Source: a virus
Direction: 5' to 3' (one strand)
Virus record (IMG/VR): IMGVR_UViG_3300032180_000025
Coordinates: 1 to 34,156 of that record
Length of the DNA: 34,156 nt
Numbering within the stretch: the first letter of the stretch is position 1; each line of letters begins with the position of its first letter. The translations under genes and the position numbers were made by a program. The notes beneath the pieces were generated by a model. That model worked only from the letters and a program-made list of their open reading frames with translations. It was not told where the DNA came from and did no database searches. Below are positions 1 to 34,156 of the stretch, one piece after another.

Positions 1-449
1 CTGCCAGCGACGTTGTTGCCGATACTGGTCACCGTCAGGATCTGCGTATCGACGTAGACCTTCATCTGCTCCGAGGCGTTGTCCGCCCAGTTGCTCAGAA
101 GATCCACATCCGCCTGGATCTGCATCACATCATCCAGCACGGTATTGAAATACGCGCCCTGGTTGATCTGCAGAGTGACGAGCGGGCTGGACGGACGCTG
201 CACGTTCAGCGCTTGGTCCACCTGATACGCCTGAATGGTGATCGTCGGATGGGTCCGGATGTTGACGGTATCACCGAAATTGCGGATCTCACCCTCGTAG
301 TCGGTGGTCGCAATCGCGCCCAATACGGTGGCGTCGTAGAATTTCTCGACGAACTTGCCCGACCAGATCGTCGGGATGAAAATACCCGAGTAGGCCGGCG
401 TGGCGCTCGACCCTAGATAGGGCGAGCCGGAAACTGGATAACCAGACAT
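1..449 (-). CDS. Major capsid protein, N-terminal part (cut by window edge)
   Basis: The gene is read leftward from an ATG at 447-449 and runs off the window, leaving about 149 residues. The N-terminus has IPTIWSGKFVEKFY (residues 25-38) and then DYEGEIRNFGDTVNIR (50-65), a pattern I associate with HK97-fold coat proteins of tailed phages. It would form the head shell. An AGGAG lies six bases before the ATG. It directly follows the scaffold gene, the usual scaffold-coat order, which supports the call. The C-terminal part is not visible, so the fold assignment rests on the N-terminus and the context. Confidence 0.82.
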   Translation of the reverse strand, partial: MSGYPVSGSPYLGSSATPAYSGIFIPTIWSGKFVEKFYDATVLGAIATTDYEGEIRNFGDTVNIRTHPTITIQAYQVDQALNVQRPSSPLVTLQINQGAYFNTVLDDVMQIQADVDLLSNWADNASEQMKVYVDTQILTVTSIGNNVAG

Positions 450-461
450 CTTGTGCTCCTG

Positions 462-475
462 GCGGCTTCAGCCGC
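462..475 (-). promoter_or_regulatory. Small hairpin in the coat-gene leader
   Basis: On the minus strand GCGGC and GCCGC pair around a TGAA loop, immediately upstream of the Shine-Dalgarno of the coat gene, between it and the scaffold stop. It could protect a processed 5' end or tune translation of the most abundant protein. No T-run follows, so it is unlikely to terminate transcription. The role is inference. Confidence 0.3.
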
Positions 476-504
476 TCTTGTTGTTCTGTAGCCCGTCAGC
501 CTTA

Positions 505-1764
505 TTACCGGCTGTTGATCAAGTTGGCATCGTTCCGTGTCGGCCTGATCCGACCTTCAACAAGTGCCCGATTGATCTCGGCTTCGATCCGGACGGCTTC
601 ATCGCCCTTCACTCGGCCGCGTCGCTTCGCAGAGTAGAACTGGTTTACTTCTTCTTCATCCCAGATCCGACGATCCGCGTCGCCATTCATGCCGGCTGGA
701 GCTGGCGTGCCGCCACCGGATTGACCGGGGGCTACCAGTGTTGCAGGGTCCAGATGAGTCTGGGCGCCGGCAGCTGGAGCACGTGCGTCTTCCGCCTTGA
801 ACGCTTTGAGGATTCCAGCGACCCGATGGGCGTCGTGCTCCGCAAACGCGTTCTGCAGCCCGTCGTTACGGGTGCGTCCAGAGAATACTTCGCGGACTTG
901 CAACCAGTCAAGCCACTCCTGACTTGCGTTGATCTCAGCCCACTCCGGCACCAGTGCTGACAGATCATCCCAGAACCGATCCACAGCATTCTTGGATACG
1001 CTCTGGACAGTGTTCTGCACAGTGCTGGCAAGCCGGGCATTCTCCTGTCGAAGTTGGGCGAGCTGCGGTCCCGCGACGTTTTCCGCTGTGCGGAGCATCA
1101 TGGCAACCAGCTCCTCGCCGAACTCTTCGATCTCTTTCTCGGTGAATCCTACTGCGAGCGCGCGCTCGCGTACGGTTTTCGGAGCTGCCGGCGGAGCTGC
1201 CGGCGCAGCACGCTGTGTTGCCACCAGCGACATGAGCTGCCGGTTCTGCTCTACGAGCTGCTGCACAGTGCCGCGCAGCTCCCGCGTCTCACTGTTGTAC
1301 TTGCCCTGCAACACCCGATAGCGCTGATCACCATCGTTTGCAGCGGGCTGCGCGCCGGGGGGCGGCATATTGGCGGGTACCTGCGCCGGCGCAGGTTGGC
1401 GGGCTGCGGGCTGCGGGCTGGCGGCCGGCGCCGGCTGATTACCCTGCGAAGCGGGAACCCAGCGAGAACTCGGGTTCGTCGGCGGCTGAGGCGCGGCGGC
1501 CGGCGCAGGCTGAGGCTGTGCACGCGGATCGCCGCGAGTCAGATCCACCGGTACGAACCCTTCCGGAATTTCGTCGCCCACTACCGCGAACTGCGGCACA
1601 GGCTGAAGCGTCGGGCCGGCGGCGGGGGCGACCGGTGGCGAAGCAGCCGGCGCTGGCGGCTTGTTCTGGAATGGGTCGACACCGTTCTGTACAGCAGTCT
1701 GCTGGCGCGCGGCCTCGCGGACTTGCCGGCGGAGCGCCGGGGGTAGGTTGCTTGGTTGGGCCAT
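505..1764 (-). CDS. Head scaffolding protein
   Basis: This 419-residue protein would guide assembly of the coat into a procapsid and then leave or be degraded. The first 150 residues are low-complexity Pro/Ala/Gln. A coiled-coil-like stretch (about 148-185) follows, then a second helical region around 200-260 rich in Glu, Arg and Leu, and a charged basic C-terminus as in many scaffolds that bind coat. Position just before the coat gene is the strongest argument. The start ATG at 1764 has no obvious Shine-Dalgarno, so translation may be coupled to the small gene just upstream, whose stop lies three bases before it. A capsid protease fusion was looked for and not seen. Confidence 0.75.
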   Translation of the reverse strand: MAQPSNLPPALRRQVREAARQQTAVQNGVDPFQNKPPAPAASPPVAPAAGPTLQPVPQFAVVGDEIPEGFVPVDLTRGDPRAQPQPAPAAAPQPPTNPSSRWVPASQGNQPAPAASPQPAARQPAPAQVPANMPPPGAQPAANDGDQRYRVLQGKYNSETRELRGTVQQLVEQNRQLMSLVATQRAAPAAPPAAPKTVRERALAVGFTEKEIEEFGEELVAMMLRTAENVAGPQLAQLRQENARLASTVQNTVQSVSKNAVDRFWDDLSALVPEWAEINASQEWLDWLQVREVFSGRTRNDGLQNAFAEHDAHRVAGILKAFKAEDARAPAAGAQTHLDPATLVAPGQSGGGTPAPAGMNGDADRRIWDEEEVNQFYSAKRRGRVKGDEAVRIEAEINRALVEGRIRPTRNDANLINSR

Positions 1765-1766
1765 GT

Positions 1767-1979
1767 TTATTTCATGCTCGTGTTGTTGTAAATGCCCTGA
1801 AGAAGTGCACGATATACGCGGGCTTCAGCGCACAGTTCGTCCCGTACTTCTCGATTTTCCGGCAGGATAACCTTCACCATAACGTCGTCTAATTCGCTCT
1901 CCAATGTATTGACGTATTGGCGAAAACCGGCACTACTTTGCAGCGCATTCAGCGCCGCTTTGACATCTGCTCGTGACAT
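1767..1979 (-). CDS. Small protein of unknown function before the scaffold gene
   Basis: Seventy residues, mostly helical and acidic in the middle (ESELDDVMVKV, residues 28-38). Its ATG at 1979 overlaps the last base of the upstream gene's stop codon and its own stop is three bases before the scaffold ATG, so it sits inside the head operon. No motif is recognised. It could be a minor head or assembly factor by position only. Confidence 0.65.
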   Translation of the reverse strand: MSRADVKAALNALQSSAGFRQYVNTLESELDDVMVKVILPENREVRDELCAEARVYRALLQGIYNNTSMK

Positions 1980-2203
1980 TACCAGCCCAGCGGGTTCCCC
2001 AGGAACGGCGACAGCGTATCGTCGTGCTGATCCTTATCCGGATCCGTCTTCGAGTAGTCGCGCGAGTACACGCGATCTGTCGTGACGGTCCCAACTGTGG
2101 CAGCTTGCCCGAGATGCAGGTGCTCGCATTTGAGCCCTTTCGTCCCGGGGGACTGCTCTTCTTGTGTCAGTTGGCCGTTTTTCGGGTAGGTCGGGCTGGT
2201 CAT
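1979..2203 (-). CDS. Small hydrophilic protein of unknown function
   Basis: Seventy-four residues, rich in Thr, Asp, Gln and Gly with no hydrophobic core, so it may be disordered or act as a decoration or adaptor peptide. It contains a CEHLHLG stretch (residues 26-32) that might bind metal, though one Cys and two His are weak evidence. It lies two bases after the preceding gene and shares its stop with the next start. Function unknown. Confidence 0.6.
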   Translation of the reverse strand: MTSPTYPKNGQLTQEEQSPGTKGLKCEHLHLGQAATVGTVTTDRVYSRDYSKTDPDKDQHDDTLSPFLGNPLGW

Positions 2204-2205
2204 GA

Positions 2206-2568
2206 TTACCGCTTCTTGACCGGGGGGTTCTTGACGCCGAACTTCATTCCATCGCCCTGACCATATGCGAGGCCCTTGCCCTTGGGCAGGTATTCCTCAG
2301 CGGAGCCGGACGAGATAACCTTGCTCTCGCGCGGCTTTTTGTCCGCGTTGGGCGTGTCGAACGGTTCCTTGCCGGCGCTCGGAAAAGTCGTGCCGTGCGG
2401 CGAATCGCCGACGACACCGTTAACCGCGATCTTGCCCTTCGGCATGGTGTTGGAACCCTTGCGCAGCTCGGGCGCGTGAGTACCACCATGAGTGAACGTG
2501 GTGCCGCACGGGCTATCGGAGACGACGCCGCCCGGTTTGATCTTGCCGCTATGGGATGGACCAGCCAT
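2206..2568 (-). CDS. Glycine-rich protein with two GVVxDSPxGTTF repeats
   Basis: A 120-residue basic, Gly/Lys/Pro-rich protein. Residues 14-25 (GVVSDSPCGTTF) and 51-62 (GVVGDSPHGTTF) form an internal repeat, each preceded by a KI(K/A) stretch, so the gene has an internal duplication. The C-terminus is strongly basic (NPPVKKR). GAGG lies ten bases before the ATG. Position between portal and scaffold suggests a head or DNA-associated virion protein, but no family is recognised. Confidence 0.65.
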   Translation of the reverse strand: MAGPSHSGKIKPGGVVSDSPCGTTFTHGGTHAPELRKGSNTMPKGKIAVNGVVGDSPHGTTFPSAGKEPFDTPNADKKPRESKVISSGSAEEYLPKGKGLAYGQGDGMKFGVKNPPVKKR

Positions 2569-2632
2569 TGTTGATGACCTCGAATTCTTGGTATGACCCG
2601 AAAGGCAGTTTACATATTATCGACGCCGGGCA

Positions 2633-2656
2633 TCAGACGCAAGTCATGCCGTCTGA
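2633..2656 (-). terminator. Hairpin over the portal stop codon
   Basis: TCAGACG (2633-2639) and CGTCTGA (2650-2656) form a perfect 7-bp inverted repeat with a 10-base loop that includes the portal stop codon. There is no T-run after it on the minus strand, so it may be an mRNA 3' end or processing hairpin rather than a strong terminator. Just after it, GATAAT on the minus strand could be a weak promoter -10. Confidence 0.3.
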
Positions 2657-5046
2657 TTCACCGGCCCGGCGGGAGCGCCGACCTGCGGACCCGGCTTGAG
2701 CCCGACCACGCCACCCGCGCCCGGCGCTGCCTGTGCAGGGTTCGGGTTCGGGGTATTGTTTCCGGTCGGATTCGGCCCGCTGCCCATAGGTACGCCGGTC
2801 GCCTTGGAAATAAGTGCCGGAGGTGCCTGCCCTTGCAGGTTCAGGTTCACCTTCGGCGGCGGCGGCGGGGGTGGCGGCGGGGGTGGCGGCGGGGGTGGCG
2901 GCGGCCCGAACATGTTGCCATTGGCGCCCGGTACCACTCCAGGGGGGAGCCCTGGCGGCGGGGCGTTCGGCGAGTCATCCGGATTCTTCACCTTCAGCTC
3001 GACCCCGAGATTATCCGCGATGGCCTGCAACAACTTCGAGACTTCTCCGGCGCCCAACAGCGCCTGATAGTTCGGGTTGTTCACGATGTTCAGGAATTCG
3101 AGCTGGCGCGTCATGTCCTGCTCTTGCTTCGCAGCCTGACGTACGCCATCGATCACAATCGACTCGTCGCCGCGCAACATGCCGGTCTTGTCCGTCAGCA
3201 TGATGTAATCGTACAGAGCATGCAGCAGCGGATCGAAAATGTCCTTATCGATGTTGTCCGCGACATTCTGCAGAGTCTTGTTCGCGTTGTTGATCAACAT
3301 CGACAGACCCGAGGCCGTACGACCGGCGCCCGAGTTAGCTCCACCACCTGTCAGATAGCGCGGGATCGTCGAGACATCGTCCAGCATGACACTGAACTTG
3401 TCCATCACAGCCATGAGTTGCTGTGAGTTGTCCGGAACGTTGAAGAACTTCACGGGCTCGCGGTTCGGGTTCGACGGGTCGCCCGTGTAGCGCCAGCGTT
3501 TCCAGGGGTAAATACTGTCGTCGGCGCTCACATCCACGATGTCGTCGTCGTAGACTACCTGTGGGCCGGACGCCATGGCGATGTTGTTCACCAGAGCGCG
3601 GGCTGTGGCGTTGATCACGTCCGTGATGTCGTTCGCGAGCGCAGGAATACCATTCCCGTACAGAGATCCGGGCTGTTTGTCGAAGCTGGAGATGTAGTAC
3701 GGCACGCGCTTACGCGGGCTCGGATTCATCATCACCTTGAAAATGCGCTTGTCCACCATCCAGGCGGTCACGAAGTACGGACGCTGCGGGTCCGGCGCCT
3801 TACCATCCGGACCTTTCAGTCCGTACTCTTCGAGGTAAGAACCCAGCACGTATCCGTTGAACTCAATGGCATTGATATAAGTGTCATCGAGGGTGTTATT
3901 TCGCCCCTCCATGTATGCCCGCTCGTACTCAAACACCTGTATCCACTCACGGAATCCGCGTCCCTCGTAAGCGGCAATGATGTCCCGAATGTCTTCATCG
4001 CGGTACCCCGGTAGTCCGATCATGTTCCACAGATCCATCACCGACAAGCGCTGGCGCTCGAAGGTTTCTGTGTTGGTGATGTCTGTCGCACCCGGTGAGA
4101 ACCAGATATCCCACGGCGAGATGCGATCCCAGTACGCCTGAGTCGACTCAATTTCATCCAACTTGCCGCCGCGTCCCCACTTGATCTTGGTAGCGCGCCG
4201 GGTGACGGGTCCTTTGATCACCGCGTACTTGTAGACCGGTAGATCCGACAGAAAATCCGACAGGGCTTTGTAGAAATTGCCCTTCTCCAGAATCTCGTCG
4301 ATCTTCCGCTCTGCGTCCCGAACTTCCTTCTCAGCCTTCCGGCGCTCCGACAGCTTCGCGGCCTCGTACAGTGCCTTCAGACGCTGTTGGATCTGTTGCT
4401 GCGGTACTTTCTGCATCTGCTCGTTGGCCTGCTGTACTTCCAGCTGCACGAGCTTCTTGATCTTGCCGTCGAGCGAGTCAGGAATGACCGGGTCAGCCGT
4501 GGGCTCCAGGCTCCAGGCGCGGTCAGAGTTCATGTACACATTGCGCAGCAGCGCGGTCGCGCCACGGCACTTCATGGACATCATGCGCGAGTAGATCTCG
4601 CTTCCCCCGAATTGCCGGATCTCCTGCAACTTGGCAGGATCGTACATGCCGTTGTACGCACGCATGTCGCGGATCAGCTCATCGTCTACTCCGATAGTCC
4701 GGCGGTTCCTGACGGCTTTCTCAAACCGGCTGCGGACATAGTTCGCGAGCCGGGTGATGACATCTTCCTTCTCATCGGCGAGGCTGACAGACTGCTCGCG
4801 CTTGGTAGCTTCGAGCATCTCGTTGGTCACGACACGCAGGAACCCGCCGCCATGATGCTGCATCGGCTCCGTCGTCCGGCGGGCGCGTGCGGGCTCCAGG
4901 GAAGACCGGGTCTTCTGCCGTAACGGGAGACCTACGCCGGCCGCTGGCGCGCGGGGCATCGGCAGAGCCGCTGAATTATACGCTGGAGTCGGCCCGGTCG
5001 AGTTCGACAGGGTATCCATCGTCGACATCGGGATATCGTTAGCCAT
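2644..5046 (-). CDS. Portal protein
   Basis: An 800-residue protein, the size of podovirus-type portals, that would form the dodecameric DNA gate at the unique capsid vertex. Supporting features are the gene order terminase - portal - scaffold - coat, a helical acidic region (about 195-265), a central region with YWDRISPWDIWFSPGA typical of portal wing domains, and a long C-terminal helical region (LTDKTGMLRGDESI and following) before a disordered tail. The tail contains 17 consecutive prolines and then further Pro/Gly/Asn-rich sequence. The start ATG at 5046 has no clear Shine-Dalgarno. A fused second domain at the C-terminus was not seen. Confidence 0.85.
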   Translation of the reverse strand: MANDIPMSTMDTLSNSTGPTPAYNSAALPMPRAPAAGVGLPLRQKTRSSLEPARARRTTEPMQHHGGGFLRVVTNEMLEATKREQSVSLADEKEDVITRLANYVRSRFEKAVRNRRTIGVDDELIRDMRAYNGMYDPAKLQEIRQFGGSEIYSRMMSMKCRGATALLRNVYMNSDRAWSLEPTADPVIPDSLDGKIKKLVQLEVQQANEQMQKVPQQQIQQRLKALYEAAKLSERRKAEKEVRDAERKIDEILEKGNFYKALSDFLSDLPVYKYAVIKGPVTRRATKIKWGRGGKLDEIESTQAYWDRISPWDIWFSPGATDITNTETFERQRLSVMDLWNMIGLPGYRDEDIRDIIAAYEGRGFREWIQVFEYERAYMEGRNNTLDDTYINAIEFNGYVLGSYLEEYGLKGPDGKAPDPQRPYFVTAWMVDKRIFKVMMNPSPRKRVPYYISSFDKQPGSLYGNGIPALANDITDVINATARALVNNIAMASGPQVVYDDDIVDVSADDSIYPWKRWRYTGDPSNPNREPVKFFNVPDNSQQLMAVMDKFSVMLDDVSTIPRYLTGGGANSGAGRTASGLSMLINNANKTLQNVADNIDKDIFDPLLHALYDYIMLTDKTGMLRGDESIVIDGVRQAAKQEQDMTRQLEFLNIVNNPNYQALLGAGEVSKLLQAIADNLGVELKVKNPDDSPNAPPPGLPPGVVPGANGNMFGPPPPPPPPPPPPPPPPPKVNLNLQGQAPPALISKATGVPMGSGPNPTGNNTPNPNPAQAAPGAGGVVGLKPGPQVGAPAGPVNQTA
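2854..2904 (-). repeat. GC-rich 12-bp tandem repeat coding 17 prolines in the portal
   Basis: On the plus strand a unit reading GGGGGTGGCGGC repeats about three times inside a longer GGC run. On the coding strand it gives 17 Pro codons in a row (CCG, CCC, CCA). It is a simple-sequence tract likely to change length by slippage in multiples of three. The other frames read as poly-Gly or Arg-Gly and are not genes. Confidence 0.9.
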
Positions 5047-5084
5047 TGATTTTTCTTATTATCCGCGCGCCAGCATGGGTAGTC

Positions 5085-6485
5085 CTACGTCCACCCACCC
5101 GAGGGTGGACGCTTTGGGGCATTATGTCGAGTCTTGACAAGCCGCGCAAGAACGGTCCCGGAATGCCCCAGGACGGCGTATTGGAAGGCATCCGAGATAT
5201 CGCTCCATGGATGAGTCTTTTCAGGCGTCGGCTGCAGGATGCCGTCCTTGCGCCTCCCATAGCGGTATTTCGAGCTGATCGACTTGATGAGCATCTCACA
5301 TGCCGGGTCGATCAGCAGCGCTGCCTCGCCGCCGCGTTGCTGCAGGAACCATTTCTCGACCGCGCGCAACCTGGGCTCGATCAGGTTCGTCTGCGCAGGC
5401 TGAGCGGAGAACCCGAGGCGCTTCAATGCCGCGAATACGGACTCTTCACCGATCTGTCCCCGAGCGACACCGGATGGATCGCCTACCACTCCGACAGGCA
5501 GACGCATGTATTTGGTCTGTGACAGCAATGGTCGGAGCTTCGTCGCTACGAACTGCTCGATACCCATGTTGTCGCCAACTGCTTCGTCGAGAGCGATCAG
5601 CCGGCCGCGCTGGTCCATCTGGGTCACAACAGCGGCAGGGTGCCGGCCGAAGTCAACCCCGATGATCAGCATGGTACCGGGTATCGGTTGCAACGACGCG
5701 GCGGCGACGTGGAAGTGCTTCTTGAAACTCGCCCGGAAGACTGCCTCACCGGACAGCGATGGCGCGATGATGTTGTCTATGTACTGCTCGACCCACACGG
5801 CCGAGTTATTCTCGATCAGCTCTTCGTAGTACCCGGCAACCAGATTCTCTTTGTTCTCTGCGTGGGCCTCGCGAGCGCCCGGCTGTACGAAGTAGCCCCA
5901 GGACTTCGGGAGCGGTTTGCCATCAAGCTCCTTGTCTTCGAGGACTTTATTCCAGTCCGAGTCTTCGTCAAACGAGTTGGTCTCGCCGATCACGCCGCGC
6001 CATGTCGGTCCGCCGTGCATCTTCGAGGGAAACCGGCCGCAGCGACCGAACACGTCCTGAAGAATTTTCACCGGCAGCTCGCGCAGCTCGGACAGCCATG
6101 CGTAAGTCAGATCGAGCGACAAAAGACGTTGAATGTTGTCCGGGGTATCGAGTGGCATCAGGATCCACTCGGCCTCGATATCGCCCTGTCTGATCCAGAC
6201 GGTATGGTTCTGGGCTTCCCATTCAACAATAGGGCCGATCATCTCCCGGATCGTCTTCAGCGATGTCGTCTTGAGCTGAGGCATCGTATTACGGACGATG
6301 ACGCCGCGCGTGCGCCTGATCCCATCCCTTGGATCAGGGGTCTGTTGCGCAGCGCGGCGCATCAGTTCCATAACCATGGCAGATGACTTGCCTGAGCCGA
6401 CCGGGCCGCGCACGATACGGATGCGCTGGTCCGATTCCATGAACCGTCTGATCGTAGGTGGGGGCGTGTATATCAGCTCAGCCAT
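5085..6485 (-). CDS. terL: Terminase large subunit (packaging ATPase and nuclease)
   Basis: A 466-residue motor that would pump DNA into the procapsid through the portal and cut the concatemer. Walker A is GPVGSGKS (residues 27-34). A Walker-B-like hydrophobic strand ending in acidic residues (LTYAWLSELREL) follows near residue 130. The C-terminal RNase H-like nuclease starts at LIIGVDFGRHPAA (about 273-285) with a second acidic site at VVGDPSG. The gene precedes the portal, separated by 38 bases. Its ATG overlaps the end of the upstream small gene by eight bases. Confidence 0.93.
   Translation of the reverse strand: MAELIYTPPPTIRRFMESDQRIRIVRGPVGSGKSSAMVMELMRRAAQQTPDPRDGIRRTRGVIVRNTMPQLKTTSLKTIREMIGPIVEWEAQNHTVWIRQGDIEAEWILMPLDTPDNIQRLLSLDLTYAWLSELRELPVKILQDVFGRCGRFPSKMHGGPTWRGVIGETNSFDEDSDWNKVLEDKELDGKPLPKSWGYFVQPGAREAHAENKENLVAGYYEELIENNSAVWVEQYIDNIIAPSLSGEAVFRASFKKHFHVAAASLQPIPGTMLIIGVDFGRHPAAVVTQMDQRGRLIALDEAVGDNMGIEQFVATKLRPLLSQTKYMRLPVGVVGDPSGVARGQIGEESVFAALKRLGFSAQPAQTNLIEPRLRAVEKWFLQQRGGEAALLIDPACEMLIKSISSKYRYGRRKDGILQPTPEKTHPWSDISDAFQYAVLGHSGTVLARLVKTRHNAPKRPPSGGWT
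5089..5110. other. 8-bp perfect inverted repeat at the terminase 3' end
   Basis: GTCCACCC (5089-5096) and GGGTGGAC (5103-5110) pair around a 6-base loop. The repeat covers the last codons of the terminase gene and ends two bases before its stop. There is no T-run, so it resembles an mRNA-stabilising or RNase III-type hairpin between terminase and portal more than an intrinsic terminator. Confidence 0.35.
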
Positions 6486-6744
6486 GGTACTGACCCATGA
6501 ACTCAGCGACTTCTTCCCATGTCTCGATGCTGGCGCCGAAGTCTATCTTGACAGCGTCGCCTTTCTCGTTGATCACATCGTAGCCGTTATGTACGACCCG
6601 GGCAGTGCATTTCCACTTCTCCAGTGCTGCCAGGATGCGCGGATTCTGTGGAAGTCCCACAACATCTTTCGGGCGCACGGGCCAGTGAACTCCGCCTGGA
6701 GTCTCGAAGCTGCCCGACCGGTGAACGTAGAAATCTGTGGCCAT
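6478..6744 (-). CDS. Small protein, probable LHSL-family member, before terminase
   Basis: Eighty-eight residues. The middle helix NPRILAALEKWKCTARVV is followed by beta-type sequence (NGYDVINEKGDAVKIDFG) and a Trp-led C-terminal helix (IETWEEVAEFMGQ), the three-part plan of the small paralogues found elsewhere in the window. It is a divergent member because LHSL itself is absent. It lies alone immediately upstream of the large terminase, overlapping its start. Function unknown. Confidence 0.65.
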   Translation of the reverse strand: MATDFYVHRSGSFETPGGVHWPVRPKDVVGLPQNPRILAALEKWKCTARVVHNGYDVINEKGDAVKIDFGASIETWEEVAEFMGQYHG

Positions 6745-6769
6745 GTGTGGCTCTTGTTATTTATAAGAC

Positions 6770-6800
6770 GAGCCAGAAGGTTCATAACTCCTTCCGGCTC
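6770..6800. other. Imperfect 11-bp hairpin in the 6745-6905 gap
   Basis: GAGCCAGAAGG (6770-6780) pairs with CCTTCCGGCTC (6790-6800) with one mismatch. On the transcribed minus strand it stands upstream of the 6744 start and is followed by TATAAATAAC, a string that also occurs at 12050-12059 ahead of another gene. It could be a terminator followed by a promoter, or a processing site. Confidence 0.3.
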
Positions 6801-6826
6801 TAGCCCGGTGCTATCGGTAGGGAGGG

Positions 6827-6848
6827 ACCGAGGCACCGAGGCACCGAG
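6827..6848. repeat. 8-bp tandem repeat ACCGAGGC, about 2.75 copies
   Basis: ACCGAGGC occurs twice in tandem, followed by ACCGAG, inside the 160-base gap between two leftward genes. I see no gene in this gap. The repeat may be a binding site array or slippage product. Confidence 0.6.
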
Positions 6849-6905
6849 ATTCAGAACAGTATCCCCTCTTTTTTGAGGAGGATTCGCAGTGCGAGTGAGA
6901 CTCCC

Positions 6906-7226
6906 TTACCCTTGGCTTGGGATTCCCTGACCATCGAAGCCAGCCGGGGCGGGAGCTGTCTCAGCACCGGCTCCGGCATCTCCAAGAGGGGCGTGGCCAC
7001 CCGTATACTCGTTCTGCGGTGTGGCGATCAGTTCGTCCACTTTGGCGATGGCCGCCGCATCGCCCAGCGTGCTGCGAACGGTCGCAATCAGAGTGTCAAA
7101 ATGATCGACCTGTGCCTCGTTCACTTCGAGCTGAACTTTCATACCGCTGTTCTGCTCGACCAAGCGAGCGCGGTTACTGATGAGATCTCCGAGTACCTTT
7201 TCCAGATGTTCAATTGTCTGAGACAT
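6906..7226 (-). CDS. Small coiled-coil protein of unknown function
   Basis: A 106-residue protein. Residues 1-70 are a regular helix with heptad-like spacing (HLEKVLGDLISNRARL, then VQLEVNEAQVDHFDTL), and the last 35 residues are Gly/Ala/Pro-rich and probably disordered. AGG lies seven bases before the ATG. It lies between the probable small terminase and the large terminase, so a packaging or head accessory role is possible, but this is position only. Confidence 0.65.
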   Translation of the reverse strand: MSQTIEHLEKVLGDLISNRARLVEQNSGMKVQLEVNEAQVDHFDTLIATVRSTLGDAAAIAKVDELIATPQNEYTGGHAPLGDAGAGAETAPAPAGFDGQGIPSQG

Positions 7227-7234
7227 GGTGTGTC

Positions 7235-7447
7235 CTATGAGTGTTTGCCGATCAAGCCCATTGAGGCTTTGCGTCGCCGCTTTTCGGCGGCCCGCAGATT
7301 CTCGTGCTTCTCGCGGAGATCCGCAAGGGATTTCAGCGCGATATCGTACGCAACTTTCAACTCATTCGCGGCTTTCATGAGCTGTTCGTTCTGCCGGCGC
7401 AGAGCCTCGAACGCCGTGCCGTAATCCAACCACGTGTCATTTGACAT
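7235..7447 (-). CDS. Small basic coiled-coil protein of unknown function
   Basis: From the ATG at 7447 it encodes 70 residues, nearly all helix: FEALRRQNEQLMKAANEL and ADLREKHENLRAAEKRRR. The basic C-terminus suggests nucleic acid or partner binding. An in-frame ATG at 7582 would add 45 Pro/Ser-rich residues and overlap the upstream gene by 50 bases. That extension looks unlike a folded protein, so the shorter start is preferred. Neither start has a strong Shine-Dalgarno. Confidence 0.55.
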   Translation of the reverse strand: MSNDTWLDYGTAFEALRRQNEQLMKAANELKVAYDIALKSLADLREKHENLRAAEKRRRKASMGLIGKHS

Positions 7448-7532
7448 AACAACGAGCTGGTCACCCGCGAAGATCGGGTCAGGCGTACCGTAAGTCTGCC
7501 CGCGCAGTGCGGGGGCATGCGGCCAGTGCTGC

Positions 7533-8021
7533 TTACTCTGCGTCGAGGGTGGCAGGGATGGTGTTGGTGACAGTATGTCCATCGATCGTGACGCCTTTTG
7601 TATCGCCCAGGTTGATTGTCAGTTTGAACCCCTGGCCTTCAGGCCCGGCGGTCGGTTTCGGGTTGATCGTCTGAGAGAGCTGCCCCAGCTGCTTCGTTGC
7701 TTCCAACTTGTTGGCCGCGTTCATTTCAGGAGTCTTGATGATCATCAGGATGTCCATCAGAGAGTCTTCGAGCAGCAGCCCGGCCTTGATCTTGATCCGC
7801 TGCTGTACGTTGAGGTCCGATGCCCAGGCGGTCTTCGCTTCTTTGAACGCCGCTACAAACATCTTGTCTTTCTGCTTCGCAGCAAGATCGGCTGGCGTAA
7901 GTCCATGCCGCTTGAGGATATCCAGGGGCGGCGAGATGTTGGCTACCAGCTCCCATATCAGACGGGCATCACTGGCGTTGAGTGCGCCCGAAGCGTCGAA
8001 CCCGAGTTCCATCGGAAGCAT
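7533..8021 (-). CDS. Putative terminase small subunit
   Basis: A 162-residue protein in the place expected for the DNA-recognition subunit, upstream of the large terminase on the same strand. Residues 20-50 (LIWELVANISPPLDIL, then HGLTPADLAAKQ) look like a helix-turn-helix or Terminase_1-type N-terminal region. Residues 60-120 are helical and could be the oligomerisation part, and the end is a beta tail (FKLTINLGDTKGVTIDG). An internal ATG at 8012 is an alternative start. The assignment is by position and general architecture. It could be another DNA-binding protein. Confidence 0.5.
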   Translation of the reverse strand: MLPMELGFDASGALNASDARLIWELVANISPPLDILKRHGLTPADLAAKQKDKMFVAAFKEAKTAWASDLNVQQRIKIKAGLLLEDSLMDILMIIKTPEMNAANKLEATKQLGQLSQTINPKPTAGPEGQGFKLTINLGDTKGVTIDGHTVTNTIPATLDAE

Positions 8022-8242
8022 CAGTCTTCACCCATGAGCACAGCAGTCTTGGCATACTCCAGCAGAAATACCATCTCAGCGTTGGTCAGACTGGTGTTGA
8101 AAACCAGTACACCATCGTCCGTCTCGCCAACGATGACAAGATTCTTCGCGCCCGCGTCGATGACTTTCTGAATAGCATCTTCCCGCGTGACTTTCTGCTT
8201 CTTGGTCCGCCGTATCGGAACAACATTTTTATCATCGGACAT
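8021..8242 (-). CDS. Small conserved-looking protein of unknown function
   Basis: Seventy-three residues with a basic N-terminus (VVPIRRTKKQKVTRED) and an alternating helix-strand pattern (AIQKVIDAG, NLVIVGETDDGVLVFNTS, AEMVFLLEYAKTAV). The last part resembles proteins that report on or bind small ligands, but no family is recognised. Its stop overlaps the ATG of the next gene (ATGA), so translation is probably coupled. Confidence 0.65.
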   Translation of the reverse strand: MSDDKNVVPIRRTKKQKVTREDAIQKVIDAGAKNLVIVGETDDGVLVFNTSLTNAEMVFLLEYAKTAVLMGED

Positions 8243-8438
8243 CGGCCTTCTCGCACTTCGAGCACCGGCGGCGCGTGATCTTGTCAGTGAACCCGGCCTT
8301 GCGCCATTTTGTCGTGATCACAGCACTACATCCGGTCTTGTCACCCTCAACAGGGTTGTACCGACTTTTGTAGATACGGTGCAGAAGACGATTCCCGGTG
8401 GGAGGTACCACGTAAATGAACCGGCGAACCTTGCTCAC
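8232..8438 (-). CDS. Small basic protein with C-terminal CxxC
   Basis: Sixty-eight residues, strongly basic, with an aromatic N-terminal strand (VRRFIYVVPP) and CSKC near the end. A further Cys at mid-length could complete a metal site but only three Cys are present. It overlaps the upstream gene by four bases and the downstream one by 11, as is usual in this operon. Function unknown. Confidence 0.55.
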   Translation of the reverse strand: MSKVRRFIYVVPPTGNRLLHRIYKSRYNPVEGDKTGCSAVITTKWRKAGFTDKITRRRCSKCEKADVR

Positions 8439-8665
8439 TTTGTCATCTCCTTCACGGCCTTGTCGTCGCTCAGCACCTTGGGGCCTTCTCTCAACACAAA
8501 CTCCCGGCAGGCTTCGCGGATCAGCTCCGAGTACGTCGTCCCGCGCGCAAGAGCCAGCCGCTTCATCGCCGCGAGAACCTTCGCGTTGAAGTAGATGTTG
8601 ATCTTGTCGTTGCCTGCCGACGCGCGGGTCATCGTTTTTATTTTGTCCGCATACTGTAGAGACAT
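8435..8665 (-). CDS. Ribbon-helix-helix (CopG/Arc-type) DNA-binding protein
   Basis: The conserved part is INIYFNAKVLAAMKRLALARG followed by TTYSELIREACREFVLRE, a clear strand-helix-helix pattern with the family's small size. RHH dimers insert the strand pair in the major groove and usually repress their own promoter. Possible starts are TTG 8692, ATG 8665 and ATG 8632. A promoter-like TTGACT-N17-TATTAT covers 8664-8692, and if that is the promoter, ATG 8632 (65 residues) is the true start. A 14-bp string in this promoter recurs between the two arms, so this protein may control both. Confidence 0.75.
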   Translation of the reverse strand: MSLQYADKIKTMTRASAGNDKINIYFNAKVLAAMKRLALARGTTYSELIREACREFVLREGPKVLSDDKAVKEMTK

Positions 8666-8674
8666 AATATGGTA
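8661..8674. promoter_or_regulatory. Shared 14-bp site, copy 1 (at the RHH gene promoter)
   Basis: GACATAATATGGTA here is identical to 11485-11498. It overlaps the -10 element of the RHH gene's putative promoter. A binding site for the RHH protein is the simplest reading, which is inference. Confidence 0.5.
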
Positions 8675-8692
8675 CCTGAGATGCGCAGTCAA
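8664..8692 (-). promoter_or_regulatory. Putative sigma70 promoter of the RHH gene
   Basis: Minus strand: TTGACT (8692-8687), a 17-base spacer, then TATTAT (8669-8664). The match to the consensus is good (5/6 and 4/6). Transcription would start near 8657, which allows translation of the RHH gene from ATG 8632. Confidence 0.45.
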
Positions 8693-9015
8693 GCGGGCGT
8701 ATACTGCCCGGAATTCACGAGATATTGAAAATCAGCGGCTGCTGCCAGGATCGCGCGCCAGTGTCCCTCAGGGTCATCCTTGTCGATCGGATCGTTGATC
8801 GGGATCTCAACGCGCTTGCCAGGAGTTCTGCACGGCATCACAAGTATCCAGCAGACAGGATCATCGGGCCGCAATACGTCGGCGTAAGGCTTAGGTGCGA
8901 ATCTCACCTCTGCGAATGCAAACAGATCATGCAGGCATTCGGGTATGCCGAGAGACTTATACAGGCTCCGGTCTTTGTTAGGATCAGTCGCACTCGCGAA
9001 GTCAGGGAGTGCCAT
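8689..9015 (-). CDS. LHSL-family small protein (leftward arm)
   Basis: A 108-residue member with a longer N-terminus. The family helix is GIPECLHDLFAFAEVRF (residues 23-39), the middle carries strands (CWILVMPCRTPG, then RVEIPI), and the C-terminal Trp helix is EGHWRAILAAAADFQYLV. No catalytic residues are apparent. The ATG at 9015 overlaps the end of the upstream gene by 14 bases. Confidence 0.65.
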   Translation of the reverse strand: MALPDFASATDPNKDRSLYKSLGIPECLHDLFAFAEVRFAPKPYADVLRPDDPVCWILVMPCRTPGKRVEIPINDPIDKDDPEGHWRAILAAAADFQYLVNSGQYTPA

Positions 9016-9319
9016 TGGCCATCTCCGAGATCACTCTCATCCATATCTGGAGTTTGTCCGCGTCGCGGGCCATGATCTGCCAGCGCCTGGGCGGCTGCGG
9101 CTCGTCGCCTTCGAGCGTTCTGCCTGCTGCTATAAGATAGTCGCCGAACCGGGTCACGAAGAACACGCCCAGAGCAGCTGACCATTCGACATGAATCTCA
9201 GCGGGTACCATACTCCAGTAAGCTTTTACATCGTCAGGCGGAAACGGCTTTCCGTACAACGACGCTCCGGCCATATAAGGCTGTGTGACATAGTCCGCTG
9301 ATACCAACCTGACACTCAT
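9002..9319 (-). CDS. LHSL-family small protein (leftward arm), divergent
   Basis: 105 residues. PPDDVKAYWSMVPAEIHVEW takes the place of the family's first helix. GVFFVTRFGDYLIAAGR is the beta part and DKLQIWMRVISEMANG is the C-terminal Trp helix. The middle is extended by a Pro/Arg-rich loop (DEPQPPRRW). Without the neighbouring members it would not be recognised. Confidence 0.6.
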   Translation of the reverse strand: MSVRLVSADYVTQPYMAGASLYGKPFPPDDVKAYWSMVPAEIHVEWSAALGVFFVTRFGDYLIAAGRTLEGDEPQPPRRWQIMARDADKLQIWMRVISEMANGTP

Positions 9320-9534
9320 AATCCTCGTACCAGATTTTCAACAACTTTGACCCAATCCTCGTACTGAGTTGACTGTATGACAATCACATAGTCTGAATCG
9401 GCAGCTGCCCACAATTTCCATGCATGCCCCGGGCGACCGTAGACATACTCCCACTTGATGTCGCAAAGCCCGCACAGGGCGCGCAGCTCTTCAGGAGGTC
9501 GCACATCCCCGTCACTGTACAGGTTTCGGTACAT
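9316..9534 (-). CDS. LHSL-family small protein (leftward arm)
   Basis: Seventy-two residues. PPEELRALCGLCDIKWEYV (13-31) is the first helix and strand, AWKLWAAADSDYVIVIQS the middle sheet, and YEDWVKVVENLVRGL the C-terminal helix. Three Trp in the core positions match its neighbours. It overlaps the next gene's start (ATGA type). Confidence 0.65.
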   Translation of the reverse strand: MYRNLYSDGDVRPPEELRALCGLCDIKWEYVYGRPGHAWKLWAAADSDYVIVIQSTQYEDWVKVVENLVRGL

Positions 9535-9540
9535 GTCAGA

Positions 9541-9789
9541 TTACTTCCAGGGAGCTATCCAGTGGTCTAAAGGAGGGAACTCGCCGTAAGCGTACATAAC
9601 AACCTGTCGCCAGTACTCCGTCGAGAGGATGTCCCCATCATGCAGGTACAGTACCCAGTCGATATCGCCTATCCGCAGAAACGGGCACAGAGACCCGGCC
9701 GGAGTGCGCCGGAACTCTATGCCCGCGATGTGAAGAAACGCCCGGAGTTCGTCGCTTATGATCTCGCAGAAATCCGAGCGTACGTTCAC
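9541..9789 (-). CDS. LHSL-family small protein (leftward arm)
   Basis: Eighty-two residues from a GTG at 9789 that overlaps the previous stop (GTGA). ISDELRAFLHIAGIEFRR is the first helix, DIDWVLYLHDGDIL the sheet, and TEYWRQVVMYAYGE the Trp helix. After that an extra Pro-rich tail (FPPLDHWIAPWK) is present, unlike most members. Confidence 0.65.
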   Translation of the reverse strand: MNVRSDFCEIISDELRAFLHIAGIEFRRTPAGSLCPFLRIGDIDWVLYLHDGDILSTEYWRQVVMYAYGEFPPLDHWIAPWK

Positions 9790-9962
9790 TTTCGCACTTT
9801 CTCCAGCGTTTCGGCGAAGCGGGCACGCTCCCCGACCTTGCCACCTTTCTTCGCGGCCGAGCGGATCTTACTCTCGGGGATCTTCTTGCCCTGCGGCACG
9901 CCCAGGTCGCGATGGAGCTGGCCCGGACGTTTGATCGCCTTGTCGATGAATTTCTTTGCCAT
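9786..9962 (-). CDS. Small basic protein of a widespread phage family
   Basis: Fifty-eight residues starting MAKKFIDKAIKRPGQLHRDL, with an Ala/Lys-rich end (KIRSAAKKGGKVGERAR). Peptides of this type (MAKK.I..AI..PGAL...LGV..G..IP) are frequent in tailed phages, and I know no established function. An ATG six bases further upstream (9968) is also possible, but AAGAG is better spaced from 9962. The basic charge suggests DNA or RNA contact. Confidence 0.75.
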   Translation of the reverse strand: MAKKFIDKAIKRPGQLHRDLGVPQGKKIPESKIRSAAKKGGKVGERARFAETLEKVRK

Positions 9963-9978
9963 GATCATAACTCTTGAC

Positions 9979-10200
9979 TTACCACAGAGGTTGTGGCGTG
10001 TCGGATAGTAGCCGCTTTATCGCTTCCCGCCAAGTCTTCACATCGTAGCCCTGGACAGTGCATTGCCTATCAACCATCCCTGCGGCGGTGACTGTGTATA
10101 TCCAGTGAAAAGTGCCGAACTGTGCCAGCTCACATTTCACGCCAAACACATGACATGTAGCAATGCACTCATCGCGCTTGGCTTCCAACAGTTTGCTCAT
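9979..10200 (-). CDS. LHSL-family small protein (leftward arm)
   Basis: Seventy-three residues. LLEAKRDECIATCHVFGVK is the first helix, with CHVFGVK in the place of LHSLxA. FHWIYTVTAAG and RQCTVQGY are strands, and DVKTWREAIKRLLSD is one of the clearest C-terminal Trp helices of the set. Four Cys are present but they are not spaced as a zinc site. Confidence 0.7.
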   Translation of the reverse strand: MSKLLEAKRDECIATCHVFGVKCELAQFGTFHWIYTVTAAGMVDRQCTVQGYDVKTWREAIKRLLSDTPQPLW

Positions 10201-10445
10201 CAGAACTTCTTTTCCAGCAGATCCTTGTAGTGCCGCAGCTCATCGACCGTCATACCGGCGTCGCGGGCAATCTGCTCTTCTTCGCGCAGCAACGCATTGA
10301 TCTGCGCTGCACGCTCTTCGTAGCGCAGACGGTCTTCGGGATCTCCAGGCAGCTCGAAGTCATCAGGGAGTTTCAAGAGTTTGCCTTCTTCAGTCGGTCC
10401 GCGACGCCCGTCAAGGTCGATTACAGGTAGCTTAGGGAGTGTCAT
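10200..10445 (-). CDS. Small acidic helical protein of unknown function
   Basis: Eighty-one residues from ATG 10445, with GGAG four bases upstream. The frame stays open further upstream, but that part is out of character. Residues 30-81 are charged helix (EDRLRYEERAAQINALLREE, then VDELRHYKDLLEKKF). It is not an LHSL member. Sharing base 10200 with the next gene (ATGA) shows it is part of the operon. Confidence 0.6.
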   Translation of the reverse strand: MTLPKLPVIDLDGRRGPTEEGKLLKLPDDFELPGDPEDRLRYEERAAQINALLREEEQIARDAGMTVDELRHYKDLLEKKF

Positions 10446-10710
10446 ACGGCTCCAGTTCCCAGTCGTTCCTGATCCAGCAAAGAATGCGCGAACCGCGCGC
10501 CAGTACGCCCGGATTGATGAGAACACTGACTTTCGTTGATCCCTGTGTGCCACCATCGGGTCTCCTGCGAAACAGCTGGACCTGTCCATTACCAAACAGA
10601 GCTTTGTAGGAATGCAGTGCCGCGAAGTTCTTCCAGACTTGGCGGGCCTCTCTGCGACGATCGCGGTTGCGGGAACGGCGGCGGCCGGCTTTTGATTTGT
10701 GCCTATGCAT
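10432..10710 (-). CDS. LHSL-family small protein with Arg-rich N-terminus
   Basis: Ninety-two residues. The first 24 are extremely basic (RRRSRNRDRRREAR), then VWKNFAALHSYKALFG gives the family helix with the LHS core, followed by strands (QVQLFRRRP, KVSVLINPG) and an atypical end (RILCWIRNDWELEP) instead of the usual Trp helix. The basic leader suggests nucleic acid binding. Confidence 0.65.
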   Translation of the reverse strand: MHRHKSKAGRRRSRNRDRRREARQVWKNFAALHSYKALFGNGQVQLFRRRPDGGTQGSTKVSVLINPGVLARGSRILCWIRNDWELEPYDTP

Positions 10711-10918
10711 GGATCAGTTTCTGTATGGCCAACGTCCACATCTCCGGACTGTCCAGAGATACCTGAGCAGAGCCCCAGACCAGCTTGCCTGCTTTCTGTC
10801 GGCATTTCAGCGTCGCGTACTGCCCGCGTCTGGAGTATTCAACATCCAGACTGTGCAACGCCGCCAGATTTCTCAAGGCGGCGAGCTGTTGTTTTGTTTT
10901 AAGGGAGACGCGGGGCAT
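10703..10918 (-). CDS. LHSL-family small protein, near-consensus
   Basis: Seventy-one residues from ATG 10918. LAALRNLAALHSLDVEY is close to the rightward-arm consensus, which links the two arms. YATLKCRQKAGKLVWGS is the sheet and SPEMWTLAIQKLIHA the C-terminal helix. The frame is open upstream, but the upstream part overlaps the previous gene and is not needed. Confidence 0.7.
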   Translation of the reverse strand: MPRVSLKTKQQLAALRNLAALHSLDVEYSRRGQYATLKCRQKAGKLVWGSAQVSLDSPEMWTLAIQKLIHA

Positions 10919-11111
10919 CACGGCTTTCCACCAGATAACGGGCTGCGCGGGCGAAGCGGGCGTAGTCCGCGCTGGCGCGCAATATAACACCCTCTCCAGA
11001 GTCTTCTTTATAGAACACACCCCAACGGCCTGAGCGCAAGACGGCCGCTTCCAGATCAGCGAGTTTCAGCATCTCAAGGACACCGTCAGGGAGTTTTGCA
11101 AGATCGGACAT
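10899..11111 (-). CDS. LHSL-family small protein (leftward arm)
   Basis: Seventy residues. LPDGVLEMLKLADLEAAVL keeps the LPxxV start of the family, RWGVFYKEDSGEGVILRA is the sheet, and DYARFARAARYLVE the C-terminal helix, with Phe in place of Trp. It overlaps the next gene by 20 bases. Confidence 0.7.
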   Translation of the reverse strand: MSDLAKLPDGVLEMLKLADLEAAVLRSGRWGVFYKEDSGEGVILRASADYARFARAARYLVESRDAPRLP

Positions 11112-11120
11112 CAGAAGATC

Positions 11121-11366
11121 CTACACCGATGCATGCCCAAGACACTGATACCGACGCGCCTTTTTCAGCAGATCACTGATCGCTCTTCTCCATGCCCGCT
11201 CTCTCAGACTCCTGATATAGGCCCAGTAGTATTCTTTATCGCTCGGGTGGTAGTCGATCCTGAACACTCGGTCGAACCCCGAAACTCCCATTTCGATTTT
11301 CATCCCGTCAAACAGCGACACCAGCGCTTTGCGCTCTTCGTACAGAGTCTGTCGTAGATCCGGCAT
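11121..11366 (-). CDS. First gene of the leftward operon, divergent LHSL-family member
   Basis: Eighty-one residues. YEERKALVSLFDGMKIEMG fills the first helix, RVFRIDYHPSDKEYYWAYI the sheet, and ERAWRRAISDLLKKARRY the Trp helix, which is strongly basic. A promoter -10 element ends only seven bases upstream of the ATG at 11366, so its mRNA may be leaderless. Confidence 0.65.
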   Translation of the reverse strand: MPDLRQTLYEERKALVSLFDGMKIEMGVSGFDRVFRIDYHPSDKEYYWAYIRSLRERAWRRAISDLLKKARRYQCLGHASV

Positions 11367-11372
11367 GAATAG

Positions 11373-11402
11373 ATTCTATATGGACGATATCTATATAGTC
11401 AA
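11373..11402 (-). promoter_or_regulatory. Sigma70-type promoter for the leftward operon
   Basis: Minus strand: TTGACT (11402-11397), 18-base spacer, TAGAAT (11378-11373). TATAGA at 16-base spacing is an alternative -10. The predicted start falls at about 11366, on the A of the first ATG. Confidence 0.6.
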
Positions 11403-11482
11403 AATATTTCAGAAACTATGCGGGCTACAGATGAGGCGGCCAGGGCACCCCCACCCCCCTGTCCGACCTACCCAGGGGGCCT

Positions 11483-11509
11483 TTGACATAATATGGTATT
11501 TAACATAAT
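11483..11509 (+). promoter_or_regulatory. Possible weak rightward promoter
   Basis: TTGACA (11483-11488) is followed after 15 bases by CATAAT (11504-11509). Both hexamers are good but the spacing is short. It overlaps the shared 14-bp site, so a regulator bound there could block it. Confidence 0.3.
11485..11498. promoter_or_regulatory. Shared 14-bp site, copy 2 (between the arms)
   Basis: GACATAATATGGTA, identical to 8661-8674. It lies inside the possible rightward promoter and about 85 bases upstream of the leftward one, as expected of an operator that senses the RHH protein level. Binding is inference. Confidence 0.45.
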
Positions 11510-11896
11510 GCCCTGAAAATCCCAATGTTTGCAGCGAACTTCGTCAGACCACTGGTCTCCGGGTTCGAGTGTGAACAACACTGCGCACGGGAAGATACGT
11601 GCTGCCTTGCCCAGACGCCTCACCGGCTCTGCGCCCCGTCTTCGGGAAGGTCTCGCTCCCAAGCTGACCTCGACATGGACGGACCAGCGCATCTCAGTGA
11701 GTGCTTACGGAGCGCAGACTAGCCCGCTTAGCCCGCCGAGTAATTCGGCCGGTAACAGCAGCACGCCGATGGTGCTCGCTCTAAGCCAGAACGTGCTAGC
11801 TACGGGTACGACCCAGGGCGCAAGTAACAAGCTTCGTGGGGCTGAGTTCGAAGTGTGTCGCAGCATGCTTCGCAGTCAGTCCCAAAGAGGTGTTGT

Positions 11897-12058
11897 ATGT
11901 GTCATCCGACGACGATCAAACGCGGTCGCAGGCTCTTCGCTGTTCCAAAGGTGTTGAGCCTGACGGACCGGGTCGCGAACCGATCGCAGGTGCGAGGCAA
12001 CTGGTCGAGGTTGCCGCTGTGCGGTACGACAGCGCGAGTCGTGCGCAACTATAAATAA
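11897..12058 (+). CDS. Small basic protein, first gene of the rightward arm
   Basis: Fifty-three residues from ATG 11897, with GAGG six bases upstream. It is rich in Arg and Lys (TTIKRGRRLFAVPK, then DRVANRSQVRGNWSR) and includes CGTTARVVRNYK at the end. Two Cys only. Size, charge and position at the head of an early-looking transcript are typical of phage host-takeover or nucleic-acid-binding peptides, but I do not recognise it. Confidence 0.5.
   Translation: MCHPTTIKRGRRLFAVPKVLSLTDRVANRSQVRGNWSRLPLCGTTARVVRNYK
12026..12055 (+). promoter_or_regulatory. Possible promoter before the 12130 gene
   Basis: ACGACA (12026-12031), 18-base spacer, TATAAA (12050-12055). The start would be near 12062, just before a strong hairpin, so the transcript would begin with that hairpin. 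Confidence 0.3.
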
Positions 12059-12064
12059 CAGCGG

Positions 12065-12089
12065 GCTGAGTCTGCTTAGCGGGCTCAGC
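12065..12089 (+). other. 11-bp hairpin with TTA loop upstream of the 12130 gene
   Basis: GCTGAGTCTGC and GCGGGCTCAGC pair fully, with two G-U pairs, around TTA. The core and loop match the hairpin at 12672-12690 after the same gene, so the gene is bracketed by related hairpins. A 5' stabiliser or an attenuator is possible. Confidence 0.55.
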
Positions 12090-12129
12090 ACTGGTGTTAT
12101 GTATATCCTCATCCCACGGAGTTATGTCA

Positions 12130-12651
12130 ATGAAAATCGAAATCCTGACAGTGTCGGCAATCGGTGAAGTGTTGGAAAAGATCGCGACGACAGCGAGAGC
12201 GCTGCAGTCACAGATTCATCAGTGCGCTGTAAGCGCGCTGTCCCACACGTTCGAACACGGTGACTTCCGCAGTGTCACGCGTCTGTTGAATGCGTTGCCG
12301 AACGGGCAGCGTGTGCAGGCGCTGGCAGTGTGGTTCGCTCACTTCTCGAACAACGCGCTGACAATCAAGAAAGCATCTGGCGCGTTCAGTGTTGTGTTGG
12401 ATTCGTCCAAGCTCGGCGACGAGATGCTGCGCATGGAGTTGTTGGATGCCGCGATGGACCAAGACTACGGCACGTTCACGAAGGAGAGCAAACCAACAGC
12501 TCTCACGCTGGAGAAGCTGATCGGTTGGATCGAGAAGCGTGCGACCGCGAATGATGACGAGGTCGAGCCCGCTGCGAAGGCTGTTGCTGCGAAGCTTGTG
12601 GCCAGCTACAAGGCCGAGATCACGAAGTCGATGGAAGCTGTTGCTGCTTAG
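12130..12651 (+). CDS. Early-region helical protein of unknown function
   Basis: 173 residues from ATG 12130, GGAG eight bases upstream; an ATG six bases earlier is too close to the site. The sequence is helical, with SVTRLLNALPNGQRVQALAV (about 46-65), AFSVVLDSSK, and an Ala/Glu/Lys C-terminus. Proteins with this L.ALP...R..AL..WF pattern occur in other phages as uncharacterised early products, from memory and without a named family. It stands alone between two hairpins and is probably a highly expressed monocistronic message. Confidence 0.7.
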   Translation: MKIEILTVSAIGEVLEKIATTARALQSQIHQCAVSALSHTFEHGDFRSVTRLLNALPNGQRVQALAVWFAHFSNNALTIKKASGAFSVVLDSSKLGDEMLRMELLDAAMDQDYGTFTKESKPTALTLEKLIGWIEKRATANDDEVEPAAKAVAAKLVASYKAEITKSMEAVAA

Positions 12652-12671
12652 ATGTTCGTGACAGTGAGTCT

Positions 12672-12690
12672 GAGCCCGCTTAGCGGGCTC
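12672..12690 (+). terminator. Hairpin terminator-like element after the 12130 gene
   Basis: GAGCCCGC and GCGGGCTC form a perfect 8-bp stem with a TTA loop 20 bases after the stop codon. The following bases are T-rich (GGCTTGCTTGTGGATTCTTT) but not a clean T-run, so termination would be partial. Confidence 0.5.
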
Positions 12691-12692
12691 GG

Positions 12693-12733
12693 CTTGCTTG
12701 TGGATTCTTTGTGACGAAGAGTCTACAAGCAAG
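12693..12733 (+). other. 17-bp hairpin directly after the terminator-like element
   Basis: CTTGCTTGTGGATTCTT (12693-12709) pairs with AAGAGTCTACAAGCAAG (12717-12733), with two G-U pairs, around a seven-base loop. The two hairpins in tandem make an unusually stable 3' end. An RNase III-type processing site or an exonuclease barrier fits. Confidence 0.6.
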
Positions 12734-13146
12734 TCTGCCTTGATGCCTTAATGACTTAGCGGGCATCGAGGCGGGCATCGAGGCATCCCAAGTCCCTGAT
12801 TACCAAGGCTAAACTGACACTTTGCCTTAATGCCTTAATGGTTTTAGTCCGAATATTTCCAGGGACACATCGCTATATCGCGGGATGTTCTTGAGAACAT
12901 CCGTAGACCCAAGCCCGCCTAGTGGCGAAGCGGCATAGTTCTTATATACAATGTTGAGCGCGCAGGTGAAGGCACTGTATATTGACCTGTAAGTCATTGA
13001 TTTCTTAGATAGATATACCACTGTATAAGAGCGACATCGGTCGCGTTGGGTATAGGGTATGGCGTTAAGGCGCCGAAAAACACGGCTAAGTGACTGATCT
13101 CACAGAACATTTCTTGTCATAAAGCCTCGAATCGGAGCATTAAGGC
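12734..13146. other. Repeat-rich non-coding region: candidate origin or operator region
   Basis: No convincing gene is seen. TGCCTT(A/G)ATG occurs four times as two overlapping pairs (12736-12753 and 12823-12840), and once inverted at 13138-13147 over the start of the next gene. GGGCATCGAGGC is a perfect tandem pair (12761-12784). An inverted repeat lies at 12883-12902. The stretch 12950-13030 is AT-rich (TTATATACAAT, GATAGATATACCACTGTATA). Iterons next to an AT-rich segment are typical of replication origins, while repeats over a start codon point to a regulator. Both are inference. Confidence 0.5.
12883..12902. promoter_or_regulatory. 20-bp near-perfect palindrome (operator-like)
   Basis: GGATGTTCT and AGAACATCC flank a two-base centre. 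The shape resembles the operators of dimeric helix-turn-helix repressors. It could instead form a hairpin with a TTGA loop. No repressor of that type is visible in the window. Confidence 0.45.
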
Positions 13147-13404
13147 ATGAGAAACACGCAGTATATAGCCATCAGATTACCAGCGGGGTGTCGAGCGCGG
13201 TTTGTGATGCGCCGAAGCGCTCCGGACGGTAGCGTGGTTGCCAAGATTGTCTCAGTACGCGAGTGCGCCAGTGCAATGGGAATACCGGCGGCTGAGGTAA
13301 ACGCAGTCCTCGCAGCTGCGTTTCTCGACATGGCATATGACACTGTGGATATCACATCGTGGCTGGTAGATCGTAGCGCAGAGATTCGTCGCAAGAAGAG
13401 GTAA
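13147..13404 (+). CDS. Small basic protein of unknown function
   Basis: Eighty-five residues. The N-terminal half is strand-like and basic (YIAIRLPAGCRARFVMRR, then SVVAKIVSV), the second half helical (ECASAMGIPAAEVNAVLAAA), and the end very basic (EIRRKKR). GGAG lies nine bases before the ATG. An inverted copy of the iteron (CATTAAGGCA) overlaps the start codon, so a regulator binding the repeats could repress it. Confidence 0.6.
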   Translation: MRNTQYIAIRLPAGCRARFVMRRSAPDGSVVAKIVSVRECASAMGIPAAEVNAVLAAAFLDMAYDTVDITSWLVDRSAEIRRKKR

Positions 13405-13557
13405 CCATGGCAAAGCTGTAGGTCCGCCTGTCCAGTCCCTGACGACACTGAAGCGATATGGCCCGCCGAGCCCGCGTGTACCCGTGGGCTCTTGTGGGAT
13501 TCTCTCGCCAGCGTTGCTGCAGCAGCGCGTTGTGGATCGCGGGGACTGCGCAGGCTT

Positions 13558-13640
13558 GAGCGAAGCCCGAATCGACCTGTCACATCTCACATCTTTGCAT
13601 GTAACCAAGGAGATGTCTGACACCGGAGCGGGCTTCGCTC
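13558..13640 (+). other. Nested inverted-repeat element, 83 bases
   Basis: GAGCGAAGCCCG (13558-13569) and CGGGCTTCGCTC (13629-13640) are a perfect 12-bp pair. Inside, TGTC-ACATCTC (13578-13588) pairs with GAGATGT-ct-GACA (13610-13622). It lies in the 276-base gap between two genes, which otherwise shows only another hairpin (GAGCCC/GGGCTC, 13475-13498) and no gene. TATAAT at 13656-13661 might be a promoter -10 for the next gene, but I see no good -35. Confidence 0.6.
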
Positions 13641-13680
13641 AGGCTTGTGCATCTATATAATATACTCACACGAGGTTCCC

Positions 13681-14274
13681 ATGGACAACAGACTCAACTA
13701 CACGCCGCTCGCGTGGCGAGAGCATCTGTCACGGCTTACGTGGCGCCGTGCTGCGCGCCGTGAGGACGACTCGCGCCCGATCATGGCCCAGCTGCTCCAT
13801 CCCGGGTACCGGTGGTGGGCAGCGAACACGCCTTTCCGTGACCGTCCCTGGATAACACAACAGCCCCGGGTCCGTATGGACATACAGACTGCGGTACAGA
13901 TCGCGTCTCTGTCGGAATTCCCCATGGGGCTCGCGGAGCTGCTGACCGAGACTGCGGCAGTGGAGCTTGAGCCGCTGGGGCTTGGCCCGCTGTGCCCGCA
14001 TGAGGTTGCTATCTCGCGCACTGTGGATGCTGTGTCACATGCAGTCGATGTGACCAACACATGGCGTATCCAGCTGACAGAGCGGCTGCGGGTGTACCGC
14101 GAGACGCGCAGGCAGGACAACAGGGCGTTTGAACGCCGTGTGAAGAACCGGATGGCGATGGCCCGGGAGTCACGGCTTATCAACAGGCTGGATATAACAC
14201 TGGCTGTGCTGGGTGTGGCGCTGTTCATCGCGTTCGCGCGGTTGATGGCTTATATCTGGAGCAACGGGCTGTGA
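13681..14274 (+). CDS. C-terminally membrane-anchored protein of unknown function
   Basis: 197 residues from ATG 13681 (GAGG five bases upstream). The body is soluble and Arg-rich, with a helix around 125-165 (LTERLRVYRETRRQDNRAFE). One transmembrane helix lies at about 172-192 (ITLAVLGVALFIAFARLMAY), leaving a few residues outside, so it is a tail-anchored protein with a cytoplasmic N-terminal domain. The stop overlaps the GTG of another membrane peptide, and the two may work together. The role is not recognised. Host-envelope modification or superinfection exclusion are possibilities only. Confidence 0.65.
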   Translation: MDNRLNYTPLAWREHLSRLTWRRAARREDDSRPIMAQLLHPGYRWWAANTPFRDRPWITQQPRVRMDIQTAVQIASLSEFPMGLAELLTETAAVELEPLGLGPLCPHEVAISRTVDAVSHAVDVTNTWRIQLTERLRVYRETRRQDNRAFERRVKNRMAMARESRLINRLDITLAVLGVALFIAFARLMAYIWSNGL

Positions 14275-14414
14275 TTATCACGGAAGTCTGGAAAAGCAAC
14301 CGGTCGCGTTGCAGGGGCAGGTTCAACCTGTACTTTTTCTGGATGTATGTTCTGTTCATCCCGGCGCTGTTGGTGTGGGATGCTCTGAACTGGCTGGAGC
14401 GTAAGCTGTCATGA
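14271..14414 (+). CDS. 47-residue membrane peptide
   Basis: It starts at a GTG that overlaps the previous stop (GTGA) and ends overlapping the next ATG (ATGA), so it is translationally coupled on both sides. The N-terminus is basic (WKSNRSRCRGR), followed by one transmembrane helix (LYFFWMYVLFIPALLVW). The positive-inside rule puts the N-terminus in the cytoplasm. Confidence 0.6.
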   Translation: MIITEVWKSNRSRCRGRFNLYFFWMYVLFIPALLVWDALNWLERKLS

Positions 14415-14644
14415 GCACCGGCAGAGTTCCCCACTACGGCAACGTCGATAAAGAAGTGGAGACTCTGCTGGAGCTGTATTCACTGGTGGCGTACACTGAT
14501 CGCGAGAGTGTTCAGGACATATGGGTGATCTTCAGACATCCACTCAAGCCGGGCGCATCAGGACGCTACATCAGATATGAAGCCACGCTTGGAGAGTGGA
14601 TAGCAGCAGTAGAGGTATGCGACCGTGAACTCCCCAGAAGATAG
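14411..14644 (+). CDS. LHSL-family small protein (rightward arm)
   Basis: Seventy-seven residues. VDKEVETLLELYSLVAYT is the N-terminal helix (LYS for LHS), DIWVIFRHPLKPG and GRYIRYEA the strands, and TLGEWIAAVEVCDRE the C-terminal Trp helix. It is the first of a run of family genes and overlaps the next by 20 bases. Confidence 0.75.
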   Translation: MSTGRVPHYGNVDKEVETLLELYSLVAYTDRESVQDIWVIFRHPLKPGASGRYIRYEATLGEWIAAVEVCDRELPRR

Positions 14645-14834
14645 GCTCCCGCAGGCTGTGAAGAATCTGTTGGAACTCAACAGCCTGCAGGCAGTCTGGG
14701 TAACAACACATTGGATCGTGAAACCGGTCGGGGACAGAGAGCCGAATCACGGGCTCTACATCGAGCCCGGTGCGTCGCTTTATATGTGGATAGTCACGGT
14801 GGAGGATGTCAATGAGCGCAGACGCTGGTGGTAA
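14625..14834 (+). CDS. LHSL-family small protein (rightward arm)
   Basis: Sixty-nine residues from a GTG at 14625 with GAGG nine bases upstream. LPQAVKNLLELNSLQAVW is the helix, HWIVKPVGDREPNHGLYI the sheet, and LYMWIVTVEDVNERR the Trp helix. It is closely similar along its length to the next gene (HWxVxPxxxRxxxxGLYxxxGA), so this pair looks like a recent tandem duplication. Confidence 0.78.
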   Translation: MNSPEDRLPQAVKNLLELNSLQAVWVTTHWIVKPVGDREPNHGLYIEPGASLYMWIVTVEDVNERRRWW

Positions 14835-15018
14835 GCTACCTCAGGATGTGGAGAATCTGCTCGCTCTCCATGGCATGGGCGCCCTCTTTTGCAAAACTCA
14901 CTGGTTTGTGCGGCCACGCTCATCCAGAAGTCTCGACCAGGGACTGTACCTCAGGACAGGAGCGCCGCTCGAAGAGTGGATATGGACGGTGGAGAGGGTC
15001 AGTATCCAACAGCGTTGA
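14812..15018 (+). CDS. LHSL-family small protein, near-duplicate of its upstream neighbour
   Basis: Sixty-eight residues from ATG 14812, GGAGG six bases upstream; the ATG at 14806 is too close. LPQDVENLLALHGMGALF, then HWFVRPRSSRSLDQGLYL and PLEEWIWTVERVS. It is followed directly by a structured non-coding stretch. Confidence 0.78.
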   Translation: MSADAGGKLPQDVENLLALHGMGALFCKTHWFVRPRSSRSLDQGLYLRTGAPLEEWIWTVERVSIQQR

Positions 15019-15112
15019 GAGCAAGCCCGGGAAGCCGGATCAGAGGCTGTGTTGGCTCGGTCCGCACTGCGCGGGGTTAGGTTGGCCAACGATACCGGGC
15101 TTGCTCTGAACG
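15013..15112 (+). other. Nested inverted-repeat element A
   Basis: GAGCAAGCCCGG (15019-15030) and CCGGGCTTGCTC (15095-15106) are a perfect 12-bp pair. CGTT (15013-15016) and AACG (15109-15112) extend it with one mismatch between. Inside, GTTGGC (15051-15056) pairs with GCCAAC (15085-15090). The element covers the end of the preceding gene and about 90 bases of non-coding sequence. Its right outer arm overlaps the left arm of element B, so the two structures compete. Confidence 0.6.
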
Positions 15113-15221
15113 TTGATGAAGAGATCCCTGTTGCAACGGACAAAAACAGTCGCGGGAACCGGGGTCACGTGCGGGGACCGGTAAACGGGTCTGCGGTGAT
15201 GGGGATCTCTTCATGAATGTT
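15109..15221 (+). other. Nested inverted-repeat element B
   Basis: AACGTTGATGAAGAGATCCC (15109-15128) pairs with 15202-15221 at 18 of 20 positions, including 13 perfect in a row (15116-15128 with 15202-15214). The 73-base loop is GC-rich and contains ACCGG/CCGGT. It lies directly upstream of the coiled-coil gene's Shine-Dalgarno, so it may act on that gene. Confidence 0.6.
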
Positions 15222-15242
15222 CACAACAGGAGACAAACTGAG

Positions 15243-15618
15243 ATGACAAGCAAATCCCCCAAGCCTATATCAACAGCGCCGACAGTGGATGTCAGCAAGT
15301 TTGCGGTGCCGAACAACGAAGATGTGATCCAACATCTGCGCATGGAGATTGCTGCTTTGAGGCGTGAGAAGTCGATTCTCAGCAGCAATCTGGAAACGAT
15401 GAAGCGGGAGAGCGAGTACGACAGCAAAAGGCTCAAACAGGAGCAGGAGCGCAGTGAAGATCTGCGTAAGTCGCTCGTCCAGGCGAATGTCCAGATGGCC
15501 CGCGCAGCCCGCAGCCCGCGACATGCGCCTGATCGCAGCCCTTGCAGACACGAAATACAGCACCTCTCAGGAGCTGGAGATCGCGCCCGGCGTCCGCATT
15601 CCGACAGCGTTCCGCTGA
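15243..15618 (+). CDS. Coiled-coil protein, apparently with a +1 frame change near 15.51 kb
   Basis: From ATG 15243 (AGGAG upstream) the first 85 residues are a convincing coiled coil (LRMEIAALRREKSILSSNLE, then SKRLKQEQERSEDLRKSLVQ). The frame then becomes Arg/Pro/Ser-rich and runs on through a hairpin and the next gene. The +1 frame gives a protein-like end (MRLIAALADTKYSTSQELEI and on to a stop at 15616-15618). The coordinates given join both frames, about 124 residues. Either the gene uses or suffered a frameshift within repeated GCCCGC motifs, or the second part is a separate short gene. Function unknown. Confidence 0.5.
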
Positions 15619-15713
15619 GTCTTGAACATAACAGCCCGCATAATCTCGTGGCTGATTACAGTACGGCGCTGGTTCTCCAGCGTACTATGCGGGCTGTGAT
15701 CTTGAACACTCAG
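15615..15713 (+). other. Nested inverted-repeat element C
   Basis: CAGCCCGCATA (15632-15642) pairs perfectly with TATGCGGGCTG (15686-15696). CTGAGT (15615-15620) pairs with ACTCAG (15708-15713). A CGCTGG-TTCT-CCAGCG hairpin (15667-15682) sits in the loop. TCTTGAACA is repeated directly in both internal arms (15620, 15700). It spans the whole gap between two genes and ends at the next Shine-Dalgarno. Confidence 0.6.
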
Positions 15714-15724
15714 GAGAATTCAAC

Positions 15725-16033
15725 ATGCCCGACCAAGCGCCACCATGTACGAAGTGCAGCCAGCATCGCGACGCTAGTGTCCATCTCGCGCAGCTCCGTC
15801 AGAATGGATATCACCCTTACGTCGGTGGTTCGACGGTATTTGCTGTTGATATGGGTAGTTTCGTGATCAAGCTCGACAAAGGTGTTCACTGCGAAGACTG
15901 CCAGGACATCGTATATACGGTGACCTACGGCCAGGAGGTGAAGCATAACCTGAGTTACGACAAGGCCGCCCAGAAACTCGGGTATGCCATCATGCACTCC
16001 CTGCAGATTGATGGGTTGCTCGAAGGAGAATAA
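15725..16033 (+). CDS. Small protein with two Cys pairs, putative zinc-binding
   Basis: 102 residues. PPCTKCSQH near the N-terminus and HCEDCQDI near residue 60 give two CxxC knuckles about 45 residues apart, separated by strands (TVFAVDMGSFVIKLD), a treble-clef or ribbon-like layout. The C-terminal half is helical. GGAG precedes the ATG and the next gene follows after two bases. No named family recognised. Confidence 0.65.
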   Translation: MPDQAPPCTKCSQHRDASVHLAQLRQNGYHPYVGGSTVFAVDMGSFVIKLDKGVHCEDCQDIVYTVTYGQEVKHNLSYDKAAQKLGYAIMHSLQIDGLLEGE

Positions 16034-16035
16034 CC

Positions 16036-16248
16036 ATGGATCCACTCGCCTGTCTGAAATCCGCGCTCGAAGCACTCCACAACGGTGAGCCCGCTGAGTG
16101 CATAGCGCACCTGTTTGATTACTACCAGTGGCGCCTGAAGAACGGATTCGAGCCCGTGCTCAACGGGCGTGCTGGTGACATGGTGGCTGCGGATCTCGTG
16201 TCTCAGGCGTTGGACTTCATGGAGCCGGCAGATGACCAGGGTACGTAA
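16036..16248 (+). CDS. Small helical protein of unknown function
   Basis: Seventy residues, nearly all helix (LACLKSALEALHNG, then CIAHLFDYYQWRLKNG, then DLVSQALDFME), with GGAG nine bases before the ATG. It lacks the sheet and Trp helix of the LHSL genes beside it. It overlaps the next gene by 17 bases. Confidence 0.65.
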   Translation: MDPLACLKSALEALHNGEPAECIAHLFDYYQWRLKNGFEPVLNGRAGDMVAADLVSQALDFMEPADDQGT

Positions 16249-16498
16249 TCTCAAACTGCCTCGGACCAAGTTGCCGGAAGCCCTGGCCAATGCTCTGAGG
16301 CTGTACGGATACAACTGGCGCTGCAAACGCTCCCGGGATGAAAAGCTCTGGACGATCTATCCGTATGGGAAGCAACGGAAGTCCGACAAAGTCTGGACGC
16401 TGCACAGCGACGCAGATCCTGCGGGTGTCCTGCACTGGCTGCTCATGCGTGAGCGTGGTACGCCCGTGCGCAGTGATATCCTGTTGGGCAGGAGCTGA
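16232..16498 (+). CDS. LHSL-family small protein, LYG variant
   Basis: Eighty-eight residues from ATG 16232, GGAG seven bases upstream. LPEALANALRLYGYNWRC replaces LHSL by LYGY, a variant shared with the gene at 17232 (NALRLYGMRL). KLWTIYPYGK and KVWTLHS are strands, and the end (PAGVLHWLLMRERG) is the displaced Trp helix. Confidence 0.7.
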   Translation: MTRVRNLKLPRTKLPEALANALRLYGYNWRCKRSRDEKLWTIYPYGKQRKSDKVWTLHSDADPAGVLHWLLMRERGTPVRSDILLGRS

Positions 16499-16500
16499 CC

Positions 16501-16782
16501 ATGAACACGTACTTACCGAATTCTGAGCTGTTGGGTCGCACTGAGACAGTGTCAGAGATAGCGGAGAACATGACACCTGATCAGCGGGCGCAGTTTTTAC
16601 AGCGTATCAAGGCCCTGGATACTCTCCTGACGCTTTTCGGATTGAAGCGTCAGGAGAATGTCTATGCCGGTGGGTTCCTGATATACCACGAATCACGCAG
16701 GAGCATAGCCCGCTGGGTGGAACTGGACTCGACGGAGGAATCATGGCTGGAAGACGTAAAGCGTCTGACCCCCTCGCTGTGA
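16501..16782 (+). CDS. LHSL-family small protein with longer N-terminus
   Basis: Ninety-three residues, GGAG before the ATG. After about 28 extra residues, FLQRIKALDTLLTLFGLKRQ is the helix, AGGFLIYHESRRSIARWVEL the sheet and EESWLEDVKRLTPSL the C-terminal helix. The overlap with the next gene is 40 bases. Confidence 0.68.
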   Translation: MNTYLPNSELLGRTETVSEIAENMTPDQRAQFLQRIKALDTLLTLFGLKRQENVYAGGFLIYHESRRSIARWVELDSTEESWLEDVKRLTPSL

Positions 16783-16994
16783 AACGATTCAGACTCTCCA
16801 GAGCAGTGCGGAACTTCCTGGCACTGCATTCGCTGGAAGCGAATCGCAGACTGCCCAGGTGGCGGAACTTCGAAGACGAGTATAACGTACGTCGCTGCGG
16901 CGGCGAAGCCCGCATTCTGTGCACCATCAAATGCCACGACCCGGACGAGGTCAGCATCCAGCGGATCCGGGACTACATGGCGGTGCTGCGATGA
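16743..16994 (+). CDS. LHSL-family small protein with basic N-terminus
   Basis: Eighty-three residues, GGAGG before the ATG. The basic leader (MAGRRKASD) precedes LSRAVRNFLALHSLEANR. The sheet contains CGGEARILCTIKCH with three Cys, and the end is SIQRIRDYMAVLR, without Trp. Confidence 0.75.
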   Translation: MAGRRKASDPLAVKRFRLSRAVRNFLALHSLEANRRLPRWRNFEDEYNVRRCGGEARILCTIKCHDPDEVSIQRIRDYMAVLR

Positions 16995-17239
16995 GCAGTA
17001 TTCCGCGAAGCCTGCCGAGAGCAGTACGGAGTCTGGTGATGTTGCATTCGTTGAGTGTTGAATCGCGGTACAAGGCAGAGCGGGAACAGCGTAACAAGGG
17101 CATATACGACGTGTTTGTCATGGTACTTCCACGGATAAAGCTCAGGGTATGCATCGCTGTAATTCGTCTTGGAATCGACTCCGAGGCAGCGATGATCGAG
17201 GACATCCTGACAGGCCTGGACGAACACAACAATGAGTAA
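16991..17239 (+). CDS. LHSL-family small protein (rightward arm)
   Basis: Eighty-two residues from ATG 16991, which overlaps the previous stop (ATGA). LPRAVRSLVMLHSLSVES, strands IYDVFVMVLPRIKLRVCIAV, and EAAMIEDILTGLDEH as last helix, with Met where Trp is usual. The frame is open upstream but that part belongs to the previous gene. Confidence 0.75.
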   Translation: MSSIPRSLPRAVRSLVMLHSLSVESRYKAEREQRNKGIYDVFVMVLPRIKLRVCIAVIRLGIDSEAAMIEDILTGLDEHNNE

Positions 17240-17501
17240 TAAACGGCGTCCCTCGCTGGACTGGGCGAGGATCAAGAATGCACTCAGACTATATGGAATG
17301 CGTCTGCACCGGCCGAATCTCTTGGTCAGACGTACAAGGCTGTCGCTCGATTCGCAGGTATGGTATGTAATTATGTGCGCACGCGATGTTCGTGTGCCTA
17401 AGAGCATGGACTCATCGCCGGTACGCTGGTCTACACCGCCCTGTACCGAAGATGTTATAGACGAAATCTTCAGACTGGAGAAGCGCCGTCATGGGAAATA
17501 A
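17232..17501 (+). CDS. LHSL-family small protein, LYG variant
   Basis: Eighty-nine residues. The N-terminus MSNKRRPSLDWARIKNALRL then YGMRLHRP, followed by VWYVIMCARDVRVPK and TEDVIDEIFRLEKRR. It starts with the same M-x-N-K motif as the next two genes, which suggests local duplication. Confidence 0.72.
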   Translation: MSNKRRPSLDWARIKNALRLYGMRLHRPNLLVRRTRLSLDSQVWYVIMCARDVRVPKSMDSSPVRWSTPPCTEDVIDEIFRLEKRRHGK

Positions 17502-17706
17502 GTGTAGTTCTCCGCTGCCCGAGGCAGTTGAAAACCTGTTGGCGCTGCACAGTCTCAGCGTTACCGAACTGTGTGACAACATGGCTTACATGTTCCCGGA
17601 AGCGGAAGGCATCAACAGCTACAGGCGACGCATTGTGCATCTACGGTTTTCCATCCATCAGTGGATGAATGAAATAGACATGTGGGAGCGACTTTATGGG
17701 AAATAA
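17491..17706 (+). CDS. LHSL-family small protein, consensus type
   Basis: Seventy-one residues. LPEAVENLLALHSLSVTE is essentially the family consensus, RRRIVHLRFS the strand and IHQWMNEIDMWERLYG the Trp helix. The start region (MGNK, LPEAV) is nearly the same as that of the next gene at DNA level, pointing to a recent tandem copy. Confidence 0.8.
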   Translation: MGNKCSSPLPEAVENLLALHSLSVTELCDNMAYMFPEAEGINSYRRRIVHLRFSIHQWMNEIDMWERLYGK

Positions 17707-18061
17707 ACGTACGCGTAACCGTATCCCCGCGCTGCCCGAGGCCGTGAAGAACCTGTTGGCATTGCACAGCCTCGAAGCGTGGCCCGCCAAGGAACGCATG
17801 TACAACAGGGGCGCCCTGATATGGGCTTGGAAAGTGATCAACGCTGGAGAAGACCATCTCACGGCCCGCGCCGCGTTCACGATGACCGGCTCGTGTGACC
17901 TCGACAAGTGGATGGCAGCAATCAAGAGGTACACAGAGGGAGATCTCTGGCTGGACTTCGAAACATCCAACCGCTACTGGCAAAGCGCGGACTTCAGTTC
18001 CCACATGATTCAGATTGAGCGCGATCTGGCGATCATCAAAAGACTGACGAAGTTCCCATGA
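17696..18061 (+). CDS. LHSL-family protein with C-terminal extension
   Basis: The longest rightward member, 121 residues. LPEAVKNLLALHSLEAWP is the consensus helix, ALIWAWKVINAG and ARAAFTMTG are strands, and LDKWMAAIKRYTEGD is the Trp helix at about residue 75. A further 40 residues follow (YWQSADFSSHMIQIERDLAI), which could be a fused second element. Confidence 0.8.
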   Translation: MGNKRTRNRIPALPEAVKNLLALHSLEAWPAKERMYNRGALIWAWKVINAGEDHLTARAAFTMTGSCDLDKWMAAIKRYTEGDLWLDFETSNRYWQSADFSSHMIQIERDLAIIKRLTKFP

Positions 18062-18336
18062 ACGATACAGATTCGGATTGCGAGTATCAGATCAAACTGT
18101 TCACAATGCGGGGCGCGTCACGTACTTTCGCCATCGCTGTGACCAACCTGCTGGATCTCTACTCAATGGAGGCATACACAGGCGGGAACGGGATCGGTGG
18201 CTCGGTGTGGCGGGTGCAGTATCAGAAGCACTCGTACAAGCTCCACTACTGCACAGTGCCCGGAGACTGGACCAGCATGCAGGCGTGGATGGCAACCTGC
18301 CGCGAAGTCGAAGCCCGCTACGGACATCTGGACTAG
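18058..18336 (+). CDS. LHSL-family small protein, last of the main run
   Basis: Ninety-two residues. FAIAVTNLLDLYSMEAYT is the helix, GSVWRVQYQKHSYKLHYC the sheet, and SMQAWMATCREVEARYG the C-terminal helix. It starts on the previous stop (ATGA). AGGAG of the next gene overlaps its stop. Confidence 0.75.
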   Translation: MNDTDSDCEYQIKLFTMRGASRTFAIAVTNLLDLYSMEAYTGGNGIGGSVWRVQYQKHSYKLHYCTVPGDWTSMQAWMATCREVEARYGHLD

Positions 18337-18344
18337 GAGATCAT

Positions 18345-18617
18345 ATGCTCGGACAGTATACTGGCCCGCTGATCCCGCGAGAGCCCGACCCGATGAATCC
18401 TCTGCACAAACGCTACCGGCAGTACCGGAACAAGTATGGAGTTCTGGTGCACGATCATAAGGTTACGATCGAGGAAGAGATCGCCGAGATCCGGGCTCGA
18501 CATGCGCTGCGCCGGGAGTACAATCGCGAGACCCGGGCCGCGCGTATGGCCCGCCAGAAGGCGATGACCGATGTCACAGCAGATCATAGCGCGTTGGACG
18601 AATCCGACGCACGATAA
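18345..18617 (+). CDS. Small charged helical protein of unknown function
   Basis: Ninety residues from ATG 18345, AGGAG six bases upstream. A Pro-rich start (GPLIPREPDPMNPLHKR) is followed by a long, highly charged helix (TIEEEIAEIRARHALRREYN, then RETRAARMARQKAM). It could be a coiled-coil adaptor. It overlaps the next gene by 47 bases. Confidence 0.6.
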   Translation: MLGQYTGPLIPREPDPMNPLHKRYRQYRNKYGVLVHDHKVTIEEEIAEIRARHALRREYNRETRAARMARQKAMTDVTADHSALDESDAR

Positions 18618-18885
18618 AGACGGCAACGCGTACAGCGAGGCTGACCACAACGGGTATCTGGTCACCGTGAACGGCGGCGCTCCGATCAAGCTCCCCATGA
18701 CCTGGGGAACAAGCTTCGACCTGGGCACCCTGTCCGAGGTAGACGCGCTCCCGTCCGGAATTCACACAGCGACGATTGCAGTCGTGACCAAGAAAGGAGT
18801 CGCTGGCAAGACCGCCAGCGGGACCTTTTCGGTTCACCCGACGCCGTCCGCTGTCGGCAACTTCACCATCACGACGACAGGGTAA
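18571..18885 (+). CDS. Small all-beta protein, Ig/FN3-like
   Basis: 104 residues with the alternating pattern of an immunoglobulin or fibronectin-III domain: ARWTNPTHDKDGN, GYLVTVNGGAPIKLP, LPSGIHTATIAVVTKKG, GTFSV and NFTITTTG. It is a paralogue of the gene at 29501, with matching W-x-N-x-T, LP(S/A)G-x-HT-x-T and KxGx(V/A) positions. There is no signal peptide, so it is a virion decoration or an intracellular binding module rather than a secreted protein. AAGG lies nine bases before the ATG. Confidence 0.6.
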   Translation: MSQQIIARWTNPTHDKDGNAYSEADHNGYLVTVNGGAPIKLPMTWGTSFDLGTLSEVDALPSGIHTATIAVVTKKGVAGKTASGTFSVHPTPSAVGNFTITTTG

Positions 18886-18889
18886 TAAC

Positions 18890-19258
18890 ATGGCCTTACC
18901 GGATATAACAGCCGTCCAGGCTGACATTGAGAAACTCAATGCGCTCTGGGCAACCGCGAACCAACAGTACGAAGCCCGCAAGGCGTCTCTGTCCGCGAAA
19001 GTAGACAGTTATATCGCCGCTCACGCATCCGCAGCGGATGCTCATTCGGCCGAGATCGCTGCCGCCAACAAGCTGAAGGCGACTCTGGTGCCGGCAGTGG
19101 CTGCGGTCGAGACCGGCGCCAGCGAGCTGGAGCAGTTCATGCTCACCAAGCCCTGGTACGCGAAGCTCGCGGGAGCTGTGCAGCGTAACTGGCGCTGGAT
19201 CGTGTACGGAGGGGCACTGGCCGGTATCGGCTACGTGATTCTCCACGTTCACAAGTAA
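18890..19258 (+). CDS. Coiled-coil protein with C-terminal membrane anchor
   Basis: 122 residues. Residues 5-90 are Ala-rich helix (VQADIEKLNALWATANQQYE and on), then WRWIVYGGALAGIGYVILHV is one transmembrane helix at 100-120. A class of phage tail-anchored proteins with this plan occurs next to lysis or exclusion genes, but no lysis gene is visible here, so a holin call would be unsupported. A terminator-like hairpin follows its stop. Confidence 0.6.
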   Translation: MALPDITAVQADIEKLNALWATANQQYEARKASLSAKVDSYIAAHASAADAHSAEIAAANKLKATLVPAVAAVETGASELEQFMLTKPWYAKLAGAVQRNWRWIVYGGALAGIGYVILHVHK

Positions 19259-19271
19259 CAGGATGTCCCCC

Positions 19272-19305
19272 GCCGCCCGGGACTAGAGTTGGGCGGCACT
19301 TATTT
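19272..19305 (+). terminator. Rho-independent-like terminator
   Basis: GCCGCCC (19272-19278) and GGGCGGC (19291-19297) form a 7-bp stem around a 12-base loop, followed by ACTTATTT. It lies 13 bases after the stop of the membrane-anchored gene. Confidence 0.55.
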
Positions 19306-19520
19306 GAATCGCACGAGCCGTTGCGTTAGCCAAGTAACGGCCAAATCGGGGTAGGAGCAGAGCCCAGTGGGAAAGGGTGAGCCAGACATTGTGGAGTAGC
19401 CTGGAAGGCGTAGCTGCCGATAGCAGGGAAACATGAGTGTTGTAGGCGTACGGAGTGGCGGGAGGCTAGCTGGCCGATGTGTCCACACCGGCCCCGATTA
19501 TAATTTTACGGGAGAGTGTT
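19306..19520 (+). ncRNA. Candidate structured non-coding RNA or leader
   Basis: No gene is seen in these 215 bases. GCCGTT/AACGGC pair at 19317-19341. AATCGGGG (19344-19351) pairs with CCCCGATT (19492-19499) and closes a 156-base domain that contains small hairpins (GCCT-GGA-AGGC and CTGC-CGATA-GCAG). The closing stem is followed by ATAATTTTACGGGAG, which carries the Shine-Dalgarno of the next gene. A leader RNA or a small RNA is possible; no known riboswitch class is recognised. Confidence 0.4.
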
Positions 19521-19817
19521 GTGGCAAAGATGTTCCTTGTGACAGCAAAGTCGGGGGACTACGCGGACAGATGCAACTACAACCTATTCGTCTGTCCCAC
19601 TGAAGAAGCAGCCGAGACCTGTCTCCGGGCAATACAGAACTGGTTCGAACTGCAGGGAGTAGAAAAGGCTTTGCTGAGGGATATCTACCGACCCGAGAAG
19701 CGTGATGCAATTGCCACAGCATTCATCCTGCAGTTCAATGTACACATAACGATAGACTACACGGGTGTCGAGTTCGAAGTCGAACCTATCGAGGTGTTTG
19801 ATGGTCACACCACTTGA
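19521..19817 (+). CDS. Small mixed alpha/beta protein of unknown function
   Basis: Ninety-eight residues from a GTG at 19521, GGGAG well spaced upstream. KMFLVTAKSGDY and YNLFVCPTEEAAETCLRAI are a strand-helix unit, followed by a long helix and HITIDYTGVEFEVEPIEV as strands at the end. It overlaps the next gene by 17 bases. Confidence 0.6.
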   Translation: MAKMFLVTAKSGDYADRCNYNLFVCPTEEAAETCLRAIQNWFELQGVEKALLRDIYRPEKRDAIATAFILQFNVHITIDYTGVEFEVEPIEVFDGHTT

Positions 19818-20166
19818 GCCGTTCTGTTTCTGGTGCGGCGGCAATCTCAACTATGAATTCTGGGCGCATCCCCGTCCCTTCTGCGAGGACATAAGGAACA
19901 TGTGCGCCAGCTGCCTCCATGCGCGTGGAGATGATATCGCGGTCTTCGAGGTGATCGAGACTAATCCGGGATGCGGTAATCCCGCCCTGCCTAACGGGCG
20001 CGCTTTCTACACGGGCCGGTGGGTGGTGATCGACGCCGATATAGCCGCGCAGATATTCCCTGCGCAGATGTTGCCAGGAGTGCTTCATGCCCGTATTGCC
20101 GGACTGCGGTACGACAACTATGCGAAAGCCGGGTTCGACAAACATCCTCTGAGGAAGATACAGTGA
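19801..20166 (+). CDS. Putative zinc-binding protein with two knuckles
   Basis: 121 residues, GAGG six bases before the ATG. C9-x2-C12 (FCFWCGG) and C28, C35-x2-C38 with H40 (CASCLHARGD) make a treble-clef-like metal site. The rest is mixed strand and helix. The function is not recognised. Many phages carry small zinc proteins of this kind near replication genes. Confidence 0.65.
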   Translation: MVTPLEPFCFWCGGNLNYEFWAHPRPFCEDIRNMCASCLHARGDDIAVFEVIETNPGCGNPALPNGRAFYTGRWVVIDADIAAQIFPAQMLPGVLHARIAGLRYDNYAKAGFDKHPLRKIQ

Positions 20167-20285
20167 ACACCATCACAGCATTCCACTATCTGGGACCTGT
20201 TATTGCCGGTGCGTGTATCGCAGCTGCGGTTGTTGTACTGGCTGTGTTGATTACGTGTGGTCTGTTGGGTCTGCGGGATAAATAG
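20163..20285 (+). CDS. 40-residue membrane peptide
   Basis: GTG start overlapping the previous stop (GTGA). Nearly the whole peptide is one hydrophobic helix (VIAGACIAAAVVVLAVLIT, then CGLLGLRDK), so it is a small inner-membrane peptide. Two hairpins follow its stop. Confidence 0.6.
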   Translation: MNTITAFHYLGPVIAGACIAAAVVVLAVLITCGLLGLRDK

Positions 20286-20302
20286 ACAGCTCGCGGAGCT
20301 GT
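20286..20302 (+). other. 7-bp hairpin with GCG loop after the membrane peptide
   Basis: ACAGCTC and GAGCTGT pair around GCG, directly after the stop codon and 13 bases before the terminator. It may strengthen the transcript end. Confidence 0.45.
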
Positions 20303-20315
20303 TCCCGCCCTTCCG

Positions 20316-20351
20316 CCCCGCGATGTGTGTAACAGCCTTCGCGGGGTTTTT
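20316..20351 (+). terminator. Intrinsic terminator
   Basis: CCCCGCGA (20316-20323) and TCGCGGGG (20339-20346) form a perfect 8-bp stem, followed immediately by TTTTTA. It is the best intrinsic terminator in the window. The next gene's Shine-Dalgarno follows closely, so some read-through is likely. Confidence 0.75.
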
Positions 20352-20366
20352 ACTTGGAGTGTTGTT

Positions 20367-20597
20367 ATGCCCCCGATCAGAGACTCAGTACTCGGTGCGC
20401 TGGATACCGGGATATGGAGGATACTTCAAGACGCCTGGGAAGATCCGAGCCCGCGTAATGTCGGCAGGATCAGACAGCTCATTGAGACTCATCGCGGAGT
20501 ATTTTTCGTAAGTCCTGAGCTGGTATGGTGGGTGCGTCGGAACAAGAGCGCGATCAACTGGACTGTCAGCGCCTGGGAAGGCAAACTATCTCCATGA
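20367..20597 (+). CDS. Small Trp-rich protein of unknown function
   Basis: Seventy-six residues, GGAG seven bases before the ATG. Helix DSVLGALDTGIWRILQDAWE is followed by RIRQLIETHRGVFFVSPELV and WWVRRNKSAINWTVSAWEG. Six Trp in 76 residues is high. A remote relation to the LHSL family is possible but not claimed. Confidence 0.6.
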   Translation: MPPIRDSVLGALDTGIWRILQDAWEDPSPRNVGRIRQLIETHRGVFFVSPELVWWVRRNKSAINWTVSAWEGKLSP

Positions 20598-20749
20598 ACA
20601 TACTGACCAAGATCTTCCGTCGCCAGAGACGGTACAAGCCCCCGGTCAAGCTGCCTGTGAAAGACTACAGTGAGGCCCGGGATCGCGCCATAGAGCAGCT
20701 GGGCGACCGGTACCTGCTCGCGGAACCTATCCGCAAAAGGCCACGATGA
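20594..20749 (+). CDS. Small basic protein of unknown function
   Basis: Fifty-one residues, very basic N-terminus (ILTKIFRRQRRYKPPVKLP) and a short helix (YSEARDRAIEQLGDRYLL). It overlaps both neighbours by four bases, which supports it as a real coupled gene. Confidence 0.55.
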   Translation: MNILTKIFRRQRRYKPPVKLPVKDYSEARDRAIEQLGDRYLLAEPIRKRPR

Positions 20750-21042
20750 CCACATATAAAGAACCCTGCGGGTGCGTCAGTGATGCTACCCGCTGGATCA
20801 AGCTCTGCCCGGTTCACGAGGCGGAGCGAGTTGGGCGTGAGCACGAAGCCCGCCTGGATTCGCTGCAGTGGCTGATCGACCACTACACCCGGTTTCCCAC
20901 TGAGGATAACTTCCGCCATGTCATCGAGCGTTTCAAAGACGTTGGTCCCGCAGCGAACAGCCGGCCAGCCATCGTCAAATGGATCCTCGCCCACGCGAAG
21001 CAGATCCAACAGGCAGCGCGGGCCGTTTCCGTCAACCGTTGA
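20746..21042 (+). CDS. Small protein with CxC...CxxH motif
   Basis: Ninety-eight residues. Residues 3-26 (YKEPCGCVSDATRW, then CPVHEA) form a CxC-x(n)-CxxH knuckle that is frequent in short phage proteins and probably binds zinc. The rest is helical. It ends at a CGT TGA. The frame just after this stop continues in the +1 register as a protein-like sequence with no usable start codon of its own, so a frameshifted longer product is possible. Confidence 0.65.
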   Translation: MTTYKEPCGCVSDATRWIKLCPVHEAERVGREHEARLDSLQWLIDHYTRFPTEDNFRHVIERFKDVGPAANSRPAIVKWILAHAKQIQQAARAVSVNR

Positions 21043-21658
21043 AGGCTTCGAGGTCTCCAAGGAGTGCTTCGAACTGCTGGAGCAGACCCGGTCTGTCAAC
21101 ACAAACAACGAGTTCAAGCGCTGGCTGCACATCTGGATGATGGACAATTCGGATTCCGGCCACGTCTGCCAGCATACTGCGCTGCCATGGATTGTGTTGT
21201 GGGATAAGCCCGATCTGTCTACGATCATGGCGACGTATTTCGTCACAGATTTTGTTAACTTCCCCACATCCTGGGCAACATTGTGGGAAGATATTGATAC
21301 TATGATCGAGTCTCGCCGATGCTCTCCCGACTTTGAGCAACCACCGAAGGTATCCGCTCTTCATGGACCATATTGGATGTTGCTGGAAAAGCCGGGTGTC
21401 GCCCGCTTGGCCGCAGAGACTGCAGCCATGAAGCGTAGAGTAACCGTCGAAATATTCCAGAGATATCCGGAAGCCCGTGCCCCGGAAACAATTTCCTCGC
21501 TCCGGCGCCAGTATTTCAAACATGCGTTGGAGCCGTTCCGAATGATGTCACCCCAACAGGAGTCAGAAGATGAAACTGCTAGAGCTTCAGAAGAGCGCCG
21601 TGGATCTGTACAAGTCAGGAACGGCCTTACACTTGGTCGGCCCCCCAGGTGTCGGTAA
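20918..21658 (+). CDS. Protein of unknown function, real start uncertain
   Basis: The convincing part runs from about 21043 (EGFEVSKECFELLEQTRSVN) to about 21570, with aromatic-rich helices (FKRWLHIWMM, TSWATLWEDIDTMIESR, PYWMLLEKPG). No ATG, GTG or TTG occurs between 20945 and 21137. The upstream starts (ATG 20918, TTG 20942) lie deep in the previous gene, where this frame reads as Ser/Arg-rich shadow. Its 3' end also overlaps the ATPase gene by 89 bases. Either it begins at 20918, or it is reached by a +1 shift from the previous gene. No family recognised. Confidence 0.5.
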   Translation: MSSSVSKTLVPQRTAGQPSSNGSSPTRSRSNRQRGPFPSTVEGFEVSKECFELLEQTRSVNTNNEFKRWLHIWMMDNSDSGHVCQHTALPWIVLWDKPDLSTIMATYFVTDFVNFPTSWATLWEDIDTMIESRRCSPDFEQPPKVSALHGPYWMLLEKPGVARLAAETAAMKRRVTVEIFQRYPEARAPETISSLRRQYFKHALEPFRMMSPQQESEDETARASEERRGSVQVRNGLTLGRPPRCR

Positions 21659-22658
21659 GTCCGACTCGATCAAGTATGACGTACGGGCCGCACTCTCGGC
21701 GGCCTTCGGCGAGGAGTTCGGGTACCATGACGTGTTGCTGCCCACCGTGGATGCTCCGGATATCCGTGGCTTTCTGATTCCCACCAAGGATAAGGAGGGG
21801 CACCCGACCAGCTTCTTCACACGATCGGCGATCCTGCCGTCCCGTGAGTATCTGGCGGCGCACCCGCGCGGTATCATGCTGATGGATGAGCGCAATGCGG
21901 CGGATCTGCTCACGCAGAAGGCTGTCGCGCCCGCCGTGCTGTCGAAGCGCTTCGGGGAAGAATACTTACCCGATGGCTGGTGGATGATCTCCGCGAGCAA
22001 CCGGGTCGAGGACAACTCGGGCGTGATCAAGTCGCCCAAACATCTGGTCAATCGGGAACGTACTCTCAACATCGAGAGCGATGTTCTCAGCTGGTCGATC
22101 TGGGGTGAATCACACGACATCCATCCGATGCTGATCGCGTTCGCGAAGCAACAGCCCGGTGTTGTCTTCACTGAGTCGGTGCCCAAAGGTGAGGGTGCGT
22201 TCTGTACACCGCGTTCGTTCGTATCTGCGGCGAAGCTTCTCGCCCAGGCGGCGGGTGTGGACAACGATGGCAATCCCAACATGGTGATCCCGCAGTCGGG
22301 CATCCTGTCCCAGATGGTAGCCGGCGATATCGGAGAAGGTGCGTGCGCGCAGCTCATGGCCTATCTGAAAGTCGCTGATGATCTGCCCACGATTCAGGAG
22401 ATCCTCGACAAGCCGAAGGACGCGAAGTGTCCGGACTCGCTCTCGGCCGCATACGCTGCAGCGCAGATGTGCCTGCACTATGCGAATCCTACCAACATCG
22501 ACAAGCTCTGGACCTATACAGAGCGCCTCAAGAAGGAGCTGCAGGTATCTGTGGCGAAGCAGCTCGTCGCCAAAGGCGCCGGTGTTCTTCTCAACTCAAA
22601 GGCGTTAGGAGCATGGATCGGCAAGAACCGCACGTTGATCAACGCCAGCAACTTCTAG
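21570..22658 (+). CDS. MoxR-like AAA+ ATPase
   Basis: 362 residues. Walker A GPPGVGKS (24-31), Walker B GIMLMDERN (about 100-108), and a sensor-1-like ISASNRV (about 141-147) are all present. The segment between Walker A and B (VLLPTVDAPDIRGFLIP) matches the MoxR group, in which a hexameric ATPase remodels partner proteins with the help of a VWA-domain protein. That partner lies two genes downstream, with a helical protein between. GGAG lies eight bases before the ATG. A helicase role is less likely because no helicase motifs are present. Confidence 0.82.
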   Translation: MKLLELQKSAVDLYKSGTALHLVGPPGVGKSDSIKYDVRAALSAAFGEEFGYHDVLLPTVDAPDIRGFLIPTKDKEGHPTSFFTRSAILPSREYLAAHPRGIMLMDERNAADLLTQKAVAPAVLSKRFGEEYLPDGWWMISASNRVEDNSGVIKSPKHLVNRERTLNIESDVLSWSIWGESHDIHPMLIAFAKQQPGVVFTESVPKGEGAFCTPRSFVSAAKLLAQAAGVDNDGNPNMVIPQSGILSQMVAGDIGEGACAQLMAYLKVADDLPTIQEILDKPKDAKCPDSLSAAYAAAQMCLHYANPTNIDKLWTYTERLKKELQVSVAKQLVAKGAGVLLNSKALGAWIGKNRTLINASNF

Positions 22659-22972
22659 CCAAGCGGAGCAAACGCGGACGGTCCCAGGCCGAGTGGGAAG
22701 AGATAGCTCTCAAGGTGCTGCTCTTACACTCGGAGTGGGCTGTGTGGGTACGGGATAATTACAGCTGGCAGTCGTACGGCCGCTACAAGCCTCTTACGAT
22801 TCAGACATGTACTATCATGCACACATTAAGCATCACTGGTACCTGCCAGCCGTCCACATTTGTTAACTCCGTAGCGCGGGCTCTACGTAGGCTTCGCCGC
22901 GAAGCCCGCCAATCACTCGACAAAGAGGCACGTAATCGTGACTACGCAAGAGACAAGCAACGCGGATCTTAA
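22613..22972 (+). CDS. LHSL-family small protein within the ATPase module
   Basis: 119 residues from ATG 22613, overlapping the ATPase gene by 46 bases. After a basic start (LLAKRSKRGRSQ), WEEIALKVLLLHSEWAVWV is the family helix with LHS retained. LTIQTCTIMHTLSITG is the sheet and FVNSVARALRRLRREAR the last helix. It is the only member inside the MoxR block, so it may interact with the ATPase, or be there by chance. Confidence 0.65.
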   Translation: MDRQEPHVDQRQQLLAKRSKRGRSQAEWEEIALKVLLLHSEWAVWVRDNYSWQSYGRYKPLTIQTCTIMHTLSITGTCQPSTFVNSVARALRRLRREARQSLDKEARNRDYARDKQRGS

Positions 22973-23864
22973 TGACGCGTTGGCATCCAACTATCTGCTG
23001 TGTGATCTGAAGATACGATCATGGAGTGGAAAGGCAACCGACAATAACGCCACCAGGGAGGTGATCGAAAACAAACAGGCCGCCAAGGACTCGGGCGCCT
23101 TCATGAAGAACCTGATGGCCTCAGCCGGCGAAGAGCTGAAGGTTGTTCACCAGCACGCAGCAACCCTCCGGCACTTCGTGTATTCCCGCACACTGCCGTG
23201 GTGCTCCAACGGAGAAGGCACACAGCGCGGCGCCCGCCTTCTGGCAAGTTCCGCTGCGATGGATTTTCTGCAGGAGTTCAAAGTCTACAAACAGCAGTAT
23301 GACGATGCTGTGCGAGCCCTGGTCGCGGTGTGGGATACGCGCGTGGGGGAGGCGATGAAGAACCTCGGGCAGCTCGCCGATGCATCGGACTATCCCAGCG
23401 CAACGGATCTTCCGAAGAAGTTCGCTGTATCCATCGACATGGAACCCCCGCATGCGATGACGGATTTCAGCCGCCTGAATGTTCCGGCAGCGCTGGCCAC
23501 GGCGCTGGGCAACCGGCATATGGCTGTAGCGTCCCAACAGGTGACCAACGCGATGAACGAGATGCGTGACCGTATGCTCACCGAGCTGGAACGTATCCAT
23601 ACGCAGATGGCCAAGCATGCCAACGGTGAGAAGACCCGTCTGTATGAAAGTCTGATCACCAACATGCAGGGTCTGGTCCAGATGGCCAGGAACATGAACC
23701 TGACCAACAATCCCCGGCTCACGGAACTGGCCGAGAAGATCGAACTGAAGCTTCTGGCGAATCCCATCTCGGTGTATAAGGATGATCCGACCAAGGCGGC
23801 GGTGATGGCGGACAGTGCCCGGGAACTCGCCGTTGAAGCCACACTGGAGGAGATCTGGAAATGA
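22938..23864 (+). CDS. Helical protein between MoxR ATPase and VWA protein (DUF3150-like by context)
   Basis: 308 residues from GTG 22938. It is helical nearly throughout, with a central region rich in aromatic and Arg residues (ATLRHFVYSRTLPWC, about 75-89) and a C-terminal coiled coil (MRDRMLTELERIHTQMAKH and on). In other phages a DUF3150-type protein of similar length stands between the MoxR and VWA genes, and this is offered as a tentative match from memory. It is probably the substrate-binding or scaffold part of the module. Its stop overlaps the next ATG. Confidence 0.55.
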   Translation: MTTQETSNADLNDALASNYLLCDLKIRSWSGKATDNNATREVIENKQAAKDSGAFMKNLMASAGEELKVVHQHAATLRHFVYSRTLPWCSNGEGTQRGARLLASSAAMDFLQEFKVYKQQYDDAVRALVAVWDTRVGEAMKNLGQLADASDYPSATDLPKKFAVSIDMEPPHAMTDFSRLNVPAALATALGNRHMAVASQQVTNAMNEMRDRMLTELERIHTQMAKHANGEKTRLYESLITNMQGLVQMARNMNLTNNPRLTELAEKIELKLLANPISVYKDDPTKAAVMADSARELAVEATLEEIWK

Positions 23865-24028
23865 AAATGTCATTCGTGTTCAAGCTCTGGGGGCTGATAA
23901 CCCTGGCAATGCTGAACATGTGTCTGATGTATATACTCCGGCTGGTCGGGCTACGGAAGCTGTCAGGCTCAGTAGCTCGGCAGACAGCATGTCTCTGTTC
24001 TTACATAAGTGAGCAAAATCATGGCTGA
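23861..24028 (+). CDS. 55-residue membrane peptide in the MoxR module
   Basis: It starts on the previous stop (ATGA) and runs eight bases into the next gene. One transmembrane helix (FVFKLWGLITLAMLNMCLMY) is followed by a basic linker (RLVGLRKLSGSVARQ) and two Cys. Its presence between the helical protein and the VWA protein suggests that the module may act at the membrane. Confidence 0.55.
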   Translation: MKMSFVFKLWGLITLAMLNMCLMYILRLVGLRKLSGSVARQTACLCSYISEQNHG

Positions 24029-25208
24029 GCGTTCCGCAGAATTGGTCGAGGCAGTCTCGGCAACCCTGGTCCAGCAGCCGTTCTTCGCGGTGCTGATGTG
24101 CGATATGTTGACGATCGAAGAATCCGAATCGATCGTGACAGATCCGAACCGTCCCAACCCCACAGCGTACACCGATGGGACCCGGCTCGTGTTCAATCCG
24201 AAGTTTCTCAAGAAGCTCACCGTCAAGGAGCGCATCTACGTGATCGCCCATGAGGTGTGTCACGTGATTTTCCAGCATCCCCAGCGGATGCGGATGTACG
24301 CGGACCTGGGCTACGGACCTGACCTGAATGACTTCAAGCCGGGCAAGTTCAACCGGGCAGCGGACTACATCATCAATGCCTACCTGAACGAGCTGAAGGT
24401 CGGCGACCAGCCTATGGACACCCTGCTCAACGGACAGATCAGCTCGGCTGATCTCGTAGACGAGGTCTACCTGAAGCTCCCCGACGAGCCCGAGGACAAG
24501 AACAACGGTTGGGATCACCATGAAGTGGCTGCGGATCCGAGCAAGCTGCCCGATAAGGGGACAATCCAGCGGGCAGTGGCTGCGGCGGCCGCCGCGCAGA
24601 AAGCCTCAGGAAGGATGCCAGCGGGCCTCCAGAGACTGGTCGATGAGATCCTTGAGCCGCAGGTGAACTGGGCGCAGCATCTGCGGTCTGCTATCGTGAC
24701 GTTCGCAGGTAACAACGAGCAGACATGGTGCCGTCCGAACCGGCGCCGCATCGCAGTGGCTCCTCACGTGTACATGCCAGGACGGGCTGGGACGCGCTCT
24801 GAGGCGGTCTCCCTGGAGATCGACACTTCGGGCTCGATCTCTGACCACGAGCTGAATGTATTCCTCTCAGAGGCTCATGGGATCATGAGCGACGTGCAGC
24901 CCGAGAAGATCTACGCCGGCTATGTGGACTCGGCTCTGTTCAATGACGAGATCCACGAGATCGACGACGTGAACGGGGTGCTGGATCTGAAGTCCAAAGC
25001 GGGCGGCGGCGGCGGTACCGACATGACCATCATGCATCAGGAGCTGGTCAAGCGCGGGATCACCGTGGCCTACGAGATCATCCTCACGGATGGTGTGTGC
25101 AACTTCGGAACAGATACGGGAGTACCCACGATATGGTGCATAACCTCAGAAGGTATCACGGCCCCGTGGGGCGTCTCGGTCCACGTGAAAATACCCGAGC
25201 GGAAGTGA
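24021..25208 (+). CDS. Metallopeptidase-like protein with C-terminal VWA domain
   Basis: 395 residues from ATG 24021; GTG 24009 is an alternative. The N-terminal part has HEVCHVIFQH (about 77-86), a HExxH zinc site inside a helix preceded by KERIYVIA. The C-terminal VWA domain has the MIDAS motif DTSGS (about 268-272), a GGGGGTDMT segment (about 328-336) supplying the MIDAS Thr, and LTDGVCNFG (about 355). This is the DUF2201-type layout whose genes sit next to MoxR ATPases. Peptidase activity is plausible because the site is intact, but it is not proven for this family. Confidence 0.8.
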   Translation: MAERSAELVEAVSATLVQQPFFAVLMCDMLTIEESESIVTDPNRPNPTAYTDGTRLVFNPKFLKKLTVKERIYVIAHEVCHVIFQHPQRMRMYADLGYGPDLNDFKPGKFNRAADYIINAYLNELKVGDQPMDTLLNGQISSADLVDEVYLKLPDEPEDKNNGWDHHEVAADPSKLPDKGTIQRAVAAAAAAQKASGRMPAGLQRLVDEILEPQVNWAQHLRSAIVTFAGNNEQTWCRPNRRRIAVAPHVYMPGRAGTRSEAVSLEIDTSGSISDHELNVFLSEAHGIMSDVQPEKIYAGYVDSALFNDEIHEIDDVNGVLDLKSKAGGGGGTDMTIMHQELVKRGITVAYEIILTDGVCNFGTDTGVPTIWCITSEGITAPWGVSVHVKIPERK

Positions 25209-25735
25209 GGCCCAGGCCGTGGGGCGCAGTCGATCTTGCCCTGCCGGAGACTTCTGGGCCAGCATACCCATACTGCACCTGCGGCGCAGCGGCGGCTCAA
25301 CCGTGCCCTACATTTGTCCTGATAGGCGGTACGGATATCTGTGTGCATGTTGCAGGGTGTGAGGCACTGAGGCCCAGGCGGTTCGAGATTGTTGCGAATC
25401 CTACGCCGGCAATGAAGCGCGGACAGATTCTTCTGTCATCAGGGCGGATCTGGGAACCGAAGCGGCGGCCGGAGAGATACAACCGCCGAGCCCGCCAGAG
25501 CGCGACAAACTACAGGCTGGTATTGCAGTTCTATTTTCAGCGGCCGATCAACCTCAAACTGTGGAAGCGTATCAAGGCGCCGCGCGGCTGGCGGAAGTGC
25601 CCGACCAGTGCGCACGGACAGCAGAAATACTATGGCGTCCGGTTCATGTGCCGTGATATGAAGTATAAGCTGGCACCGGAAGAGATCGAGACGTTGCGGG
25701 CCAAACTGTACATGTCACTGGAGGCAGTGTTTTGA
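25205..25735 (+). CDS. Basic Cys-containing protein of unknown function
   Basis: 176 residues from GTG 25205, overlapping the previous stop (GTGA). The N-terminal part has C24-x-C26 and C34 (YCTCGAAAAQPC) with further Cys, which could bind zinc. The C-terminal part is strand-rich and very basic (YRLVLQFYFQRPINLKLWKR, later YYGVRFMCRDMKYKLAPEE). The frame is open upstream, but that part is a shadow of the VWA gene. The function is not recognised. Nucleic acid binding would fit the charge. Confidence 0.6.
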   Translation: MRPRPWGAVDLALPETSGPAYPYCTCGAAAAQPCPTFVLIGGTDICVHVAGCEALRPRRFEIVANPTPAMKRGQILLSSGRIWEPKRRPERYNRRARQSATNYRLVLQFYFQRPINLKLWKRIKAPRGWRKCPTSAHGQQKYYGVRFMCRDMKYKLAPEEIETLRAKLYMSLEAVF

Positions 25736-26097
25736 ACACATCGAAGAATGAGAATGTGTTTGTTCCGAAGATGTGGGCTGACAGCATCGCCAAGAGCATG
25801 CAACACCAGAGCATTCTGTCAGCACAGATGCGTCAACAAGCAGTGGCATCCCCTCCCTGGGAAGTATGGTTTGCGTGGTTCCCCGTACGTATTGTAGTCG
25901 TCGATCGCTACGAAAAAATTCACGATGAGGTTATCTATAACAGTCATACTGAATGGCACTGGCTGGTCCCGGTTGCCCGGCGACCTTACCGGAAGCTGCG
26001 TTTCCTGATGAAGCGCCGATCGTGGCCGTTCTTTCAGCCTTATAACTATGGGCCGGCGACCAATGCGCTGACACAGCCCAGAGTGAATTTCGACTGA
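25732..26097 (+). CDS. Small aromatic-rich protein of unknown function
   Basis: 121 residues from a TTG at 25732, overlapping the previous stop, with GAGG seven bases upstream, which supports this rare start. WEVWFAWFPVRIVVVDRYEK and EWHWLVPVARRPYRKLRFL are strand-like. Its beta-rich basic character resembles that of the gene before it. Confidence 0.55.
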   Translation: MNTSKNENVFVPKMWADSIAKSMQHQSILSAQMRQQAVASPPWEVWFAWFPVRIVVVDRYEKIHDEVIYNSHTEWHWLVPVARRPYRKLRFLMKRRSWPFFQPYNYGPATNALTQPRVNFD

Positions 26098-26315
26098 TGA
26101 TACTTAATCTGTCCAGCTATGCTGACTACGTTGACATCCAATTGCCAAGGGCTTTAAATTGGGAAGCTTATCGGCATTTCGTTCCACCCGCTGGATGGTA
26201 CAGGCGTAGATTGAACTCGCATCTGGTGCGGTTCTGGCGAAAGCCCGGAGCAGTACTCCTGTCGCGTGAGCGTTGGCAGGAAGTCGAAACCATGTTGCTG
26301 TTGGTGACAGAATAG
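26097..26315 (+). CDS. Small protein, possible remote LHSL member
   Basis: Seventy-two residues. LPRALNWEAYRHFVPP and RERWQEVETMLLLVTE sit where the family's first and last helices would be, with LVRFWRKPGAVLLS between. The match is weak because the LHSL core is absent. It precedes the DNA polymerase by one base and starts on the previous stop. Confidence 0.5.
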   Translation: MILNLSSYADYVDIQLPRALNWEAYRHFVPPAGWYRRRLNSHLVRFWRKPGAVLLSRERWQEVETMLLLVTE

Positions 26316-26316
26316 T

Positions 26317-28281
26317 ATGACTGCGAAACTGATCCCGCTGACGCTCGACTTCGAGACTTATTACAGCACGCGGGATTACACGCTGAGCAAGCTGACGACT
26401 TCCCAGTATGTACTGGATCCCAGGTTCGAGACCATCGGGGTCAGCCTCGGACTGGGTGCCGTGTTGCCGGTGTGGTTCTCCGGTTCCCATGACTATGTCA
26501 AGCGAGTGTTGAGCAACATCCCCTGGGATAAGACACTGCTCATCGCGCACAACGCGATCTTCGATGGATCGATACTGGAATGGATCTTCGGCTTCAAACC
26601 CGCGAAGTACTTCTGCACGATGATGGGAAGCCGTCCGTTTGTTGCTCCGTATACGGGCCGGATGTCGCTCGGCTCGGTGGCGAAGTTCCTGAACGTCGGC
26701 GAGAAAGGGGATGAGGTAATCCGCGCCGATGGCAAACACCGCCAGGACTTCTCACCGGCCGAACTGGCTGAATACGGCAAGTATTGTTGTAACGATGTCG
26801 TGCTGACATGTCGGGCATACGAGCTGCTGGCACAATGGCTTCCCGAAGATGAGCAGGACCTGATCGACCAGACGATCAAGAAGTTCACACGGCCGGTGTT
26901 GAAGTTGGATCGCGCAGCGCTGCAGAAGCGTCGTGACGATATTGTGGTAGAACGGCAGCAGCTGCGGACGGATCTTGTCGAGTTGTTCGACAGTCAGAAT
27001 CTGCTTCAGGGTGTGGAGCCGATCGAAAAGCCGGTGGTAGTCGAAACGATCATGCGATCCCGTGTCCAGTTCGCGCAGGTGCTGGAGAGCCAGGGAATCG
27101 TGATGCCCAAGAAGAAATCCAAGACCGCGAAGGATGAGTTCGGCCAGCCAAAAGAGACGCTGGCGATGTCCAAGACTGACGCTGAGTTCATGGACCTGTT
27201 GACCCACGACAACGAGGTTGTGCGTGAGCTGGTTGCAGCACGCCTCAAACTGTCATCCACGATGGAGGAGAGCCGCCTTGCGAGATTTGATGAGATCGCA
27301 GCACTGGATGTTAGTCGAGACACATTCCTACCCGTGCCACTGTTATATTACGGCGCGCATCCCGGGCGCTTCTCTGGCCTCGACAAGATTAACCTCCAGA
27401 ACTTACCACGTATCAGGTTCCTCGCTGACGGCAAGACTCCTGACCCTGATAGCGGATGGCTCCGTAGGAGCATCGTTGCGCCGGAAGGTTGTGTCATTGT
27501 TGCAGGAGACCTCTCGCAGATCGAAGCCCGCATCGTCGCGACGCTCGCGGGATGTTACGACCTCGTCAGGCAGTTCGCGAGCAAACAGGACACGTACGGT
27601 ATCTTCGCGACGCGCGTCTACGGGCGCCCGATCGACAAGAAGAACGACCCGGTAGAACGGTTCGTCGGCAAGACCTGTATTCTCGGGCTCGGCTACGGGA
27701 TGGGCTGGGTGAAGTTTCTTCTGCAGATGTTGCTTGCCAAGGTCAAAGGCATGACGCCTGAGCAGGCGAAGCGCATCGTGTATCTGTACCGGGAGACGTA
27801 TCGGGAGATCCCCCAGCTGTGGAAAGTACTGGAGGACTATCTCGGCAAGTGTGTTGATCCCCAGGCCATGCTGACTTTCGGCCCCCTGACTTTCCTGCAT
27901 GAACGGATCGTGCTCCCCAATGGTATGCCGTTGATTTACCCGGGGTTAAAGCCGGCCAAGCTGGGGGGTATGGAGTTCACCAGCAAGCGGTCCAAAGAGG
28001 ACGGAGCGACCAACAAGCTCTGGGGCGGCGTTGTCACGGAGAACGTGGTACAGGCACTCGCCCGTATCGTGATTTCCAGAGCAGAGCTGCGGCTGGCCCG
28101 GGCTGGACTGCGCGCAGCGTTGCAGGTACACGATGAACTGGTGTACTGCGTCCCGGAGAAACATGCGGAAAAAGTCAAGCGGGCTATTGAGATCGCGCTT
28201 AGAATGCCGGTAGACTTCCTGCCCAGGTTACCGGTGGACTGTGAAGTGGGCATCGGTAAATCATACGCGGAGTGCAAATGA
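26317..28281 (+). CDS. Family A DNA polymerase with 3'-5' exonuclease
   Basis: 654 residues, the replicative polymerase of this phage. Exonuclease motifs are LDFETYY (9-15), AHNAIFDGSILEW (about 78-90) and YCCNDVVLTC (about 153-162), so proofreading should work. Polymerase motif A is AGDLSQIEARIVA (about 395-407), motif B is RFVGKTCILGLGYG (R-x3-K-x3-LG-x2-YG, about 447-460), and motif C is VHDEL (about 602-606). All catalytic acidic residues are present. There is no 5'-3' exonuclease domain. A primase or helicase is not seen in the window. Confidence 0.95.
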   Translation: MTAKLIPLTLDFETYYSTRDYTLSKLTTSQYVLDPRFETIGVSLGLGAVLPVWFSGSHDYVKRVLSNIPWDKTLLIAHNAIFDGSILEWIFGFKPAKYFCTMMGSRPFVAPYTGRMSLGSVAKFLNVGEKGDEVIRADGKHRQDFSPAELAEYGKYCCNDVVLTCRAYELLAQWLPEDEQDLIDQTIKKFTRPVLKLDRAALQKRRDDIVVERQQLRTDLVELFDSQNLLQGVEPIEKPVVVETIMRSRVQFAQVLESQGIVMPKKKSKTAKDEFGQPKETLAMSKTDAEFMDLLTHDNEVVRELVAARLKLSSTMEESRLARFDEIAALDVSRDTFLPVPLLYYGAHPGRFSGLDKINLQNLPRIRFLADGKTPDPDSGWLRRSIVAPEGCVIVAGDLSQIEARIVATLAGCYDLVRQFASKQDTYGIFATRVYGRPIDKKNDPVERFVGKTCILGLGYGMGWVKFLLQMLLAKVKGMTPEQAKRIVYLYRETYREIPQLWKVLEDYLGKCVDPQAMLTFGPLTFLHERIVLPNGMPLIYPGLKPAKLGGMEFTSKRSKEDGATNKLWGGVVTENVVQALARIVISRAELRLARAGLRAALQVHDELVYCVPEKHAEKVKRAIEIALRMPVDFLPRLPVDCEVGIGKSYAECK

Positions 28282-28418
28282 TCGAACTAACCAAGTGGCT
28301 CTGTCAGTTCTTCTTCGACAACTACGTGCATTGGGCTGGGCTTGTGATTCTGTGCATCGCCATCTTCCCCGTATGGAGCTTCAAAGGTCGCACGATCATC
28401 CGCAGGGATGACGAATGA
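28278..28418 (+). CDS. 46-residue membrane peptide
   Basis: It starts on the polymerase stop (ATGA) and ends on the next start. One transmembrane helix (WAGLVILCIAIFPVWSF) with a basic, acid-ended tail (KGRTIIRRDDE). This is one of four or five such short membrane peptides in the arm. Confidence 0.6.
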   Translation: MIELTKWLCQFFFDNYVHWAGLVILCIAIFPVWSFKGRTIIRRDDE

Positions 28419-28651
28419 GCGATCTGTCAATTCATCACACCGGGAATCTGCCCTGGTTGGCGGAGGACATCCGCGCAATCGTCAATATGGCTCCTCCTGA
28501 CATCAGTGTTGCCCAGACAGACATGGGGTCCTACAGAATCACCCGGCGGTATACCAGTCAAAGAGGCTTCGTCGAGGCTGTTCGATTCCTGAACAAAGCT
28601 GCTCCTCCAGAAATGTGGCTGGAAGCCTTCGCGGATCTATACCATGACTAA
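28415..28651 (+). CDS. LHSL-type small protein, divergent, after the polymerase
   Basis: Seventy-eight residues. LAEDIRAIVNMAPPDISVAQ is the first helix and strand, GSYRITRRYTSQRGFVEAVR the middle, and PEMWLEAFADLYHD the Trp helix. The layout is as in the leftward-arm members, with NMAPPDI replacing LHSLxA. It overlaps the nuclease gene by eight bases. Confidence 0.6.
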   Translation: MSDLSIHHTGNLPWLAEDIRAIVNMAPPDISVAQTDMGSYRITRRYTSQRGFVEAVRFLNKAAPPEMWLEAFADLYHD

Positions 28652-29303
28652 CCTCATCGCCTGGAGTTTCTCCCGCCTCGAATCCTTCGAGACCTGTCCC
28701 AAGAAGCATTGGCACATCTCCGTCCGCAAGGATGTTGTAGACCCGCCGAACGAGCACACGATCTACGGCGACGAGACGCATAAGTCGTTTGCCAAGTTCC
28801 TGACCAAGGGCACGCCGCTTCCCATCTCGATCCGGCACTACACGCCACTGCTCTCGAAGTTCAGGAACGCTCCGGGCGAGCATATCGTAGAGCAACAGGT
28901 CGCGATCAACGCAAATTATGCGCAGACCGGTTGGTTTGACAAGGACGTATACCTGCGTGTGATCTCGGACCTCACCATCATGGTGCCGCCCCGGGCGATC
29001 ATGATTGACTGGAAAACCGGGAAGCCCAAGAAAGATTTCACGCAGCTGCGTGTTGCTGCTGCGACGATGTTCATGATCGCACCCGAGCTGGAGACCATCT
29101 CCATGTCATTTGTGTGGCTCAAGAACAAAACAGTTGACACTGACACGATGACGCGCGACGAGATGCCCGATGTGTGGGCAGCGCTGCATCCGCGCCTCGT
29201 GGCGTATCAGGCTGCGTTTGACAACGAAGCGTTCCCAGCCCGCCAGGGATTCCATTGTCGGTACTGCCCTGTGAAGGCGTGCCCCTACAACGAGAAGAAA
29301 TGA
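28644..29303 (+). CDS. PD-(D/E)XK nuclease of the Cas4/RecB type with iron-sulphur Cys set
   Basis: 219 residues. The N-terminal SFSRLESFETCPKKH (8-22) is the usual start of RecB-family nucleases. SDLTIM (about 108-113) and MIDWKTGK (about 120-127) give the catalytic D and D-x-K residues. C18 with C205, C208 and C213 (HCRYCPVKACPY) is the one-plus-three Cys arrangement of Cas4 and AddB that holds a 4Fe-4S cluster. It would process DNA ends in replication, recombination or packaging. Confidence 0.85.
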   Translation: MTNLIAWSFSRLESFETCPKKHWHISVRKDVVDPPNEHTIYGDETHKSFAKFLTKGTPLPISIRHYTPLLSKFRNAPGEHIVEQQVAINANYAQTGWFDKDVYLRVISDLTIMVPPRAIMIDWKTGKPKKDFTQLRVAAATMFMIAPELETISMSFVWLKNKTVDTDTMTRDEMPDVWAALHPRLVAYQAAFDNEAFPARQGFHCRYCPVKACPYNEKK

Positions 29304-29485
29304 TGAACGAGTACATACGCAAGCTTGCAGATGAGCAGTCGCGTATCAGGCTCGCGAAAAGAAAAGCGCTGATAAAGAAGGCGACCAGTTTGAAGCGCAC
29401 ACCCTCACGTGGTGAGGAGAGAAAGAAGCAGACAGACGAGATCGCTGACTTCCTGAAGCGCAACCCCAAAGGTTGCTGGTCCTAA
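29300..29485 (+). CDS. Small basic helical protein
   Basis: Sixty-one residues (ATG 29300; ATG 29303 is also possible). Highly charged throughout (RIRLAKRKALIKKATSLKR, then EERKKQTDEIADFLKR), so it may bind nucleic acid. It starts on the nuclease stop codon. Confidence 0.55.
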   Translation: MMNEYIRKLADEQSRIRLAKRKALIKKATSLKRTPSRGEERKKQTDEIADFLKRNPKGCWS

Positions 29486-29500
29486 TCTACGAGAAACAAC

Positions 29501-29830
29501 ATGGTCACAAACCCGCAAACAGTCTCCTGGGCCAACGCAACCCAGGCCACAGATCAGAACGGCAACATCGTTTCGTGGAATGCCACGTCCGATATGGCCG
29601 GTGTCGAGATCGCATTCGATGGGCAGGCAGCTGTGTCTGTACCCGCATCGTCCGCGATCACGTCAGTGACATTGAAGAGCGTCGCAGGATACTCTGCGCT
29701 CCCGGCCGGTCAGCACACGTTGACAGTGTCCGATGTCACCAAGGAGGGTGCTGTATCCGCTCCGTCCCAGACGGTCACGTTTCTCATTGCGCTGGTCCCC
29801 ATGGCTCCGACGAATATTCAGCTGGCTTGA
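29501..29830 (+). CDS. Small Ig/FN3-like protein, paralogue of the one at 18571
   Basis: 109 residues: SWANATQATDQNGN, VEIAFDGQAAVSVP, LPAGQHTLTVSDVTKEG and PSQTVTFLIALVP are strands of an Ig-like sandwich, with a final APTNIQLA as in FN3 boundaries. The same order of features in the 18571 gene indicates a duplication far apart in the same arm. No signal peptide or membrane segment is present. Confidence 0.6.
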   Translation: MVTNPQTVSWANATQATDQNGNIVSWNATSDMAGVEIAFDGQAAVSVPASSAITSVTLKSVAGYSALPAGQHTLTVSDVTKEGAVSAPSQTVTFLIALVPMAPTNIQLA

Positions 29831-29878
29831 GGGACTGTTCAACAGAACCGGCACGATCGAGAAGCTGTCGAGGCTGAC

Positions 29879-30106
29879 ATGAAGAAACGCCCACCGGTCA
29901 AACGACGGATACGTGTCACAAAGACGCGGCAGTTGTATGACACGACATGGATACCGGTGGGCGAGTACGAAGTTGACATCTGCTGCGGCTGTGGTTTGAA
30001 ACATCGTGTAGTGTACCGGTGGAACCAGCGGCGACGACGGTTGGAGGAACGGTGGATTGTTTTGAACAAGCCTAAAGTATCCGTTCCACACAAGAGACCA
30101 CGATGA
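29879..30106 (+). CDS. Small basic protein with CCxC motif
   Basis: Seventy-five residues. VGEYEVDICCGCGLKHRVVY (27-46) has C35, C36, C38 and H42, a compact metal-binding candidate of a type common in phage genomes next to replication genes. Both ends are very basic (MKKRPPVKRRIRVTKTR and VSVPHKRPR). It overlaps the next gene by four bases. Confidence 0.65.
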   Translation: MKKRPPVKRRIRVTKTRQLYDTTWIPVGEYEVDICCGCGLKHRVVYRWNQRRRRLEERWIVLNKPKVSVPHKRPR

Positions 30107-30405
30107 AAGCCAACACCAAGCCCAAGACGCTCGCCGATTGGCGGGCAAACAATGTCGAAGAAGTGATTGTTCCGAACAAGATCAAGGCCCGCTTCGCAGC
30201 GATGCTGAAGATCGGTCCGGAAGAGTACGATACCAACGCGGACTTCGCTAACGCGGCGGGAATCGCGGTCAACAAACTCAAGGACTACCGCGAACAGTTC
30301 AAGCAGCACGTTGTCTACTCGAAGCTGGGTGGGCGCGAGGGGACTGTGTACTGGTTCGCTGACCCGAAGGTGGCTGAGAAAGCGCGCGGGGGTAAGGCAT
30401 CATGA
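30103..30405 (+). CDS. Putative small helix-turn-helix protein
   Basis: 100 residues. TNADFANAAGIAVNKLKDYR (about 46-65) looks like a helix-turn-helix in which the second helix reads the DNA, followed by a short wing (KQHVVYSKLGGREGTVYWF). The N-terminus is basic. It is directly coupled to the phosphoesterase (ATGA), so it may guide that enzyme to DNA. This is inference. Confidence 0.55.
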   Translation: MKANTKPKTLADWRANNVEEVIVPNKIKARFAAMLKIGPEEYDTNADFANAAGIAVNKLKDYREQFKQHVVYSKLGGREGTVYWFADPKVAEKARGGKAS

Positions 30406-31484
30406 GCAAGACACTCAACGACTGGAAAGTCAAAGCCGACCCAAAAACCGTCATCGGCAAGTTGAAAGACGAACTGAAGGATGCACGCACTGAGGCGGAT
30501 ATCTCAGGACAGATCCGTGAATGGATCGGTACTGCCAAGCTCGGGATCTCCGAGTTGGATCCGCCGAAGTGGATGACTCAGGCGAAGGAAGCCAAGTCAC
30601 CGGGCACGCCGCATCTGACATTGTCAGACCTGCACTGGGGCGAGCATGTCGATCCGAAGCAGATGGACGGTATCAACTCGTTCAACCTCGCGATTGCCCG
30701 GCGTCGGCTGCGTACCGTCGTGGAGAGCACTGTAGCACTGGCGCGGGTACTCGATCCCCAGATGCGGTACCCCGGCATCATCTGTGCACTCGGTGGCGAC
30801 ATGATCTCGGGTGATATCCACGAGGAGCTTGCCCGGACCAACGAGCTGGAAAGCATCCCCACTGTACTGGATCTGTACAAGCATCTTGTCCCGGCGATCG
30901 GACTGCTGGCTGATGCATTCGGTGCTGTTGTGTTACCATGTGTGACAGGTAACCACGACCGCAACGGCAAGAAGATCCAGGCGAAGAACCGTCATCACAC
31001 CAGTTACAGCTGGATGCTGTATCAGTTTCTGGCGGAGCGCTTCGCAGAAGACAAGCGCGTCACGTTCTATGTTCCCGATGGATCCGACGCCCGGTACCGC
31101 TCCTATGATCTGCGTTATCTGCTAACACATGGTGACCAGTTCAAGGCCGGTGACTCGATCATCGGACCCATCGGGCCGATCCTGCGTGGTGAGCAGAAGA
31201 AGCTCGCAGCCCGCCAAGCGGTCGGGCAGGACTACGATGTCATGGTGTTCGGGCACTGGCATCGCCGGCTGTTGGATTCCCGTCTGCGTGGTAACGCGTC
31301 ACTCAAGGGGCATGACGAGTGGACCATGCAGAACAACTTCAAGCCCGAGCCCCCCTCTCAGAATTTCTGGATCACGCACCCGGATCATGGAATCATCTGG
31401 GACACGCCCGTGTACTGCGAAGCGCGTACCAAGATGTCGAAGACTGCATGGGTGTCCATCCCAAAGAAGGTAACCAGCACATGA
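30402..31484 (+). CDS. Calcineurin-like metallophosphoesterase
   Basis: 360 residues with every motif of the fold: LSDLHWG (about 73-79), GGDMISGD (about 131-138), GNHDRN (about 184-189), THGDQ (about 243-247) and GHWH (about 284-287). These bind two metals. The family includes DNA nucleases (SbcD/Mre11) and nucleotide or protein phosphatases. Position among DNA enzymes favours action on nucleic acid, but no SbcC-type ATPase is visible. The first 70 residues are a separate helical region. Confidence 0.85.
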   Translation: MSKTLNDWKVKADPKTVIGKLKDELKDARTEADISGQIREWIGTAKLGISELDPPKWMTQAKEAKSPGTPHLTLSDLHWGEHVDPKQMDGINSFNLAIARRRLRTVVESTVALARVLDPQMRYPGIICALGGDMISGDIHEELARTNELESIPTVLDLYKHLVPAIGLLADAFGAVVLPCVTGNHDRNGKKIQAKNRHHTSYSWMLYQFLAERFAEDKRVTFYVPDGSDARYRSYDLRYLLTHGDQFKAGDSIIGPIGPILRGEQKKLAARQAVGQDYDVMVFGHWHRRLLDSRLRGNASLKGHDEWTMQNNFKPEPPSQNFWITHPDHGIIWDTPVYCEARTKMSKTAWVSIPKKVTST

Positions 31485-31720
31485 GCCCTGTTATTGTTAT
31501 GATTGTGTTTATCCTCCACGGTAAGACGATCGGCGCCAAGCTCGTCGGGTCGGTGAATACCGTGGCGGATTGTCAGACAGCTGCGGCGAAGATCATCGCT
31601 GACAAAGATGGCCAAGAACCGACTGGGCCGGACGGACTACAAGCGACGCCGTTCCCGGTGTGTATCGATACGCACCCGATGATCGCGACTCTGGCCGACA
31701 GCCCGAGAGTTGCGTCATGA
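31481..31720 (+). CDS. Small protein with N-terminal hydrophobic segment
   Basis: Seventy-nine residues. SPVIVMIVFILHGKTIGAK could be a signal or short membrane anchor, followed by a helix (TVADCQTAAAKIIADK) and a second Cys (FPVCIDTHP), so an exported, disulphide-bonded peptide is possible. It starts on the previous stop. Confidence 0.5.
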   Translation: MSPVIVMIVFILHGKTIGAKLVGSVNTVADCQTAAAKIIADKDGQEPTGPDGLQATPFPVCIDTHPMIATLADSPRVAS

Positions 31721-32367
31721 GCGTAGAAAATCCACGGAACGAGCTGGTGCCGGATGACGGACCACCGGAATACAACCCCGCCGAAGTGTTGCCGACAGCC
31801 GCTGAGCACTACAAGGCCAACGAGGCTGAGCTGTACATCGAGACTGCAGGGGGCAAGAAGTTCTACATCGACCGGCCCGAGTTCGATATCAGCGACATCA
31901 TCCATGCCCTGGCGCATCAGTGCCGGTACACCGGTCACAGCAAGGCGTTCTATTCTGTGGCCGAACATTCATTGTTGGTTTCGCGGATCGTCGAAGACCT
32001 GGGCCTGGGTGATCCTTTCGAGGGTCTGATGCATGACGCGGCTGAGGCGTATCTGTCGGACATCGCCGCTCCCTGGAAGGCATTGCTGCCCGACTACAAG
32101 AAGCTCGAAGCCCGCATCGAGGCTCCGTTGCGTGAGTGGGCCGGGGTTCCTGCAGTGATGTCTGAAGGCATCAAGCGCGCGGATTGGCTGGCCCTGTTCA
32201 TAGAGGCCAAGATACTGATGCCGAGTCAGGCGGCTGAGTGGATCGCTCCCGAAGGAATCAAAGAGCAGGCGGCGGATCTGCACTACGAGATCCGATGTTT
32301 TCTTCCGCACTTCGCGAAGATACAGTTCAAACATCGCTACAATGATCTCGCTACTCGATCTCGTTAA
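31717..32367 (+). CDS. HD-domain phosphohydrolase
   Basis: 216 residues from ATG 31717. H of CRYTGHSKAFYSVAEHS (about 69-85), HD of LMHDAAEAYLSDI (about 104-116) and a later D (KRADWLALF) make up the H...HD...D metal site. Similar phage proteins (YfbR/5'-nucleotidase-like) hydrolyse deoxynucleotide monophosphates. It would adjust nucleotide pools along with the MazZ-like gene nearby. There is a disordered acidic N-terminus of about 30 residues. Confidence 0.82.
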   Translation: MSVENPRNELVPDDGPPEYNPAEVLPTAAEHYKANEAELYIETAGGKKFYIDRPEFDISDIIHALAHQCRYTGHSKAFYSVAEHSLLVSRIVEDLGLGDPFEGLMHDAAEAYLSDIAAPWKALLPDYKKLEARIEAPLREWAGVPAVMSEGIKRADWLALFIEAKILMPSQAAEWIAPEGIKEQAADLHYEIRCFLPHFAKIQFKHRYNDLATRSR

Positions 32368-32620
32368 CGCGACATTCGAGACGTTCGGCGCGTGGGCCGC
32401 CTGGATGAATGTCAGGCAGCTCCGGCGTGACAGGGAAGTCAAAGGCGTTATCTGGCAATTCACAGTCGTGTACCAGCTGTGGGGTGTCTGGAATATCTGG
32501 TACTACTACGGTCTGCAGCAGTGGTTCTCGTGGACAGCTGGTATGGTGCTGTTTGCGGGGAACACGGCCTGGATCATAACAATGGCGAGAATTTTACGTG
32601 AGCGCTCTAGCAAAAATTGA
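32342..32620 (+). CDS. Small multi-spanning membrane protein
   Basis: Ninety-two residues with three probable membrane helices: LVNATFETFGAWAAWMNVR, WQFTVVYQLWGVWNIWYYYG and WTAGMVLFAGNTAWIITMAR. The pattern resembles half-transporter or SemiSWEET-sized proteins, but no signature is seen. It begins inside the HD gene (26-base overlap). Confidence 0.6.
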   Translation: MISLLDLVNATFETFGAWAAWMNVRQLRRDREVKGVIWQFTVVYQLWGVWNIWYYYGLQQWFSWTAGMVLFAGNTAWIITMARILRERSSKN

Positions 32621-33383
32621 TCTCAGTTGCATCTGGTGCGGTGTCGAGCGTACTTCGCAAGAGATTATGGATGGTGGATGCAACAACTGCGGCAATTCGC
32701 AGTCAGGCATTGAGGAGCTTCAAGAGATGGCTACCAAAAGAAGATGTGACAAGTGTTTCGGCCCGACCGAGTTAACGGGCAATCTGTGTTTCTGCGCGGA
32801 TCAGAACTGCTACTATCATTTACGTTCGCTTGATGGGAACGCGACGCGGAGCATGGGCGGAGTAACTCTGCATCGCTTCGCGCCAGTCAAGAGTGGCGGT
32901 CACGTCGGGCTTCCCGATGATGACGCAGCCCGTAAGGCATTGCCGATCTTCGACGGCGTACTGATGTACTTCCCGGATGCCATCGCTGCCATTGCTGAAG
33001 TCTCCCGGATCGGCAACGAGCAACACAACTCGGGCGAGCCGCTGCACTGGGCTCGCGGCAAGTCCATGGACCAATATAACACGGCGATCCGTCACATGAT
33101 GGACCACCGCATGGGCAAGCGTTACAATGGAAAAGCCCGTCATCTGGCCAATGCAGCATGGCGGATACTCGCCGCGTTGCAACTGGACATTGAGGCTGAA
33201 CGAGATGACACCCGAAGGAAGAGTCAAGACACTTGTAGACAAGCTACTGAACCTGCACCAAGCGTACTACCTGAAACCAGTGCAGAACGGGCTGGGTTCA
33301 CCCGCGCTCGATTACCACGGAAGCCACAAGGGTCTGGCCTTCGTCATCGAAACAAAGGCTCCCGGAAAAGAACCCACCGATAG
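32598..33383 (+). CDS. MazZ-like dATP/dGTP diphosphohydrolase with N-terminal zinc ribbon
   Basis: 261 residues from GTG 32598. Residues 11-75 hold Cys pairs (CIWC, CNNC, CDKC, CFC), a zinc ribbon. From about 113, PIFDGVLMYFPDAIAAIAEV, then GNEQHNSGEPLHWARGKSMD and RHLANAAWRILAALQLDIE match the DUF5664/MazZ pattern, which splits dATP or dGTP to the monophosphate. The domain ends at about 202. The last 60 residues lie in a frame that overlaps the next gene by 179 bases, so the tail is Arg/Ser/Pro-rich. No PurZ gene is seen in the window. Confidence 0.7.
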   Translation: MSALAKIDLSCIWCGVERTSQEIMDGGCNNCGNSQSGIEELQEMATKRRCDKCFGPTELTGNLCFCADQNCYYHLRSLDGNATRSMGGVTLHRFAPVKSGGHVGLPDDDAARKALPIFDGVLMYFPDAIAAIAEVSRIGNEQHNSGEPLHWARGKSMDQYNTAIRHMMDHRMGKRYNGKARHLANAAWRILAALQLDIEAERDDTRRKSQDTCRQATEPAPSVLPETSAERAGFTRARLPRKPQGSGLRHRNKGSRKRTHR

Positions 33384-33555
33384 ACAATGGGCCACGATGC
33401 GCCGGATCGCGAAGTCCGGTGCATCATGCTTCGTGATCGATGGGAAGGGTCCGGATCTGTTTGATCTGAAAGTGTGGCTTGAGCAACCTTGCACGAGCTA
33501 CTGGTCTACAACAGTTCACAGGATATTTGACAATGAGCGACTGGCAGGCACATAG
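33205..33555 (+). CDS. VRR-NUC-type nuclease
   Basis: 116 residues from ATG 33205, GAGG nine bases upstream. TPEGRVKTLVDKLLN, GLGSPALDYHG, FVIETKAPGKEPTDRQ and GASCFVIDG are the ordered features of small stand-alone VRR-NUC proteins, with catalytic D, E-x-K. Phage members cut DNA junctions or single strands. It is well supported although it overlaps the end of the previous gene. Its stop is followed closely by the next gene. Confidence 0.85.
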   Translation: MTPEGRVKTLVDKLLNLHQAYYLKPVQNGLGSPALDYHGSHKGLAFVIETKAPGKEPTDRQWATMRRIAKSGASCFVIDGKGPDLFDLKVWLEQPCTSYWSTTVHRIFDNERLAGT

Positions 33556-33931
33556 CGGAATGTCAATCGAGCAGCTCGAAAAATTTCTGGAGAAATTCGG
33601 GGACCAGCTTGACGACGTAACACGGACATCGATGCTCTCTGACTTGATGAAAGCAAAGGCAACTCCTCCACAGGAACCGTTTGATCCGTTTATCGCTGCG
33701 ACGACAAGTGCAGTCAGCTGCACGTTTGACTGGAACAAAATGCCCGCTGACACGCAGACTTTCGGTGCATGGAGCAAACAGTATATCGAAGGCATGGACG
33801 CTATCAAGACAGTCATGGAGTTTCTCCAGGCGCAGGAAGGTATGGATCTCTTCAGTACCAACCGTGCGGCCAAGCAGCTCTATCAGGCGATCATCCGCAC
33901 AGGTATCGAAAAAGTTATTCTCAACAGGTGA
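33533..33931 (+). CDS. Helical protein of unknown function
   Basis: 132 residues from ATG 33533. A helical N-terminus (SIEQLEKFLEKFGDQLDDVT) is followed by a Pro-rich loop (PPQEPFDPFIA), then helices (AIKTVMEFLQAQEGMDLF and on). It lies between two nucleases and may be an accessory factor. No family recognised. Confidence 0.6.
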   Translation: MSDWQAHSGMSIEQLEKFLEKFGDQLDDVTRTSMLSDLMKAKATPPQEPFDPFIAATTSAVSCTFDWNKMPADTQTFGAWSKQYIEGMDAIKTVMEFLQAQEGMDLFSTNRAAKQLYQAIIRTGIEKVILNR

Positions 33932-33934
33932 AGC

Positions 33935-34156
33935 ATGAAACGAGTGATGGTTGATATCGAAACTCTCTCCACACGGAAAGACGCTGCTGTGCTGTCCATC
34001 GGCGCGGTTATGTTTGATGATACGCAGATCCTCGACTCTGCCGGGTACGCGATCGATATGCGCAAGATGACCGGCCACATTGACCCGAGCACAGTGAAAT
34101 GGTGGCTGGAGCAGAGCGACACAGCCCGTGCGTACTCGTTCAGCGGGACTGAAAAA
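33935..34156 (+). CDS. DEDD-type 3'-5' exonuclease, N-terminal part (cut by window edge)
   Basis: Seventy-four residues up to the window edge. VMVDIETLSTRKDAAVLSIG then AVMFD is the first exonuclease motif, with D7 and E9 as metal ligands. STVKWWLEQSDTAR matches the segment that follows it in phage and RecE-type single-domain exonucleases (D-P-S-T-V-x-W-W). The rest of the gene, including motifs II and III, is beyond the edge. AGGTG lies a few bases before the ATG. Confidence 0.8.
   Translation, partial: MKRVMVDIETLSTRKDAAVLSIGAVMFDDTQILDSAGYAIDMRKMTGHIDPSTVKWWLEQSDTARAYSFSGTEK

Follow-up and report, generated by a model that had tools for sequence, protein, structure and literature searches.

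The small genes of phages make up the largest reservoir of unexplained proteins; most of them stand alone, so that comparison usually gives no clue to their function. A dense run of small genes at 14.4-18.3 kb of a viral DNA, which an earlier note had described as divergent copies of one protein, raises the question of whether these genes form one family, how far this family extends, and what so many copies may do for a single phage.

We analysed the complete IMG/VR record IMGVR_UViG_3300032180_000025 (34,156 bases; hereafter the window). Judged by its large genes, which include those for the large terminase, portal, family A DNA polymerase and exonuclease, this DNA is a fragment of a podovirus-type phage. 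A MoxR-type ATPase and a DUF2201 VWA metallopeptidase-like protein are also encoded. Two gene arms diverge from ~11.4-13.6 kb, the left one carrying the terminase, portal and head genes and the right one the replication genes. The polymerase is ~33-35% identical to its counterparts in Pseudomonas phage KPP25 and Rhizobium phage RHph_TM3_14A, and up to 41% identical to those of further viral contigs, while a search with the portal led to a nearer, entirely uncultured clade with 58-95% portal identity. Rfam and tRNA searches of the window gave no matches, and a promoter scan was uninformative (6 sites against 4.9 expected).

The earlier note had counted ten or eleven homologues on the right arm. 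The gene positions that it gave there were correct, and eight of the genes are secure members; those at 16232 and 16501 are probable, and the one at 17232 is weak:

14411..14644, plus strand: member A, 77 aa; secure (leave-one-out E 2e-6)
14625..14834, plus strand: member B, 69 aa; secure (leave-one-out E 3e-6)
14806..15018, plus strand: member C, 70 aa; secure (leave-one-out E 1e-5); structure modelled
16232..16498, plus strand: member D, 88 aa; probable (hhalign P 0.005, full length)
16501..16782, plus strand: member E, 93 aa; probable (hhalign P 0.025)
16743..16994, plus strand: member F, 83 aa; secure (leave-one-out E 6e-5)
16991..17239, plus strand: member G, 82 aa; weakest among the secure members (leave-one-out E 0.0017)
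17232..17501, plus strand: candidate H, 89 aa; possible, weak (hhalign P 0.072)
17491..17706, plus strand: member I, 71 aa; secure (leave-one-out E 6e-7)
17696..18061, plus strand: member J, 121 aa, with an additional C-terminal segment; secure (leave-one-out E 1e-8)
18058..18336, plus strand: member K, 92 aa; secure (leave-one-out E 1e-4)

Overlaps of 4-40 bases, as had been described, are found in general, but 16498 and 16501 are instead separated by a 2-base gap. The array is also interrupted by ~1 kb of other genes between 15018 and 16036.

Homology was tested by leaving out one secure member at a time and searching with a profile of the remaining seven (six in the tests of B and C, which were omitted together). 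We observed that the omitted member was recovered in 8/8 cases, directly behind the training set, with E values of 1e-8 to 1.7e-3 among 517 window ORFs. The members thus match one another, and the earlier alignment, although made by eye, was right. The full profile searched against 20 shuffled databases (10,340 shuffled ORFs) gave a best E of 0.063. Ranks 9-20 were occupied mostly by ORFs of the two small-gene arrays (9 hits, with 12 candidates available in 509; hypergeometric P 8e-15, for a candidate list compiled by hand). The recovery of the omitted members and the ranking of other array genes next to them therefore indicate that the family extends into the left arm.

Its restriction to the rightward arm, as previously assumed, consequently does not hold: the minus-strand genes 10703-10918 and 10899-11111 share the expansion, and 6478-6744 belongs to a sister group. 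Three secure copies (10703, 10899 and 6478) and four more probable ones were found on the left arm, and one further probable copy at 28.4 kb. These genes, weaker candidates and one neighbouring gene are as follows:

6478..6744, minus strand: Lj, 88 aa, orthologue of a clade-wide group, Y; secure (Y profile E 1e-11; recruited by iterative search)
8435..8632, minus strand: Arc-like ribbon-helix-helix gene, given as context and not a member (phrog_2639 E 5e-7 and synteny)
9002..9319, minus strand: Lh, 105 aa; probable (hhalign P 0.019)
9316..9534, minus strand: Lg, 72 aa; probable (hhalign P 0.002, full length)
9541..9789, minus strand: Lf, 82 aa; possible (hhalign P 0.041)
9979..10200, minus strand: Le, 73 aa; probable (hhalign P 0.014)
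10432..10710, minus strand: Lb, 92 aa, NFAALHS motif; likely, possibly degraded (E 0.007 with B and C omitted)
10703..10918, minus strand: La, 71 aa, NLAALHSL motif; secure (recruited by iterative search; window branch of the tree)
10899..11111, minus strand: Lc, 70 aa; secure (E 8e-4 with J omitted; iterative search; window branch)
11121..11366, minus strand: Ld, 81 aa, first gene of the left arm; probable (hhalign P 0.01)
28415..28651, plus strand: distant member, 78 aa, downstream of the DNA polymerase; probable (hhalign P 0.005)

La was among the top non-training window ORFs in every leave-one-out run, and Lj adjoins the terminase gene. Lb and the helix-1 code of gene F form a 21 nt inverted repeat (90% complementary); despite this match and its motif, Lb was unsupported by hhalign. 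Gene 22121 of the Rhizobium phage may be an orthologue of 28415, as judged by position and sequence.

Two further searches delimited the family. An iterative search among 675 small proteins, taken from the window and from its relatives, converged at 35 proteins, all of this clade, with an empty gap from 4e-9 to 0.04. The converged set includes 11 window members (14411, 14625, 14806, 16743, 16991, 17491, 17696, 18058, 10703, 10899 and 6478). In single-sequence profile alignment by hhalign, where 200 unrelated small proteins set the background 1% quantile at P 0.026, the genes at 9316, 16232, 28415, 11121, 6478, 9979, 9002 and 16501 outranked every protein of KPP25 and the Rhizobium phage; 6478 was absent from the hhalign profile and serves as a check on this ranking. 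Altogether, the window contains about 18-20 copies.

Next, we compared the window with its uncultured relatives. Eight of them (G017, G021, G015, G028, L041, L060, G037 and L132) have a common gene order, namely a small gene X, an Arc-like gene, a small gene Y, a putative small terminase, the large terminase and the portal. The Arc-like gene in these relatives lies between X and Y. Groups X and Y match each other (E 0.005), and both are true homologues of the window family: gene 14625, the window copy nearest to the clade-wide orthologue group X, has a direct phmmer match of 5.7e-5 to the X gene of L060 (best null value 0.013), and Lj matches Y as listed above. Group Y was recruited unaided during iteration from seed profile A3, in which X proteins were included and Y excluded. 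Contigs outside the training set were matched as well, G037 at 1.8e-11 and L132 and L126 at 1e-10 to 4e-4.

With one fixed profile, 1-2 copies were found per relative, all of them on the terminase-side arm. G017 possibly has six when divergent candidates are counted, L132 has one copy on its right arm, and the right arms of G017, G021 and G037 are without the array. KPP25-like and Rhizobium phages gave no hits in the profile search. The paralogue set is thus indeed large for one phage, about twenty copies compared with one to about six in the related uncultured podoviruses. In a tree of the 52-column domain, a length at which the inner forks are unreadable, ten window copies from both arms form a single branch (91/85; 88% of bootstrap trees), and 6478 groups with Y (97/99). 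As the ten copies share one branch, the expansion therefore arose within the lineage of the window. The comparison shows the array to be a lineage-specific expansion across both divergent arms of one podovirus.

The earlier statement that no described family carries this signature agrees with our profile searches of Pfam, PHROG, PADLOC and PDB, which gave no match; no member matches any enzyme family. Direct searches of cultured phage records and bacterial genomes found no homologue, and no DNA-level relatives were found in the phage collection. Nothing credible came from tblastn of J and one X protein against phages, and nothing at all from scans of viral contigs with J and C. The codon pattern of NLLALHSL gave 16 hits in viral contigs, none of which had a homologous context; one of them is a type III methyltransferase, a chance match. 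The genome collection was searched with the X alignment and the portal and returned nothing, and therefore offered neither a prophage nor a clue to the host.

Two members were modelled with AlphaFold2. The model of 14806 (18 sequences; pLDDT 82, pTM 0.64) consists of a helix (residues 13-21), strands at 24-29, 32-37 and 47-50, and a second helix (55-69). The left-arm protein 6478, modelled together with group Y at modest confidence (pLDDT 66), has an identical order of elements, and so both modelled members point to a common helix-strand-strand-strand-helix fold. The middle part previously called beta-rich is borne out as beta, and more exactly comprises three strands in the 14806 model, and the Trp noted in the last helix is conserved in 27 of the 35 family members across phages. 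Foldseek of the 14806 model against PDB gave no significant match (best E 0.7), and the 6478 model gave nothing notable there. The small-domain PDB matches that superpose are HicA toxins with a dsRBD-like topology (three structures; 3.4-4.0 A, TM 0.38-0.50, E above 1). In HicA toxins, the catalytic His sits at the start of strand 2. The proteins of 14625 and 14806 have a His at the equivalent position, as do a few X proteins, and elsewhere we observed other residues or a gap. The HicA Pfam model (PF07927) had no window match at E 10, with controls matched in 13 of 14 genomes, and the HicA and dsRBD models also missed all 18 members searched at E 10. HicA identity is ruled out by the Pfam model and the residue pattern.

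We then examined how the copies have diverged. Pairwise identity among window copies is 0.47 in helix 1 and its turn against 0.12-0.19 in the later fold segments, a difference of which easier alignment in helix 1 could be a partial cause, whereas the contrast is weaker in X orthologues of different phages (0.60 against 0.29-0.48). In the codons of the helix-1 motif, pN is 0.14-0.33 and pS 0.50-0.74. This low pN relative to pS indicates that helix 1 is held by protein-level selection, with the remainder freed. Gene conversion of the conserved helix was rejected, since the synonymous sites there differ widely. Almost the whole circumference of helix 1 is hydrophobic (NLLAL in the window copies, ALLIM in relatives). 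The pI of members ranges from 4.8 to 11.7, half of them being acidic, and no polar residue is conserved throughout the family alignment.

These data change the evolutionary picture given in the earlier note. The pairs 14625/14806 (named there as 14625/14812) and 17491/17696 had been taken for recent duplicates; they are old, because synonymous sites in both are at or close to saturation (dS 1.2 and 1.24). Strong diversifying selection in the strict sense is unsupported: the crude dN/dS is 0.5-0.6 and does not point to positive selection, although such estimates cannot be trusted once dS exceeds 1. Outside helix 1, 80-90% of positions differ between copies, which makes dosage selection, the other proposal, unlikely.

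What could such a family do? We tentatively favour the view that the proteins are binding modules without enzymatic activity, in which one helix is constant and the body varies, and that each copy probably has a different partner. Binding is favoured over catalysis because no enzyme family matches, no polar site is kept, and both charge and loops vary. A shared contact is suggested by the conservation and hydrophobicity of helix 1, and different partners by the divergence of the remainder. Helix 1 would be the common contact, through self- or cross-dimerisation or by docking onto one shared partner, and the strands, loops and helix 2, variable in length and charge, would recognise the differing partners. 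For accessory genes arrayed where the two arms diverge, the likeliest of these are host or defence proteins met during takeover, and that members inhibit such proteins, as suggested before, is plausible. The expansion would have arisen by gene duplication followed by partner change, the fold and helix 1 staying under purifying selection. It is a lesser possibility that the ~20 copies cross-dimerise through the shared helix 1 or dock on one phage or host hub, with the variable sheet, loops and helix 2 providing many specificities; if so, one small phage would obtain a combinatorial set of binders out of a single fold.

The same features were weighed for other readings. The members could be nucleic-acid binders with a dsRBD/HicA-like fold, e.g. 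RNA-binding regulators or HicA relatives minus the catalytic residue, as the order of elements is the same, the three HicA structures align, the proteins of 16232, 16743, 17232, 10432 and 10703 are strongly basic (pI above 10), and an Arc-like gene adjoins the X gene in relatives. We consider this unlikely, since all fold matches are non-significant, the HicA model is silent in the window and 0/18 members match the HicA or dsRBD models, acidic proteins make up half of the set and none of the polar residues is shared family-wide. Roughly the same low weight goes to accessories of morphogenesis, packaging or late regulation, where the ancestral X and Y would work for the terminase or the virion, and the expanded copies would represent variations on this role. 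The gene order from X to portal, common to eight relatives, and the place of 6478 beside the terminase gene would be expected in that case; however, it is the other arm that carries most of the secure window copies, upstream of the replication genes, and twenty divergent copies are left unexplained.

The conserved order of X and Y beside the Arc-like and terminase genes across the clade also speaks against anti-defence as the ancestral role, and fits packaging, late-expression or virion housekeeping at least as well. Finally, the array might have accumulated selfishly or neutrally, through tandem duplications that an accessory region tolerated, followed by drift and some decay, most copies lacking a special function. 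Several copies have weak coding scores, 10432 is possibly degraded, and divergence is great. But every secure copy is an intact reading frame in an overlapping gene array, and purifying selection acts on helix 1 despite near-saturated synonymous sites, so that we regard such an origin as rather improbable.

One genome here offers a single fold in ~20 natural versions, and its relatives have orthologues in single copy; the question of what is kept constant and what is diversified therefore becomes directly testable. If the copies are inhibitors with different targets, the fold would be a small scaffold of which evolution has already produced many variants.

Compared with known systems, the HicA/dsRBD domains (PF07927; PDB 5yrz, 6g26 and 6hpb) share the order of elements over ~60 residues, with a loose superposition. 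Unlike them, the window family is often acidic and has neither a sequence match nor a significant fold score; unlike HicA, it has no kept catalytic His and no recognised HicB partner, only the Arc-like gene lying near X genes. Three uncharacterised small phage proteins in BFVD (A0A6J5R0U4, A0A1V0DYB4 and A0A2U7NBJ7) have a similar predicted fold (TM 0.58-0.64 over 61-64 columns), at E above 0.1 and identity of 11-16%. The homologous groups X and Y occur in relatives as one copy each on the terminase-side arm, without the large expansion to ~20 seen in the window, and the X proteins carry a long low-complexity N-terminal tail, unlike the window family. Phage arrays of small accessory genes for takeover or anti-defence are known in general and, like the present one, hold small, divergent, overlapping genes in one operon. 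Their genes are usually mutually unrelated, whereas here the protein family is new and, what is unusual, this single expanded family fills the array.

The two arms of the window are separated by a phrog_1448 gene, which is conserved across the clade and offers a good anchor to locate both arms. Between the genes of X and Y, the clade-wide family groups beside the terminase genes, an Arc-like ribbon-helix-helix gene is retained in the clade. We also observed small Ig/Fn3-like proteins, called by eye, which are dispersed among the relatives on either arm.

Window 12130-12648: phrog_1448 gene
Window 8435-8632: Arc-like gene
Window 18571-18885 and 29501-29830: two Ig/Fn3-like copies
Relative L127, 7804-8115: Ig/Fn3-like protein

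Two relatives carry, at comparable positions on the right arm, reading frames composed of simple repeats (MALAMA..., MATATA...), which are possibly length-variable. On the left arm of a relative, a 308-aa gene has a duplicated WLYSPHDK segment and three copies of the YGHGVVHPQQAAQLGVAGM repeat, and it may contain a domain like that of the expanded small-protein family.

L077 11908-12174: simple-repeat frame
L126 5690-5896: simple-repeat frame
L066 15900-16826 (contig G028 55900-56826): 308-aa gene

Near the DNA polymerase gene, a MoxR-type ATPase gene and a DUF2201 VWA metallopeptidase-like gene form a pair that retains this position in the close clade. An additional alpha-beta3-alpha-like gene is the second gene downstream of the polymerase.

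Window 21570-22658: MoxR-type ATPase gene
Window 24009-25208: DUF2201 gene
Window 28415-28651: alpha-beta3-alpha-like gene

A small gene resembling the latter occupies the equivalent position in Rhizobium phage RHph_TM3_14A (L014 22121-22414), in which the ATPase/metallopeptidase-like pair likewise lies close to the polymerase.
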